A stretch of 60,313 nt of DNA, taken from assembly GCA_021777225.1 (NCBI GenBank), contig JAJYDQ010000015.1, positions 1 to 60,313 on the forward strand, in the 5' to 3' direction. Position numbers and translations under genes: made by a program. This stretch comes from Deltaproteobacteria bacterium (GTDB taxonomy: Bacteria > Desulfobacterota > Desulfomonilia > Desulfomonilales > Desulfomonilaceae). Position 1 is the first letter of the stretch; each line of letters starts with the position of its first letter. The notes under the pieces were generated by a model. That model ran no database searches and was not told the origin of the DNA. It was given only the letters and a program-made list of their open reading frames with translations. Of the stretch, positions 1 to 60,313 are shown piece after piece.

Positions 1-281
1 CGCTGGAATTGGCTTTAGAATTGGCTGAAATATCATCCAGCCACGGAATCAGGATGTTATCTTGCGCTCACGATTTTCTTGCTGTTGGTCCGATAGCGCC
101 GGCTAGTTGCATTGACTCGGAGTTTTTGAAGGGGTTGTTTCATTCTGCTGATCAGAAGCGACTGCTTGATGAAATAGACAAAAGGCCAACCAGGAAAGAT
201 TGTAGATGCGTAGCGTCCGTTGACATCGGACGGTATGACACATGTAGGCACGGATGTGTATATTGTTACGCCACAAAGTAG
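1..281 (+). CDS. DUF1848 family protein, C-terminal part
   Basis: The reading frame is open from the left edge, so the start lies outside the window. The visible 90 or so residues end in the DUF1848 signature: a C-R-C, then DIGRYDTC, then HGCVYCYA. In this family the clustered cysteines are thought to bind an iron-sulfur cluster; the reaction is not known to me. The preceding stretch (LAEISSSHGIRMLSCAHDF) also fits the family. The protein stops only two residues after CYA, whereas family members usually run on for about 15-20 more residues. Neither of the other two frames restores a convincing tail, so the C terminus is either naturally short or trimmed by mutation. Confidence 0.75.
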   Translation, partial: LELALELAEISSSHGIRMLSCAHDFLAVGPIAPASCIDSEFLKGLFHSADQKRLLDEIDKRPTRKDCRCVASVDIGRYDTCRHGCVYCYATK

Positions 282-400
282 CTATTGGCCTGAATTGTAC
301 CATCGCTGACAAACATGTGAATCGAAAAGCCATGATAGGCAGGACTTATCACACTAGATTGCTAAAATGCTAAAACTGTCTATTATGGTTACATCTTTTT

Positions 401-409
401 TGATATAAT
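401..409 (+). promoter_or_regulatory. Extended -10 promoter candidate
   Basis: TGATATAAT is a perfect TATAAT preceded by the TGn extension that can replace a -35 box. No good -35 lies 16-18 bases upstream. It sits 78 bases before the TonB-like gene and is the best promoter candidate in the 205-base gap after the DUF1848 gene. Confidence 0.4.
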
Positions 410-486
410 TGGCAAATTAGGTGTCAAGGGTCACTTTCTGCTATTACTGGCTCGTCTTCAAGTGGCCATACAAGTGATTTTCAGTA

Positions 487-1503
487 ATGAAGTTTGAACA
501 AACCAACATAGAAAACGATCTTGATTTTGATCTGGCGGATGGTCTTGAACCTGAACGTCTTGTTTTGCCCTCGACTTTGGTGATTGACAAGGCGGAAACG
601 GACGAGATCCTCAAATATTGCATTATAGCGGCTCTGCTCCTCCATCTTTTGCTGTTAATAATCGTGACCAGAGCAGGGCGTCTGCAGCCTCCTCATTCTC
701 TGCTCAGACCTGGGGAAAAGGTAACTCAGGTTAGGTTGGTAGAACCCCAGGACTCGTGGAAAGACAAAGAACCACCGCCCCAGCAGGCTGCGGCAATTTC
801 CGATAGAGACCACACCGCGTTAAAACAGAGACTTCCCAAACTGCCACTTCCACCAAAGCCTCCAATAGGCTCGATGCAGGAACCACAGACAAGGATGGCT
901 TCGTTAAACCCTCCACTAGCGCCGGAGGACCTTATTAAAAAAAAGGTTGAACCGCCTGAAAACGAAGCCAAAAAGCCGGCGCCTCAGGAAAAGTTTGAAA
1001 AGAAAGCTCGAACTCTAGAAAAGGAAATCGTCCCTAACAATTCAAAACAGAGGGACCGCAAAAAAAGTATAGATCTTAGGCCCACTCCAAGTGAAATGGC
1101 CAAGGGACTCTCGCGGTCATTCAGCGGGCCCAATGACTTTTTCCCTAATGGTGATGTTGAAGAAGCAGTTGTAGACATCAACACTAGAGAAGACAAATTC
1201 TTTTCATACATGCTTCAACTTAAAAGAAAAATTCAGGGAGTATGGGTTTACCCGGCTTCTGCTGCACAATCCGGGTTAGGCGGCAGCCTGGCTCTCGAGT
1301 TTTCAATTGCGAAAAATGGTGATCTTCTGTATGTGAATCTATTAGATTCGTCAGGACATTCGATACTTGACGAATCGGCCATCAAAGCAATCAAGTCGGC
1401 TGCTCCGTACTATCCGTTTCCTCCTAGATTGCATGCAAAAAGACTCAGGATTAGAGCAAACTTTATTTATGTTACCAGCAACTTCCTAAGGAATATAATG
1501 TGA
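487..1503 (+). CDS. TonB-family energy transducer-like protein
   Basis: This 338-residue protein has the TonB plan. A short acidic cytoplasmic N terminus leads to one membrane helix at about residues 42-62 (KYCIIAALLLHLLLLIIV). A Pro/Lys/Glu-rich periplasmic linker spans about 80-215. The TonB_C domain covers about 235-335, with GVWVYPASAAQSGLGGSL, then FSIAKNGDL, then LDESAIKAIKSA and a YPFPP segment. TonB C-terminal domains contact outer-membrane transporters and pass on energy from an inner-membrane motor. No exbB/exbD or receptor gene is adjacent, so the partner is unknown; some TonB_C proteins act in envelope assembly instead. The ATG at 487 has only a weak ribosome site. Family assignment is firm, function is not. 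Confidence 0.8.
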   Translation: MKFEQTNIENDLDFDLADGLEPERLVLPSTLVIDKAETDEILKYCIIAALLLHLLLLIIVTRAGRLQPPHSLLRPGEKVTQVRLVEPQDSWKDKEPPPQQAAAISDRDHTALKQRLPKLPLPPKPPIGSMQEPQTRMASLNPPLAPEDLIKKKVEPPENEAKKPAPQEKFEKKARTLEKEIVPNNSKQRDRKKSIDLRPTPSEMAKGLSRSFSGPNDFFPNGDVEEAVVDINTREDKFFSYMLQLKRKIQGVWVYPASAAQSGLGGSLALEFSIAKNGDLLYVNLLDSSGHSILDESAIKAIKSAAPYYPFPPRLHAKRLRIRANFIYVTSNFLRNIM

Positions 1504-1743
1504 CAGGGGTGGTTATATGGTAAACTCATTTCGGAATTTGCGGAGCGCCCCTGTCTAAGTCCCCCTGCCCATTTTAAGTTGTCACTATAGCGGGCTTGGT
1601 GTCTTGAAAACGATTGCCTAATAGGTTATCATTAGCATGAACAGCCTCGGAGGCGTTGTGTCGAGGCCTTGAGTTTTATCTTCATCGTGAGATGTCTGGT
1701 TTTTCTCACGACTTTCGATTTGGGTCTGGATGGAGGTCACAGA
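1504..1743 (+). other. Gap with two hairpins after the TonB-like gene
   Basis: No gene is seen here. An 8-base inverted repeat begins at the stop codon (GACAGGGG at 1502-1509, CCCCTGTC at 1548-1555). A second hairpin pairs GCCTCG (1644-1649) with CGAGGC (1662-1667) and is followed by a weak T-rich stretch. Either could end the upstream transcript; neither has a strong U tract. Confidence 0.3.
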
Positions 1744-2007
1744 ATGGCTTACGGTTTTTTAGTGCTGTTGACGGCACTAGCGTTCTCGTGGTCCGCCAGC
1801 GCGGCAGCCTACGAATTCTCCGGAAAATTGGAACGTTTGGATTCCAATTATGTCACGCTACTTGGGAAAGACAGCGACAAAAAGACAGGAAGAATTTGTC
1901 AGGACCAGCGAGCGCAGGCAGCCAGGTTTCTGGGCAAGTCAGTCATAGTTAACTTTGAGAAACAGCAAGGGGAGGAGTGGGCCATCAGTTTTGAAGCCCT
2001 AAAATAA
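1744..2007 (+). CDS. Small secreted protein, unknown
   Basis: This 87-residue protein has a clear signal peptide (MAYGFLVLLTALAFSWSASA, cleavage likely after ASA). The mature part is about 65 residues, with one cysteine and an SGKLERLDSNYVTLLGKD segment that could be small β-strands, as in OB-fold-like periplasmic proteins. I recognise no family. The ATG at 1744 is chosen because GGAGG sits 7 bases upstream; a longer frame opening at 1669 has no ribosome site. It is followed at once by a hairpin, so it is probably a single-gene unit. Confidence 0.6.
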   Translation: MAYGFLVLLTALAFSWSASAAAYEFSGKLERLDSNYVTLLGKDSDKKTGRICQDQRAQAARFLGKSVIVNFEKQQGEEWAISFEALK

Positions 2008-2009
2008 AA

Positions 2010-2042
2010 GTAAGGGCGTTTTGTAAACCAAAGCGCCCTTAC
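2010..2042. terminator. Hairpin between convergent genes
   Basis: A perfect 9-base stem (GTAAGGGCG 2010-2018, CGCCCTTAC 2034-2042) lies three bases after the small secreted gene and before the 3' end of the convergent TPR gene. There is no long U run, so a bidirectional terminator role is inferred from position. Confidence 0.5.
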
Positions 2043-2105
2043 ATGTTATCTCACCTGATTTTCAATATGCTCGTCTGATGATTCTTAAATCTAAAATATA
2101 AATCC

Positions 2106-3116
2106 TCATCTGTTTACGCTATCGAGGGGCAGGATCTCGTATGATTTCCTGACTTCCTGTCTGGCTGCCAATTCATATTTGTTTAGCCTTTCTTTCATCT
2201 CTTTCACACAAGATTCGTCAGGGCATTTTTTCGAACCCATTTCAATGGCTTTCTTTTGATGTTCTGCGGCTTTAAGTGGATCGCCCTGCTTGAAATATGC
2301 CTCGGCTATCGTTTCCTGGAACACACCATCCTTTGCGCCCATCATATCAAGGGCCTTCTTTGCCAAATCCATGGCTTTAGAAGAATCCTGAAGCTTCTCA
2401 TCCGGACAGGTCAACAGGAACCATGCGGTATCCTGAATGGTCCACGCGTCATTTGCGCCCATCTTGGAAATTTTCTGGAAGTCGTCGTAGGCGTCCTTGC
2501 ATTTTCCCATTCTGCTAAAGATCCAAGCTCTCATACGGTAGCCCTCAATAAAGCTCGGATTGTATTCGAGCGCTTTGTTAATATCTTTAAGGGCTTTTTC
2601 ATTGTCTTGGGCCCTGGAATATAGATCAGCCCGCTGCGCATAAGCCCAAGAATATTTTGGGTCCAGCTTTATAGCCTCTGAGAAGTCTTTGAGGGCTTCA
2701 TGGGGGTGTCCCTTGATTTTAAGAATGATGCCCTGTTGGCCGTATGCTTGAGCTGATGGGCCTTTAGCCAATGCGGCGCTGGCGTCTTCAGCAGCTCGGT
2801 TCAAATCTCCCAACTGCACGTAAACTCTTGATCTGCCAACATAACCGGCAGCGTCAGCCGGATTGGCTGAAATGTACTTATCGAAAAGTTTGAGAGCGTT
2901 ATCAAAATCCTTTTTGGAAAGAGCTTGATTAGCCGCTACTAATTCAGGATTTTGTCCACCTTTTAGCATTTGTCCCCAAGGGAAAAAGAATACTATGACG
3001 ACGACGATAATTCCCAGGATCAAAAACCCCATGAAACTATAGACGGATGCTCCGTTTTCCCTTCGGAGACTTAAATTCGGCGTTGCCTTGCATTCACGAT
3101 CCATCATTCTTTGCAC
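2106..3116 (-). CDS. Membrane-anchored TPR protein
   Basis: This 336-residue protein has one N-terminal membrane helix (about residues 25-48, FMGFLILGIIVVVIVFFF) and about six tetratricopeptide repeats from residue 58 on, with repeat consensus such as YVGRSRVYVQLGDLNRAAED and ALKDFSEAIKLDPKYSWAYA. TPR arrays bind other proteins; the anchor places the array on one face of the inner membrane, probably outside. No enzymatic domain is seen. AAGGAG lies 8 bases before the ATG at 3116. Upstream is a long leader with a tiny reading frame and a promoter. Partner and pathway are unknown. Confidence 0.75.
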   Translation of the reverse strand: MQRMMDRECKATPNLSLRRENGASVYSFMGFLILGIIVVVIVFFFPWGQMLKGGQNPELVAANQALSKKDFDNALKLFDKYISANPADAAGYVGRSRVYVQLGDLNRAAEDASAALAKGPSAQAYGQQGIILKIKGHPHEALKDFSEAIKLDPKYSWAYAQRADLYSRAQDNEKALKDINKALEYNPSFIEGYRMRAWIFSRMGKCKDAYDDFQKISKMGANDAWTIQDTAWFLLTCPDEKLQDSSKAMDLAKKALDMMGAKDGVFQETIAEAYFKQGDPLKAAEHQKKAIEMGSKKCPDESCVKEMKERLNKYELAARQEVRKSYEILPLDSVNR

Positions 3117-3120
3117 TCCT

Positions 3121-3150
3121 TCATTGTGAATTTCTCGAGAAGAACTCCAT
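3121..3150 (-). CDS. Possible leader peptide MEFFSRNSQ
   Basis: A nine-codon frame with a strong ribosome site (GGGGGAG, 5 bases before its ATG) ends in a TGA that overlaps the ribosome site (GAAGGAG) of the TPR gene. This placement would let its translation couple to or control the TPR gene. It is inferred from layout only; a chance ATG is possible. Confidence 0.3.
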   Translation of the reverse strand: MEFFSRNSQ

Positions 3151-3287
3151 TTGTTCTCCCCCTTCTTAAATATGAACTAATTTGTCTAAACACGAAATCA
3201 TTTCGCCTGGTTCAAGAATGTAAAGAGTCCGACTGAAGCTGCCCACTCCAGATCGTACACAGGTGTTGACTTAAATACAAAGTTGGA

Positions 3288-3315
3288 ATTATAAACAATT
3301 CGTTAATTTAATCAA
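3288..3315 (-). promoter_or_regulatory. Promoter candidate for the TPR gene
   Basis: On the minus strand, TTGATT (3310-3315) and a perfect TATAAT (3288-3293) are separated by 16 bases. This would give a leader of about 165 bases containing the nine-codon frame. Confidence 0.45.
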
Positions 3316-3365
3316 CGTCAATTTGTCAATAATTGACCAAAATAGTCTTTTTTAATAGAGGCGCT

Positions 3366-4025
3366 GTGAATTTCCCTGAAAAGGCAAATCGAGAGATTGA
3401 GGTCGTGTTTTTTGATTTTGGCGGAGTTTTGGCGGAAGAAGGTTTCAAACAGGGTTTAATGGCGATAGGGGCCACGTCTAATCTGGGGCCTCAAAAGTTT
3501 TTTGAAATCGGGGAGCGAGCCATTTATGAAACCGGATACGTAGTTGGGAAAGTTTTAGAGACTGATTATTGGAACGCCATCAGGAAAGAAACCGGGATCA
3601 AAAACTCCGACTTTGATATGCGGGCGGAAATCCTTAACAGGTTCAAACTGCGGCCCTGGATGCTCGGAACTGTCGATAGACTAAGCCTAAAAGGCTATTT
3701 TGTAGCACTGTTGAGTGATCAAACTAACTGGTTGGATGAATTAGACGCCAGAAGCCATTTCTGTGGACACTTCGACGCTGTCTTTAATTCGTATCATTTC
3801 GGGAAGGGCAAGCGGGATGTTTCTGTTTTTTTGGATGTGGCTCATATATTGGGGATCTCTCCGGAATCTTGCCTCTTGATTGATGATAACCCTGGTAACA
3901 TAGCTCGGGCATCATCCCTCAAATACAAAACTATCCTTTTCAATGGACGGGATGCGTTATTTCAGGAATTGACAATGCTTGAACTTGTCAACTCAGACGA
4001 TCTAATCGATATAATTTCTGACTGA
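3366..4025 (+). CDS. HAD-superfamily hydrolase, subfamily IA type
   Basis: All four HAD motifs can be seen. Motif I is VVFFDFGGVL, with the nucleophile Asp in the D-x-G variant found in YihX-like phosphatases. Motif II is ALLSDQTNW, motif III the Lys in GKGKRDVS, and motif IV LLIDDNPGNI. The substrate is likely a small phosphorylated metabolite but cannot be read from sequence. The length (about 220 residues) is normal. Start choice is uncertain: GTG at 3366 has AGAGG four bases upstream, while a TTG at 3333 would add 11 residues without a ribosome site. It stands alone between the divergent TPR gene and lon. Confidence 0.75.
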   Translation: MNFPEKANREIEVVFFDFGGVLAEEGFKQGLMAIGATSNLGPQKFFEIGERAIYETGYVVGKVLETDYWNAIRKETGIKNSDFDMRAEILNRFKLRPWMLGTVDRLSLKGYFVALLSDQTNWLDELDARSHFCGHFDAVFNSYHFGKGKRDVSVFLDVAHILGISPESCLLIDDNPGNIARASSLKYKTILFNGRDALFQELTMLELVNSDDLIDIISD

Positions 4026-4256
4026 AAAATCTGATAGCCAAAGTTAGACGCAAACTGATTTTCATACTTAGCCTTGGTATTTCTCCCCACTTATAACTTA
4101 GTACTCTCAAATAGTCTTCTGATTCTACCTCGTCCAATATCTTAACTAAACCTCACGTCATTATTAGGTATACTGAGCAATATTTTTGTTTTGATTATAT
4201 TTTTAATGTTGGACGCGTATATGCAGACCAAATTGATCTTGTTTGTGGGGATCATA

Positions 4257-4285
4257 TTGACTTTTGCTTGGAAATTTGATATGTT
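4257..4285 (+). promoter_or_regulatory. Promoter candidate for lon
   Basis: TTGACT (4257-4262) and TATGTT (4280-4285) are 17 bases apart in the AT-rich 329-base gap before lon, giving a leader of about 62 bases. No other signal is clear in that gap and I see no heat-shock operator. Confidence 0.5.
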
Positions 4286-4354
4286 ACACGTCAGAAATCC
4301 TTTTTAATAATTTGTGAATCCTAAGAAGTTCCAAGGGATGGGTGTTCCTAAATC

Positions 4355-6772
4355 ATGAAATCTATAAAATCGGTGGGCAAATTCCCCACGATCGTGCCGA
4401 TATTGCCCCTCCGGGACATGGTTATATTTCCAAACATCGTGATTCCGTTATTTCTAAAGGGCGCCAGGGTAGTCAAATTAGCGGAATCCCTACAAGGTGG
4501 TTCTAACCTTGTAGGCCTTTTTTACCAAAAATCGCGAAGTCGATTTGGAGTCTGGAGTGAAGAACTGTCACCAGTAGGTGTCCTTGCTCGAGTTGAAAAG
4601 ATAGTATCGGTCGAAACTGGAGGGGTGAGGGCTGTGGCTGAGGGTTTATGCCGGGTTTGTCTTATTAGCAAAGTAAAAAATGATCCGTATTTAACCGCGG
4701 AAGTTGGATTAGTGGAAGAAGGAACATGTGAGAGTGATCTCCATGACGCTTTGGTCGCAGGCGTTGTGAGCCAGTTCAAAATGGCAGAGGCCTTAGGGAA
4801 AACTGTAAGTCTTCAGATGCTCAAATCCATCGAACAAGCCCGGGATATCGGGGAATTGGCAGACCTTATAGGGTCTCAGGTGTCCGTCAAGTCGGAATCC
4901 AAGCAGGATCTTCTTGAAATTCTGGACCCCATAGTAAGATTGCGAAAATCTATGGCCTATTTCAAAACTGATGTTGATAACTTTGTTAATAAGCCGATAG
5001 TCTCGACTGAGCCTCTCGCTTCGTCAGCAGGCTTCAAAAGACCGTCAGCTCCTGAGACGAGACGGCAACTCAAGACATTCCAGAAGGATTACAGTTCCGA
5101 CGATGACCCAAATGCAGCGGAATTGAGAGGATTTCAACTCAGGATACGAGAAAATGGCATGCCTCCTGACGTGGCTGAAGCCGTAACCAGGGAGATCCAG
5201 CGTCTCGAGCGGATACCGCCGCATTCTCCGGAACATATAGTCTCCAGGACTTATGTAGATGTGCTGACCAGCTTGCCGTGGGACAAAACTACCCAAGACT
5301 ATCTGGATATTGTGAAGGCCAAAAGGACTCTTGATCTGGACCATTATGATCTTGCAATAGTCAAAGAACGCATCATGGAGTTCTTGGCTGTACGCAAGCT
5401 CAAGGCTGACAACAGAGGACCAATTCTGTGTCTTGTCGGACCACCAGGAGTTGGCAAGACGTCCTTGGGGCGTTCAATTGCCAGGGCAATGGGGAGGAAG
5501 TTTGTTCGAGTTTCGCTGGGCGGTGTTAGGGATGAAGCTGAAATACGCGGGCACAGGCGAACATACATTGGCGCCATGCCTGGCAGAATTATCCAGGAAA
5601 TTAGAAGGTCTGGGACAAGCAACCCAGTCTTCATGTTGGATGAGATCGACAAGGTCGGTCAGGACTTTCGCGGAGACCCAGCGTCCGCTCTTTTGGAGGC
5701 GCTTGACCCTGAGCAAAATTCGGGTTTTATGGACCACTATCTGGACATGCCTTTTGATCTCAGCAAGGTCATGTTTATCGCCACTGCAAACCAAGTTGAT
5801 TCCATTCCACATGCGCTTAAGGACCGTATGGAAATAATTCGACTTGCCGGTTATACAGATGAAGAAAAGGAAAAAATTGCTGAACTGTTCCTCATCCCTA
5901 AGGCACAAGAGCAAAATGGAGTTAAAGACTTCGACATAGCCTTTGAATCCTCGGCTACTAGGAAACTGATTAGCGGTTATACCAGAGAAGCCGGCGTTAG
6001 GAATCTTGAAAGGGAAATAAATTCGGTTTGCAGGAAGATCGCACTAAGGATTGCCCAGGGGCAGCTCCCCAAAAAATCTGTAGATCCAGCTATGATTGAG
6101 GATTTATTAGGGGCTCGGAAATACTATTCAGAACTCGCCGAGGAAAAAGATAGGATAGGAGTTGCAACAGGCCTCGCCTGGACTGAAAACGGAGGAGAGA
6201 TCATTTTTGTTGAGGTCACAGGTTTCGGTGGTAGAACTGGATTAATACTGACAGGTAACATGGGAGACGTGATGCAAGAGTCAGCGAGGGCGGCTTTGAG
6301 TTACCTGAGGCACTCATGTGAAAGCTTTGGACTCGACAAGAAACGTTTCTCCAATACTGAACTTCATGTTCATGTGCCATCAGCGGCAATACCCAAGGAT
6401 GGGCCTTCGGCAGGCGTGACAATCGCTGTAGCCCTAGCTTCACTCTTCACCGGTTCCGCTGTCAAACGGGATGTGGCGATGACAGGCGAACTCACATTAC
6501 ACGGAAGGGTCCTTCCTGTTGGTGGAATCAAGGAAAAACTCCTTGCGGCACGACGCGCCGGAGTTAGAGAGATTATTCTACCTTCCAGGAATTTTCCCGA
6601 TGTTAGATCATTTCCAGAGCATGTTACGAAAGGGCTTGTTCTGCATTTTGTCAGTGACGTCGGGGAAGCGATATGTACTGCGCTTGCCGACAATCCCAGT
6701 TTCCCCGACGTTTCGATGGAGCGTCAAAGAATTCTGCCGCTCTTTTCAGATTGCCGGTCCGACATGTGCTGA
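4355..6772 (+). CDS. lon: ATP-dependent protease Lon
   Basis: The 805-residue protein has the full LonA layout. The N-terminal substrate-binding domain opens with PTIVPILPLRDMVIFPNIV. The AAA+ module has Walker A GPPGVGKTSLG (about residue 362) and Walker B VFMLDEIDK. The protease domain has the catalytic Ser in PKDGPSAG (Ser685) and the partner Lys in GGIKEKLLAARRAG (Lys726). Lon degrades damaged and regulatory proteins in the cytoplasm. Length is normal for LonA. No clear ribosome site precedes the ATG at 4355, but the N-terminal sequence matches the family from its first residues. The gene is monocistronic and converges on nrnA. Confidence 0.97.
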   Translation: MKSIKSVGKFPTIVPILPLRDMVIFPNIVIPLFLKGARVVKLAESLQGGSNLVGLFYQKSRSRFGVWSEELSPVGVLARVEKIVSVETGGVRAVAEGLCRVCLISKVKNDPYLTAEVGLVEEGTCESDLHDALVAGVVSQFKMAEALGKTVSLQMLKSIEQARDIGELADLIGSQVSVKSESKQDLLEILDPIVRLRKSMAYFKTDVDNFVNKPIVSTEPLASSAGFKRPSAPETRRQLKTFQKDYSSDDDPNAAELRGFQLRIRENGMPPDVAEAVTREIQRLERIPPHSPEHIVSRTYVDVLTSLPWDKTTQDYLDIVKAKRTLDLDHYDLAIVKERIMEFLAVRKLKADNRGPILCLVGPPGVGKTSLGRSIARAMGRKFVRVSLGGVRDEAEIRGHRRTYIGAMPGRIIQEIRRSGTSNPVFMLDEIDKVGQDFRGDPASALLEALDPEQNSGFMDHYLDMPFDLSKVMFIATANQVDSIPHALKDRMEIIRLAGYTDEEKEKIAELFLIPKAQEQNGVKDFDIAFESSATRKLISGYTREAGVRNLEREINSVCRKIALRIAQGQLPKKSVDPAMIEDLLGARKYYSELAEEKDRIGVATGLAWTENGGEIIFVEVTGFGGRTGLILTGNMGDVMQESARAALSYLRHSCESFGLDKKRFSNTELHVHVPSAAIPKDGPSAGVTIAVALASLFTGSAVKRDVAMTGELTLHGRVLPVGGIKEKLLAARRAGVREIILPSRNFPDVRSFPEHVTKGLVLHFVSDVGEAICTALADNPSFPDVSMERQRILPLFSDCRSDMC

Positions 6773-6791
6773 GCGTCAAGAATTCATGTCC

Positions 6792-7763
6792 TTATTTCTG
6801 TGACTGGCTAAGGGCTGTGCTTATCAGTTCAAGAAGCCTGATTCTCAACTTCTGTGGAGACATGGACGCTTTGATTCCCGCCGCGCGGCGATGTCCGCCT
6901 CCGCCCAATTCAGAAGCAATTGCTGACACGTCAATTAATCCCTTGGACCTGAGGCTGACCTTGCAGAGATTGTCCGACAGTTTGGTGATAAGCCCGCCGA
7001 CTTCAACCCCGCGAGTTTCGCGAAGCCTGTTGACAAGATTTTCGCCTTCTGAAAGGTCTGCTCCTATTTCTTCAAAATCTTCAAGGTCCAAATGGCTAAG
7101 TACCAGTTTCCCATCCAGAAGAATCTCTAACCGCTCAAGCATTAACTTTTCTAGCGCTAACCTAGACACAGCGAATTCTTCAAAGAGATACCTTGTGATC
7201 TCGTAATTATCAACGCCCGGTTCCAGGAGTTTAGCGGCAAGTTCAAATGTCTTGCTTGTTACACCTGCGAATTTGAAACAGCCAGTATCGGTAATCAATC
7301 CTGTATATAAGCATTTTCCCACGTCTATACTCAGTGGGTGTCCTGCCTTTTCAAGGATTTCATAGACTAGTTGAGTCGTAGAGTTGGCATGTCGCTGAAT
7401 ATGATTAATGTTCCCGTATCCCGGGTTGGTGGGGTGGTGGTCGACATTGATCAGCGTTGCTGTTTCACGTAATGCATCGACTTGAGGAGAGATCCGATTT
7501 TCTGCGGCGACATCCAAAGAAATTATATATGTGGGGTCAAAATTGATCGATTCCAGACCTATTAGAACATCATCCTTGCCTGGTAAGAATTCAAACAGCG
7601 CCGGAAATTTTGTTCCAAGGACAGGGGCAGCGGTTTTGCCCATTTCCCTTAGAGCCAAATACATGCCGAGAAGCGATCCAATTGCGTCGCCATCGGGGTT
7701 AACATGAGTAATTACCAGGAACTTATCATGTTTATTTATAATTTCGGCTATTTGTTCAATCAT
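6792..7763 (-). CDS. nrnA: DHH/DHHA1 phosphoesterase, NrnA-like
   Basis: The 323-residue protein carries the DHH motifs: HVNPDGDAIGS near the N terminus, the DHH triad in NVDHHPTN, and the DHHA1 substrate motif GGGGHRRAAG near the C terminus. Relatives degrade short oligoribonucleotides and dephosphorylate pAp (3'-phosphoadenosine 5'-phosphate). The ATG at 7763 lies inside the rbfA stop region (an 8-base ATGATTGA overlap), so the two are translationally coupled; a 25-residue longer frame would overlap rbfA much further. It is the last gene of the rimP-nusA-infB-rbfA operon, a place where NrnA-type genes are common. Confidence 0.92.
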   Translation of the reverse strand: MIEQIAEIINKHDKFLVITHVNPDGDAIGSLLGMYLALREMGKTAAPVLGTKFPALFEFLPGKDDVLIGLESINFDPTYIISLDVAAENRISPQVDALRETATLINVDHHPTNPGYGNINHIQRHANSTTQLVYEILEKAGHPLSIDVGKCLYTGLITDTGCFKFAGVTSKTFELAAKLLEPGVDNYEITRYLFEEFAVSRLALEKLMLERLEILLDGKLVLSHLDLEDFEEIGADLSEGENLVNRLRETRGVEVGGLITKLSDNLCKVSLRSKGLIDVSAIASELGGGGHRRAAGIKASMSPQKLRIRLLELISTALSQSQK

Positions 7764-8115
7764 TTTCGTTGACCGTAGTTGCTTCGATTTCTTTGAGCAA
7801 TTTGGAAATCTTAACCGAATAATCAAACGAGGAATCATAAAAAAAAGTCAATAAGGGGATATATTTGAGGTCCAGTTCTTCCTTCAATCGATGACGAATG
7901 AATCCTTCGGCTTTAGCCAGTCCCTTAAGATGATCGTCGACCCTGCCATCGGTTAAGCTTGAAAAAAACACCCTGGCGGACTTTAGATCAGAACTCATCA
8001 ATACATCGGTTATAGTAACCCCCGAGACCCTGGGATCCTTGATGTCGTGAGTGAGAATATCAGATATTGTCTGTTTCAAAAGTTCTGAAACTCGCTCTTT
8101 CCTAAATTGCGGCAT
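7756..8115 (-). CDS. rbfA: 30S ribosome-binding factor RbfA
   Basis: This 119-residue protein matches RbfA throughout, from RKERVSELLKQTISDIL through DPRVSGVTITDVLMSSDL and ARVFFS to the FYDSSFDYSVKISKLL segment. RbfA binds the immature 30S subunit and helps mature the 5' end of 16S rRNA. AAGGAAGG precedes the ATG at a normal distance. It overlaps the start of nrnA and follows the DUF503 gene after a 154-base gap in which I see no promoter. Confidence 0.95.
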   Translation of the reverse strand: MPQFRKERVSELLKQTISDILTHDIKDPRVSGVTITDVLMSSDLKSARVFFSSLTDGRVDDHLKGLAKAEGFIRHRLKEELDLKYIPLLTFFYDSSFDYSVKISKLLKEIEATTVNEND

Positions 8116-8269
8116 TGGTTTGCTACCTTCCTTGATCCGGCTAGTGACACAATATCACGAAACTGGCTTGATATGGGGTAAGTCCGCGCAAGTGGTCGGA
8201 ATAGGAAGGGTATCTGGGGATCATCAGATATTCCAGGGGCCTTGAAATTCCGACCCGAAGAACCAGGAT

Positions 8270-8569
8270 TTAATAAAATTCCCCAAATGGCATAATTTCG
8301 ATGGAAAAACTGACTACCTCGGCCAGGTACAAATTCTCCGTGTATTCGGCAATTGTCTCGAGCATTTTATGAGCATGCCCTGAGTCATTCGAAACTACCG
8401 CAATTCCCAGGGAACATTTTTGCCATTTATCGTTGTCCTCAACTTCAGCTATCGAAACATTAAATTTAGAGCGAACCTTCCCAAGGATACTTTTTACTAC
8501 CTGGCGTTTCTCCTTTAAGGAAGAAGATTGATGAATCACTATTTTTAGTAAACCGATTCCCACAAACAT
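8270..8569 (-). CDS. DUF503 (YlxP-like) protein
   Basis: This 99-residue protein starts with FVGIGLLKIVIHQSSSLKEK and continues KRQVVKSILGKVRSKFNVSIAEV, the hallmark of DUF503/YlxP. It sits between infB and rbfA, as in many bacteria, which supports a role linked to ribosome maturation; the exact function is not established. A CSLGIAVVSND β-strand motif is also conserved. Confidence 0.93.
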   Translation of the reverse strand: MFVGIGLLKIVIHQSSSLKEKRQVVKSILGKVRSKFNVSIAEVEDNDKWQKCSLGIAVVSNDSGHAHKMLETIAEYTENLYLAEVVSFSIEIMPFGEFY

Positions 8570-8636
8570 GAAATATTAATGACGCAATACCCAATTCAAC
8601 TACGTTCCGTAAGGCCTGGATGGTAGCAACTTATGA

Positions 8637-11624
8637 TCACGCAAGTTTCGCTGATTCACGCTCCACCACAAAAGCCTCAATTACATCGCCTACTTTTAGA
8701 TCCCGGTAATTCTCTATACTTATGCCGCATTCATATCCTTCCAACGCCTCTTTAACATCATCCTTGAATCGTTTCATAGAAGATATCTTTCCCTGATGAA
8801 CCACCACATTGTCTCTAAGTAGCCTGATTTGATTGGATCTTTCGATTTTACCGGAAACAACGTGACAACCTGCGATAACACCTAATTTCCCAACCTGGAA
8901 TGTCTGGCGCACCTCGGCGCGGCCGACAACCGTTTCCTTTTCAATTGGTGTGAGCATACCTTCGATGGCTCGACGTACATCTTCAATCGCGTCATAAATC
9001 ACGGTGTAAAGTCGCACATCAACCTTTTCCTGTTCCGCCAACTGTGTTGTTTTGGGGGTAGGTCGAACATTGAATCCAATTATGATTGCTTGAGACGCGC
9101 TGGCCAGCATTATATCGGATTCATTGATTGCCCCAACGCCTCCGTGAATTACCTTGAGCTTGATTTCCTGAGATGGAATTCCCAACAACGCCTCTTTCAC
9201 CGCTTCTACGGAGCCTTGGACATCTCCCTTTACAATCAAGTTAAGTTCCTTGACTTCTTCAGTCTGCATGCGTGCAATGAGTTCTTCGAGGGAGGCTGGA
9301 CTGGTGGAAGCCGCTTCGTCTTCACGATGTTTGATCATTCGTTGAGTCCCGATCTGTCGGGCAAGTTTTTCTTCCTCAACGACCATAAGTATCTCACCAG
9401 CTTCAGGAACAGTGGAAAATCCCTGTATCTCAACAGGGGTGGAAGGGGTTGCTTCAGTAACGTTTCTGCCTTCATCGTCAAGCATAGCACGCACCTTACC
9501 GTAGTGTACGCCGGCGACAAAGGGGTCACCCAATTTTAGTGTTCCTTCCTTTACAAGGACTGTGGCAATGGGGCCCTTGCCTTTGTCCAACCTGGCTTCA
9601 ACAATCGTTCCAGTAGCTCGTTTATTTGGATTGGATCGTAGCTCCATTATTTCGGCCTGAAGCAATATCAGATCCAAGATCTCATCGACTCCCTGGCCGG
9701 TTTTTGCGCTTACATCCGCAAATAGTGTGTCGCCTCCCCACGCCTCAGGAATAAGGCTGTATTCACTGAGTTCACGCAAGACCCGATCCTTGTCGGCCTC
9801 AGGTTTGTCAATTTTGTTGATTGCGACCAGAATTGGAACTCCAGCAGCCTTGGCATGGTTTATGGCTTCTTTTGTTTGATCCATAACCCCGTCGTCCGCT
9901 GCCACAACCAATATGACAAAGTCAGTGACCTGCGCCCCCCTGGCTCTCATGGCAGTAAATGCTTCGTGACCAGGTGTGTCAAGGAAAACCAGTTCTCCTC
10001 GCGGCACCTTAACCTTGTAGGCTCCAATGTGTTGAGTAATTCCTCCAGCTTCCTGATCCGTAACGTGTGTTGATCTGATACGATCGAGAAGGGACGTTTT
10101 GCCGTGATCGACGTGTCCCATTACGGTAATAACGGGAGGACGAGGGACGAGGTTCTCTTCGGTATCAAGTATTTTGGAGGGAAGCAGGTCCTGCTCGGAA
10201 GGTCGACTGGTGTCGGTTTCAAATCCAAATTCACTAGCCACCAGCGTTGCAGTATCGAAATCCAGGATTTCATTCATCCCCGCAGCTACTCCCAACGGCA
10301 GAAGATGCTGGATAACTTCAGCAGCTTTAACACTCATTTTATGAGCTAGTGTAGAAACCGTGACTGTTTCAGGTAGCTTGAGGCGTCGCTTAATGGCTTT
10401 AGGGACGGTGATTTCAGTTTTCTTGAGTCTGACCTTCTTTGCTTTACCTCGACGTCCACCTCTGTGTCTATCATCATAAAGATCGGAAACGTTAATCACT
10501 TCCTTGCGTCTACGTATTCCCTTAGCCTTATCTTCATCAGGCCGATCATCGATTACTCGACCCTTTTTGTCCTTACGTTTTTTTACTCGGTTCTTTTCAT
10601 CAATCGGCGCTTCCGGAACGAATTGGCGTGTGGGAATATCAGGTCGTACGGTTGGACGTGGCGTGGGTTCCGGACCACGAGGCCTAGGGCCAGTGGGTGG
10701 GCCGGAAGGTCTGGAGCCTGTTGGCTCGACGAACTGGGTCCGCGGACTTGGTCTCTCTGGAGCACGCTGCGGTGGTTCCCTTTTTAGTTCCACTTTGCCG
10801 ATAATCTGAGCCGGTTGAATTCTCCTGTCCTTCTTTTTCCTCTTCTTTGCAGCCCTGTCGTCTATTTCTCGTTGTTCTTCGGCTGAAGTGAGTGATCGTG
10901 TGGCCGCTTCGGGTTCTTCAATCTTAAGGGCTTCATGAGTCTCAGTGCGCTGTGCAGCCTTTTCAATTTCAACATGAGGCTCTTTGAGTGATTGCTCGTG
11001 TTTGAAAGAGGTGGGCGCTGTTTCCCTTTCGGGTGGTGGGCTTTGCGAAATCACGCCTTTAGTCTGCTGCTGCGCGGCAATCGCCGCATGGCGTCGTCGA
11101 GGAGCTTCGGTTTCCCCTGGAATTGGTGGGGTATCGGACGGGCGAGGACTCACAAGTTCGGTTGGCAGAACGGGCGGAGCCTGCCTAACCGGGGGCTTGG
11201 AAGGCGCCATCTCTATTATCCGTGCTGGCTCGTGTCGCCTGCCTTTGTGTGGTGTTTTCTTGGTTTCCGACACCACAAATGTTGGCGCAGGTTTTGGGGC
11301 CTCTGGTTGACTCTCAGTCGTTTGATACGGTTCTTCGAATTCACTAGCTATTGTTTCTGGGGGCATGTTTGACTCTTCTTGGAACTCATGGACTGGCGCA
11401 TTTTTGGTACGTCTTCTGATAACAGTAGGTCTTATACGTTTTTCTACTATCTCTCTTTGGGGGAGAGCGGATACGAGGTGCGTTCTCAGACCTGCCGGGT
11501 CATCAGTGACCAGGGAGCTTTCGGGCCCATCAACCTCATAACCCATAGTAACTAATTCCTTGAGTAAGTCTTCGTTTTTGACCTTTAAGTCTCTCGCTAG
11601 GTCATCAACGGTCAAAATGGTCAT
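8637..11624 (-). CDS. infB: Translation initiation factor IF-2
   Basis: IF-2 delivers initiator tRNA to the 30S subunit and promotes subunit joining. The protein of about 995 residues has an IF2N domain at the start ([15 protein letters not shown]) and a long, charged Pro/Arg/Glu-rich linker. A second IF2N domain sits near residue 410. The GTPase domain has G1 GHVDHGKTS (about residue 503), G3 DTPGHEAF and G4 NKID, and the β-barrel and C-terminal domains follow. The ATG at 11624 is preferred because AGGGG stands about 8 bases upstream; an ATG six bases earlier is too close. It lies 10 bases after ylxR. Confidence 0.97.
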
Positions 11625-11640
11625 CCGCATACCCCTTTTT

Positions 11641-11901
11641 CTAAGCCTTTTTAAAAATGCTCTCCACTGAAGGAATTATTTCAATTTCAGTCCTCAGGGC
11701 TTTTTCGAGTCGTCCTTTTTTCAAGGCCTTTTCAGCGCATTTAGCGAGTGGGCAGATGTAACAGGCCCTACCGCTAAAATTAGTTTTTTTATCGGCCAAT
11801 ATCAGTGTTTTGTCTTGTGCTTGCATTCGTATCATTTCAATGGCCGGTCGTCTACTTCGACATCCGACGCAAGTTCGAATGGGAATATGGCCACGGTTCA
11901 T
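11641..11901 (-). CDS. YlxR-family (DUF448) RNA-binding protein
   Basis: This 86-residue protein has the DUF448 signature: IPIRTCVGCRSRRP at the start, then the FSGRACYICP segment and a Lys/Arg-rich helix ending KKGRLEKALR. YlxR proteins sit between nusA and infB in a wide range of bacteria and are reported to bind RNA or RNase P and to act as nucleoid-associated regulators. Here it holds that same place, 54 bases downstream of nusA. Confidence 0.92.
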   Translation of the reverse strand: MNRGHIPIRTCVGCRSRRPAIEMIRMQAQDKTLILADKKTNFSGRACYICPLAKCAEKALKKGRLEKALRTEIEIIPSVESIFKKA

Positions 11902-11955
11902 TCTTTGGTCAATCCATCCATACAGATGGTGATAAACCGGTCATCCGGTAAACTG

Positions 11956-13280
11956 TCAGGCTGTAGCCTGTGCAGGGTCATCTTCATTGTCCTGAGATTC
12001 CGTGGGAATCTCGTCATCGGTCTCAGATTCCGCACTTGGATCCGGCGAACTCACAAGGTATTCGTTCGCTCCTTCCTGTAGCATCAAGGCCTTTTCATTG
12101 GTTATTCCCATAAAGCTGGTCAATTCTGCTAACGAGGCTCGGGCGATATCTTCGGGGTTACGATATCCATTGTCGAAAAGAATAGTTGCAGTCTCTTCAT
12201 CCATCCCCTCTACCGCCAACAAACGCTCAAATGATTCTCCCGTTATTTTTTCTTCTTTGGATTCACTCCGAACGTCTATTTTCCAACCGGTCAACCGGGC
12301 TGCAAGTCTTACATTCTGCCCTTTCTTGCCAATTGCCAGAGAGAGTTGTTCATCATCTACAATTACTTCCATCGTGCTGGAAACCTGATCTATTATGACC
12401 TTGGAAATCTGTGCCGGCTGAAGGGCATTGCAAACGAATCTTGCAGGTTCATCGTTCCACGGTATGATATCGATTTTTTCGCCACGGAGTTCCTGAACGA
12501 CAGATTGAACCCTGGACCCTTTCATGCCTACACAAGCGCCTACTGGATCAACATCAGCGTCAGTGGACCTTACGCCTATCTTAGCCCTCTGGCCGGGTTC
12601 TCTGGCCGCGCACATGATTTTTACTATCCCCTCGGCAATCTCTGGGACTTCCTGTTCAAAAAGCTTTACAAGAAAAGAAGGGTCTGATCTTGAGAGGATA
12701 ATTTGAGGATCTTTCTGGGTCCGTTTGACGTCGATAATAAGGGCCCGTATTCGGTCACCTTGACGGTAAGTTTCCTTAGGAATCTGTTCAGTAAGAGGTA
12801 AAATGGCCTCTGCCCGCCCGAGATTCACCACTGTGTTCTTCTTTTCAAATCGTTGCACGATACCCGTAACAATGTCACCCTTTCGGTCCTTGTACTCAGC
12901 GTATATATTCTCCCGTTCTGCATCCTTGACTTTTTGGATGATGACTTGTTTTGCTGTTTGAGCCGCAATACGACCAAAGGTGTCAGCCTCAATTTTCTCG
13001 CCTAGCTGATCACCAATTTCGGCGTCCGGGTCAAGTTCCTGCCTTGCCGTCTCAAGGTCAATTTCAATGCTGTCATCTTGTACCTCAGCCACAACATCTC
13101 TGAAACGAAAGACCTCGATTTCCCCGGTCGAGTCGCTGTATTGCGCTTCCAGTTCGACCTTAGGACCAAACCTCTTCCTAGCTGCCGAAACCAGCGCCGC
13201 CTCAAGGGCCTCCACTAGGTATCTCTCGAAATTCCCTTTTCTTTGGCCACTTGATCAATCATTCGGTCCAAACTTCCCAT
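11956..13280 (-). CDS. nusA: Transcription factor NusA, apparent 5' frameshift
   Basis: NusA binds RNA polymerase and governs pausing, termination and antitermination. The S1 domain (GDIVTGIVQRFEKKNTVVNL), KH1 and KH2 domains (GMKGSRVQSVV, then IGKKGQNVRLAARL) and one C-terminal helix-hairpin-helix repeat are intact. The natural start is the ATG at 13280, after a GGGAGGGT ribosome site; it opens MGSLDRMIDQVAKEKGISRDT, a normal NusA beginning. That frame then meets TAG. The rest (EALEAALVSAARKRFG) is in another frame that opens only with a GTG at 13215. One extra G in the GG run at 13218-13219 would join them as RDT-LVEALEAAL. NusA is normally essential, so a sequencing error is more likely than a dead gene. 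Confidence 0.9.
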
Positions 13281-13282
13281 GG

Positions 13283-13816
13283 TCACCCTCCCACGCTAAA
13301 CGCCTTTTGGTGAAGGCCTTGCTGCAAAATTTCATCCGGCGGCGTCTCTAAATGAGCTTTTTCTATATTTTCCACGTCAATCTCGACGACTCCATTTCCC
13401 AATTCCATTAGCACAGTAGAGTCCTGTGTTCCTCTCAGAATGCCCGAAAAATTCTTTCGGCCATCAATCTTATGTGTAGTTCTAATACGGGCCTGTCGAC
13501 CGGAAAATCGTTCAAAATCCCGAAGTTTCCTTATGACCCGATTTATTCCCGGAGAAGAAACCTCCAGATTGTAGCGATGGTCTATCAAATTTTTCATGTC
13601 GAGCAAAGCTCCGATTTGCCTGCTAACCATTGCGCAATCATCGATAGTTACCCCATTGGGAGTGTCGATGTATAGCCTCACGGTCCAGGAGCCTCCTAGG
13701 AGTAAATATTCCACTTCAACCAACTCGATCCCGTCAGGTTCAAGCACAGGCTCAATCATGGTCCATAGATCCAAAACAAGTTTGCGGTTTGTAACCATTT
13801 CCTTTTTACGCGCCAA
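13283..13816 (-). CDS. rimP: Ribosome maturation factor RimP
   Basis: This 177-residue protein has the RimP pattern. IEPVLEPDGIELVEVEYLL is followed by VRLYIDTPNGVTIDDCAMVSR, then LEVSSPGINRVIRKLRDFER and GRQARIRT. RimP is needed for 30S maturation. It is the first gene of the nusA operon and ends two bases before the nusA start. The start is either TTG at 13816 or ATG at 13798; AAGGAA lies too close to the ATG, so TTG is kept. A 20-residue C-terminal tail after the SH3-like domain is not distinctive. Confidence 0.94.
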   Translation of the reverse strand: MARKKEMVTNRKLVLDLWTMIEPVLEPDGIELVEVEYLLLGGSWTVRLYIDTPNGVTIDDCAMVSRQIGALLDMKNLIDHRYNLEVSSPGINRVIRKLRDFERFSGRQARIRTTHKIDGRKNFSGILRGTQDSTVLMELGNGVVEIDVENIEKAHLETPPDEILQQGLHQKAFSVGG

Positions 13817-13840
13817 CCTGATCGCGTGTTGTTTATAATA

Positions 13841-13869
13841 AAAAACCCGGGATTATGAAAAACCCGGGT
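13841..13869 (-). terminator. Terminator between tRNA-Gly and rimP
   Basis: On the minus strand ACCCGGG and CCCGGGT form a 7-base stem with an 11-base loop, followed by six or more T residues. It is a classical intrinsic terminator that would end the tRNA transcript or attenuate read-through into rimP. Confidence 0.7.
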
Positions 13870-13886
13870 GGCAAAAAACCACTCTC

Positions 13887-13962
13887 TGGAGCGGGCAACG
13901 GGGCTCGAACCCGCGACATCAAGCTTGGGAAGCTTGCACTCTACCAACTGAGCTATACCCGC
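13887..13962 (-). tRNA. tRNA-Gly (CCC)
   Basis: The minus strand gives a full cloverleaf. The acceptor is GCGGGTA paired with TGCCCGC, the D arm contains AGCTCAGTTGGTAGAG, and the anticodon stem CAAGC/GCTTG holds loop TTCCCAA. The T arm contains GGTTCGAGCC, and a CCA end is encoded (13887-13889). The anticodon CCC reads GGG glycine codons. It stands just upstream of rimP-nusA-infB, the same position that metY has in Escherichia coli. Confidence 0.95.
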
Positions 13963-14059
13963 ATGACCAAAGATTAACAGCGGGCCGAGTTAATGTCAAG
14001 TGTATAGCGTGACTACAGAAAATATTATCAACCCCTTGTAGGGATTGCACCAAAAAATT

Positions 14060-15964
14060 CTACAGGAGTTTTTGGTTTATATCAATGTTCGATCTATCGC
14101 GCAACATTCTTAACCATCCTTTTAAAAATTCCGTTCTGCGTACTTCCAGGACCCAGTTTCGGAATTCCGTCGCGCCTTTTTCGTAGTCTTCCTCGCTTGC
14201 GGGATCAATTTTTGACAATCTGACTATAGCTACCCCGGAAGATGTGGTGATAGGAGTCTGATACACAGGAGACTCCTGGGATATCGATGTAAGCATTTCG
14301 GATACTTGGTTCGATTTGCCGAGCTGCGGGACGAAGCCAGCAGTTCTTGAAACCGGATCCAATGTCTCCCAGGTCAAATTATTTTCTTTAGCAATCTTAC
14401 CCGCTTCCCCAAAATCCTTATTGATGGCTGAGATCAATTCATCCGCCCTTTTTACCGCAGCCGACAGGGCCTGATCCTTAAAATAATCATTGAGCACGAG
14501 GCTTCTAACCTCGGAAAGAGAAGGAATTCTTTCTGGCATTTTTTCAAGGAGTTGGGCAACAAGATAATTGTCGCCATTGTGTAACAGTTTTGAAATCTCA
14601 GCTACTTTGAGTTCAAATATTTCCCGGGAAAAATTTGGGTCGTCAACTACCCCAGGGATGCCGCCCTCTTTGGTAATTGAATCGGCTATTTGAACCTTTA
14701 GCCCAAATTTCTTAGCCTGTTCCGGCAGATTTTCCGATCGATAGACCTGTTCATAAAAATCATCAGCGAATTTCCCTATCCTTTTCTTAGCTTGCTCTTC
14801 TTTCAAGCGCTGAACAATTTCGTCTTTGACCTCGGAAAACGGCTTGTCGGTCTCGTCAACTTTATCCTGAACTAGGATGAGGTGATAGCCATGATCCGTA
14901 AAAATCGGCGGTGAAATCTCACCTTTGTTGAGTTTGAACGCCTCTTCCTCAATCTTTGGATCTAGCGAGCCTCTTGTTATCCAACCCAAATCGCCTCCCT
15001 TTGAGGCCGTGGTTTGATCCTCAGAATTGGCTTTGGCGAGTTTCTGAAAGTTGGCGCCGTTTCTGAGTTCCTGTTCCAATTTGGAGGCCTTTTCCTTGAT
15101 GGCTTCCTTGGTCTGGTCCGAGGCCTTTTCGGGAATTTTTAACAAAATCTGACTAATCTTAACTTTCTCCGGGACAACAAATTCCTTCCGGTTCAGTTTG
15201 TAGAAGGCTTCGGCATCTTCATCGGTTACCATACAATCTTTTAGGAGGTCTTTCCACGAAAACCAAACATAATCTATTTTAGCCGAAGCCGGGATTTGAT
15301 ACCTGGACTCATTTCGCTTGAAATAGTTCTCGAAAGCTTTCTCATCAAGGGTGGATTTGTCGGTTGTCTCCTGCGGCTTTATGACTAGGAGTTTGAGTGA
15401 CATCTTGTCATTTTGGAAATGCCAAAGCGTTCGGAGTTCTTTTGGGTCTGTCTTTACAGAGTCGGTTATAAGTTCAGCGACTTGTTCCGCCAACAATTCC
15501 TGTTTTACGCTTTGCTCGTAGGTGTCGGGGCTCATCTTGACGGAACTCAGATACATTTTGTAGATTTCCGGGTCGAAAACACCGTTTCTTTGGAAACTAG
15601 GATCAGAAACTATTTGATTTCTCACGTCAGATTCGTTGACGAACAAACCAAGTTTGCCAGCCTCCTGAATAAGGATTTGTTGATCTATCATGCGATCAAG
15701 AACGTTCTTTTTCAAATTTAGACGCTCTAGAAGATCAGGCGGCATTGCATCCCGAAATCTTAAACGTATTTTTTCCACCTCTGTTTGATAGGTATTGTAA
15801 AAATGATCGTAACCAATGACTTGGTCATTGACCTTGGCAGCGTAGTCATGATCTCTATTTCGCGGTCCACCCCATCCAAAAAAGAAAATGAAAACGATAA
15901 TTATACCGCCGAGCGCAACTTTGATTATCCAAGAGCTGGCGTGTCGCCTCATCATGTCCAGCAC
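14060..15964 (-). CDS. ppiD: PpiD/SurA-like periplasmic chaperone with parvulin domain
   Basis: The protein of 634 residues has one N-terminal membrane anchor (SSWIIKVALGGIIIVFIFFF) and a large SurA_N-type helical chaperone region. One parvulin-type prolyl isomerase domain sits near the middle (KISQILLKIPEKASD, then GGDLGWITRGSLDP and HGYHLILVQDK), and a second helical part closes the protein. This is the PpiD plan. Such proteins help newly exported proteins fold at the periplasmic face of the Sec translocon. The GTG at 15964 is chosen because AGGAG is six bases upstream; a longer frame from 16015 has no such site. It is divergent from mreB. Confidence 0.9.
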   Translation of the reverse strand: MLDMMRRHASSWIIKVALGGIIIVFIFFFGWGGPRNRDHDYAAKVNDQVIGYDHFYNTYQTEVEKIRLRFRDAMPPDLLERLNLKKNVLDRMIDQQILIQEAGKLGLFVNESDVRNQIVSDPSFQRNGVFDPEIYKMYLSSVKMSPDTYEQSVKQELLAEQVAELITDSVKTDPKELRTLWHFQNDKMSLKLLVIKPQETTDKSTLDEKAFENYFKRNESRYQIPASAKIDYVWFSWKDLLKDCMVTDEDAEAFYKLNRKEFVVPEKVKISQILLKIPEKASDQTKEAIKEKASKLEQELRNGANFQKLAKANSEDQTTASKGGDLGWITRGSLDPKIEEEAFKLNKGEISPPIFTDHGYHLILVQDKVDETDKPFSEVKDEIVQRLKEEQAKKRIGKFADDFYEQVYRSENLPEQAKKFGLKVQIADSITKEGGIPGVVDDPNFSREIFELKVAEISKLLHNGDNYLVAQLLEKMPERIPSLSEVRSLVLNDYFKDQALSAAVKRADELISAINKDFGEAGKIAKENNLTWETLDPVSRTAGFVPQLGKSNQVSEMLTSISQESPVYQTPITTSSGVAIVRLSKIDPASEEDYEKGATEFRNWVLEVRRTEFLKGWLRMLRDRSNIDINQKLL

Positions 15965-16121
15965 GGGCTTCTCCTTCCTGAACGGGCAATTTTCGAGATG
16001 CGATAATAGGATCATATGATCCTTAAGTCAATGGAGACGCGTCTCAAGCTTTATTCATAGAATATTTCCTACTTTTTTTGAGTCAGAGTCCACTTTAGCT
16101 GCATAAGATCGATTAGGACGC

Positions 16122-16150
16122 TTGATCGACGTCTAAGGGTCTGCTATTGT
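16122..16150 (+). promoter_or_regulatory. Promoter candidate for the mreB operon
   Basis: TTGATC (16122-16127) and TATTGT (16145-16150) are 17 bases apart and 44 bases before the mreB start. Confidence 0.45.
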
Positions 16151-16193
16151 CCAATCGCTTATTCATGTTTTAAAAATTGTTTTTCGAATAAAA

Positions 16194-17231
16194 ATGATCT
16201 CCAACTGGCTATCAAGAGTTTTCTCTAACGACATGGCGATAGATTTGGGTACGGCTAATACTCTCGTCTACGTCCGCGGTAAAGGGGTCATTTTGTCTGA
16301 ACCTTCTGTCGTCGCTGTCAAGATGGACCTTAGACGCGGCCCGAAAATTGTTGCTGTAGGGGCTGACGCGAAAAAGATGGTTGGTCGTACTCCGGACAAC
16401 ATCAAAGCTATACGTCCAATGAAAGACGGGGTGATCGCTGATTTCGAAGTGACTGAAGCGATGCTGAAGCACTTCATATTTCGCATTCACAAGCGCAGGA
16501 TGTTCGTGAAACCCCGAATAGTCGTATGCGTGCCTGCCGGCGTCACTCAAGTGGAAATGCGAGCGGTTCGAGAAGCCGCCGAAAGCGCGGGAGCGCGTGA
16601 TGTTTATTTGATTGAAGAACCTATCGCCGCTGCAATTGGCGCCAATCTCCCCATAACCGAACCGACCAGTAACATGATCGTAGATATAGGGGGAGGAACA
16701 ACTGAAGTTGCTGTAATATCGATGTCAGACATCGTTTACGCAAAGTCTCTACGGGTAGCTGGGGACAAAATAGATAGTGACATAATAAAATATGTAAAAC
16801 ACAAGTACAGTTTGTTAATTGGCGAAAGGACCGGTGAAATGGTCAAGATGCTAATTGGGAGCGCCTGTCATACCAATGACGAAATGGTCATTGAGGTTAA
16901 AGGACGCGACCTAATAGCCGGTGTCCCCAAAGTCATACCGTTGCGATCCAGTGAAGTTACCGAAGCTATTTCAGGACCCGTAAGGGCGATACTGGAGACG
17001 GTAAAAACAGCTTTGGAGCAGACGCCTCCAGAGCTTGCCTCCGACATAGTGGATCGTGGAATTGTTTTGACTGGCGGGGGTTCGTTATTGAAGAACCTTG
17101 ACGAGGTAATACGACGGGAAACCGGCCTCCCCGTGGTTGTAGCTGATGATCCTCTTTCAACCGTGGTCCTCGGTTCCGGGATAGTATTTGAAAACTTCGA
17201 TCTATACCGGGATGTGCTAATGAGGGCTTAA
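16194..17231 (+). CDS. mreB: Rod shape-determining protein MreB
   Basis: This 345-residue actin homologue shows the phosphate-1 motif MAIDLGTANTLVYVRGKG, phosphate-2 VDIGGGTTEVAVIS, the adenosine motif TGGGSLLKNLDEV and the connecting stretch VCVPAGVTQVEMRAV. MreB filaments at the inner membrane guide the elongasome. The order mreB-mreC-mreD-mrdA-rodA that follows is the classical cell-shape operon, so the cell is probably rod-shaped. The ATG at 16194 lacks a strong ribosome site but matches the family N terminus. Confidence 0.97.
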   Translation: MISNWLSRVFSNDMAIDLGTANTLVYVRGKGVILSEPSVVAVKMDLRRGPKIVAVGADAKKMVGRTPDNIKAIRPMKDGVIADFEVTEAMLKHFIFRIHKRRMFVKPRIVVCVPAGVTQVEMRAVREAAESAGARDVYLIEEPIAAAIGANLPITEPTSNMIVDIGGGTTEVAVISMSDIVYAKSLRVAGDKIDSDIIKYVKHKYSLLIGERTGEMVKMLIGSACHTNDEMVIEVKGRDLIAGVPKVIPLRSSEVTEAISGPVRAILETVKTALEQTPPELASDIVDRGIVLTGGGSLLKNLDEVIRRETGLPVVVADDPLSTVVLGSGIVFENFDLYRDVLMRA

Positions 17232-17341
17232 AGGGGCGCATGAGGTTGCAAAGAGCCGTATTCATTAGTTTCCAATGAATCTAATGTTATCAATTCTAGC
17301 TCTTACATTTTTCGGCGCCAGTCTCGGACTCCATTCGTCAA

Positions 17342-18235
17342 TTGTTACGAATGGTTTTAATTTCTGACATCAGTCATCCATCCTTTTATATGCCTCGATC
17401 CATAAGAGATTTAATCATAGCGGTCATTCTGGTTAGCCTCGGTCTCATAATGCTTTTCTCATCTTTTGAAAAGGGACAGAGTGGGACCTTCATGAGCATG
17501 ATTTATTCTGTTTTCAAGCCGATCAACCAAACGGTGAGTTTTATTCAGGGAAGGTCAGTGGATGTATTCAATTCATATTTGTGGCTGGTAAATGTTAGCC
17601 AAAAAAACAGGGATTTGACTGAAGAAGTTCGTAGCTTGCGCTCCCAAATTGTATCTCTGAGAGAAAAGGAACTCGAAAACAAGAGGCTGAAGGAAGTACT
17701 CGAACTCAAAAGTAGGCTTGATTTCCCAACCTTGGTCGCTCAAATAATCGGTCAAGACGCTTCAGGGTTGTTTAGGACTGTTCTGGTCAACAAGGGGTCC
17801 GATGACGGGGTGCTTCCAGATATGCCGGTAACCGTTCCGGAAGGGGTTGTAGGCAAGATAAGCAGGTCCTCGAATGTCATGGCTCAGGTGATGATGATCA
17901 CAGACCCCGCCATGTCCGTGGACTGCCGGGTGGAGAGGACCCGTGACAGGGGATTACTCAGCGGATCCTATTCTTACTCCTGTTTGCTTCAATACGTGAG
18001 CAAAGGGGCGCAAATCACAGAAGGAGACCTTGTTGTAACTTCGGGCCTGGATGGGATATTTCCGAGAGGTCTTGTGGTGGGAAAGATTCAGTCCATAAGA
18101 TCATCTGAGCATGGTCTGTTTTTGGAGGCTGTTGTGACACCGGCCGCAAAGCTTTCAGAAATAGAAGAAGTAATTGTAATACTTGGTATTCAGGGAGGAT
18201 TTTCTATAGAGCCCGGTTTAGAGAGCAAACGTTGA
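17342..18235 (+). CDS. mreC: Rod shape-determining protein MreC
   Basis: MreC has a short cytoplasmic part, one membrane helix (LIIAVILVSLGLIMLFSSF), a coiled coil (about residues 75-120) and a periplasmic β-domain with typical LVNKGSDDGVLPDMPVT and VVTSGLDGIFPRGLVVG motifs. It links MreB to PBP2 and RodA. The start is unclear: TTG at 17342, ATG at 17351 and ATG at 17390 (MPRSIRDL) are all in frame and none has a clear ribosome site. The last is closest to family length. The stop overlaps the mreD start. Confidence 0.92.
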   Translation: MLRMVLISDISHPSFYMPRSIRDLIIAVILVSLGLIMLFSSFEKGQSGTFMSMIYSVFKPINQTVSFIQGRSVDVFNSYLWLVNVSQKNRDLTEEVRSLRSQIVSLREKELENKRLKEVLELKSRLDFPTLVAQIIGQDASGLFRTVLVNKGSDDGVLPDMPVTVPEGVVGKISRSSNVMAQVMMITDPAMSVDCRVERTRDRGLLSGSYSYSCLLQYVSKGAQITEGDLVVTSGLDGIFPRGLVVGKIQSIRSSEHGLFLEAVVTPAAKLSEIEEVIVILGIQGGFSIEPGLESKR

Positions 18236-18732
18236 AGGAACTGATTTTTTTTGCTGTTGTTGGTTTGTGCCTGTTAGTTGTCCAGTGTTGCGTATTAGGC
18301 CAGATCTTTTCTCTTGAATACAAGCCCGATTTGGCGCTTTTGTTAGTAATTTGGATCGGACTCAAGGGTGATTACATAGCCGGACTCTTATCGGTTTTCT
18401 TTCTTGGAATTGTTGAGGATTTGTTGTCCGGCGCCTCGCTGGGGCTATTTCCTGTCATATATCTCGCCGCATTCATGTTCTCGGCGTATATCAGCTTGAA
18501 TTTCGACGTAGAGAGCTTCGGACTGAGTTGGTCCATCACGATCGTGACTTGTTTCATTTCGTTCTGCATTATCTTCGCTGCCCGTTGGCTTGGAGGGCAA
18601 ATCCTGCTTGAGCCTGTGATCATAAAACTCGTATTTGTGAAAACTATTTCAACGTCTTTATGTCTGATATTCTTGAAACCTCTTCTGAACAGCTCCTGGA
18701 AAGGTTATTGCAAATTGATCGGAGCGGCCTAG
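18232..18732 (+). CDS. mreD: Rod shape-determining protein MreD
   Basis: This 166-residue, very hydrophobic protein has about five membrane helices. It carries the MreD-type stretch YKPDLALLLVIWIGLKGDYI followed by GIVEDLLSGASLGLFP. The TTG start at 18232 overlaps the mreC stop (TTGA), so translation is coupled. MreD is the small inner-membrane partner of MreC in the elongasome. Confidence 0.88.
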   Translation: MKELIFFAVVGLCLLVVQCCVLGQIFSLEYKPDLALLLVIWIGLKGDYIAGLLSVFFLGIVEDLLSGASLGLFPVIYLAAFMFSAYISLNFDVESFGLSWSITIVTCFISFCIIFAARWLGGQILLEPVIIKLVFVKTISTSLCLIFLKPLLNSSWKGYCKLIGAA

Positions 18733-20573
18733 TGGCGCAATTACGCAGCAATCTCGTCCCTCAGGATTATTACAAGTCCCGCGTAATGATCTTTTCCTCG
18801 ATCATCTGGATCGTAATGGCGATTCTCCTGATCCGGCTTTGGAGTCTTCAACTCATCATGGGGGAATCCTTCGACGACATGGCGATTGAGAACAGAATCA
18901 GATTACTGCGCTTACCTCCTCCTAGAGGTGCGATTCTTGACAGGAACGGCAAAGCGCTTGCTGAAAATAGGCCCAGTTTTACGTTATCAATTGTTCCTGG
19001 AAATATAAAGGGGGGACGGGAAATTATCGAAACCTACTCAGATGTATTAGGGTTTTCGCCGGAAAAAATGAGAAGTGTTATTGAGAAAAGCTTGCTTGCT
19101 CCAAGATTTATGTCTTTTCCGATCAAAAAGAACATAAGTTTGGAAGAAGTCTCACTTATAAAGGCGCATTCGCATGACTTGAAAGGCGTGTCTCTAGATG
19201 CGCGGCCATACAGGCACTATCCGTTTTGCGATCTTCTCTGTCATATAATTGGGGTCACGGGCGAAATATCAGGTCCTGAACTGGAGAAAGTAGGCCGGGT
19301 TGGTTACAGACCCGGGGACTATGTGGGCAAAACAGGCATCGAGCGTGAATATGAGACTTATCTGAGGGGTGAAGAAGGTTGGGAACAGATCGAAATTGAC
19401 GCCAAGGGGCGTCACCTGGCGAGCCTTACGAGAAAACCGGCAAAGTCCGGAGCCGACATTGTACTTACAATAGACGCTTCTTTCCAGAAATTTGTTGAAG
19501 ACACATTTACGGAGAGAGCAGGGTCAGTTGTCGTGGTAGATCCTGATACGGGACGTGTTCTGGCAATGGTAAGCAAGCCAGGTTATGATCCGAATTTATT
19601 TTCCCCGTCAATTTCTGAACTCAACTGGAAGTCCCTTAACAGCGATCCTCTTCACCCTTTGGAAAACCGATCCATAAGAGGGCTTTATCCGCCGGCAAGT
19701 ACATTCAAGATCGTTACGGCGCTGGCTGGGCTTTCCGAAAGGGTCATAACGCCGGAACGGAACGTCTTTTGTTCTGGAGAGATGGAGCTTGGAGGGCAAG
19801 TATACAGGTGTTGGAAGCAGCATGGTCACGGCCCTGTGAATTTGCACAGAGCTATAGTTGAATCTTGCGATGTTTATTTTTACGAATTGGGTTTAAAATT
19901 GGGCGCGGATAGAATGGCCAAGTACGCTTCCCTGTTTGGATTAGGAAAGCCTACCGGGCTGGAATTGTCCCAGGAATTGCCGGGCCTCATTCCCACAAAC
20001 TTCTGGAAAGAAAGGAATTATGGGACGTTTGTAAAGGATGGCGAGAATGTTACAATCGGAATAGGGCAGGGCTACACTTTGACAACGCCCATTCAGCTTG
20101 CCATGATGACAGCCGCCCTGGACAACGGTGGAAACGTAATGAGGCCATATTTAGTTGAGGAGATAAGATCCAGGGACGGCTCCGCCATTTTCCGGCAAAC
20201 TCCTGTAGTCAGATGGAAGATAAAACCAGACCCTAACAACTGGTCTCTGATTAGAAAGGCCATGCGTGGTGTGGTCGAGGACAAATCCGGCACCGGGCGT
20301 AAATGTAGGGTTCCCGGACTAAGTGTCTATGCAAAAACCGGCACTTCGCAGGTTATCAGCGCCAGAGAAAAGATAAAGTCTGATGACGACATTCCATATC
20401 ATGAAAGAACACACGCGATGTTTGTGGCGTTTGTCGATGATCAACCTAAAAAGATGGCGGTTGTGGTAGTCATAGAACATGGAGGTGGAGGGGGGAAGAC
20501 AGCGGCTCCGCTAGCGAGAAAAATAATTTGCAGATATTACGGACTCCCCGATCCAGGTGATCCTCGTGAATAA
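18732..20573 (+). CDS. mrdA: Penicillin-binding protein 2 (elongasome transpeptidase)
   Basis: PBP2 crosslinks peptidoglycan during cell elongation. The sequence has one membrane helix (IWIVMAILLIRLW), a dimerisation domain with RLPPPRGAILDRNG, and the transpeptidase domain with the SxxK motif in PASTFK (Ser323), an SCD motif in ESCDVYFYELG, and KTGTSQ (Lys535). The GTG at 18732 shares a base with the mreD stop and has GGAG 8 bases upstream. It gives the short cytoplasmic tail normal for PBP2, so it is preferred over an ATG at 18660 lying inside mreD. About 613 residues. Confidence 0.95.
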   Translation: MAQLRSNLVPQDYYKSRVMIFSSIIWIVMAILLIRLWSLQLIMGESFDDMAIENRIRLLRLPPPRGAILDRNGKALAENRPSFTLSIVPGNIKGGREIIETYSDVLGFSPEKMRSVIEKSLLAPRFMSFPIKKNISLEEVSLIKAHSHDLKGVSLDARPYRHYPFCDLLCHIIGVTGEISGPELEKVGRVGYRPGDYVGKTGIEREYETYLRGEEGWEQIEIDAKGRHLASLTRKPAKSGADIVLTIDASFQKFVEDTFTERAGSVVVVDPDTGRVLAMVSKPGYDPNLFSPSISELNWKSLNSDPLHPLENRSIRGLYPPASTFKIVTALAGLSERVITPERNVFCSGEMELGGQVYRCWKQHGHGPVNLHRAIVESCDVYFYELGLKLGADRMAKYASLFGLGKPTGLELSQELPGLIPTNFWKERNYGTFVKDGENVTIGIGQGYTLTTPIQLAMMTAALDNGGNVMRPYLVEEIRSRDGSAIFRQTPVVRWKIKPDPNNWSLIRKAMRGVVEDKSGTGRKCRVPGLSVYAKTGTSQVISAREKIKSDDDIPYHERTHAMFVAFVDDQPKKMAVVVVIEHGGGGGKTAAPLARKIICRYYGLPDPGDPRE

Positions 20574-20622
20574 GCGGGGTAATCTCGGAAGAGGACAATA
20601 AATTCGAAAGATTAAAAATTCA

Positions 20623-21753
20623 ATGCCAAAGACGTATCTGGATTCAGGTGTTCTCAACTCAGTTCGGAAGTTCGAGTGGGTCTTGTGCCTGGATGGCATA
20701 ATCCTGGCTGTCGCAGGAATTGTCCTCATTTATAGCGCGGCGATTCCTATGGGCGGCGTTGGCAGATCTTTTGTGATCAAGCAGACAGCGTGGCTGAGTC
20801 TGGGTATCGTCTTGTTGATACTGTTTTCGTTTATTGACTATCGAATCTTGGAAAGATGGGGACTATGGATCTATCTCTTCATACTGGTTGCGCTTATATC
20901 AGTTTCAATATTTGGAAGGGTTACCGCTGGATCACGACGTTGGATCGACCTAGGTTTAATGCGTTTTCAGCCGTCAGAGTTTGCTAAACTGACTGTGGTG
21001 ATAGTTCTTGCAAAGAGTTTAGGCGACAGGAGACGTGGGCCTCTAACTGATTGGGTGGAAATATTTAGAAATTTGGGTCTGGTGATTGTTCCGGTCGTTT
21101 TTGTCGCCACTCAGCCTGATCTTGGAACAGCTATAGTGTTATTCCTAGTCGCAATATCGATGATGATGTTCGTCGGGTTGGCGAAACGAATATGGACAAC
21201 GATCCTAGGCTTGACACTCGTCAGCTTTCCTTTGACTTATTTTGGCGGAAAATATTTGCTCCTGGATTACCAGAAAAGAAGGCTGATGACTTTTCTGAAC
21301 CCCGATCTGGACCCGTTGGGAGCTGGATATCAAATAATTCAGTCTCAGATAGCTGTTGGATCTGGGGGATTATTAGGAAAGGGGTTTTTGAAGGGCACGC
21401 AAAATCAATTGATGTTTCTACCTGCAAAACACACAGATTTCATTTTTGCGGTCTTGTCTGAAGAGTGGGGGTTCGTGGGTTGCATGACAATTCTAGCGTT
21501 GTTAATGGCCTTTATGCTTCGTGGACTAGCTATTGCCGGCAGGGCGAGAGACGATTTTGGAACAATGCTCTCAGTTGGCTGTATTTCAATAATTTTTTGG
21601 CATGTGGCAATAAATGTGGCGATGGTCATGGGGGTTGTCCCTGTAGTTGGGGTCCCTTTGAGTTTCGTGAGTTACGGTGGGTCATCTCTGTTATCGTCTT
21701 TTCTTGTGACGGCGATCTTGACTTCCGTGAGTTCCCGAAGGTTTTCTCGCTAG
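20623..21753 (+). CDS. rodA: RodA peptidoglycan glycosyltransferase
   Basis: This 376-residue protein has about ten membrane helices and SEDS-family signatures: SRRWIDLGLMRFQPSEFAKL, QPDLGTAIVLF, then GAGYQIIQSQIAVGSGGLLG and, near the end, GVPLSFVSYGGSSLL. RodA polymerises lipid II with PBP2. It lies 49 bases after mrdA in the same operon. The two catalytic-region loops are intact, and nothing is unusual. Confidence 0.95.
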   Translation: MPKTYLDSGVLNSVRKFEWVLCLDGIILAVAGIVLIYSAAIPMGGVGRSFVIKQTAWLSLGIVLLILFSFIDYRILERWGLWIYLFILVALISVSIFGRVTAGSRRWIDLGLMRFQPSEFAKLTVVIVLAKSLGDRRRGPLTDWVEIFRNLGLVIVPVVFVATQPDLGTAIVLFLVAISMMMFVGLAKRIWTTILGLTLVSFPLTYFGGKYLLLDYQKRRLMTFLNPDLDPLGAGYQIIQSQIAVGSGGLLGKGFLKGTQNQLMFLPAKHTDFIFAVLSEEWGFVGCMTILALLMAFMLRGLAIAGRARDDFGTMLSVGCISIIFWHVAINVAMVMGVVPVVGVPLSFVSYGGSSLLSSFLVTAILTSVSSRRFSR

Positions 21754-21945
21754 ATTGTAGTTTTCGCGTAACTTAATGGAGGCGGATTTGGAATATGACG
21801 CCTAGACGAATTAATTTTCCAGAATTTATCGATAAGAAGGAAACAATTTTAAATTATTTCTTGAAGTCGATTTGTGGCTGTGTTAAGGAAGTCGCGACCG
21901 GCCCTTCGACCAGAGACAATTGCGCCGGTAATACAGGGAGGGCAC

Positions 21946-22455
21946 ATGCTCCGATTCAGAAAGACAAAGAGTGACGCAGTAACAGGATTTTTAGGTTCCC
22001 AAACCGAGTTTACCGGTAAGCTGTCGTTCTCTGGGATAGTTCACTTAGATGGTCAATTTGAAGGGGAAATCATCAGTCGCGGGACCCTGGTTATCGGTTC
22101 CGACTCAATTGTCCACGCTCAAATTCATTCGAACATATTGAAGGTATCCGGTGAGGTGCGTGGAGACGTCACTGCGACGGAGAAAATTGAGCTGTTTCCT
22201 CCTGCGAAGGTTTTTGGACATTTGAAAACGCCGAGCCTGGTAATTGAAGAGGGCGTAATTTTCGAAGGCACATGTTCTATGGCGTCGTTTCAACCGGATA
22301 TGCCGGAATTGGCTGGTGGTCCGGACGAAAAGAGACTTGAAGCAGGATCAATTGAAGTGATATCAGCCCAAGCCTGGCCACCTAATTATGAATCCCAGGA
22401 TAATATTTCGGATGGGGAATCAGTTGAGGAACCGGCTTCAGATCAAAATCGCTGA
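21946..22455 (+). CDS. Bactofilin (polymer-forming cytoskeletal protein)
   Basis: This 169-residue protein is a bactofilin. After a charged N terminus comes the β-helix core with repeating short strands (FTGKLSFSGIVHLDGQFEGE, then GTLVIGSDSIVHAQI, LKVSGEVRGDV and KIELFPPAKVFGHLKTPSLV). A disordered acidic tail closes it. Bactofilins self-assemble at the membrane and shape the cell or recruit wall enzymes. The ATG at 21946 is chosen for the GGGAGGG just before it; a longer frame from 21874 has none. Its place after rodA fits a cell-shape role. Confidence 0.92.
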   Translation: MLRFRKTKSDAVTGFLGSQTEFTGKLSFSGIVHLDGQFEGEIISRGTLVIGSDSIVHAQIHSNILKVSGEVRGDVTATEKIELFPPAKVFGHLKTPSLVIEEGVIFEGTCSMASFQPDMPELAGGPDEKRLEAGSIEVISAQAWPPNYESQDNISDGESVEEPASDQNR

Positions 22456-22493
22456 ATCTCACCTTCGGACCCAGTTTCAGTACGAAAAAATTC

Positions 22494-22522
22494 TTGACAC
22501 CCTTTAGCCCGGGGTGTTAGAA
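22494..22522 (+). promoter_or_regulatory. Promoter candidate for the ATP synthase operon
   Basis: TTGACA (22494-22499) and TTAGAA (22517-22522) are 17 bases apart in the 200-base gap between the bactofilin gene and the b' subunit. The -35 is perfect, the -10 weak. Confidence 0.45.
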
Positions 22523-22655
22523 AATATGACACTTAAAGTCTGGGTCCAAAAAATATCCTTGCCAAAAAAATCAGATTGAAGGCGCCCTTTAGCGTGACAC
22601 GGGGTATAGTCGTGCTAACTGGGCGAAAAACTTGTTGAATCAGGAGATCAAACCG

Positions 22656-23081
22656 GTGATAAATGTAAATTTCACTCTGTTTATTCAGCTGATCAATTTC
22701 CTGATTCTCTTACTCCTCCTCAACTCCCTGTTGTATAAACCGGTGCTGGCTAAGATACGGGAAAGAGAAGCCAAAATTAAAGGCGACCGGGACAAGGCTT
22801 CGCAGTTGGACGCGGAGGTCATGGAGCAAGAGAAAAAACACCAGGACGCGCTGATCGAAGCCAGGCAGGTAGCGGGCAAAGAAAAAGCCGAGTTGCTTGC
22901 CGAGGCAAAAAAAAGTGAAGCGGACATTCTTGAAAAAGCTCGAATCGAAGCGGCTCGCATTGTGGATGAAATGAAATCGTCCATTCAAGATGAGTCGGAA
23001 AAGGCACGAGCGGCCCTTAAGGGTGAGATGGCGCCCCTAGCGCAATCCATTTCGGAGAAAATTTTAGGGAGGGCCATCTGA
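22656..23081 (+). CDS. atpF': F0F1 ATP synthase subunit b'
   Basis: This 141-residue protein has the b-type plan: one N-terminal membrane helix (NFTLFIQLINFLILLLLLN) and a long charged coiled coil. It is the first of two b-like subunits, so the peripheral stalk is probably a b/b' heterodimer, as in many deltaproteobacteria, cyanobacteria and phototrophs. The GTG at 22656 has AGGAG 9 bases upstream and gives the normal VINVNFTLFIQ start; a TTG at 22632 is less likely. Its last base is the first base of the next gene. Confidence 0.9.
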   Translation: MINVNFTLFIQLINFLILLLLLNSLLYKPVLAKIREREAKIKGDRDKASQLDAEVMEQEKKHQDALIEARQVAGKEKAELLAEAKKSEADILEKARIEAARIVDEMKSSIQDESEKARAALKGEMAPLAQSISEKILGRAI

Positions 23082-23661
23082 TGGATTTTAAGAAAGTCCT
23101 TAAAAATCTCGTTTTTCTGATAATTTTTGTTCTGGGGACTGTGACAATAGCAAACGCTTCCTCTGGTGGGGGAGAAGAGTCAACCTGGACTCCGTGGCTG
23201 TTGCTTTGGAGAGTTATTAACACTCTAGCGCTCGTTGTTGTCCTCGTTTATTTTGTCAAGAAGCCTCTTGTCACGTTTTTCGCCGAGCGCAAGGACCAGA
23301 TCAGAAGGGACCTTGCGGAAGCCTTGGAGCAACGTGAGACAGCTCTGCGATTGTTGGCGGATTATAAGGAAAAGATCGCAGGCATGGAAAAAGAACTAGA
23401 GCGAATGCGGATCGAATTGAAGAAAGCTGCGGAATCTGACAGCGAAAAGATTATGGCCAACGCTGAAAGATTGTCCATAGCTGTTGTCGAATCAGCCAAA
23501 ATGACTGCCGAACAGGAAGTTCGAAAGGCCAGAGAAAACCTGAAAAATGAGGCGGTAGAATTGGCGGTGCAAATGGCCGAAACAATGATTCGTGAAAAGA
23601 TTTCCGAGAAGGATCGCAAGCGAATTGTCGAGGATTATCTCGTCAAAGTCGGGGGTATGAA

Positions 23662-23665
<4 letters not shown>
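23081..23665 (+). CDS. atpF: F0F1 ATP synthase subunit b
   Basis: This 194-residue second b-type subunit has a hydrophobic N-terminal segment that looks like a cleavable signal (VFLIIFVLGTVTIANA). The true membrane anchor follows (WLLLWRVINTLALVVVLVYF) and then a coiled coil. The extra N-terminal segment is seen in deltaproteobacterial homologues. It overlaps b' by one base and its stop overlaps the δ start, so all three are coupled. Confidence 0.9.
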
Positions 23666-25733
<2,068 letters not shown>

Positions 25734-25795
25734 AGTCTGGAACAAGCTTTGTGTGTATTAACATCCGGATTTAGTCCGCAGGGAATGAGGTCGAA

Positions 25796-26653
25796 ATGGC
25801 AAGTCTACGAGATATTCGTAAACGCATAGCCAGTGTCAAGAACACCCAGAAGATCACTAAGGCCATGAAGATGGTTGCGGCTGCGAAGTTGCGTCGTGCT
25901 GAAGAGGCTATCAAAGCAGCCAGGCCCTTTTCAGAGAAGATGCGTGAAGTCATGATGTCCCTGGCAGCCAGGACAAAGGCGCATCCGATGCTTGAGTCAC
26001 GGCCGGTTCAGAAGGCCCTTCTGATACTTGTGACCGCTGATCGAGGGTTATGCGGAGCATTTAATACGAATTTACAGCGTCGTGCTGAATCCTTTGTAAA
26101 CGAAATGAAGTCCAGAGGGGTTCAGGTTAATTTTGTAACGGTTGGGCGCAAAGGTAATGATTACTTTCGCAGGCGTCAGGTACCAATCATCGAAAAGTTT
26201 AACAATGTTATGAACAAAGTCAGCTATGATCTTGCTGGACAAATTGTTTCGATTGCCACGGAGAATTTTCTTTCTGGGGAATTTCAGGAAGTTTACTTAC
26301 TGTTCAACAGTTTCCGATCAGCCGTCACTCAGACTTTGACGCTTCGGAAACTTCTGCCCATAGCCCCGGAAGAGGAAGGTTGGAAACCTCGAAGAGGATA
26401 TCTTTATGAGCCTTCAGAGGAAGAACTGCTCAAGGAACTTCTGCCGCGATATGTCCAGGTTCAGGTGTTCACCGGCATCCTGGATTCCATAGCCAGTGAA
26501 CATGGGGCCAGGATGTCTGCAATGGAAGCCGCGACTACCAATGCAGGTGAAATGATCAACAAGTTGACGTTGAAACTCAACCGAAAACGTCAGGAATCGA
26601 TTACAACAGAGTTGATGGAGATCGTCGGCGGGGCGGAAGCCCTCAAAGGTTAG
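25796..26653 (+). CDS. atpG: F0F1 ATP synthase subunit gamma
   Basis: The 285-residue rotor shaft begins with the conserved MASLRDIRKRIASVKNTQKI and KAMKMVAAAKLRRAE. It closes with the γ signature ASEHGARMSAMEAATTNAGE, which sits in the central cavity of the α3β3 ring. It follows atpA after 62 bases and precedes atpD by 66 bases. Confidence 0.97.
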   Translation: MASLRDIRKRIASVKNTQKITKAMKMVAAAKLRRAEEAIKAARPFSEKMREVMMSLAARTKAHPMLESRPVQKALLILVTADRGLCGAFNTNLQRRAESFVNEMKSRGVQVNFVTVGRKGNDYFRRRQVPIIEKFNNVMNKVSYDLAGQIVSIATENFLSGEFQEVYLLFNSFRSAVTQTLTLRKLLPIAPEEEGWKPRRGYLYEPSEEELLKELLPRYVQVQVFTGILDSIASEHGARMSAMEAATTNAGEMINKLTLKLNRKRQESITTELMEIVGGAEALKG

Positions 26654-28165
<1,512 letters not shown>

Positions 28166-28178
28166 TCAGGAGAGGTTC

Positions 28179-28592
28179 ATGGCTGAAAAGTTCAAGATTG
28201 AATTGGTCACTCCACGTGGTATTGTATTGGGTAAAATGGTGGAGGAAGTTATAGCGCCGGGTGTGATGGGTGAATTTGGCGTACTTATAGGTCATACGCC
28301 TATGTTGACATTCATCAAACCTGGAGTATTCTCTTACCTGGAATCTGACCGTTTTGTGAAATATGTTGTCGGGCCAGGGTTCTGCGAGGTTTTGAAAGAT
28401 TCCGTCATGGTGTTGGTGGAAGAGGCGCACGCAGTCGAATCCATAGATAAGGCTCAGGCCACTGAGCAGTTGGCTGCGTTGGAAAGACAGCTTCTGGAAA
28501 TAGATGCCGTTGAAAACGCAGCGGAATACGAGAGGGTGTTGAACAGGGTCAAAGTTGCCAGGACAAAGATTTCACTTGTCGGGGGCAATTGA
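28179..28592 (+). CDS. atpC: F0F1 ATP synthase subunit epsilon
   Basis: The 137-residue ε subunit has the N-terminal β-sandwich (FKIELVTPRGIVLGKMVEEV, then GEFGVLIGHTPMLTFIKPG) and a C-terminal helical hairpin (EQLAALERQLLEIDAVENA). It couples the rotor to the c-ring and can inhibit hydrolysis. It starts 13 bases after atpD and is the last gene before a terminator. Confidence 0.95.
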   Translation: MAEKFKIELVTPRGIVLGKMVEEVIAPGVMGEFGVLIGHTPMLTFIKPGVFSYLESDRFVKYVVGPGFCEVLKDSVMVLVEEAHAVESIDKAQATEQLAALERQLLEIDAVENAAEYERVLNRVKVARTKISLVGGN

Positions 28593-28617
28593 TACCTGAG
28601 TATTTTTATCCTATCCC

Positions 28618-28666
28618 AAAGCCTTGGCATGGTTGTACATTTCAACCATATGTCGAGGCTTTTTTA
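28618..28666 (+). terminator. Terminator of the ATP synthase operon
   Basis: AAAGCC (28618-28623) pairs with GGCTTT (28657-28662), with an inner stem ATGGTTG/CAACCAT, and is followed by a T run. This is a clear intrinsic terminator 26 bases after atpC. Confidence 0.8.
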
Positions 28667-28718
28667 TTTGTGGAAAGATCATTCTGTCACAAAACGTCAG
28701 GAAAGTTGCGGTAGGTAA

Positions 28719-29810
28719 ATGGCGCCAGTAGATCCCATAGCCCTGGTTCGAGGAAAACTCACGAAATTTAAGCTGGACGCTGTCCTTCTTAACACCTCTG
28801 AGATCACTCGATCAACAAATTTGAGATATTTGTCCGGGTTTACCGGATCTGACGCGGCCATTCTGATTAATGAAGACCGGTTACATCTTTTTACAGACGG
28901 TCGTTACAAGATACAATCAAGAATTGAGTCTCCAAAATTTAGGGTACATATAACGCGGGAGAAGATAGCGTCTTTAGTCAAAATCATTAGAAACCTTGGA
29001 GTTAGGCGTCTTGGGATTGAGGGGAACAGGATCAGTTTTGATTATGTGTCCGCACTCAAGAAAGCCGCCAAAGAAATTGAAGTGATTTCGTTCAAGGTCC
29101 AGGAATTGTCTGATCTCCGGATAATCAAGGAAGGGTCGGAACTTGAAATGATCAAGAAGGCGGCCCATATTGCGTCGTTGGCTTGTGAAGAATTATTGGA
29201 AACCGGTATTTCCGGAAGATCGGAATCAGAAGTCGCTTGTCAGCTTGGATCTCTTTTCAAACTTGGAGGAGCGTCTGCTGAATCTTTTGAAACTATTGTG
29301 GCGTCTGGCGTAAGAAGCGCTTTGCCGCATGGTAGTCCGACGGAGAAAATTATACATTCTGGAGATTTAGTGGTAATTGATTACGGCTGTCTTTTCTCTG
29401 GTTATTGCAGTGATGAAACCGTTACCTGTGTTGTAGGGACTCCGGACACTGAACAGGTGAAAATTCATCAAGCAGTCAAAGACGCTCATGATCGGGCTAT
29501 AGAAGCCATTAAACCCGGAATCAGGGGTAATGAGTTGGATAGAGTGGCTCGAGAGTCTATTTCAAAGGCAGGGTATGGCAAATATTTCCTGCACAGCCTC
29601 GGTCATGGAGTTGGCCTTGAGGTTCATGAACCTCCATATCTTTCGCCTAAATCGAAATCGGTTATTGATCCGGGAATGGTTTTTACAATTGAGCCGGGAA
29701 TCTATATTGAAGGATTTGGAGGAGTTCGCCTAGAGAGTTTGGTCCATCTTTCACCAACTGGTCCGGAAATTCTATCGAGAGCTTCGAAGAAGCTCCTTTG
29801 CGTAGCTTGA
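28719..29810 (+). CDS. M24 family Xaa-Pro aminopeptidase/dipeptidase
   Basis: The 363-residue protein has the creatinase-type N-terminal domain (NLRYLSGFTGSDAAILI) and the pita-bread M24 fold. Its five metal ligands can be seen: the two Asp in VIDYGCLFSGYCSDE, the His in GHGVGLEVHEP, the Glu in FTIEPGIYI and the Glu in GGVRLESLV. It cleaves peptides next to proline in the cytoplasm. It is followed, 184 bases on, by efp; M24 peptidase-efp pairs are common. Whether it acts on Xaa-Pro dipeptides or longer peptides cannot be told from sequence. Confidence 0.92.
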   Translation: MAPVDPIALVRGKLTKFKLDAVLLNTSEITRSTNLRYLSGFTGSDAAILINEDRLHLFTDGRYKIQSRIESPKFRVHITREKIASLVKIIRNLGVRRLGIEGNRISFDYVSALKKAAKEIEVISFKVQELSDLRIIKEGSELEMIKKAAHIASLACEELLETGISGRSESEVACQLGSLFKLGGASAESFETIVASGVRSALPHGSPTEKIIHSGDLVVIDYGCLFSGYCSDETVTCVVGTPDTEQVKIHQAVKDAHDRAIEAIKPGIRGNELDRVARESISKAGYGKYFLHSLGHGVGLEVHEPPYLSPKSKSVIDPGMVFTIEPGIYIEGFGGVRLESLVHLSPTGPEILSRASKKLLCVA

Positions 29811-29931
29811 AAAGGGTGAAGATTTTGGAAGAACTGGAAGCCGTGATCAATCGTCTAAGGTATTTTACCCAAAGTAGCCTCTGAAAACGCGATGGGGTTT
29901 TAATCTGATGGGTCGTAATTATATTAAATAA

Positions 29932-29951
29932 TTGCACACGCGCGTGCGCAA
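29932..29951. promoter_or_regulatory. 20-base palindrome upstream of efp
   Basis: TTGCACACGCGCGTGCGCAA is an inverted repeat with a single mismatched pair. It is GC-rich inside an AT-rich gap, 43 bases before the efp start and beside TATATT/TTAAAT -10-like sequence. Operator-like spacing and symmetry suggest a repressor site; no regulator is identified. Confidence 0.4.
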
Positions 29952-29994
29952 TAGCGTAAATCGATATGAAAGTGAGGAATATTTCTAAATTACA

Positions 29995-30555
29995 ATGTAT
30001 TCAACCTCAGATTTCAGAAAAGGGCTCAAAATCGAAATTGGCGGTGAACCCTTTACAATCGTTGATTTTTTACATGTGAAGCCTGGAAAGGGCGGGGCAT
30101 TTGTCCGTACGACTTTGAAAAGTCTGCTTTCAGGAAATGTTATAGACAGGACCTTTAGGTCAGGCGAGAAACTAGACAAACCGGACCTCGAGGAAAAGCA
30201 AATGCAGTTTCTCTATGAAAGTGAAGGGGAATACCACTTCATGGATAGTGAGACGTATGAGCAGTTGTTTTTGGTCGAACAGAACCTCGGTGACGCCAAG
30301 AATTATCTCCAGGAAAATGTCAATGTCACGGTCCTTTTCCACAATGGAAAACCTATAGGTGTCGAAGTTCCCATATTTGTCGAACTTGCCGTGACGACAA
30401 CCGAGCCTGGATTAAAGGGTGATACCGCGGCTGGAGCAACCAAGCCGGCGACTCTGGAAACAGGTATGACTGTTCTGGTGCCGCTCTTTGTAAATGAAGG
30501 AGATGTTTTGAAGATAGATACCCGCACAGGAAAATATATCGAGCGCGCTCGCTAG
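29995..30555 (+). CDS. efp: Translation elongation factor P
   Basis: The 186-residue EF-P shows the three OB-like domains. The modified-lysine loop reads HVKPGKGGAFVRT (Lys32). Further on come KQMQFLYESEGEYHFMD and the C-terminal signature region TTEPGLKGDTAAGATKPATL. EF-P relieves stalling at polyproline runs. Lysine at the loop tip is the type modified by β-lysylation in many bacteria, though no epmA or epmB is near. Proline-rich proteins in this window such as the TonB-like protein, IF-2 and the thaumatin-like proteins are plausible clients. Confidence 0.97.
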   Translation: MYSTSDFRKGLKIEIGGEPFTIVDFLHVKPGKGGAFVRTTLKSLLSGNVIDRTFRSGEKLDKPDLEEKQMQFLYESEGEYHFMDSETYEQLFLVEQNLGDAKNYLQENVNVTVLFHNGKPIGVEVPIFVELAVTTTEPGLKGDTAAGATKPATLETGMTVLVPLFVNEGDVLKIDTRTGKYIERAR

Positions 30556-32301
30556 ATGGTCCACATGGAAAAATTCGGTCTTGTAATTCATGATGAGCAG
30601 TCATTTATTGCCAGAGTGGTTGAACGTGGGATTCAGCAGGGCAAATTGGCTCACCATAGAGCAGACGAAATTGTCCGTATTTCCGTTGCCATGGCCAACA
30701 AATATGTTTTACAGAATGAGATTGATTTTCGGTCTGTCGAACAATTGGCCAGGGTCCAGCAAACAGTCTTCAAGCTTGTCGGTATCGGACTAGAGATCAA
30801 GAGCAATGGAGAAATCGATGCGGCAGTAGCTTGCCTGATGGATTTGACCCCCGTCGATTTATTCAGGTTGGCGTACACGAGGATCGTTAGCCTCAGGAAT
30901 GAGTGGAAAAAGCTTCTTCTCAACGACAGAATTCAAATACTTGTTAATAGTAAGGAATACGACTGCTTGAGCGAGTTGGCATGTCAATGTCTTGCCAAAA
31001 TGAGTGTATTTAATGAAGGTGAATTATATTCGATAAAATCTCTGACTCTCGAGGACGATCTTTTCACTTCATTGTCCATCCTGGAATATTATGAGTCTGA
31101 GCTGAAACGTTACCAATTTATCCTAAAGCTTAAAGATGCGCTTCCTTTCAAGATGCTCAACCGTTCACCTGTTGTTAATGCAGAAAACCTGTCCGAAGTT
31201 GATTCGATCCGAGAGGCTCTGATAAATACTTTGGTGATCTCAGGCTATTTGGAGACAAAAAACCCAATAGCTTTGAGTGTTCTTGAGATCAGAGACTTCT
31301 TGGAATCCATTGACTGGGAATTGGCTGAAGAGCCTTTTCCATTTCAGATCGAGGGAGCGGTAATTGATGTAATTCATGAACTGGGCCATGGGATGAATGA
31401 GGAAGAAGCTTCTTTTTTGGCTAAAGAGATCATCAGAACAGTTCAGAAGATGGTGACTACGATCGTAAATGACTGGAACACAGTGTCTTCATCTTCCCCT
31501 GCGATATTTTTTAAACGATGGCAGCGTATTGTTATACTTTCCGACAAACTTGATGAACTGGAACAACTGATTACGCCATCCGGTGGATTTGATGAATTTG
31601 AGTTCGAGACGTTAATCGAGAGATTGGCTGGTTTATCTGTACCAGAACTTGAAAATGTGGTTGCGCATTTGCCTTGGGAATCCCTAACTCCAGACCAGGT
31701 TATCAGGCTTTTTCATGACTTGAGGCCTCACCAGAAAATGCTTGGCGGATATGTCTGTCTAGGAGAATTTTCAGGCCCTGAATTCGTTGACCTTTTGGAG
31801 TCCATGGACAGCGACTCAATCAAAGCAATGGTCCCAAAAATTAAAGAGGCCCTTGGCGTTATATCTCTTGAGTTGGAGGACCTGGAGACATTGGCTTCGA
31901 TTCCGGAAATAGATCAGAGCGGTATCCTGAGGGCCGTAGCGCCACCTCAATTAGATAGGACACAGGCGTTAGTTGAGTTCAGAGATGGGAGCCTCAGAAT
32001 CAGGAAGATTTTGTTTCAATCGTGCATAAGGACAGAGTTTTTTCCTGATCTTTTTTTCGAAGCTTGGGCCATGGACCCCAAATTCGTGAAGCGGGAAGTC
32101 AGCTCTCTGTCAGTTTCAGAAATTGGCCCATTTCTTGATTCAGCGTCCAGCCACTTGTCCCCCAAAATTGTCAAAAGTAGCAACGGGGGATTAGATCTGG
32201 AATTTTCGGCTAATGAACTAAACAATTTTTATAAAAATCTACCCGCCTCTAAAAAGAAAGCTGCTATTCGCTTCTTTACGGAACGAGTCCAACAACAATA
32301 G
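30556..32301 (+). CDS. Large α-helical protein of unknown function, coupled to efp
   Basis: The 581-residue protein starts directly after the efp stop (TAGATG), so it is co-translated. I recognise no family. It looks soluble and mostly α-helical, with no signal peptide or membrane helix. Visible parts include an N-terminal helical domain (FIARVVERGIQQGKLAHHRA) and a central acidic domain with HELGHGMNEEEASFLAKE. The C-terminal part has repeated short helical units of the kind ESMDSDSIKAMVPKIKEAL and LSVSEIGPFLDSASSHL. HELGH is followed by no further zinc ligand that I can identify, so a metalloprotease is not claimed. Partnership with EF-P is inferred from spacing only. Confidence 0.7.
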   Translation: MVHMEKFGLVIHDEQSFIARVVERGIQQGKLAHHRADEIVRISVAMANKYVLQNEIDFRSVEQLARVQQTVFKLVGIGLEIKSNGEIDAAVACLMDLTPVDLFRLAYTRIVSLRNEWKKLLLNDRIQILVNSKEYDCLSELACQCLAKMSVFNEGELYSIKSLTLEDDLFTSLSILEYYESELKRYQFILKLKDALPFKMLNRSPVVNAENLSEVDSIREALINTLVISGYLETKNPIALSVLEIRDFLESIDWELAEEPFPFQIEGAVIDVIHELGHGMNEEEASFLAKEIIRTVQKMVTTIVNDWNTVSSSSPAIFFKRWQRIVILSDKLDELEQLITPSGGFDEFEFETLIERLAGLSVPELENVVAHLPWESLTPDQVIRLFHDLRPHQKMLGGYVCLGEFSGPEFVDLLESMDSDSIKAMVPKIKEALGVISLELEDLETLASIPEIDQSGILRAVAPPQLDRTQALVEFRDGSLRIRKILFQSCIRTEFFPDLFFEAWAMDPKFVKREVSSLSVSEIGPFLDSASSHLSPKIVKSSNGGLDLEFSANELNNFYKNLPASKKKAAIRFFTERVQQQ

Positions 32302-32378
32302 GTTTTGTAACCGGAACAGAGGTTTTGGACATACGTGGCCAAAGTCCTCAACTTTCATGATTCTCTTTGACCTTAGGT

Positions 32379-33035
32379 CTAATTTTCAAGCTGTTTTATG
32401 AATTCCGGATGAACGTCATACCCCAAACTTAGAGCTTTTTGAGTATGAGTTTTAGCTTTTTCCATTTCGTGATTCTGGAAATATGACACAGCCAGGTTGT
32501 TATGGGCCATACCGAATTCGGGTTTCAGCTGGATCGCTCGGGAGTTATGTTCTATGGCCTTTTCGAGATTTCCCGAGGACAGATAAATGTTTCCGAGGTT
32601 TATGTGAGCGACAACTGATTTAGGATCTAAAGTCAGGGCCTTTTCAAAGCTCTTTTGGGCCTGATCGAGCACTCCCTTGTGGCTAAAAGCTATACCGATA
32701 TTTATACATGCTTCGACAAGGTCCGGCCTGAATTCAAGAGCTTTCAAACTCTCTTCTATGCAGCCGTCATAATCACCTTTCTGAAGTAATATGCCCGATA
32801 TATTGACCCTGGCTTCCAGCAATCCCGGCTTGAGCTTCATAGCGACTCGGAATTCCGACAGCGCCTTGTCCCATTGTTTAATGTGCGCAAAAGCCAACCC
32901 TAAATTATAGTGTAAGTTGGCCGAATCTGGATCTTGCTCCAGTTTTTTCTCCAAATCCTCTACTGTATCTACAGTTGGAAAATCCGTTTTAGAAGTTTGG
33001 TCATCTGAATTTAGAGACATGTTTTTACCATCCAA
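32379..33035 (-). CDS. Soluble TPR-repeat protein
   Basis: The 218-residue protein is almost entirely tetratricopeptide repeats, about five, from residue 38 on (ANLHYNLGLAFAHIKQWDKA, then EARVNISGILLQKGDYDGCI and similar). The short N terminus is acidic, and there is no signal peptide. It is a protein-binding scaffold in the cytoplasm with unknown partner. The start is the ATG at 33035 or the one at 33020. It lies 86 bases downstream of the Rossmann protein gene on the same strand. Confidence 0.8.
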   Translation of the reverse strand: MDGKNMSLNSDDQTSKTDFPTVDTVEDLEKKLEQDPDSANLHYNLGLAFAHIKQWDKALSEFRVAMKLKPGLLEARVNISGILLQKGDYDGCIEESLKALEFRPDLVEACINIGIAFSHKGVLDQAQKSFEKALTLDPKSVVAHINLGNIYLSSGNLEKAIEHNSRAIQLKPEFGMAHNNLAVSYFQNHEMEKAKTHTQKALSLGYDVHPEFIKQLEN

Positions 33036-33121
33036 GAAGAAGTAATTTGTTCATCAGCAAAACTAAACGCTGGTAGCACAATAGTCAATAGGACCCACCC
33101 GGTTGTGTCAGCGACCAATTC

Positions 33122-33754
33122 TCATGTCTCCTTTTGTATTTTGATTGCGGAAAGCATGGCGTGACATTTACAAGAAGTCGCTATGACGTATTTCTGGCCC
33201 AAGGTGAGGGAGTCCCTAAGTGACCTAAGAGAGCGCAAAGTGTAGCCACCTACGCCTGGCGCTAACTGAAAGCTCCTCAGGACGCGTATGTCATAATCCG
33301 AAAAGTCTAGATACTCAATTTTCTCGTGCATCGGTGTCCGCTGTTCCCCGGTTACTGTGCAAGTGTCGCCTTCAGGGCAGTCATCCGGACAAATGAAATC
33401 GACGCTGCTCACACAGAGTGTCGAATTGTCAATTAACCAGTGGTTTTTAAAATGATCAGCCAGTCGTGCCGGTAAAATTGCATACTCGGACCCCCTGTAG
33501 TAGGCGAAAATGTAGGCTCCTGCGATATTGAACGGCGCCACTGGTACGATCAAGTCGGTTTCTGCTAACTGATAATGGCTTAAAAGGAATTCAACGCCGT
33601 CATTGCGAATTGGCCAAATTCCCGGACCAGGCACAACCGAACTCCTGTTTATACTTGGATCTACAATTATGAATTCAGCATCCACAAACTTGGATCTGAG
33701 TCTATCAAAAGCCAGCTGTCCAAATTTCCCAAACCCAATTAAAATAAATCGCAT
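33122..33754 (-). CDS. Rossmann-fold protein with a cysteine motif, unknown
   Basis: The 210-residue protein begins with a nucleotide-binding βαβ unit, FILIGFGKFGQLAFDRL, followed by an acidic strand end (AEFIIVDPS), as in TrkA-N NAD-binding domains. In the middle is a cysteine group C-P-D-D-C-P-E-G-D-T-C (about residue 122), and near the end a TSCKCHAM motif. These could bind a metal or iron-sulfur cluster. Its ATG follows the prmC stop directly (TAAATG), so it is coupled. I know no characterised relative. Confidence 0.65.
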   Translation of the reverse strand: MRFILIGFGKFGQLAFDRLRSKFVDAEFIIVDPSINRSSVVPGPGIWPIRNDGVEFLLSHYQLAETDLIVPVAPFNIAGAYIFAYYRGSEYAILPARLADHFKNHWLIDNSTLCVSSVDFICPDDCPEGDTCTVTGEQRTPMHEKIEYLDFSDYDIRVLRSFQLAPGVGGYTLRSLRSLRDSLTLGQKYVIATSCKCHAMLSAIKIQKET

Positions 33755-34630
33755 TTACAGAACCGCCTTCAACACACGAATTTTGCCGCTCAGGTCAGGA
33801 TAGGCCCGAATTTCTGAGAAATCATTCAATTTTAAGAGGCGTTCAACTTCATCAGATTGTTCATCCCCTATTTCCAGTAGCAAATTGCCGTTTGGTTTCA
33901 AACAGTTCCTCGACTGAGGAATCAGCCGTCTGATTGTTGCGAGACCATCGTCACCGCCGTTGAGTGCGCAATAGGGCTCGAATTGACGTATTTCCGGCTC
34001 TAGGCTATCTATAATACTGGAAGGAACATAAGGCGGATTGGAAAAGATTATGTCAAAAATGGGGCCTGACCTAACAGATTCCAGAAGGTCAGAGGCAAAG
34101 ATATGGGCGCAGTTTGGGTTTGGGTTAATCGACGCGTTGATTGAAGCGCAGCTAAGGGCACACAGAGAAATGTCACACGCGTACAAATCAATGTCGCTTC
34201 GATCACTCGCTATGGCGCAAAAGACGGCGCCGGACCCGCAACCAATTTCTAAGACTGAGCAATTTGTAAGAGTTTTGCATTGATCGAGAACTACTTGAAC
34301 AAGAATTTCCGTTTCTGGACGAGGGATTAAAACTCCAGGATTGACCATGATTTCGAGAGACCAGAACTCCTTTTTACCGGTGATCAAAGCTACCGGTTCT
34401 CGGGAAGCCCTCCTTTTTACGAGTTCTCGGTATTTCTCTCGCTCCTTGTCGCTAAGCGGCCGGTCAAAATCCAGGAACAGCCGGAGTCTGTCGACACCAA
34501 GAGCGTGAGTTAACAGTAATTCCGCGTCTAATCGTGGAGAGTCGCATCCTTTTCTCCGAAGATATTCGGAAGTCCATTTGAGAATGTCCCGAACTGTCCA
34601 GATTATCTTTTTGTTGGATGTTGCTCCCAT
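33755..34630 (-). CDS. prmC: Release factor glutamine methyltransferase PrmC
   Basis: The 291-residue enzyme methylates the glutamine of the GGQ motif in peptide-chain release factors. It has the N-terminal helical domain (RLDAELLLTHALGVDRLRL), the AdoMet motif VLEIGCGSGAVFCAIA, and the catalytic NPPYVP. prfA, the usual neighbour, is not here. It is the first gene of a short unit with the Rossmann protein. Confidence 0.94.
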   Translation of the reverse strand: MGATSNKKIIWTVRDILKWTSEYLRRKGCDSPRLDAELLLTHALGVDRLRLFLDFDRPLSDKEREKYRELVKRRASREPVALITGKKEFWSLEIMVNPGVLIPRPETEILVQVVLDQCKTLTNCSVLEIGCGSGAVFCAIASDRSDIDLYACDISLCALSCASINASINPNPNCAHIFASDLLESVRSGPIFDIIFSNPPYVPSSIIDSLEPEIRQFEPYCALNGGDDGLATIRRLIPQSRNCLKPNGNLLLEIGDEQSDEVERLLKLNDFSEIRAYPDLSGKIRVLKAVL

Positions 34631-35080
34631 ACTCCTATTTTAATGCTCATCTTTCTTCAAGGAATATATTGCCGCACACATTGGCGAGCTTGCATAAAAT
34701 TTATAACTAATGCTCCCGCTAATTGCATAACCGATTGAACGATTTTGTGCTTGGTCCATACATAGGAACCATTTTGAACACATATTGTCCATAATTATAG
34801 CTGCATTCTACCCCTCCCGAGAGACCTCGATGCGCGCGCCGGGGTCTCTCCCTACCCACCTTTAACAAAAAACTTATGAGACAGGCCAAAATCCAACGGT
34901 ATCTTTAGGAAATTCAGTCTTCAGGACGAAATAGGTACGGGAAACGGCGCAAGCTGACTCGATTAGGCAACTTAGATCGATACGGACGCTCAGATGAAGG
35001 CCTTCATCGGCAAAGCTCCCGAAGAGCTTCATCCATAGTCTGTTGAGACCGGCGTTGCTAATTATACAACAAATTTGAGA
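34631..35080. other. Gap without genes, one hairpin
   Basis: This 450-base gap holds no convincing gene. An 8-base inverted repeat (GAGAGACC 34819-34826, GGTCTCTC 34843-34850) with a GC-rich loop is the only clear structure; it has no U run on either side. The right part is the 3' side of the next minus-strand gene, and the left part must hold the prmC promoter, which I cannot place with confidence. Confidence 0.35.
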
Positions 35081-35821
35081 CTATTTCTTCTTGGTAATCT
35101 CGACGTCAAGAAGTTTCTGAAATTCAGCGCGTATTTCTTCGATTGGAATCATAGTCGCCTTACGGGAGGTTGTTATAATCTTGCCTCGAACCAAACCATA
35201 TTCGACCGTTTGAGGATAGTGAAACTTCCTCTTCGAAATTCGCCTCTTGTCAATCCATGGCGCCTGATGAATCGGAAGATAAAAGGTAAATCTGAAGGGC
35301 TCCATAACAATGTGGAAGTGATAAAGATCGAAGTATCCTTCCTCGTAATCAATCTTACATTTTTGCGTCAGATACATCCTTATATGATGTTTATTGGAAT
35401 TGGTTTCATTCTCCCATTTCTTTTTCGCCTCCGGAGACAGCGTGTAGACTTCTCTGTCCCCGCGGCGCACGTAGTTTACTGTTAGACAACTGTGCCCGCT
35501 CTTAAAAATTTTTTCCAGTACATTGTGTTTTAGCGGGAAAAGATCTGTAGTGGTTTTGGTTTCATGGACTAGAAAACACATATAATAGCAGGCTTTGGCA
35601 ATTTCTCTTTCAGGAGATGGGAAACTGTTGATTTCCTCAAGGTTGGCCTGATTTTGACGCACCTTTTCGGGGACGACCACTTTAGGTTCTTTAAATTTCT
35701 TGGGTTTCTGAGGAGTGGGTCCGAATCTGAGGCCTCTAGTTCCCTGCAAAAAAGGTTTGAGTCCCTTTTCCTCTCTTTTGTAAACTATTATTGGGTCCCG
35801 TCTGGGAGGCTTCTTGGCCAT
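35081..35821 (-). CDS. Basic hypothetical protein
   Basis: This protein of 246 residues is not recognised. It is very basic at both ends (AKKPPRRDPIIVYKREEK at the start, TKKK at the end), has no signal peptide or membrane helix, and carries a middle section rich in aromatic residues (YEEGYFDLYHFHIVMEPFRF). The basic Pro/Lys-rich N terminus suggests nucleic-acid binding, but that is inference. The ATG at 35821 has GGAG about 9 bases upstream; a 14-residue longer frame does not. Confidence 0.6.
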   Translation of the reverse strand: MAKKPPRRDPIIVYKREEKGLKPFLQGTRGLRFGPTPQKPKKFKEPKVVVPEKVRQNQANLEEINSFPSPEREIAKACYYMCFLVHETKTTTDLFPLKHNVLEKIFKSGHSCLTVNYVRRGDREVYTLSPEAKKKWENETNSNKHHIRMYLTQKCKIDYEEGYFDLYHFHIVMEPFRFTFYLPIHQAPWIDKRRISKRKFHYPQTVEYGLVRGKIITTSRKATMIPIEEIRAEFQKLLDVEITKKK

Positions 35822-35863
35822 GTCTCTCTCCTCACGCCTGCGCGGCGTTACATGTTTCAACAA

Positions 35864-36212
35864 AGTAAATTCTGAATATTAACGGTTCCGCATTTCGAAA
35901 TACAGCTAACCCTCCGCATATCACCAAGGGTATTAATGTCGGATTTCACATTTAATCCCATCAAAAGCCGCCACATTTGTTAAGACGACTGAACGCGTTT
36001 CCCAAGTAATGTAAACACGCCTCCCAGTCCATTTCAGCTATGCCAGGGATAATTGTTTTTCAAGGGTTCAAGAACGAATCTGATTCTAAACGCCGATTCA
36101 AGGAATTACAAGGAATTTTGATAAATTCACTCCCCTTTTTCGCTGTTCCTTATTCTTACGTCTAAACGTTTAATCGATAGTAATCAAGAACTTTTTTCAA
36201 GATTCAATATAG
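35864..36212. other. AT-rich gap without genes
   Basis: No gene, RNA or clear repeat is seen here. It divides two divergently transcribed genes and contains the promoters for both; only the plus-strand one is clear. Confidence 0.4.
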
Positions 36213-36241
36213 TTGAATCATTGTCTAAATCAAAATATAGT
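36213..36241 (+). promoter_or_regulatory. Strong promoter for the ATP-grasp gene
   Basis: TTGAAT (36213-36218) and TATAGT (36236-36241) are 17 bases apart, 22 bases before the start codon. An AAAGGAG ribosome site stands at 36251-36257. Confidence 0.65.
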
Positions 36242-36263
36242 GAAATTAGAAAAGGAGTAACAA

Positions 36264-36935
36264 ATGGATGTTATAGAAAAGGCTTTGTCTCAAGGCAGAA
36301 AAACCCTTTCGGAACACGAGTCCAAGCTCGTTTTATCCTCTTATGACATACCTGTAGTTGAAGAAATATTGGTGCGGAATGAGTCAGAGCTTAAAACCGC
36401 GGTTGAGAATATAGGTTTTCCAGTCGCAGTCAAAGCTTGCGCGCCAGATATTACCCATAAAACCGACCTTGACCTGATCAGATTGGATATAAAAACGCAA
36501 GAAGAGGCGGTCGAAGCATTCAGACAAATTATTCGTCGGATCGCCAAACTCGGGGAAGGGGCGGCTCTGGTTCAAAAGATGGCGAAGGGGAAAAGAGAGT
36601 TTATGGTTGGAATGACACGTGACCCACAATTTGGACCGTGTGTAATGTTTGGCCTGGGTGGGATTTTTACGGAGGCGCTCGATGATGTATCTTTTCGTGT
36701 CGCCCCATTGGAGAAAAATGATGCTACAGAAATGATTCATGAAATTAAAAGCCACAAACTTCTCGGGCCATTCAGAGGTATGCTTCCAGTAAACTTGGAC
36801 AGTTTGGAGCAAATATTAATCAATCTCGGGCGGTTGGGATTGGAAAACGAGAGGATTCAAGAGATTGATATCAACCCACTTATAATCCGGGAAGACTTGC
36901 CGGTTGCTGTAGACGCCCTGATCGTTCTAAATTAG
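36264..36935 (+). CDS. ADP-forming acyl/acetyl-CoA synthetase, β subunit (ATP-grasp)
   Basis: The 223-residue protein is an ATP-grasp domain of the acetyl-CoA synthetase (ADP-forming) type. It has LSEHESKLVLSSYDIPVVEE, FPVAVKACAPDITHKTDLD with the phosphate-binding lysine region, then GPCVMFGLGGIFTEALDDVS and the closing EIDINPLIIRE. These enzymes make ATP from acyl-CoA, ADP and phosphate, a common route in fermenting and syntrophic anaerobes. The α (CoA-binding) subunit is not adjacent, so a separate gene or a fused paralogue must supply it. It has its own strong promoter. Confidence 0.88.
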   Translation: MDVIEKALSQGRKTLSEHESKLVLSSYDIPVVEEILVRNESELKTAVENIGFPVAVKACAPDITHKTDLDLIRLDIKTQEEAVEAFRQIIRRIAKLGEGAALVQKMAKGKREFMVGMTRDPQFGPCVMFGLGGIFTEALDDVSFRVAPLEKNDATEMIHEIKSHKLLGPFRGMLPVNLDSLEQILINLGRLGLENERIQEIDINPLIIREDLPVAVDALIVLN

Positions 36936-37461
36936 AACGCATTGTCTAATCAGCTCCATCCCACAAAATGTTGCGCCGCCTCACATGTCGGTGAAATCGT
37001 TTACCAGACGAGTGACGCGGCCTAATTTCACAAAAGGTAGGACAGCATCATTTTTTGGAAAATTTTTTGCCTAATCAAAGTCCAACGCATCCTCTCTTGA
37101 ATCTGTTGAACCCAAGGTTAAATAATACCAAGACCATATTCCATCTCATTGAAGCCAGCTTTGATTTTAAGCTACTGCATCACTTAAATTTATCTACGAT
37201 AAGGCTCCGCCAGTCTGATTCACAAAGGATTCTACGAAGATAACTTAAAATATGATTACGTGATGATACAGTATCCGTTGTTTTAACAATGAGATGACCA
37301 TTTTTTATAAAAAACTCTTGACAAATAATTCATATCTTACTAGAAGTTGCGCACCTGCATCAGTCCTACCAAATATACCTTCCGTAGATTCTCACCAAGC
37401 GTCCTACCCGATGCCCCGTAGGGGGTCCCGCCTTTTTTTGTAGCCTAAAACCATAATGATA
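36936..37461. other. Gap without protein genes
   Basis: This 525-base AT-rich gap has no convincing coding frame. A 62-codon frame at 37055-37243 has no ribosome site or family. The right end contains a TTGACA promoter-like box and a T-run terminator on the plus strand, described as an RNA candidate. Confidence 0.4.
37348..37439 (+). ncRNA. Candidate small RNA
   Basis: TTGACA (37318-37323) and TAGAAG (37341-37346) are 17 bases apart. About 90 bases follow that end in CCCCGTAGGGG (37414-37424), a short GC-rich stretch and seven T residues (37433-37439), which looks like an intrinsic terminator. No coding frame lies between. The queA gene converges from the other strand, so the T run cannot serve it. 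This could instead be the end of a long transcript from the ATP-grasp gene. No known RNA family is recognised. Confidence 0.3.
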
Positions 37462-38595
37462 TCAAAGAATAAGACAGGAATCTCCATAACTATAGAACCT
37501 ATAGTTGTTCGAAATCGCCACCTTATAGGCATTGAGTATCGTTTTAACACCGGCGAATGCGCAGACCAATGTTAGGAGTGTGGATTCAGGCAGATGAAAG
37601 TTCGTTACCATTCCCTTTACTACTTTGAATTTGTAACCCGGTGAAATGAAGAGGTCTGTAGTTTGCCATCCTCTAGTGAAGCCCTTATCCGGCCTATAAG
37701 ACGCCTCCAGAGCCCTAAGGCAGGTCGATCCCACAGCGATGATGCGCCGTTGGGTTTTCAGACATTCATAAAGGGAGGCAGCGGTGGAATCAGGTATGCA
37801 ATAGGATTCAGGTTCCATTTTGTGAAGTCTAATATCCCTGCTTCGTATGGGAATAAATGTGCCAGGACCCACGTGCAGGGTGATCCTGAGTATCTTCACT
37901 CCCATCTTTTCCAGTGCAAAAATTGTTTGATCCGTAAAATGAAGCCCCGCCGTCGGCGCCGCTATGGAGCCTGGGACCCTGGCGTAGACAGTTTGGTAAC
38001 GCCTTTTCGTGTTCTCTTTCAGGCTAGGGTCCTGTTTTATGTAGGGCGGCAAAGGTGGCGAACCGAATTTCATCAAGAAATCCAGGAAATCGAGTTCAGT
38101 CACTGGAAATTTTAACAAGGCTTTTCCGGGCGAGACAGATTTCTCAAAAACCAGCTCAACGCAATCGTTTAACTTAATGACACTGCCGGACCGAATCCTT
38201 CCACTCGCCTTAAAGAGGCATAATCGATGTGCAGACGCTAAAAGATCGTCTGGTGGATGTTCAACGGAAGCAGGGTCCAGCACCAAGATCTGGACAGAAC
38301 CTCCTGTAGCCTTTCTCCCCCTTAACGCAGCAGGAATTACCTGAGTTTCGTTTATTACGAGAACGTCTCCATCCTTTAACAGGTGGGGCAATTCGAAAAA
38401 AGAACGATGATCAAGTTCACCGGTATTGCGATCAATAAATAGTAGTTTCGATTGATCTCTACGAGCTACGGGAGAGTGTGCGATCAATTCAGGCGCCAAG
38501 TTATACGAATATGTTGACAGTAGAAATTCCCTTGGAATGTCGATGAATTCACTGCTTGCATAATCGTGAGGCTCAATGTTTATGTATTTGTTCAT
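37462..38595 (-). CDS. queA: tRNA preQ1(34) ribosyltransferase-isomerase QueA
   Basis: QueA adds the epoxycyclopentane ring in queuosine synthesis on tRNA. Signatures are LAPELIAHSPVARRDQSKLL, GDVLVINETQVIPAALRGRK, APTAGLHFTDQTI, HVGPGTFIPI and the closing NNYRFYSYGD. The ATG at 38595 gives 377 residues, somewhat above the usual 340-350 because of an N-terminal extension before FLLSTYSYNLAPELI. A frame opening at 38658 would overlap the DUF2065 gene and is not preferred. Confidence 0.94.
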   Translation of the reverse strand: MNKYINIEPHDYASSEFIDIPREFLLSTYSYNLAPELIAHSPVARRDQSKLLFIDRNTGELDHRSFFELPHLLKDGDVLVINETQVIPAALRGRKATGGSVQILVLDPASVEHPPDDLLASAHRLCLFKASGRIRSGSVIKLNDCVELVFEKSVSPGKALLKFPVTELDFLDFLMKFGSPPLPPYIKQDPSLKENTKRRYQTVYARVPGSIAAPTAGLHFTDQTIFALEKMGVKILRITLHVGPGTFIPIRSRDIRLHKMEPESYCIPDSTAASLYECLKTQRRIIAVGSTCLRALEASYRPDKGFTRGWQTTDLFISPGYKFKVVKGMVTNFHLPESTLLTLVCAFAGVKTILNAYKVAISNNYRFYSYGDSCLIL

Positions 38596-38623
38596 CGTTA
38601 TTTCAGATCTGCTGGATTTACTG

Positions 38624-38821
38624 TCAAAAACCCGAGTTCTTCCTGGCAAAAAATACAATAATAAGTCCTGTCACCATTAAAACGGCGCCAAAAATTCTTA
38701 GCACATTGTCTGGTTGCAACTGAGCGGTTTTCATGACCGTCTTCATTTTCTCCGGTACTACAAAATAAGGTATCCCCTCAATTACCATAACCATTCCAAT
38801 GACACTCAAGAAAAATTCCAT
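38624..38821 (-). CDS. DUF2065 small membrane protein
   Basis: The 65-residue protein has two membrane helices (LSVIGMVMVIEGIPYFVVP and VLRIFGAVLMVTGLIIVFFA) separated by a short charged loop, the YjeT/DUF2065 pattern. Function is unknown in the family. AAAGG stands before the ATG. It lies between a DUF1189-like protein and queA, all on the minus strand. Confidence 0.85.
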   Translation of the reverse strand: MEFFLSVIGMVMVIEGIPYFVVPEKMKTVMKTAQLQPDNVLRIFGAVLMVTGLIIVFFARKNSGF

Positions 38822-38843
38822 GATTACGCCTTTCCGTTAAACT

Positions 38844-39641
38844 TCAACTTTCTGTATGCCAGTTTTGATGGTTGAAATCGGTTATGAGGTCCTTGACCAG
38901 CCAGAACATCGTTCCAGCGTAACAGGCCAAGTATATATATAGTTGTGAACCGGTTAAAATGTTGAATGACTTCAGGATCAGATCAACGACAGTGGCTGGT
39001 ACGAGAACAAAAGTCGCCAGCTTGAATCCTTTACCAAAACTATATGGAATTGAAAGTTGACGTGTCACCAAATAAATAGCCATTGCGGCAATGAGGGTTT
39101 GCATGATCTTGCTCATTCCGAAATAGACTACGAAAGCTATTGCCAGAAACAGTAGTATTGTGGACTGATAATTAGTCAACCCCTCAGAAAGTGTCTGCGA
39201 GTTAATTGTCAAGTCGGGAAAATTCTCCAATTTAATTTTGGACATCTCATCCCGATTTTTAACTATCAAAGAATTTTTTAAAAGCGCTAACCCTGTCGTA
39301 TTTTCTTTAATGTAAGATAAAGGGTCAGGTTTCGGGTCCTCACGAGTGTCTATGACAACGGTAAGGTTCAGGTCCTTTGGCAATTCTACAAAGTAGGGCT
39401 GCTTTTCCTTGATGGTGGCCTTACCGTCAAGTATTGTAATCTCAGGACAATATACATCAAATTTGGAAGCTACTTTTTTCAAAAAGGCTGAGAATTCCAA
39501 CCCATAGGTTAGAGTTAACACAGTTGCGCTGGAAGACACACAGATCACCAGAACAATTGTAACGATTTTGCTGGAAACTGAAGAAAGGGATTGGGACACG
39601 GAAGTGATATCGATTGGTCCTGTTTCAGAATTCAAATTCAT
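38844..39641 (-). CDS. Integral membrane protein, DUF1189-like
   Basis: The 265-residue protein has one membrane helix near the N terminus (VTIVLVICVSSSATVLTLTY), an extracytoplasmic domain of about 120 residues and three or four helices after residue 160. The domain has CPEITILDGKATIKEKQPYF and LTVVIDTRED, which resemble DUF1189 (a strand, an acidic IDT motif). AGAGG lies 7 bases before the ATG. No function is known; the family call is moderate. Confidence 0.65.
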   Translation of the reverse strand: MNLNSETGPIDITSVSQSLSSVSSKIVTIVLVICVSSSATVLTLTYGLEFSAFLKKVASKFDVYCPEITILDGKATIKEKQPYFVELPKDLNLTVVIDTREDPKPDPLSYIKENTTGLALLKNSLIVKNRDEMSKIKLENFPDLTINSQTLSEGLTNYQSTILLFLAIAFVVYFGMSKIMQTLIAAMAIYLVTRQLSIPYSFGKGFKLATFVLVPATVVDLILKSFNILTGSQLYIYLACYAGTMFWLVKDLITDFNHQNWHTES

Positions 39642-39708
39642 TCAAATGCCTCTGTTAGGATGAACCTCAGCGGACGATTGTTTTTGATCTTTAGCTCGTT
39701 GAAAGGAG

Positions 39709-40440
39709 TCATGTGGCCAATATTGCCCCCGAAGAAATTCTAACGATTTCACCACCGGGGAGTTTCATCAGAAGCGCTCCATCGGAATCAATTCCGGTGG
39801 CGGTTCCTTTGATCCCGTCGCGTACCAGTGAATGTCCCTTGTGAGCCCACCGTTTCTCCCAAACACTGGGAACAAAGCTCGGTCCTTCAGTCTCGACCCT
39901 GGCTATCAACTCTCCCAATGCTTCTAAAAAGCGCTCTGCGGTAATCCTCAAGTCGAAAGTCCTACCAGTGATTATGGACATGGAAGTCAGAGAATCACTC
40001 ATTTCAACAGGGAAATCATCAACACTGGAATTAACGTTAATGCCAACGCCGAGCACGATGAATTCCAGGGACGAATCAGTTATGCGAGCTTCCGACAGTA
40101 TGCCGGCGATCTTTCTATTTTGAATTAGCACATCGTTAGGCCACTTAAGAAAAGCCTGGTATGGCTCACACGCGAGATCGACAACGGTTGCGACTGCAAT
40201 TGACGCCAACATGCCAATTAGAGGCGCGTGCCTAATCTCGATAACGGGCCTTAGGATAACTGATAGCGACAGGTTTTTTCCTGGTGGTGAAATCCACTCT
40301 GACCCGGACCTACCGCGACCTCTTGTCTGGCGCAAAGCCATTACCGCGGCGCCGGACGGAAATCCCTCAGCGGCCATTTTGCCTGCCATATCCTGAGTTG
40401 ATTCCGTCGATTCGACCATGACAAGATTGGGCCTGTGCAT
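39709..40440 (-). CDS. birA: Biotin--[acetyl-CoA-carboxylase] ligase, catalytic type
   Basis: The 243-residue enzyme attaches biotin to carboxylase carrier proteins. It shows the ST(E)STQD motif, the biotinyl-AMP loop GRGRSGSEW, the lysine motif KWPNDVLI and GILSEAR, followed by a C-terminal SH3-like domain with GIDSDGALLMKLPGGE. The N-terminal helix-turn-helix found in repressor-type BirA is absent, so it should not bind DNA. It follows valS on the same strand after 49 bases. Confidence 0.95.
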   Translation of the reverse strand: MHRPNLVMVESTESTQDMAGKMAAEGFPSGAAVMALRQTRGRGRSGSEWISPPGKNLSLSVILRPVIEIRHAPLIGMLASIAVATVVDLACEPYQAFLKWPNDVLIQNRKIAGILSEARITDSSLEFIVLGVGINVNSSVDDFPVEMSDSLTSMSIITGRTFDLRITAERFLEALGELIARVETEGPSFVPSVWEKRWAHKGHSLVRDGIKGTATGIDSDGALLMKLPGGEIVRISSGAILAT

Positions 40441-40489
40441 CTTTTTAATTTTCCGGGTAATGTTAGTCTTCCAAAAATTGTAGGAGCGT

Positions 40490-43159
40490 CTAAGCTCTTT
40501 TTATAGCCAGCATCTTTTCCAAAGCTTCTTTTAGTCCGATCAGCTTGCCGGACAACTCAGCCTTCCGGTCCCGCTGTTTCTTGATAGCCTCAGGTTTTGC
40601 TTTGGAAAGGAAATCCTCGTTGCCTAGTTTCTTTTCAACAGATTCATATTCGGCTGTGATCCTGGCTAGTTCTTTCCTCAGTCGTGCCACCTCAACATCA
40701 GGGTCCACAATTCCACGTAATGGAATATAAACTCTCGCTCCATTAACAACTGCGGTAACGCTGTCATGAGGAGGGGCGGAATCCGGGGTCAGTTCATAGA
40801 AATCCAGCTCGGAAATCCGGGCAAGGCTCAAAAGCATCGGCAAATTCAATCTAACAAGATCGAGTTGCTCTATTGAAGAGCACCCAAGGACAACTGGTAA
40901 AGCCTTTCCAGGGGAGACGTTCATTTCAGCTCTAAGGTTTCGTATCGAAGCAATTATGGACATCAGGAACTGCATGTCCCCTTCTGCGTGCTCGTCGATC
41001 AACGATTTATCAAGAACTGGATATTGATCAATTATGATTGGTCCTGAGTTCGGTCTGAGTTTGGATGAAATTTCTTCCGTTATGAACGGAATGAAAGGAT
41101 GCAAGAGTCTTAGTAATGAATCCAGAGTGTGAATCAAGACTGCTGCGGATCTTTTTGAGACGGCTGTATCAGGGTCCCCAAGAGGGATTTTGGAAACCTC
41201 CAATCCCCAATCACAGAATTCGTGCCATGAAAATTCATACAACGCTTGCGCGGCTTCATTAAAAGAGTACGACTCAAGGGCTGTTCGCACTATGTCCGTA
41301 GTCTTGTTGAGCCTCGAAAGCAGCCAGCGTTCGGGAAGCGAGAAATCTGAAAAAGTTTTCAAGTCGTCACCTTGTGTGAGCTTCTCGCAGTGGGGCAGCG
41401 TGAATCTGGCCGAGTTCCACAACTTGTTTACGAAGTTTCTGTAACCTTCAATTCGATTCTCCGACAACCGGATATCCCTTCCTTGGGCCGCCAGGGCCGC
41501 CAGGGTAAATCGAAAAGCGTCGGCGCCATACTTGTCCATTACCATGAGTGGGTCTATTACATTACCGAGAGATTTACTCATTTTCTTGCCGTGTTCGTCT
41601 CGAACCAGGGCATGAATATAGACGTCCCTAAACGGTACGTCGCCCATAAATTTGAGTCCCATCATCATCATCCGGGCAACCCAGAAAAAGAGAATGTCGA
41701 AACCAGTCACAAGGCAGGATGTTGGGTAAAATGTCTTCAGCAGTTTGGATTCGTCCGGCCAGCCCATGGTCGAAAAGGGCCACAGGGCGGAAGAAAACCA
41801 CGTGTCCAAAACGTCGGTCTCCTGGTCTAGCTTCACTCCTCCACATTCAAGGCAGACAGCAGGCGTGTTTTCAGCTACAACCACGTTCCCACAATCTCCG
41901 CAAGTCCATGCCGGGATTCTGTGCCCCCACCATATCTGACGCGAGATGCACCAGTCTCTAATGTTATTCATCCACTCGTAATATGTTTTTACCCAATGAT
42001 CGGGAATTATTCTGGTCCTGCCATCCTGGACGGCTTTTAAGGCTTCTTTGGCCAGTGGCGCCACCCGGACGAACCATTGTTTGGAAATTAGTGGTTCGAC
42101 AACATCTTTGCAGCGATAACATTTTCCAAGACCTACGGCGTATGGTGTAACTTTCTCAAGATACCCCTTTTCTTCGAGTTCAGACACTATACTTTTTCTG
42201 CATTCATAACGGTCTAACCCACGGAAATGCATCCCGCGCTCATTTATTCTTGCGTTAGCGTCCATGATGGTGACTCGTTCGAGATCATGTCTCATGGAAA
42301 GTTCGAAGTCGGTCAGATCGTGAGACGGAGTCACCTTAAGCGCTCCAGTGCCGAAATCCATTGCGACGATAGGGTCTGCGATTATCTTCAGCCTTCTTCC
42401 CACAAGGGGTAAGATGGCGAATTTTCCAATGTGAGCCGTATATCGTGGGTCACCGGGATTAACGGCCACAGCGGTGTCTCCCAACATGGTTTCTGGTCTC
42501 GTAGTGGCTACAACCAAATAGTCGTCGGAGTTTTCGATGTGATACCGGATGTGCCAGAGCGAGCCTTGTGTTTCCTGATGTTCGACTTCAAGATCGGAAA
42601 GCGCTGTGTGACACCTGGGGCACCAATTGACAATGTAATCACCCTTGTAAATTAGGCCTTCCTGATAAAGGCGGACGAAAACCTCCCTAACAGCCTTTGA
42701 GAGACCCTTATCCATTGTAAATCGTTCTCTATCCCAATCACATGAACAGCCCAATCGCTTTAACTGGTTGATGATGACTCCACCAGATTGCTCTTTCCAT
42801 TTCCACACCCGCTCTATAAATTTTTCTCGTCCAAGATCGCCTCTGGTGAGCCCTTCCGCGGCTAATTGACGCTCGACAACGTTTTGAGTCGCTATACCGG
42901 CATGGTCCATGCCGGGCATCCAAAGCGTATTGTAACCGTTCATCCTGTGGTATCGAACCAATATGTCCTGTAGTGTATTGTTGAGGGCATGTCCCATGTG
43001 TAGGGAACCCGTGACATTTGGCGGCGGAATGACAATTGAGTATTCCAGTCCGGTCCTGTTTTCACTTGCATTGAAATAGCCGTTATTTAGCCAGAAGTCA
43101 TACCATTTGGATTCAGTCTCAGATGGGTTAAAAGTCTTAGGCAGTAAATCCTGGGTCAT
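40490..43159 (-). CDS. valS: Valyl-tRNA synthetase
   Basis: The class I enzyme of about 889 residues has the HIGH-type motif in PPNVTGSLHMGHALNN, the KMSKS motif in GKKMSKSLGNVIDP, an editing domain, zinc-like cysteine pairs (CWCPRCHTAL type and CGDCGNVV), and the C-terminal coiled coil (VEVARLRKELARITAEYE). The ATG at 43159 is preferred because AGGAG lies six bases upstream. The 282-base gap upstream of it shows only weak promoter candidates. Confidence 0.97.
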   Translation of the reverse strand: MTQDLLPKTFNPSETESKWYDFWLNNGYFNASENRTGLEYSIVIPPPNVTGSLHMGHALNNTLQDILVRYHRMNGYNTLWMPGMDHAGIATQNVVERQLAAEGLTRGDLGREKFIERVWKWKEQSGGVIINQLKRLGCSCDWDRERFTMDKGLSKAVREVFVRLYQEGLIYKGDYIVNWCPRCHTALSDLEVEHQETQGSLWHIRYHIENSDDYLVVATTRPETMLGDTAVAVNPGDPRYTAHIGKFAILPLVGRRLKIIADPIVAMDFGTGALKVTPSHDLTDFELSMRHDLERVTIMDANARINERGMHFRGLDRYECRKSIVSELEEKGYLEKVTPYAVGLGKCYRCKDVVEPLISKQWFVRVAPLAKEALKAVQDGRTRIIPDHWVKTYYEWMNNIRDWCISRQIWWGHRIPAWTCGDCGNVVVAENTPAVCLECGGVKLDQETDVLDTWFSSALWPFSTMGWPDESKLLKTFYPTSCLVTGFDILFFWVARMMMMGLKFMGDVPFRDVYIHALVRDEHGKKMSKSLGNVIDPLMVMDKYGADAFRFTLAALAAQGRDIRLSENRIEGYRNFVNKLWNSARFTLPHCEKLTQGDDLKTFSDFSLPERWLLSRLNKTTDIVRTALESYSFNEAAQALYEFSWHEFCDWGLEVSKIPLGDPDTAVSKRSAAVLIHTLDSLLRLLHPFIPFITEEISSKLRPNSGPIIIDQYPVLDKSLIDEHAEGDMQFLMSIIASIRNLRAEMNVSPGKALPVVLGCSSIEQLDLVRLNLPMLLSLARISELDFYELTPDSAPPHDSVTAVVNGARVYIPLRGIVDPDVEVARLRKELARITAEYESVEKKLGNEDFLSKAKPEAIKKQRDRKAELSGKLIGLKEALEKMLAIKRA

Positions 43160-43447
43160 ATACAACTCCTGTAGTGGGTTTGTCAGAATTTAATCGGTAA
43201 CGTGATAGAATATCATGAACTATCGCATCGTGCAATGGCTGCCGACGGATGTTTCAAGTGATAGCGGTAGTGTCATTCTCGGGAGGAAAAACTAAAATAG
43301 GATCTTGTAAGAGGCGTTTAATTCAATATTGGGAATATGGCCGCGCCTATTTTTCACTCGGCGCAAGACCACGGCCGTCTGATCGGGAGGAGCCGTAGAT
43401 CGACGCGTACACCTCCTATGTGTAGGCAAGACTCATTGCCGCAGGCA

Positions 43448-44404
43448 TTATCTTTCAGGACAGCGCTTAACAAAGTCTAAAACATCGGCCAAACTTGCGG
43501 TGGCTACAGCTATGCAACTATCAGCCCCACCGTAATAAATTCTCAGATCATCGTCATGAAGAGTCCAGCCGCAAGGGAAGACAACGTTGCCAACGTCGCC
43601 GCTTTTTTCATATGGTTCTTTGGGGCTGAATGTCCACTGATCAGAGCGTCTTAGCACACGGGTAGGGTCTTCCTTGTCCAGCAGCGCAAGCCCCAGTCGG
43701 TAAAGGCAACCGCCAACGGTCTCTCTAACTCCATGATACAGTATCAGCCAGCCCTCAGAAGTTTCAAGCGGCGGCGACGAGAGTCCAATTTTGTTGGCGT
43801 CCCACCAGCCTCCGGTCCTCGCAGGCATTAGGACTTGATGATCTCCCCAGTGCTTCAGGTCAGGTGAAAAAGATATCCAGATGTGCTTTCGAACGCTTGA
43901 AGCCGGCACCGGCCTATGGAGCATTGCATATCTACCTTTAAACTTGACGGGGAAAAGCGCCGCGTCTTTGTCCTCAGGGGGCATGACAGGACCATGCCTC
44001 TGAAAGTTGATAAAATCCTTGGTCGTGGCAAGGGAGACCAGAGGCCCGGCCTCTGAATAGGCAGTGTACGCGACAACCCACGCTCCAAGGTCCTCCACCC
44101 ACGTTACTCTCGGATCTTCTATTCCCCATGTCTCTTCCGGGTATCTTTCAGGCCACGGAGCAAGTGTCGGCTGTGGATCAATTCCCCAGTCGGTGAGTCC
44201 GTTGGCGCTGCGTGCGGCGCATAAGTGGGAGAATCCTCGGCGATCTTCAACTCTAGCCAACAGCAGATATTGATCATTGACCATTGTAGCCCCTGGATTG
44301 AACACTGAATTGACTGGATATGGCCAGTCCAGACAGGTAAGGATGGGGTTCAGGTCATACCTTTTGAAAAGTGTGCGATAACAGCTATCATGATCATATT
44401 TCAT
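43448..44404 (-). CDS. GH130 family glycoside phosphorylase-like protein, copy 1
   Basis: The 318-residue protein is a five-bladed β-propeller of the GH130 type, with SVFNPGATMVNDQYLLLARV, GIEDPRVTWVEDLGAWVV (the catalytic Asp region), KDAALFPVKFKGRYAMLHRP and, at the end, VVFPCGWTLHDDDLRIYYGG. GH130 members are mainly β-mannoside phosphorylases that make mannose 1-phosphate. It has no signal peptide, so it is cytoplasmic. It follows a GT4 gene after 26 bases on the same strand. A second copy of the same length stands at 58761. The exact linkage cleaved or made is unknown. Confidence 0.9.
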   Translation of the reverse strand: MKYDHDSCYRTLFKRYDLNPILTCLDWPYPVNSVFNPGATMVNDQYLLLARVEDRRGFSHLCAARSANGLTDWGIDPQPTLAPWPERYPEETWGIEDPRVTWVEDLGAWVVAYTAYSEAGPLVSLATTKDFINFQRHGPVMPPEDKDAALFPVKFKGRYAMLHRPVPASSVRKHIWISFSPDLKHWGDHQVLMPARTGGWWDANKIGLSSPPLETSEGWLILYHGVRETVGGCLYRLGLALLDKEDPTRVLRRSDQWTFSPKEPYEKSGDVGNVVFPCGWTLHDDDLRIYYGGADSCIAVATASLADVLDFVKRCPER

Positions 44405-44430
44405 ATTTAGGATATCCCAAGTTTTTTCCG

Positions 44431-45663
44431 TCAGAATTCGAGAGGGAGCACGACCGCTTGTCCGGACGCAATTGATTGGCGAGCCAACTCGTAAGCTTCA
44501 TTGTACTGTTTGGCTACCAGGTCCCAGGAAACCACATGATCAAGGTACTCTTTGAGGTTTTCTCCGAGTTTCAACCGGAGTTTTTCGTCACAGGCCATCC
44601 TGATAACCTGGTCCTTTAACATTTTTTTGTTGGTGAAAAGCAATCCACCTTCGCTCTCCAGTGTCTGAGCTGTCAGCCCTTCCATCGGAGCCGTCGTTAT
44701 ATATGGTTTGTTGAGCGCAATGATTCGTGCAAGCGTTCCGGATTGGGTTTCATCGGTTGAGGGCAAAACTATGAAGTCACAAACCGCCATGACTTTGTAA
44801 TAAATTTCTCCGCGTGGAATAAACTCGAAGTAGTGGGCCAGTCCTTTTTTTTCCAGGGCTGCTAGCTGCTCCAGGTAATTTTCGTAGTCCGTCAAGTGGT
44901 TCGGATCTCTCATGGATCCCGCCGCCAAAAGGTCCCATTCTTGGCCTGTCCTTTCCAGTATTTCCGCATGAATATCTTCCCACATAGAAGTCAGGATATC
45001 CCAACGCTTATTGGACTGTATCCACCCAACCATGCCCACGAGACGATTACCCAGGTATGGGATTTGGTCCAGAACCAACTCTTCCTTGAGGACTGGAACA
45101 TCCTTAATGGCCCAGCGTCGATCAGGCCTAGCCCCATGAGGGACCACCATGACGTTTCTGGGGGTTCGCCAGCCTTGTCCTACGAAATTCCAGTCCAGGC
45201 GCCATTTTTGATAATGGCACTTGAATAGTACTACCCTTGCCCGTTCACACATCTGGTAGATGAAATTGGCCTCAAAACTCGTCAGTCTACCGTGGACGGT
45301 ATGCGGTTCGACAATAGTGGAGAATTCATTAATTGCGTCAAGCAGATCCAGGAACCCTTCGTTTCCATCTCCATGGCCTCTTGAATCATAATACTCGTAC
45401 AAACCGTATTCATGTTCCAGATGAACTGCGTAAGGGCGCAGTCTGTGTACTTTTATGGCCACGGTCTTCCACCAGTCCCTCTTGGACATGTCAATGATAG
45501 GAAATACACCTTCGCCCTGACCGTCTGTGTGACTTATTACCAGCACTTCCCTGTCAGGATTATGCTTTTGGATGAATTCTCTTGCTTCCTCGGCAAAAGT
45601 CGCAATTCCACAAAGACGTGGAGGGTAGCTGGAAATAATAACTATTGGGCCTGAATCACTCAT
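44431..45663 (-). CDS. GT4-type glycosyltransferase
   Basis: The protein of 410 residues has the GT-B fold: N-terminal IVIISSYPPRLCGIATFAEE, with the donor-side domain after about residue 210 (LVGMVGWIQSNKRWDILTSM) and the nucleotide-sugar site around FIVLPSTDETQSGTLARIIA. An unusual trait is a HGRLTSFEANFIYQMCERAR stretch in the acceptor domain. ATG 45663 is preferred for the AAGGA six bases upstream. It stands between a GT4-hairpin fusion gene and a GH130 gene, so it probably builds the same glycan. The sugar is not readable; mannose is likely from context. Confidence 0.88.
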   Translation of the reverse strand: MSDSGPIVIISSYPPRLCGIATFAEEAREFIQKHNPDREVLVISHTDGQGEGVFPIIDMSKRDWWKTVAIKVHRLRPYAVHLEHEYGLYEYYDSRGHGDGNEGFLDLLDAINEFSTIVEPHTVHGRLTSFEANFIYQMCERARVVLFKCHYQKWRLDWNFVGQGWRTPRNVMVVPHGARPDRRWAIKDVPVLKEELVLDQIPYLGNRLVGMVGWIQSNKRWDILTSMWEDIHAEILERTGQEWDLLAAGSMRDPNHLTDYENYLEQLAALEKKGLAHYFEFIPRGEIYYKVMAVCDFIVLPSTDETQSGTLARIIALNKPYITTAPMEGLTAQTLESEGGLLFTNKKMLKDQVIRMACDEKLRLKLGENLKEYLDHVVSWDLVAKQYNEAYELARQSIASGQAVVLPLEF

Positions 45664-45753
45664 AGAAAGTCCTTTTTTCGTCAACGTTTTAGGAATGGCT
45701 GTTAGAAACCTTCACCACGTCAATCACAATTTCAGCGTGAAGATGATTCGGTT

Positions 45754-48033
45754 CTATTTGGAACGCAAAATTCTTTGAGCCTTAAGTTCGGAAAGGCCAA
45801 GCACTGCGAGAAGGTAGCACACAACTGATTCTGCGCCTTGGTTGGCGCTGATTCCGCTGGAGTCGATCCCGTCGGCCACCGAACCGTCAGCAAAATCATA
45901 GAGAGCGGTATTGAGTCTATTTCGACCCAGGAACCATTCAAAAGCAAGTCGGGCGAGTTCCAGGTACTTGTAGTCGTTCGTCACCTCTGAAGCCGCAACG
46001 TAGGCTTCAACCAGATAGCCTGCGTCTATGGGTTGTTGTCCGAAGAGAGCCTTTTCTCCACCTTTAGGGTACCAACCTTCATTGCCGACGAGGTCAAAAT
46101 AGACCCCATTCATTTGCTCTTTGGTAAGGAAGTCAAGCGATTGCAGAGCGACGTTCAGGTATTCATCGCTTTTGGTCACCTGGTAAGCACGTAGCAACGC
46201 CTCTGGGATTTTAGCGTTTCCATAAGCCAATACGTCCTCGAACCACTCCCAGTCAGCGCTATTGTTTTCTTTGTACAGGCTAACCAGATCATCAGCTAAC
46301 AAAACGAGAAGTCGCTTGAACTGACTTGCTCCTTCGAATTTTTGCAAGAGATGGTACATGCCTATAATGGCATAGGCTTTGGCCCTTGGCGATTCAACTT
46401 CGAGTATTCTGGGGGCGGCCTTTGCCATCATATTTTGAGTCAGGGCCCGTATTTGCTCTTTTGTTCCCCATCTGACAACGGTCCCTAGACCCCAAAAGAC
46501 CCGACCTAACGTGTCTTCGCTCCCATGGTCATCCATGAATCTTCGATCATAGGACATGAAATTGTGAAAATGGCCTGTTTCCGTCTGAGAGTGATTCAGA
46601 AAGCTAATATAAGTATGAATTAAAGGAAGTATCTGCTCGTCTTTCTGCTGATTATAACAAGTCATTAGCGCTGCGAGTCCCCGACCGACATCATCCGCGC
46701 TGTATCCATGATCGCGATCCGGTATGCCGAAACACGCATGTTGCAACAAACCGACGTCGTCTGATAAAGATATCAAATGATCGAGTTTGATATCTGGGAG
46801 GGTAATCAGTGGAAGCATCTTTTGCTTCCAGGAAGATGTCACATCCAGGTTTCTCCGTTCGCCGAGCATTTGTAAAAACATTTCCACGTACTGACGCCCT
46901 ACCTCCCGCCACACCATTGTCCGTCCGTACTCGTATGCCGCTTTCCGAATTCTATTGCGCCGCAAGGAATCGCCGATCAAGTCGTTCAGCGCAGTGGCCA
47001 TACCTTTCACGTCGCTGAAATCTACCAATACTCCCCTTGCATCAGAGAGCAATTCTTCGGCATACCAATAGGGCGTAGACACTACAGCTTTGCCCATACC
47101 CACAGCGTAAGCGAGCGTTCCGGAAGTTATTTGTTCCTTTGCCAGATAGGGAGTCAAATAAACGTCACAACAAGACATGTATTCCGTCAATTCCTGCAGA
47201 TCAACGAACCTGTTCTGGAACACCACATTGTCGGCTATCTTCAGGTCAATAGCTTTTCGTTCAAGGGATAATCGATACTGTTCGCCGTGAACCTTCTTTA
47301 CTTCAGGATGGGTTGCGCCAAGAATGATGTAGACAATGTTCGGGTATTTCTCCACAACGTAGGGTAGGGCTTCAAGCGCCGTTTCTATTCCCTTATTGGG
47401 ACTGATCAACCCGAAGGTCAGAAGAACTGTCAGACCTTCCACATTGAACTGTTCCTTATAGAAGTTGGAATCAACAAAGGGAACATCAGGAACGCCATGA
47501 TGAATTATTGAGATCTTGTCTTGGGGAACGCCATATATCTCTCGGAGCATCCTGGCCCCCTTTTGGCTCATGGTGACAAGTCGCTGGGAGCAGTTTATGA
47601 CGTCATCCAGAGCTTCACGGTAATCGTTGGGAGGATTTTCCAGGATCGTGTGGAGGGTGGTTATTACCGGTTTTTTCAAATGAGACAGCAGCACGGAAAG
47701 GTACTTGCCAGCGTCGCCTCCATAGATTCCAAATTCGTGCTGCAGGCTGACTATCTGTGCCGATGAACCGTTAAGATATTCGGCAGCGCGTGCGTAATCA
47801 CGAATTACGTTTTTTCGAATCTCAAACGTAACCTCGGGTGGGTAATCGTACCCTCCTGCTCGGTCAGTAATAGCAACGACCCGATACAGCTTGTTTCCCA
47901 TTTCCTGAGCGATGGAAGTACTAAGATCATTAGTGAATGTCGCAATTCCGCAAGCTTTTGGCACGAATGTCCCTACGTAAATTACGTCGAGATCTGATAC
48001 CAATACGGGTTTTTCCAGTTTGATTCTTCTCAC
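45754..48033 (-). CDS. GT4 glycosyltransferase fused to an (α/α)6-type domain
   Basis: The protein of 759 residues has two parts. Residues 10-380 or so are a GT4 enzyme: VPKACGIATFTNDLSTSIAQ, VSLQHEFGIYGGDAG, FGLISPNKGIETALEALPYV and PYLAKEQITSGTLAYAVGMG. Residues 400-759 form a helical-barrel-like domain with HFHNFMSYDRRFMDDHGSED and DWEWFEDVLAYGNAKIPEAL, of the kind seen in six-hairpin glycosidases. The GTG at 48033 has AGGAG five bases upstream; frames opening at 48084 or 48096 have no ribosome site. A broken, about 85% similar copy of its middle lies at 60041-60313. Transfer plus trimming of one glycan by a single protein is inferred. Confidence 0.85.
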   Translation of the reverse strand: MRRIKLEKPVLVSDLDVIYVGTFVPKACGIATFTNDLSTSIAQEMGNKLYRVVAITDRAGGYDYPPEVTFEIRKNVIRDYARAAEYLNGSSAQIVSLQHEFGIYGGDAGKYLSVLLSHLKKPVITTLHTILENPPNDYREALDDVINCSQRLVTMSQKGARMLREIYGVPQDKISIIHHGVPDVPFVDSNFYKEQFNVEGLTVLLTFGLISPNKGIETALEALPYVVEKYPNIVYIILGATHPEVKKVHGEQYRLSLERKAIDLKIADNVVFQNRFVDLQELTEYMSCCDVYLTPYLAKEQITSGTLAYAVGMGKAVVSTPYWYAEELLSDARGVLVDFSDVKGMATALNDLIGDSLRRNRIRKAAYEYGRTMVWREVGRQYVEMFLQMLGERRNLDVTSSWKQKMLPLITLPDIKLDHLISLSDDVGLLQHACFGIPDRDHGYSADDVGRGLAALMTCYNQQKDEQILPLIHTYISFLNHSQTETGHFHNFMSYDRRFMDDHGSEDTLGRVFWGLGTVVRWGTKEQIRALTQNMMAKAAPRILEVESPRAKAYAIIGMYHLLQKFEGASQFKRLLVLLADDLVSLYKENNSADWEWFEDVLAYGNAKIPEALLRAYQVTKSDEYLNVALQSLDFLTKEQMNGVYFDLVGNEGWYPKGGEKALFGQQPIDAGYLVEAYVAASEVTNDYKYLELARLAFEWFLGRNRLNTALYDFADGSVADGIDSSGISANQGAESVVCYLLAVLGLSELKAQRILRSK

Positions 48034-48362
48034 GCCTGCTCCTGCATATTTTAATCGCTTGTCGGGGGCGCCTCGCTCAGGCATGATGCAATTCAATAAT
48101 TAAGTGGTCCTGTTGAGCGCCTGTTACTTGACGATGGGGTACTTCTCGAACATTGGACAGTTTTTGTCAAGCCCAGTCGAGGGGCTTCACCAAAACCATC
48201 ACAATTTTTCTCAAGTTGATTAGTCAGGCTTTTAATGAGGAATCAGAGTTGTCCTGGCTGGCTCACTCACAAAAAGAGGAGTATCCTGAGATAAAAATCA
48301 GACTGGTAGCGCCGGAATTGATCTAAATTGGGCGCCAATTCACTCAGGGAAGGCAAATCATC
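48034..48362. other. Divergent gap between the GT4-fusion gene and creA
   Basis: No gene, RNA or clear repeat is seen in these 329 bases; they should hold two divergent promoters. A ribosome site GGAAGG is present 9 bases before creA. Confidence 0.35.
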
Positions 48363-48851
48363 ATGAAAAAGATTGGAATTATTCTCGGCGGAGGAATCCT
48401 TTTGGTCATCGTGATCTTCGGGTGGTGGGTCTTAAGTCGCCCAGAACGCGGCACGACCGGCTCGGTCAGCACCCATTTTCGCTGGCTCGGCCCTAACGAC
48501 AAGATTGTGGTAGATGGGTTCGACGACCCGAAAGTCCAAGGCGTCGCATGTCACATCGCGCGTGCGGAAACGGGAGGGGTGAAGGGTCAATTGGGAGTGG
48601 CCGAGGATACGAGTGATGTTAGCATCGCATGCCGCCAGGTCGGTCCGATCAAGATAGTAGGAGAACTCAAGGACGGCGAGACAGTCTTCGACGAGCACCG
48701 CAGCCTCGTGTTCAAAAAACTTCATGTCGTGCGGTTCTTCGATCGCAAACGCAATGTTCTAGTTTACGTGGCGTATAGCGATCGGGTTATCGAAGGTAGC
48801 CCGAAGAACAGCATCAGCACGGTGCCGATAATGGGATGGCCTGCCCCATAG
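48363..48851 (+). CDS. creA: CreA family protein
   Basis: The 162-residue protein has an N-terminal hydrophobic anchor ([20 protein letters not shown]) and the CreA domain: [20 protein letters not shown], then [15 protein letters not shown], a [14 protein letters not shown] strand pair and the closing [17 protein letters not shown]. CreA is an exported protein of unknown function in many proteobacteria. Its base composition and codon choice (more GC-rich) differ from the neighbours, which may mean transfer. Its last 50 or so bases and the DNA beyond recur in decayed form at 49878-49960. Confidence 0.9.
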
Positions 48852-48910
48852 ATTCGGATAGCGCAGCCCCTTATCTGCGCCAGATGGTTTGAAGTTGATG
48901 AACTAATAAG
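48806..48910 (+). repeat. Direct repeat unit A (creA 3' end)
   Basis: AAGAACAGCATCAGCACGGT starts the unit within creA. The same 20 bases recur at about 49884, followed by a similar CCGATAATG, TGGCC, CCATA and ATTCGGA run and later CCAGATG-TTTGAAGT. The two units flank the toxin-antitoxin pair. Confidence 0.75.
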
Positions 48911-48941
48911 GGCATGTGTCTGTTTTCAGTCTTTCATAAAT

Positions 48942-49163
48942 TCAGGCTGATTTTACCTTTTTGGCGCCATGGTCCTTAATTCCAGGAATCAGAGATTCTG
49001 AGTGTTTTTTTCTAAAAGCTAAGACAAGAGGATCAGTTCTAGCTGTTGAATTGAGAAAATCGACATAGGATTCAAATTCTTCTTTCCTGCTCTCATATTC
49101 CTGCATCAGTTTTGCCTGAGCCTGTCCTTTCATTTCAACACAATCAAAGACTTTCATTTTCAT
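48942..49163 (-). CDS. Antitoxin of a PIN toxin-antitoxin pair
   Basis: The 73-residue protein (MKMKVFDCVEMKGQAQAKLM at its start, later DPLVLAFRKKH) resembles small antitoxins that accompany PIN-domain toxins of this type. It should bind and block the toxin. AAGGAGG stands six bases before the ATG. It overlaps the end of the toxin gene by 20 bases and lies downstream of it, the reverse of the usual antitoxin-first order. Confidence 0.75.
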   Translation of the reverse strand: MKMKVFDCVEMKGQAQAKLMQEYESRKEEFESYVDFLNSTARTDPLVLAFRKKHSESLIPGIKDHGAKKVKSA

Positions 49164-49614
49164 CAGATACCTCCTTAGGACTCAAGATAGTCATTGTCCT
49201 ATAACCGAATCGGATGTTTACACTATTGAATCCCCTAATACGGTTGAAATTTACAATGTGTCTGAAATTCCAACTGAGGATAAGATCTGCACCGGCAACG
49301 GTTGCCGCTGACACGTGTAATGCATCGCTGAAAGAAGCCTGCCCCAAGACTTCAGCAGCAATATATTCATTCGCAAGATCCCGCACCTCATCATCAATCG
49401 GTACTTCTTCAATTGAACTATCTGGGAGATTTAACATAACAGACTGTACTTCTTTAGGTGATCCGGAAAGTTCCCTGAGAGTTTCAGTTGAAAGCAGAAC
49501 TATGAATTCGCCATTGGTAACCTTATTGAAAAAGTTCAGGCTGTTTTCTTTAAACTCTTCATCCTGAGCTCCACCAAAAACTGAAGTATCAGCATAAACT
49601 CTTATCTGATGCAT
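49144..49614 (-). CDS. PIN-domain toxin (VapC-like ribonuclease)
   Basis: The protein of 156 residues has the PIN fold: YADTSVFGGAQDEEF with the first acidic residue, STETLRELSGSPKEV with the second, and FSDALHVSAATVAGADLILS with the third, then WNFRHIVNFNRIRG. Such toxins cut RNA. The ATG at 49614 has GGAG seven bases upstream and is preferred to an ATG at 49632. It is the first gene of the two-gene module; the module sits between two creA-derived repeats. Confidence 0.85.
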   Translation of the reverse strand: MHQIRVYADTSVFGGAQDEEFKENSLNFFNKVTNGEFIVLLSTETLRELSGSPKEVQSVMLNLPDSSIEEVPIDDEVRDLANEYIAAEVLGQASFSDALHVSAATVAGADLILSWNFRHIVNFNRIRGFNSVNIRFGYRTMTILSPKEVSDENESL

Positions 49615-49877
49615 TAACAATCTCCATTGCATAGAATCTGAAACTTCTTCGTGCCCTCACTAGAAAAAATTGCTCACAGATGATTTGCCGTCTGTGATTT
49701 TGGGGTGCCTCCAGTAGTTCAGGGTTGGTCACTGCAACGCTATCTGTCAATAATACTGTAAAGGAAAATCTATAGCCAACTCTTTTGTCGTTCCTTTGCC
49801 TTTTGCCGGAGGAGTTCCCAAACCATGTCGGTCCAAACAATATGAAAAAAGGGAAGGCTGTCCCAAATAATCATAGA

Positions 49878-49960
49878 AAAAGAACAGCATCAGCACGGTT
49901 CCGATAATGAAGTGGCCGGCGCCATAAATTCGGACTTCCTTAGCTCCAGATGATTTGAAG
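49878..49960 (+). repeat. Direct repeat unit B (decayed creA 3' end)
   Basis: This unit matches unit A at 48806-48910: 20 identical bases (AAGAACAGCATCAGCACGGT), then a matching run with scattered changes, then CCAGATGATTTGAAGT. It has no open creA frame. The surrounding gap from 49633 to 50045 shows no other gene. Confidence 0.75.
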
Positions 49961-50090
49961 TGGAGGTTATATTCCAGATGCGCATACCAGAATTATTACA
50001 CTTTAAGTTCATTTGTCTTTTTCTTTCCTTTAAGCTGCGTTACAATTGATGGGTAATTACCAATCAGTGAACTTGACTGGAACTATTCTA

Positions 50091-50810
50091 ATGCGTTTCA
50101 GGACATACACTCATGTAGCGCTCTTGATTCTTGGGGTGATGGCGCCTTCCGTCCACGCAGAGTTTCTCCCATGGAACATTCCTGTCAACTCATCTTTTAG
50201 AGTTGGATACCTTTACGGTTCCCAGGTTGTGAGTACCTTCTCGGATTACGGTTCTGGATTGGTGAAGAGCGCCGTTGAGGTCATCAGGGCCAACAAAGAC
50301 GTGGATCTGGTAATCCAGGAGGTCCACAGAAAATGGGACCCTGCCAGAGCTCAGAAAACCACGGCGAAGGTCCTCGCCAAATTTGGGAACCAGGTGGACG
50401 CATTCATCTGCAATAATGACAGGCTCGCCACAGGAGTGATCGCAGCTCTGAAGGAGCGGGGATTGGATCATATTGATCGTGTATTCGTTGCTGGGGCGGA
50501 CGCGGGCCTCGTGAACATCAGATATATCGTTCAGGGGAAACAAGCCGTCGATGTGTGGAAGATGATTGACCCATTGGCGGAAACGGCTGCCGAAGTGGCT
50601 GTTAAGCTCGCGAGGAACCCGGGAAAGAAGATAACCGAAATAATCAAACCTGATAAAATGGTCAACAATGGAACTATGGAGATCCCCACCATAGTTACTC
50701 CTGTGAAACTGGTCACGAGGGACAACATCAACGAGACACTTATCAAGGGTGGCGTCTACACGACGAACCAGATTTACGGCGCCGAGCCGATATCAGAAAA
50801 CCTTAGGTGA
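50091..50810 (+). CDS. XylF-like sugar-binding protein, one lobe only
   Basis: The protein of 239 residues has a signal peptide (MRFRTYTHVALLILGVMA, cleavage near VHA). After it comes only what matches the C-terminal half of periplasmic sugar-binding proteins of the XylF/RbsB group: NQVDAFICNNDRLATGVIAA, VFVAGADAGLVNIRYIVQGK, LAETAAEVAVKLARNPGKKI, IPTIVTPVKLVTRDNINETL. The N-terminal lobe (about 120-140 residues in XylF) is missing. No permease or ATPase gene is adjacent. It may be a deletion derivative or an exported half-protein with another role. ATG at 50091 is chosen for the signal peptide; frames open from 50046. Confidence 0.75.
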   Translation: MRFRTYTHVALLILGVMAPSVHAEFLPWNIPVNSSFRVGYLYGSQVVSTFSDYGSGLVKSAVEVIRANKDVDLVIQEVHRKWDPARAQKTTAKVLAKFGNQVDAFICNNDRLATGVIAALKERGLDHIDRVFVAGADAGLVNIRYIVQGKQAVDVWKMIDPLAETAAEVAVKLARNPGKKITEIIKPDKMVNNGTMEIPTIVTPVKLVTRDNINETLIKGGVYTTNQIYGAEPISENLR

Positions 50811-51026
50811 CGGAGCGGCTTTTCGCATATTTTGAAGATGCTTTGTAATTTCCCAACAACTGAGCGCAAAAAGACGGGCGGGTTTCTTTTATAGTGTTTC
50901 ACCAAAGGGCAGCTCTAAAAATTGTTTAATTTCTCTGCCCAATGCTATGTGCCCGACGACAATTAAACCGGTTCACATTGTTGACAGATTCTTTGTTTCT
51001 GGCAAAGGGCCATGCGAATTCCTTAA

Positions 51027-52814
51027 TCATGGAGTATTACAGGTCCCAGAAGTACACGATTGGGTAGGGTCAGCTGGACACGTCGAAGGACACCACGCTG
51101 GGGCCGGCTGTGGTATGTCTGGTAGTGGTTGTCCAATATACAGCGTATAATTAGTGCTTGGAATAGCCGGTGGAACACAATAAGTTGGCGTAGGGTTATA
51201 TTGAGTTCCTCCCTTGCAGTCGTTGGTCGAGGTTGGACATGGTGAGCCGCCACTCGGAGACTGAGCTGTGCAAATGTCACAACCCCACGGAAAAACTCCA
51301 GGATTTGTTTTATTGGGCTGTGGACAGCAAACCATGATAGGTGTCCCGGAGTCCGGCTTAATCTCCCCTGGATAATTGAAACCATTGACCAAACTAATGT
51401 CGTAGGTATCATTTCCGCCCCCAGCACACAGGTTGAGTTCAAACTGTGTGACAATGCACCCGGTTTGCGGAAGTGCATCGGCGCTTATAGTGAGAGGCAT
51501 ATATTGCGTTGTGCAAGGAAAATTTACCACTATTTGGTCGACTGCGGCAGGTGGGGTAGGCGCCGGTATGGTTGTAGTTATCATTAAAGGATTGCCGCCG
51601 GGATCCATACTCCAGCCGGGAAAACTACCGGGCAGGGTATAGCCACCCGAGCCTGGTTGAAACACCATCCACAACTGGATCTGGTGTCCCGTTTGGTTGA
51701 CAATGGTGATAGTCTGACTGCCCAGACACGTCTGAGCCTTTGTTGAGAGATATTTTAATGTGGCCGTCTGAGTGGTTTGTCGCCAGTTCCGATTCGCCTT
51801 TGCTTGGGTGAGCGTGGTCATATTCCGAGGACTCTGGAATACCGGTTTTGGCATTACGAACGGGCTCTTGCCAGCCACAAGGTTCTCCAATTGAAAGCCC
51901 GTATTCATGAAAGCGGCTACAGACTGGTAAACCTGATTGGCGTTATCATAACCCACATCATATTTCACGACGTACATGCCATCTCGGGATTTAAGCTCAG
52001 CGCCTGCGTAATAGCCGGATATGTTAGAACCGCAATCAAACTTGTAACCAGTGACACTCAATCGGAGATCAGGACCACCGTTGTATAATTCGTGGGAATA
52101 ACCGGCTTGAAAATCGAAGTTGGAATTACCGAAACTGGCAGTGGCCGCCGCATCGGCATAAGCGGGATTGCTATTGAAAATTGAAGCGTCAAGCGCTTTT
52201 CCATACCAATTGAAAAGGAGATCAATCGCGTCATCGCCGTGAACCATAAACGCCATCTCACCACCAGCGCTTCCAGATGGATACCAGGCTCCGGACAACT
52301 TCGTCGTGTCGAAAAATGAATTTACCCCGAGCATCGTGTGCTTGCCGAACATCCTCCGATATCCACCACCAAAACAAAGTTCAACACTGTTGTTTGGGGA
52401 ACCGGGTTGAGCAATCGAGAGGCTTTGAAACTCTCCATGCGCCTCCCCATAAATTGTTGAGTCAGTTCCAAGCTTGAAAGGAAGCAGGTAGTCAACGGAA
52501 GCTGTCCCAGCCCGTAACTGAGGCCCAAACGTATAATCGTATCCAAACTGAAGATTCGGGATTTTCGGCAAAATACCCTGAAACATGCCGCTGGAGATTG
52601 AAATGTTATCGCTACCTCTCGGTCCGACTAAAGAACTTCCCGGGAACCCCAGTGGATTAGATGGATTCAAATCAGGGGCGACTGACGGCCCACTCGTCCT
52701 TACAGCGTCCGCTGCGCTGTAGGGTGTTTGCTGAATGCCCTGGGATACTGCCAACAAAGGAGAGATGCACACAACAACAAAAGCTAGAGCAAAAACCCTG
52801 AAAAGTCTCTTCAT
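51027..52814 (-). CDS. Inverse-autotransporter-like β-barrel with thaumatin-like domain, copy 1
   Basis: The 595-residue protein has a signal peptide (MKRLFRVFALAFVVVCISPL). At about residues 90-310 is a β-barrel of the intimin/invasin type (ELCFGGGYRRMFGKHTMLG, SFFDTTKL, AGYSHELYNGGPDLRLSVTG). A linker (residues 330-365) leads to a C-terminal thaumatin-like domain. That domain opens QTITIVNQTGHQIQLWM and contains FELNLCAGGGNDTYDISLVN, which matches the thaumatin YDISL-GFN core, and closes STNYTLYIG. A Pro/Cys-rich tail of about 30 residues ends it. Inverse autotransporters put C-terminal passengers outside the cell. ATG 52814 has GGAGG six bases upstream. The combination is inferred from motifs, not from a search. 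Confidence 0.8.
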   Translation of the reverse strand: MKRLFRVFALAFVVVCISPLLAVSQGIQQTPYSAADAVRTSGPSVAPDLNPSNPLGFPGSSLVGPRGSDNISISSGMFQGILPKIPNLQFGYDYTFGPQLRAGTASVDYLLPFKLGTDSTIYGEAHGEFQSLSIAQPGSPNNSVELCFGGGYRRMFGKHTMLGVNSFFDTTKLSGAWYPSGSAGGEMAFMVHGDDAIDLLFNWYGKALDASIFNSNPAYADAAATASFGNSNFDFQAGYSHELYNGGPDLRLSVTGYKFDCGSNISGYYAGAELKSRDGMYVVKYDVGYDNANQVYQSVAAFMNTGFQLENLVAGKSPFVMPKPVFQSPRNMTTLTQAKANRNWRQTTQTATLKYLSTKAQTCLGSQTITIVNQTGHQIQLWMVFQPGSGGYTLPGSFPGWSMDPGGNPLMITTTIPAPTPPAAVDQIVVNFPCTTQYMPLTISADALPQTGCIVTQFELNLCAGGGNDTYDISLVNGFNYPGEIKPDSGTPIMVCCPQPNKTNPGVFPWGCDICTAQSPSGGSPCPTSTNDCKGGTQYNPTPTYCVPPAIPSTNYTLYIGQPLPDIPQPAPAWCPSTCPADPTQSCTSGTCNTP

Positions 52815-52947
52815 GACGAGCCTCCAGCGGAAGACGAGAACAATCGATATAAGCTTCGCTCCATCATAATGGCTACGTCCAAATCCCTTACCTACTAAGT
52901 TGTAACCGCAGATGACTTCCAAATAATACATTTATATTACTGATGTA

Positions 52948-52976
52948 ATTATAACGTACTGTCATGCTATTGTAAA
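52948..52976 (-). promoter_or_regulatory. Promoter of copy 1
   Basis: On the minus strand TTTACA (52971-52976) and TATAAT (52948-52953) are 17 bases apart. This gives a leader of about 127 bases, matching copy 2. Confidence 0.7.
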
Positions 52977-53060
52977 CTGATTTATTAATAAGTTGTTATA
53001 ACATTCATATAATTATAGACATATTGCTTGGCACTGTTAGCAGACAGCGTGGATGTTTTA

Positions 53061-54782
53061 TCATGGCAGTGTTCCTCCAATATACACGGTATAATTGCTG
53101 CCGCTATTTTGATGTAGGTTACAATCAATATTAGTTGGATGATTTTCTCCTGCAGTCGGGGTGCAGGCCAATGGAGGGGTGGCAACAGAGCAACCAGTCC
53201 ACCCATACCCGTAGACGCCAGGAGTGTTTGAATTGCCAGTGGCGGCGGTAGCCTTGGCAGGACCACCTGTGCCGGTCGTAGTAATCTCCACGGGATTGTC
53301 AAAGCCGTTAACCAGACTAATGTCGTAGGTGTCCATTAGTGGTGGCCAGTTATCACACAGCCCAAATTCAGCCAGAGTCTGAGGTGGTCCCCAAATGCAT
53401 CCGTTCCATGGAACCTGAGTGACGGAAAGAGCAATATGCGCTCCGTGCCCAAGACTATCCGTTTGTGTGCAGGGAAAGTTTATTACTAGAGTGCTGTTTG
53501 CGTTCACGGTTGTATACAAAACGGGCCGGGCGCCCGGGACCGGCGGCGGAACCAGAGACCACCCGGGAAAACTACCGGGCAAGGAATAACCACCCGATTG
53601 AACGTTACCATATGTATCTATGTTGAAGCCCATGTACAAAGTGATTTCGCTATTCAGGTTGTTTACAACGGTGATAGTCTGAGGACCGCAGTTACACGTC
53701 TGAGCCTTTGTTGAGAGATATTTTAATGTGGCCGTCTGAGTGGTTCGTCGCCAATTCCGATTCACCTTTGCTTCGGTGGCTCGTGTCATTTCCCGGGGAC
53801 TTTGGAACACCGGCTTTGGCATTACGAACGGACTCTTGCCAGCCACCAGGTTCTCCAATCGCAAGCCCATATTCATGAAAGCGGCTACTGACTGGTAGAC
53901 CTGATTAGTGTTGTCATAACCGACATCATATTTAGCGACGAACATACCATCCCGGGACTTGAGTTCAGCGCCTGCGTAATAGCCGTATACGTCTGAATCC
54001 ATATCAAACTTATAACCAGTGAAGCTCAATCGCAGATCAGGTCCGCCGTTATATAATTCATGGGAGTAACCAACTTGAATATCGAAGTTTGAATTACCGA
54101 AGCCGTCTTCGCCTGGCGTCGGGGGAACGTAACCGAGGTTGTTGAGCGATGAAGCGTCAAACGCTTTCCCGTACCAATTGAAAAGGAGATCAATAGCGTC
54201 ATGGCCTGGAACCAGAGCCGCCATCTCAACACCTACGCTTCCAGATGGATACCAAACGCCAGTCAGCTTTGTTGTGTCGAAAAAGGAATGTAACCCGACC
54301 ATGGTGTGATTGCCGAACATTCTCCGATATCCACCGCCAAAACAAAGTTCCACACTGCTGTTTGGAGACCCGGGTTGGGCAATCGAGAGACTTTGGAACT
54401 CTCCATGCGCTTCCCCGTAAACGGTGGAGTCAGCCCCAAGCTTTAAAGGAAGCAGGTAGTCAACGGAAGCTGACCCAGCCCGTAACTGAGGCCCAAAGGT
54501 ATAATTATATCCAAGTTGAAGATTAGGAATTTTTGGTAAGATACCCTGAAACATGCCGCTGGAGATTGAAATGTTATCGCTACCTCTCGGTCCGACTAAG
54601 GAACTTCCTGGAAATCCTAGTGGATTAGATGGATTCAAATCAGGGGCGATTGACGGCCCACTCCGCCTTACTGCGTCCGCTGCGCTGTAGGGTGTTTGCT
54701 GAATACCCTGGGCTGTAGCCAATAAAGGAGCGAAACACACAACGAAAAGAGCTAGAGCAAAAACCCCGAAAAGTCTCTTCAT
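53061..54782 (-). CDS. Inverse-autotransporter-like β-barrel with thaumatin-like domain, copy 2
   Basis: The 573-residue paralogue of the gene at 51027 has a signal peptide (MKRLFGVFALALFVVCFAPL). Its barrel part is nearly identical to copy 1 (ELCFGGGYRRMFGNHTMVG, VGYSHELYNGGPDLRLSFTG). The thaumatin-like part is about 180 residues and starts PQTITVVNNLNSEITLYM; it holds TLAEFGLCDNWPPLMDTYDI followed by SLVNGF, the best thaumatin match of the two, and ends SGSNYTVYIGG. The Cys-rich tail of copy 1 is absent. ATG 54782 has GGAGG six bases upstream. It lies upstream of copy 1 on the same strand, in tandem. Confidence 0.8.
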   Translation of the reverse strand: MKRLFGVFALALFVVCFAPLLATAQGIQQTPYSAADAVRRSGPSIAPDLNPSNPLGFPGSSLVGPRGSDNISISSGMFQGILPKIPNLQLGYNYTFGPQLRAGSASVDYLLPLKLGADSTVYGEAHGEFQSLSIAQPGSPNSSVELCFGGGYRRMFGNHTMVGLHSFFDTTKLTGVWYPSGSVGVEMAALVPGHDAIDLLFNWYGKAFDASSLNNLGYVPPTPGEDGFGNSNFDIQVGYSHELYNGGPDLRLSFTGYKFDMDSDVYGYYAGAELKSRDGMFVAKYDVGYDNTNQVYQSVAAFMNMGLRLENLVAGKSPFVMPKPVFQSPREMTRATEAKVNRNWRRTTQTATLKYLSTKAQTCNCGPQTITVVNNLNSEITLYMGFNIDTYGNVQSGGYSLPGSFPGWSLVPPPVPGARPVLYTTVNANSTLVINFPCTQTDSLGHGAHIALSVTQVPWNGCIWGPPQTLAEFGLCDNWPPLMDTYDISLVNGFDNPVEITTTGTGGPAKATAATGNSNTPGVYGYGWTGCSVATPPLACTPTAGENHPTNIDCNLHQNSGSNYTVYIGGTLP

Positions 54783-54915
54783 GACGAGCCTCCAGCGGAA
54801 GACGAGAACAATCGATATAAGCTTTGCCCCATCATCATGGCTACATCCAATTCTCTTCACTAATGGTTCATAACCGTAGATGAATTGGGAATGCTAAACT
54901 TATATTAGTATAGTC

Positions 54916-54944
54916 ATTATAACATATTAACAGACATATATGAA
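54916..54944 (-). promoter_or_regulatory. Promoter of copy 2
   Basis: On the minus strand TTCATA (54939-54944) and TATAAT (54916-54921) are 17 bases apart. Leader length is about 127 bases, as in copy 1. Confidence 0.65.
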
Positions 54945-55289
54945 CTGAAATATGAACAATTATAAGGTTGGTAAATTTAATTGTCCTTTATGCTCGAGTG
55001 TAATTGTCGATGAACACACATCACTCAAATAAATCATGGAGGGCTTAAGATGAGGGAGGATTGAAGAGGGACAATCCGGACCGTCGTCTGGAATTGTCAG
55101 ACAAGCCACATCTGATGCTTATAGGATTGACTAGATTCAGTTTTCAGATTCGTCGCACGGGTCGCCTTGATACACGAGGAACGCTAATAGATAATACTTA
55201 TCTTAATGATATAACTAACTAATTATCAACATTAGCGAGAATGGGCCAAAGAAACGAACTGGTAGAATTCCTTTGTTCTGTTATGGGTA
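54945..55289. other. AT-rich gap without clear genes
   Basis: No recognised feature. A TTG-opened frame of about 54 codons on the plus strand (near 55061-55223) has no family and a poorly spaced ribosome site, so it is not called. Confidence 0.35.
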
Positions 55290-55670
55290 TCATTGCTTGG
55301 CTCCGCGAGCTTTCAGGAAGTCTACCACTTGTGTGTCACCATGTTTTGAAGCCTGAAATAGCGCTGTCTTGCCATTAATTTCCTCCGCGTTTACGTCAGC
55401 GCCTTTTTCCAGAAAAGGCTTCGCCACTTCAAGTTGACCATATTTAGAAGCCAACGTTAGCGCAGTATAGTTTCTATTCCCTCCCTTAGCATTGACATCC
55501 ACTCCTTCATCCAGAATGCGTTTGAACCTTTCCCAACGTCGGTTATCGGCAGCTTTTATCAAATATTTATCTTCTGCCTTGACTACATTCGTAACGACCA
55601 CAAAGACAATGACGAATCCAATCACTACAAATTCTAGGATGATCCCGGTTGTCTTGATCCACTTCCGCAT
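55290..55670 (-). CDS. Membrane-anchored ankyrin-repeat protein
   Basis: The 126-residue protein has one N-terminal membrane helix (ILEFVVIGFVIVFVVVTNVV) and about three ankyrin repeats: KYLIKAADNRRWERFKRILD, then NYTALTLASKYGQLEVAKPF and KTALFQASKHGDTQVVDFLK, with GADVNAEE turns. Ankyrin repeats bind proteins. The domain is likely in the periplasm. The ATG at 55670 has AAGGA upstream; longer frames start inside the region of the neighbouring broken gene. Partner unknown. Confidence 0.8.
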   Translation of the reverse strand: MRKWIKTTGIILEFVVIGFVIVFVVVTNVVKAEDKYLIKAADNRRWERFKRILDEGVDVNAKGGNRNYTALTLASKYGQLEVAKPFLEKGADVNAEEINGKTALFQASKHGDTQVVDFLKARGAKQ

Positions 55671-55735
55671 TACTGATTTCCTTCCATCAATTTGGTAGTT
55701 TCTACCAGCGTTCGGGGATGTCTCTGAACTGCTCG

Positions 55736-57038
55736 TTACAGAAGAAACTTCCAGAGAGGGACATAGCGGATGAGGCATCCATCGATGGTTTCTTCCGCCT
55801 CCATGTCTTCCGTGACGATCATGCCTTCCTTCAAGTTAAAAAATGCAAGGGCGCGAAGAAGGGCCCTGAGTTCTCGGTGCTTAGTTTTTGCCTCTGACAA
55901 ATCAAAGGAGACCTGGCAGACATCCTTGATCTTCCCCTTTTCGATTGTTACGAAATCGACTTCGTATGCTCGGGCGTCTTTCCAGTAGAAAATATCGGCT
56001 CCCCCATGCAAGAATTTCAGAAACACCATATTTTCCATGATTCTGCCAAGGTCTTCATTAAATCGGAAGGAAACTGCGTTGCGGATACCTGTGTCGACGC
56101 AGTATATTTTCCTGGGATTCTTTTCCTGCTCTTTCAGCGAATAAGAAAAACGCCTGACCAAAGAAAAAGAGAAAGGCCTGATTCAAATAGTCTGACCATC
56201 TCTCGACTGTATCTACCGGAATATTCAAGAAGCCTTTGATGCTGTTGTAGGATATGAGCGACGCTGCATTGGTCATATAATATTTGTAAAGTGTCCGGAG
56301 ATTGTCTACCTTGGCTATACCATAACGCTCCACGATATCGCGGGTCAGAATATCTGCGGCATAACCCAGAAGAATCTCCTGTTTATTCATCCCAAGAACT
56401 ACGGCCGGCAACCCGCCCCATTGCATGAACTCTTGGATTTCTCTACGGATCTCGTTTTGTCGTCTGATCATATCGAGATGGTCTTTATAGACCATCCCCT
56501 TGAAGGACAGAAATTCGCCAAAATTTAAAGGATAGATCGCAGCATCGAGATGACGGCCCGTCAACAAGGCGCCCAATTCCCGACTGAGTAATTTTGACGA
56601 AGACCCAGTGATGAATATCTGCCGCCCGCCTTGATCGATCATCTGGCGAACAAACCGCTCCCATGCACGAACATTTTGAACCTCGTCCAGGAAGAGATAA
56701 ATTTTCCCGTTTGGCTTAAGGAATGTCAAATAGGCGGTCAACAAACGGTTCATGAATTCAGGAGTGAGTTCACCAAAGAAGCGGGGATCTTCAAAGTTAA
56801 CTTAGAGCGTGTTTTGTCGCGGAATATCTTGAGCAATCAGACGCCGGATCAATTGGTTCATGATTGTCGATTTTCCGCTCCGCCTTGGGCCGATAAGTGT
56901 GACGGCCAGCCCGTCTTGGGCGAGGCGGAAAATATTCTCCAGGTATGATGGGCGTTCGACACCGCAGAAGCGGTCCCCATTCCAGAAATTAACATCCAAA
57001 AGGATTTCGATGATTTTATCTTGTGAGAGATTCTGCAT
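55736..57038 (-). pseudogene. Broken AAA ATPase with DUF4143-type C-terminal domain
   Basis: The remains read as one gene in three pieces. The first (56802-57038) has Walker A VTLIGPRRSGKSTIMNQL, then a TAA where a Tyr codon is expected (at 56802-56804). Past it the same frame goes on VNFEDPRFFGELTPEF and the arm KIYLFLDEVQNV (Walker B) and ITGSSSKLLSRELG. A one-base shift near 56165, in a T run, moves to the last frame: VRRFSYSLKEQEKNPRKIYC, then the DUF4143-like nuclease-fold tail FYWKDARAYEVDFVTIEKGK. This ATPase class is common, often multicopy, and of uncertain function. One nonsense change plus one frameshift makes real decay likely. Confidence 0.85.
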
Positions 57039-57405
57039 TATATCAACCTTATCGGTTATTATATATACTTAATAACCGATATGACATTTAATTTTGCATC
57101 AAGCGCCCTCCGATTACAGGCATTTAATTGAGGAACAGTTCCTTAGTACTCGACGACGATGCGATTTGGCTGATGAAATTCATGAAAACCCGGAAAAAGA
57201 TATTTACATCACGATGTAGTATTCATTTTCAACCCTTATTTCAATCGAATAGGCGAAGGGGTGTTGACATTCTGGCTCTTCCAGACCAATACTGATTTAC
57301 TTGAGAATGAGTATTTTAATGTTCACAAGAAACGGTTGTTTTTTGTTTTTGATGCGCCAAAAGGCGACATAATAACGAAACGCCTTACGGACTGAGGTAC
57401 TGACT
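57039..57405. other. Divergent gap with one promoter candidate
   Basis: No gene is seen. TTGACA at 57264-57269 with AATACT 18 bases later is the best plus-strand promoter candidate for the GT4-cupin gene. A small CGCC-AAAA-GGCG hairpin lies near 57355-57366. Confidence 0.35.
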
Positions 57406-58758
57406 ATGCGTATTGCTATGTTGGCCCCAATAGCGTGGCGAACCCCCCCTCGACACTATGGACCATGGGAACGGGTTGTCTCCCTTCTCACAGAAGGTCT
57501 TGTCGCAAGAGACGTTGACGTCACACTTTTTGCCACGGCGGATTCGGAAACAAGTGGGAGAATTCACGCCATTGTTCCAAGGCCTTATGAGGAAGACAAA
57601 AGCCTTATTCCCAAGGTCTGGGAATCTCTTCATATTAGCGAGGTTTTTGAGAGAGCTGAAGATTTTGACTTGATCCACAATCATTTCGATTTCCTGCCTC
57701 TCACATACTCCGGTCTTGTGAAAAGGCCAGTTCTCACCACGATCCATGGCTTCTCCTCTGAAAAGATCCTGCCCGTTTACAAAAAATATGACAAGAAAAG
57801 TTATTATGTGGCAATCAGCGACTCCGACCGGTCCCCCGAACTTACCTACAGCGCAACCATTCACCATGGAATAGACCTGGAAGCTTTCACTTTCAACCCG
57901 TTAGGTGAAGAATACCTTCTATTCTTTGGCAGAATTCATCCTGACAAAGGAGTTCGAGAGGCGATACAAATTGCTCAATTGGCGAACAGGGATTTGTTGA
58001 TCGCCGGAATAATTCAGGACGAGAAATATTTTGAAACAGAAGTTAAGCCACACCTGAACGGCAGTCAGATAAAGTATGTGGGAATTGTCGGTCCAGACTT
58101 AAGGGATGGCCTTCTTGGTAAGGCGTCGTGTCTTCTGCATCCAATAAGCTTTGATGAGCCTTTCGGTTTGTCCGTTGTTGAAGCCAATGCGTGTGGTACA
58201 CCAGTAATAGCGTTCTCACGGGGCTCCATGCCGGAAATCATAACAGAGGGCGTCAATGGTTTTCTTGTGTCCACCGTATCTGAAGCGGTCGATGCCGTGA
58301 AAAGGATCCACTCGATATCCCGTCCTGCCTGCCGGGCAGTCGCGGAAAAACGATTCTCCAGAGATCGCATGGTTGACGATTATTTAAAAGTGTACAATCG
58401 GATTGTGGAAGAAACAAAGACTATTGATCGCCGTCCCTGGGGATACTATGAAGTTCTTTCTGATCTCCCAGATCACAAGGTAAAACGTATTGTCGTCTAC
58501 CCGGGAAAGAGGCTTAGTTTGCAGCGGCATCAGCGCCGCAGCGAGAATTGGACAATCGTTAGCGGCCACCCTGTCGTTACGCTGGACAGCGAACAGATAC
58601 CATTAGGCCCAGTTGATTCTATACAGATTCCCAAGCACGCGACACACCGCATCTACAATCCTGGTCCTGATGACGCGGTTTTCGTGGAAGTGCAAACAGG
58701 CGATTACTTTGGTGAAGATGACATAGAACGTTTTGAAGACGATTTCGGCCGGGTGTAG
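57406..58758 (+). CDS. GT4 glycosyltransferase fused to a type II mannose-6-phosphate isomerase-like cupin
   Basis: The 450-residue protein joins two domains. Residues 1-335 or so are a GT4 enzyme (RIAMLAPIAWRTPPRHYGPW, FDLIHNHFDFLPLTYSGLVK, LFFGRIHPDKGVREAI, DEPFGLSVVEANACGTPVIA). Residues 345-450 are a cupin like the C terminus of ManC/type II PMI: RPWGYYEVLSDLPDHKVKRI, VYPGKRLSLQRHQRRSENW with the metal-binding His, and a closing TGDYFGEDDIERFEDDFGRV. PMI interconverts fructose 6-phosphate and mannose 6-phosphate; alone the domain may only bind sugar phosphate. GAGG precedes the ATG. It is followed two bases later by a GH130 gene, so both are coupled and probably serve one mannose pathway. 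Confidence 0.9.
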   Translation: MRIAMLAPIAWRTPPRHYGPWERVVSLLTEGLVARDVDVTLFATADSETSGRIHAIVPRPYEEDKSLIPKVWESLHISEVFERAEDFDLIHNHFDFLPLTYSGLVKRPVLTTIHGFSSEKILPVYKKYDKKSYYVAISDSDRSPELTYSATIHHGIDLEAFTFNPLGEEYLLFFGRIHPDKGVREAIQIAQLANRDLLIAGIIQDEKYFETEVKPHLNGSQIKYVGIVGPDLRDGLLGKASCLLHPISFDEPFGLSVVEANACGTPVIAFSRGSMPEIITEGVNGFLVSTVSEAVDAVKRIHSISRPACRAVAEKRFSRDRMVDDYLKVYNRIVEETKTIDRRPWGYYEVLSDLPDHKVKRIVVYPGKRLSLQRHQRRSENWTIVSGHPVVTLDSEQIPLGPVDSIQIPKHATHRIYNPGPDDAVFVEVQTGDYFGEDDIERFEDDFGRV

Positions 58759-58760
58759 GT

Positions 58761-59717
58761 GTGCAGTCAATGACCATTTATCCCAAGGACCCCATAGTCC
58801 GTCGCTTCGAAGGGAACCCGATCCTTACGAAGAATGATGTGCCTTACCCGGTTGTGACAGTCCACAATGCCGCGGCAGTCAAAACTGGGGGAGAATACAT
58901 ACTGGTTTTCCGTTCACATCTCAAGAATGGCCGTTCCATACTGGGATCCGCAAGGAGCAAAGACGGCTTTGCTTTCACTGTTAACCCGGGGCCCTTTATG
59001 GTACCTTCGAAAGAAGGCTTTTTTGCTGAATATGAGGAATTTGGGATCGAAGATCCTCGTATATGTCAAATTGACAATGATTTCTTCATCACTTACAGCG
59101 CTTATTCCAGACATGGTGTAAGGATAGGTCTTGCTAAAACCTCTGATTTCAGTTCTATTGAACGAGTAGCTCTGATTACGCAAGCTGATTGTCGCAATGT
59201 CGTGATCTTTCCTCGCAAGTTTCAAGGGCGATTTGCGCGTCTTGACCGCCCGCACACTGAAATAGCTCCGTGGTCTATCTGGATTTCATTCTCCCCTGAC
59301 CTTGTTCACTGGGGTGATTCTCAATTGATCATGAAGCCGGCTCCGTACCATTGGGACCAGATGAAAGTCGGCCCTGGGGCGACGCCTTTTCTGACATCCA
59401 AAGGCTGGCTTCATATATATCACGGAGTCTTCCAGACCATGGATGGAGCGGTTTATCGGCTGGGAGTCGCCCTGCACGATCTTGAAGACCCGGCAAAGAT
59501 TCTTGGAGTTGCCGACGAGTGGATTCTTCAACCCGAGGACTCATGGGAAGTGACGGGTTATGTCCATAACGTTGTCTTCACTTGTGGCGCAATCCCTGAA
59601 GACGACGGCACCGTGAAGATCTATTGGGGTGGGGCTGATACCGTAATGTGCATGGGAACGGCAATAATAGATGAACTGGTAGATTTATGCCTGAGCGTTC
59701 CACGACCACCCATTTAA
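58761..59717 (+). CDS. GH130 family glycoside phosphorylase-like protein, copy 2
   Basis: The 318-residue GH130 β-propeller shares the plan of the gene at 43448: VHNAAAVKTGGEYILVFRSH, GIEDPRICQIDNDFFITYSA, VIFPRKFQGRFARLDRPHTE, GWLHIYHGVFQTMDGAVYRL and VVFTCGAIPEDDGTVKIYWG. The EDPR catalytic region is kept. The GTG at 58761 is used because it follows the GT stop by two bases; an ATG at 58770 is the alternative. Cytoplasmic. Copy 1 and copy 2 differ at many positions, so they may handle different linkages. Confidence 0.9.
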   Translation: MQSMTIYPKDPIVRRFEGNPILTKNDVPYPVVTVHNAAAVKTGGEYILVFRSHLKNGRSILGSARSKDGFAFTVNPGPFMVPSKEGFFAEYEEFGIEDPRICQIDNDFFITYSAYSRHGVRIGLAKTSDFSSIERVALITQADCRNVVIFPRKFQGRFARLDRPHTEIAPWSIWISFSPDLVHWGDSQLIMKPAPYHWDQMKVGPGATPFLTSKGWLHIYHGVFQTMDGAVYRLGVALHDLEDPAKILGVADEWILQPEDSWEVTGYVHNVVFTCGAIPEDDGTVKIYWGGADTVMCMGTAIIDELVDLCLSVPRPPI

Positions 59718-59751
59718 TCTTGTAAATCCTCCTTCTGTTTTAGCAGAAATG

Positions 59752-60040
59752 TCAAATTTCAAGATTCTCGGCGTGTCGAGCCAGATTGGGCAAAGACAAC
59801 CGCCAATGGATTGCCGCAAGACGTATGGCGAGTGTCACTGCGGCCCCTCTCTGCATTGCCAGACTGTTAGGAATGGATGTCTCCAAAAACATCAAATAGG
59901 AGGCGCCACCGATAAGGCAAGCCGTAGCATGGATTTCTTGCCGGAAAAACAGAAGGATTTTACTGAAAACCCATCCCGCATGATCCATCCCCCTGATCCT
60001 GTAAACATTCCAATCGTCACGGTAATAAGTGGGTTAGGGT
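59752..60040 (-). pseudogene. UPF0126 (TRIC-like) membrane protein remnant
   Basis: The minus strand reads PLITVTIGMFTGSGGWIMRD, the UPF0126/YicG-type G-x-x-T-G-x-G-G-x-x-RD motif. It then reads, after a one-base shift, RQEIHATACLIGGASYLMFL and the closing RLAAIHWRLSLP. Adding one A to the run at 59958-59961 restores a full match of the two halves. The N-terminal half of the family (about 100 residues) is missing. It is joined in frame at 60040 to the GT4 fragment on its right, so this is a break point. Confidence 0.8.
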
Positions 60041-60313
60041 TGAGGTCAATAGTCTTTCTTTCCAGTGATAACCGATACTGCTCACCGCTAACTTTCTTAA
60101 CTCCAGGATGTGTTGCGCCAAGAATGATGTAGACAGTATCCGGGTACTTCTCCAGAACGCAGGGTAGCGCCTCCAGGGCAGTTTCTATTCCTTTATTGGG
60201 ACTGATCAATCCAAATGTAAGGAGAACCGTCAGACCTTCCACGTTGAACTTTTCCTTATAGAAATTGGAATCAACAAAAGGAACATCAGGAACGCCATGA
60301 TGTATGACCGAGA
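60041..60313 (-). pseudogene. GT4 glycosyltransferase fragment, runs off the window
   Basis: The minus strand encodes GVPDVPFVDSNFYKEKFNVE, GLTVLLTFGLISPNKGIETA, LGATHPGVKKVSGEQYRLSL and ERKTIDL. It aligns with the gene at 45754 over 47247-47515 at about 85% nucleotide identity by eye. The frame is open to the right edge, so its start is outside. Homology stops at about 60041, where the UPF0126 remnant begins. The C-terminal half of the enzyme is lost here, so this copy is broken. Confidence 0.88.

Follow-up and report, generated by a model that had tools for sequence, protein, structure and literature searches.

Why should GH130 phosphorylase-like enzymes be encoded side by side with GT4 glycosyltransferases in a deltaproteobacterial genome? 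Bacterial GH130 enzymes are known mainly for degrading outside mannans or N-glycans. The initial annotation of the DNA studied here (a stretch of 60,313 nucleotides, hereafter the window) had suggested a system that makes and recycles an internal mannose glycan. We examined the organization of the locus, its recurrence and its enzymes, and then compared the explanations that the genes allow.

One locus split by an insertion

The window contains a five-gene locus in two halves, GH130a<GT4b<GT4-(α/α)6 and GT4-PMI>GH130b, and the named genes of both halves are present and intact (Table 1). Pfam and the predicted structure agreed with the annotated pair of GT4 genes, one fused to an (α/α)6 domain, beside a GH130 gene. 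A second block of the same kinds had been described at 57406-60313; a GT4 and a GH130 gene do occur there, but they are the other half of the locus and not a repeat. We therefore rejected the reading of two copies of one block, because the halves hold different paralogues and are joined as one locus in relatives.

Approximately 9.1 kb of inserted genes separate the halves in the window. In a sister genome the same halves are only 281 bp apart, the five genes form a single locus in the sister genomes, and in other families they all lie in one row. Thus, judging from the sister genomes, the window holds one locus split by an insertion. In the alignment with the locus L033, homology ends at 48176 and restarts at 57264, and both points are 47 bp apart in L033. 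According to Pfam, the insert includes a CreA family protein, a PIN domain, a truncated sugar-binding protein, two paralogous ORFs, an ankyrin protein and a broken AAA/DUF4143 ATPase. Direct or inverted repeats of at least 9-11 bases, as the mark of a mobile element, were sought at the edges of the insert and were found at neither border.

At the contig end there is an internal scrap of a second GT4-(α/α)6 gene (91 codons), which is not a working gene. It matches 47240-47513 at 85% in nucleotides and residues 196-286 of GT4-(α/α)6 at 89% in amino acids. The ORF at 59892-60311 on the minus strand was rejected as a gene, since its homology is limited to this scrap.

Table 1. Coordinates of the features of the locus in the window
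Feature	Position	Strand	Evidence
GH130a, β-1,2-type mannoside phosphorylase-like, 318 aa	43448..44404	-	PF04041 199.7 bits
GT4b, GT-B fold retaining glycosyltransferase, ~410 aa	44431..45684	-	Pfam GT4 domains, model
GT4-(α/α)6 fusion (GT4aa6), 780 aa	45754..48096	-	Pfam
(α/α)6 domain	45757..46827	-	AlphaFold2 model, structure matches, invariant residues
Inserted region, ~9.1 kb	48177..57263	.	Homology breakpoints vs L033; Pfam
GT4-PMI fusion (GT4cupin), 450 aa	57406..58758	+	PF01050 E 8e-30
GH130b, the other GH130 phosphorylase-like protein, 318 aa	58761..59717	+	PF04041 188.8 bits
GT4-(α/α)6 internal scrap at contig end	60040..60313	-	Nucleotide and amino acid homology

Recurrence in other genomes

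The initial annotation had staked its reading on recurrence elsewhere, and the gene set does recur across Bacteria and Archaea: relatives of GT4-(α/α)6 were found in at least 566 loci, including those of methanogens and Gram-negative bacteria. Among cultivable organisms, a Methanosarcina sp., Desulfobacter vibrioformis and Anaerolinea thermolimosa have some of its genes. A GH130 gene lies within 4 kb of GT4-(α/α)6 in 32 of the 42 well-flanked loci and is absent there from the other 10. When GT4b was used as the anchor, GT4-(α/α)6 was its neighbor in each of the 14 loci where there was space for it, and GH130a was present in 13 of them. In other families of the phylum, the order is GT4aa6-GT4b-[PMM]-GH130a-GT4cupin-GH130b-[GMP], where PMM is phosphomannomutase and GMP is GDP-mannose pyrophosphorylase. 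The same genes occur together across phyla, and thus the grouping is far beyond chance. In the open-access literature, which was the scope of the search, we found no description of the operon and no characterized function for the GT4-(α/α)6 fusion; the only GH130/GMP/GT4 precedent was a Thermoanaerobacter cluster.

The two GH130 proteins

GH130a and GH130b are approximately 41% identical to each other, and both exceed the curated cut-off of PF04041 (26 bits). They were aligned with sequences of phosphorylases only (TM1225, UhgbMP, Lin0857 and Teth1788/1789). The catalytic Asp, whose loss in an unrelated subfamily the initial annotation had regarded as fatal to its proposal, is retained in both proteins (D97 in GH130a and D98 in GH130b) and is aligned with that of the characterized enzymes. 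For UhgbMP, we took R150/R168/K212 to be the phosphate-site residues and checked their positions in the alignment. All three basic residues of this site are kept in GH130a (K146/R164/K205) and in GH130b (R145/R163/K202). These residues mark GH130 phosphorylases as opposed to hydrolases (PMC4599007). Furthermore, a hydropathy search for signal peptides and membrane segments found none in any of the five proteins, which all look soluble; the annotation had likewise seen no signal peptides. A secreted GH130 β-mannosidase was rejected, because the phosphate-site residues are all kept and a signal peptide was not seen.

The site residues of GH130a are E96 D97, K146 D147, H163 R164, K205, H224 and D295, and its active-site signature, EDKDHRKHD, is identical to that of Teth514_1789. 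In the alignment, GH130a shares EDKD with four β-1,2 enzymes, while the β-1,4 enzymes have YDRN. With the column of the Lys specificity residue (BT3780 Lys199) placed by inference from the alignment, GH130a has both the Glu ahead of the catalytic Asp and this Lys. Its residue pattern is that of known β-1,2-mannoside phosphorylases, and this activity is predicted for it. GH130b does not have the full β-1,2 set, since the Glu is kept but Arg-Asn replaces Lys-Asp in all GH130b relatives. Its signature (EDRNDRKHD) is a hybrid, and such a residue pattern appears to be undescribed.

The result of phylogenetic analysis (FastTree) placed GH130a in a clade of 48 module-associated proteins (support 0.999) and GH130b in its own clade of 17 (support 1.0). 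Neither clade includes a characterized enzyme, and at deep supports of 0.39-0.6 the tree does not fix the junction of the two proteins with the characterized enzymes. In addition, NCBIfam models of β-1,2-mannobiose phosphorylase match the GH130 proteins, but below the equivalog cut-offs.

The glycosyltransferases and the GDP-mannose genes

GT4-(α/α)6 includes a GT4 domain (approximately residues 36-410) and a C-terminal (α/α)6 domain (approximately residues 424-780), and its full length is conserved in the best 80 of the at least 566 loci. The AlphaFold2 model of the C-terminal domain (mean pLDDT 95) matches (α/α)6 barrels, with VIA-align Z scores of 39.5 to the uncharacterized 7TEM, ~32 to AGE epimerases, 28 to GH76 and 25.8 to MmpH; no (α/α)6 phosphorylase of the GH65/94/149/161 type is among the matches listed for the model. 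The invariant or near-invariant residues are D468, D469, D742, N752 and E756 (full-length numbering). An MmpH-type mannosidase would call for a base Glu and for an Asp in the αA-αB loop; by position in the predicted structure, D468/D469 precede helix B and E756 opens the last helix. In AGE and cellobiose 2-epimerases, the later half of the barrel carries the catalytic His pair; in 79 sequences of the domain, no His after domain residue 30 reaches even 90% conservation. An AGE-type epimerase was set aside as the identity of the domain despite the fold similarity, the conserved His being gone.

The ORF of GT4b begins at TTG 45684, and ATG 45663 is the start that fits the homologues. Its model (pLDDT 86) has VIA-align Z scores of ~30 to BshA, sucrose-phosphate synthase, HepE, MshA and PimA. 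GT4b shares 66-99% identity with most orthologues and 59-62% with the three most distant, and it ranks among the best conserved genes.

The third GT4 had been taken for a plain GT4 enzyme, and its C-terminal PF01050 MannoseP_isomer domain (103.8 bits, cut-off 23.6) was missed. GT4cupin consists of a GT4 domain (residues 1-335) and a phosphomannose-isomerase-type cupin (residues 342-445). The GT4 domain matches glucosylsucrose synthase TeGSS 7FG9 (E 2.9e-74), which is the closest solved structure and is a UDP-glucose α-1,2-glucosyltransferase (PMC9909042). As this nearest structure uses UDP-glucose, at least one of the glycosyltransferases may not use GDP-mannose. The metal motif of the PMI domain is QRHQRRSENW in the window versus the full QxHxHRxEHW: the second His is missing and ENW stands for EHW. 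The second His is also absent from some standalone and GMP-adjacent domains.

This PMI domain is the sole PMI recognized and the sole PF01050 match in the genome, where both type I PMI and PGI/PMI were sought and not found. PMM and a GMP without PMI domain (TIGR01479 model positions 2-349) lie side by side on a different contig. In other species, PMM and GMP genes are found inside the operon: GMP in L064 and L074, a GMP-PMM fusion in L091, GMP followed by PMM in L099, and a GMP-PMI-PMM fusion in L111. Together, the PMI domain here and the PMM and GMP genes of operons in other species strongly suggest that the locus is tied to mannose, and the mannose link first supposed from the GH130 gene has been strengthened accordingly.

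In the glycosyltransferase half of GT4cupin, the window keeps the active-site residues, as do 44 of 44 comparison copies from module loci. These residues are lost in four copies of the family that lie away from any GH130; the PMI domain is kept in all four, and two of them adjoin a GMP gene. The fusion is a natural experiment on the joining of pathway and product genes: the glycosyltransferase half decays without GH130 while the PMI half stays beside GMP.

A proposed mannose-glycan cycle

We propose, with a probability of about 0.6, that the conserved five-gene locus encodes a cytosolic, mannose-centered glycan cycle. Three retaining GT4 enzymes would convert nucleotide sugars, at least one of which is probably GDP-mannose, into an oligosaccharide or short polymer. 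The GH130 pair would reversibly add and remove β-mannosyl units via mannose 1-phosphate and phosphate; PMI, PMM and GMP would join mannose 1-phosphate to fructose 6-phosphate and to GDP-mannose; and the (α/α)6 domain on the first GT4 may trim or process the same glycan. We infer the activities, linkages and product from the gene content, order, recurrence, active-site residues and PMI/PMM/GMP linkage observed here; the role could be that of a reserve, a solute or a GDP-mannose buffer.

GT4 enzymes are retaining. They would therefore not make the β-mannoside cleaved by GH130, and the β-mannosyl step of the cycle must be a reversed GH130 reaction or the work of another enzyme. Overall, the make-and-recycle idea is supported in part. 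We also counted against the cycle the 10 of 42 loci without GH130, the TeGSS-like glycosyltransferase, the altered PMI motif and the off-locus position of PMM and GMP in this genome.

The cytosolic part of the annotated internal storage glycan agrees with the soluble proteins and with the module neighborhoods, where no transporter or flippase recurs; the storage part is weakened by two GT35 α-glucan phosphorylases in this genome. GT35 is also found in module-bearing relatives, and replacement of glycogen by the module is unsupported given this coexistence.

It is tempting, though only tentative, to see a prokaryotic counterpart of mannogen in the locus: an intracellular mannose glycan, made by GT4 and turned over by GH130, in which mannose 1-phosphate and GDP-mannose would be stored in a phosphate-gated manner. 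If so, hundreds of bacteria and archaea would hold such a store. If the cycle itself is true, many environmental bacteria and archaea would contain an unrecognized internal mannose glycan, and the conserved operon would represent a coupling of GH130 phosphorylases, three glycosyltransferases and a complete GDP-mannose pathway. Moreover, assigning a function to GT4-(α/α)6 would annotate many genes.

Alternative explanations

A small compatible solute or signaling oligosaccharide (for example, one like glucosyl- or mannosyl-glycerate or glucosylsucrose) rather than a reserve polymer is a doubtful alternative. It overlaps with the proposed cycle and differs in the product; sequence cannot separate solute from reserve. 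GT4b has a fold like trehalose, sucrose-phosphate and mycothiol/bacillithiol synthases, and GT4cupin is closest to the glucosylsucrose synthase that makes stress oligosaccharides, keeping the catalytic Tyr18, Arg and Lys of TeGSS (7FG9/7FGA, PMC9909042). Unlike TeGSS, GT4cupin is fused to a PMI-type cupin and sits with GH130, not beside sucrose-phosphate synthase. Against a solute, the neighborhood shows no recurring gene for sugar-acid or sucrose synthesis, and the GH130 enzymes point to β-mannosyl ends being turned over.

The locus is unlikely to assemble a surface or lipid-linked glycan (an O-antigen, exopolysaccharide or S-layer glycan) that GH130 would trim or cap. GT4 enzymes and GDP-mannose are frequent in surface glycan synthesis, and some O-antigens contain β-1,2-mannose (PMC4264767). 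Against this, the surroundings of the module show no recurring initiating sugar-phosphate transferase, no flippase or polymerase and no ABC exporter; methanogens and Gram-negative bacteria both have the module, and its five proteins look soluble.

Salvage of outside β-mannosides, as proposed for Thermoanaerobacter, seems improbable; in this reading the GH130 enzymes would only degrade imported β-mannooligosaccharides, and the mannose 1-phosphate released would go into GDP-mannose. Its model is the Thermoanaerobacter cluster Teth514_1785-1796 (PMC4264767), which has two GH130 genes without signal peptides, GMP and a GT4, and the same link from mannose 1-phosphate to GDP-mannose; GMP and PMM join the present module too. 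However, an ABC transporter and a GH5 belong to that cluster, for which neither an (α/α)6-fused GT4 nor a GT4-PMI fusion or GT4b has been reported. The present locus has three GT4 genes, no transporter and a different GH130b signature; around the module neither a transporter nor a secreted glycosidase recurs, and its constant partners are three synthetic glycosyltransferases, with the well-conserved GT4b among them.

Accidental proximity of GT4 and GH130, although both families are large, is refuted by recurrence, since the five genes keep one order in different families and phyla and glycosyltransferase residues are lost together with the absence of GH130.

Comparison with known systems

The proposed cycle resembles the mannogen cycle of Leishmania in its β-1,2-mannoside phosphorylase chemistry, its related five-bladed propeller and its mannose 1-phosphate link (PMC8950772). 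The Leishmania enzymes, once cited as GH130 relatives, belong to GT108, a fold-related yet separate family; they have no GT4 partners and come from a eukaryote. In the mycobacterial methylmannose polysaccharide (MMP) system (ManT and MmpH, PMC9883506), too, a GT4 makes an intracellular mannan, which an (α/α)6 glycosidase recycles. These two folds are in separate genes in mycobacteria and fused in one protein here. In contrast to our locus, the MMP system has no GH130, and its linkages are α-1,4 with methyl groups; MmpH is also a more distant match of the present (α/α)6 domain than 7TEM and the AGE epimerases are. Meanwhile, the type II PMI/GMP enzymes (TIGR01479, ManC/AlgA-like) have a C-terminal PMI domain (positions 342-466) homologous to the cupin, but here the halves are separate and the PMI half is attached to a glycosyltransferase.

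Locus organization and distribution

The window is the whole of contig C136 (60,313 bp), from a 4.0 Mb genome that is 97.6% complete. Of the named relatives, an unclassified deltaproteobacterial genome bin and Desulfomonile sp. M47 come closest, which most likely places the genome within or close to the Desulfomonilaceae (Thermodesulfobacteriota). All of the genes named in the initial annotation were found and are intact (table). However, the two blocks described there represent one locus, as indicated by the five-gene arrangement in relatives. In related genomes of the same family (comparison loci L032, L033, and L034), there is a single divergent locus, with GH130a<GT4b<GT4aa6 on one side and GT4cupin>GH130b on the other, and in L033 the two divergent genes are separated by 281 bp. 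Homology between the window and L033 stops at 48176 and restarts at 57264, and the corresponding L033 points are only 47 bp apart; thus, about 9.1 kb was gained between the two halves. In other families, the order GT4aa6-GT4b-GH130a-GT4cupin-GH130b is co-directional (L035, L146, L149, L150, L152, L156, L158, and L160).

Positions of the module genes in the window and of related genes in comparison loci (third GH130 type: examples among others)
Feature	Location	Position	Strand	Domain match
GH130a	window	43448-44404	-	
GT4b	window	44431-45684	-	
GT4aa6 (GT4-(α/α)6 fusion)	window	45754-48096	-	
GT4cupin (C-terminal 110 residues: type II phosphomannose-isomerase cupin)	window	57406-58758	+	PF01050, E 8e-30
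GH130b (downstream of GT4cupin)	window	58761-59717	+	
Third GH130 type	L087	12676-14157		
Third GH130 type	L091	6460-7959		
Third GH130 type	L120	12671-14164		
GT4-PMI fusion, GT site degraded, PMI retained	L172	7948-9309		
GT4-PMI fusion, GT site degraded, PMI retained	L173	7477-8841		
GT4-PMI fusion, GT site degraded, PMI retained	L174	8032-9387		
GT4-PMI fusion, GT site degraded, PMI retained	L175	8460-9818		

The feature at 59892-60311, at the end of the supposed second block, is a scrap; 60040-60313 matches an internal part of the GT4aa6 gene (85% identity). In addition, the 3′ end of GH130b and the sequence beyond it (window 59378-60313) occur a second time, with 90% identity, at the end of contig C139 (L039, 18202-18874). 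Together, these suggest either that the locus has a second, diverged copy or that the assembly mixes strains.

Other genes were also seen in the window. Two tandem paralogous ORFs (51027-52931 and 53061-54860; 83% nucleotide identity across 1.4 kb) each start with a signal-like stretch, have a middle part that resembles an outer-membrane barrel, and show weak thaumatin-domain matches near the C-terminus. An AAA_14/DUF4143 ATPase gene (55736-56753) is broken into two overlapping frames, and a truncated Peripla_BP_4 sugar-binding protein (50046-50810) is an apparent transporter-gene remnant.

The gene set recurs in other genomes, a point that the initial annotation had proposed to check. Scanning the genome collection with an alignment of GT4aa6 yielded at least 566 relatives. 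The best 80 of these include Desulfobacterota, Chloroflexi, Planctomycetes, Verrucomicrobia, Bipolaricaulota, KSB1, and Firmicutes, as well as the archaea Methanosarcina, Thermoplasmata, and Lokiarchaeota. A GH130 gene lies within 4 kb of GT4aa6 in 57 of these 80 loci, and in 32 of the 42 that are flanked on each side by 4 kb or more. When the neighbouring ORFs in these 80 loci were all clustered, no other recurrent partner was found in more than six, and the commonest minor partners were sugar-nucleotide genes. GT4b was found in 22 of the phylum's 395 genomes, spread over many families; with GT4b as anchor and where there was room, GT4aa6 adjoined it in 14/14 loci, and GH130a was present in 13/14 and GT4cupin in 12/14.

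Link to mannose metabolism

A phosphomannomutase (PMM) gene lies between GT4b and GH130a in L146, L150, L154, and L156, and a GDP-mannose pyrophosphorylase (GMP) gene follows GH130b in L146, L150, and L156. Distant GT4aa6 loci carry GMP (L064 and L074), a GMP-PMM fusion (L091), GMP then PMM (L099), or a GMP-PMI-PMM fusion (L111). Those operon GMPs that were compared with TIGR01479 (GMP_PMI, 467 positions) match only positions 1-349; the phosphomannose isomerase (PMI) half that they lack is the half carried by GT4cupin. In the window's genome, this fusion has the sole PF01050 domain, neither a type I PMI nor a PGI/PMI was found, and PMM and a PMI-less GMP lie side by side on contig C49. The placement of these genes sets the locus amid fructose 6-phosphate, mannose 6-phosphate, mannose 1-phosphate, and GDP-mannose.

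Four fusion copies of the same family are remote from any GH130 (in genomes G011, G013, and G014, plus a second copy in G010), and they serve as a natural experiment on the two halves. No GH130 match was found in G011, G013, or G014. Tyr18 is lost in three of the four copies and the equivalents of Arg176 and Lys181 in all four, and the PMI domain is kept in every one. These residues, whose catalytic roles are taken from the glucosylsucrose synthase TeGSS (PMC9909042), are kept in the window and in 44/44 module-locus copies used for comparison. The degraded fusions of G011 and G014 each adjoin a gene that reads from its sequence as GMP-like. This is most simply read as a GT half that serves the GH130 module and a PMI half that serves GMP.

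GH130 enzymes

In an alignment with characterised enzymes, whose sequences came from PDB alignments, β-1,4 enzymes show Y-D, R-N, and S/N-R, and β-1,2 enzymes show E-D, K-D, and H-R. GH130a has the β-1,2 pattern in the window and in 9/9 comparison rows. All members of GH130b show E-D, R-N, and D-R, a hybrid absent from the characterised enzymes compared. The catalytic Asp, whose loss would have spoken against the initial proposal, is kept in both window proteins, as are all three basic phosphate-site residues, which hydrolases lack (PMC4599007). In the phylogeny that the initial annotation had called for, GH130a (48 sequences, support 0.999) and GH130b (17 sequences, support 1.0) formed clades with no characterised member; the tree supports these clades and not the deeper branching.

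A third type of about 490 aa adjoins many GT4aa6 genes. It is extended at the N-terminus by about 240 aa and has the signature EDKG-SR-Q (E-D, K-G, S-R; third basic residue mostly Gln). In addition, genome G057 (contig C14, L023) has an open frame of 901 aa in which a weak GH130-like propeller segment is repeated about eight times.

Glycosyltransferases and the (α/α)6 domain

The GT domain of GT4cupin matches TeGSS (E 2.9e-74), a UDP-glucose α-1,2-glucosyltransferase (PMC9909042); thus, its donor may not be GDP-mannose. Sequence search found no solved-structure relative of GT4b, which has a predicted GT-B fold (pLDDT 86) near BshA, sucrose-phosphate synthase, HepE, MshA, and PimA. The closest solved structures to the GT domain of GT4aa6 are PimA-type GDP-mannose enzymes. 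Its (α/α)6 domain (predicted structure, pLDDT 95) best matches the uncharacterised 7TEM (Z 39.5), followed by AGE epimerases (Z ~32), GH76 (28), and the methylmannose polysaccharide hydrolase MmpH (25.8). Conserved acids are D468 and D469 in the first inter-helix loop and E756 where the last helix begins, and no conserved His was found past domain residue 30 among aligned relatives. Thus, we infer that a glycosidase-type active site fits better than an epimerase one.

A proposed mannose-glycan cycle

GT4 enzymes are retaining, so their products would be α-linked, and the β-mannosyl step would therefore fall to a reversed GH130 reaction with mannose 1-phosphate or to another enzyme. The best-supported model for the locus is a cytosolic mannose-glycan cycle. 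The GT4s would make an acceptor or backbone, to which GH130a and GH130b would add β-mannose as cap or extension; at high phosphate, the same two enzymes would free it by phosphorolysis. Through PMI, PMM, and GMP, mannose 1-phosphate would connect with both GDP-mannose and central metabolism. The product may serve as a reserve, as a solute, or as a buffer for GDP-mannose. That GT35 phosphorylases are present argues against a plain glycogen replacement.

No paper on the five-gene set was found in the open-access literature searched. Within that literature, the closest published precedent is the Thermoanaerobacter cluster (PMC4264767); in function, analogies can be drawn with mannogen (GT108, PMC8950772) and with mycobacterial MMP (PMC9883506).
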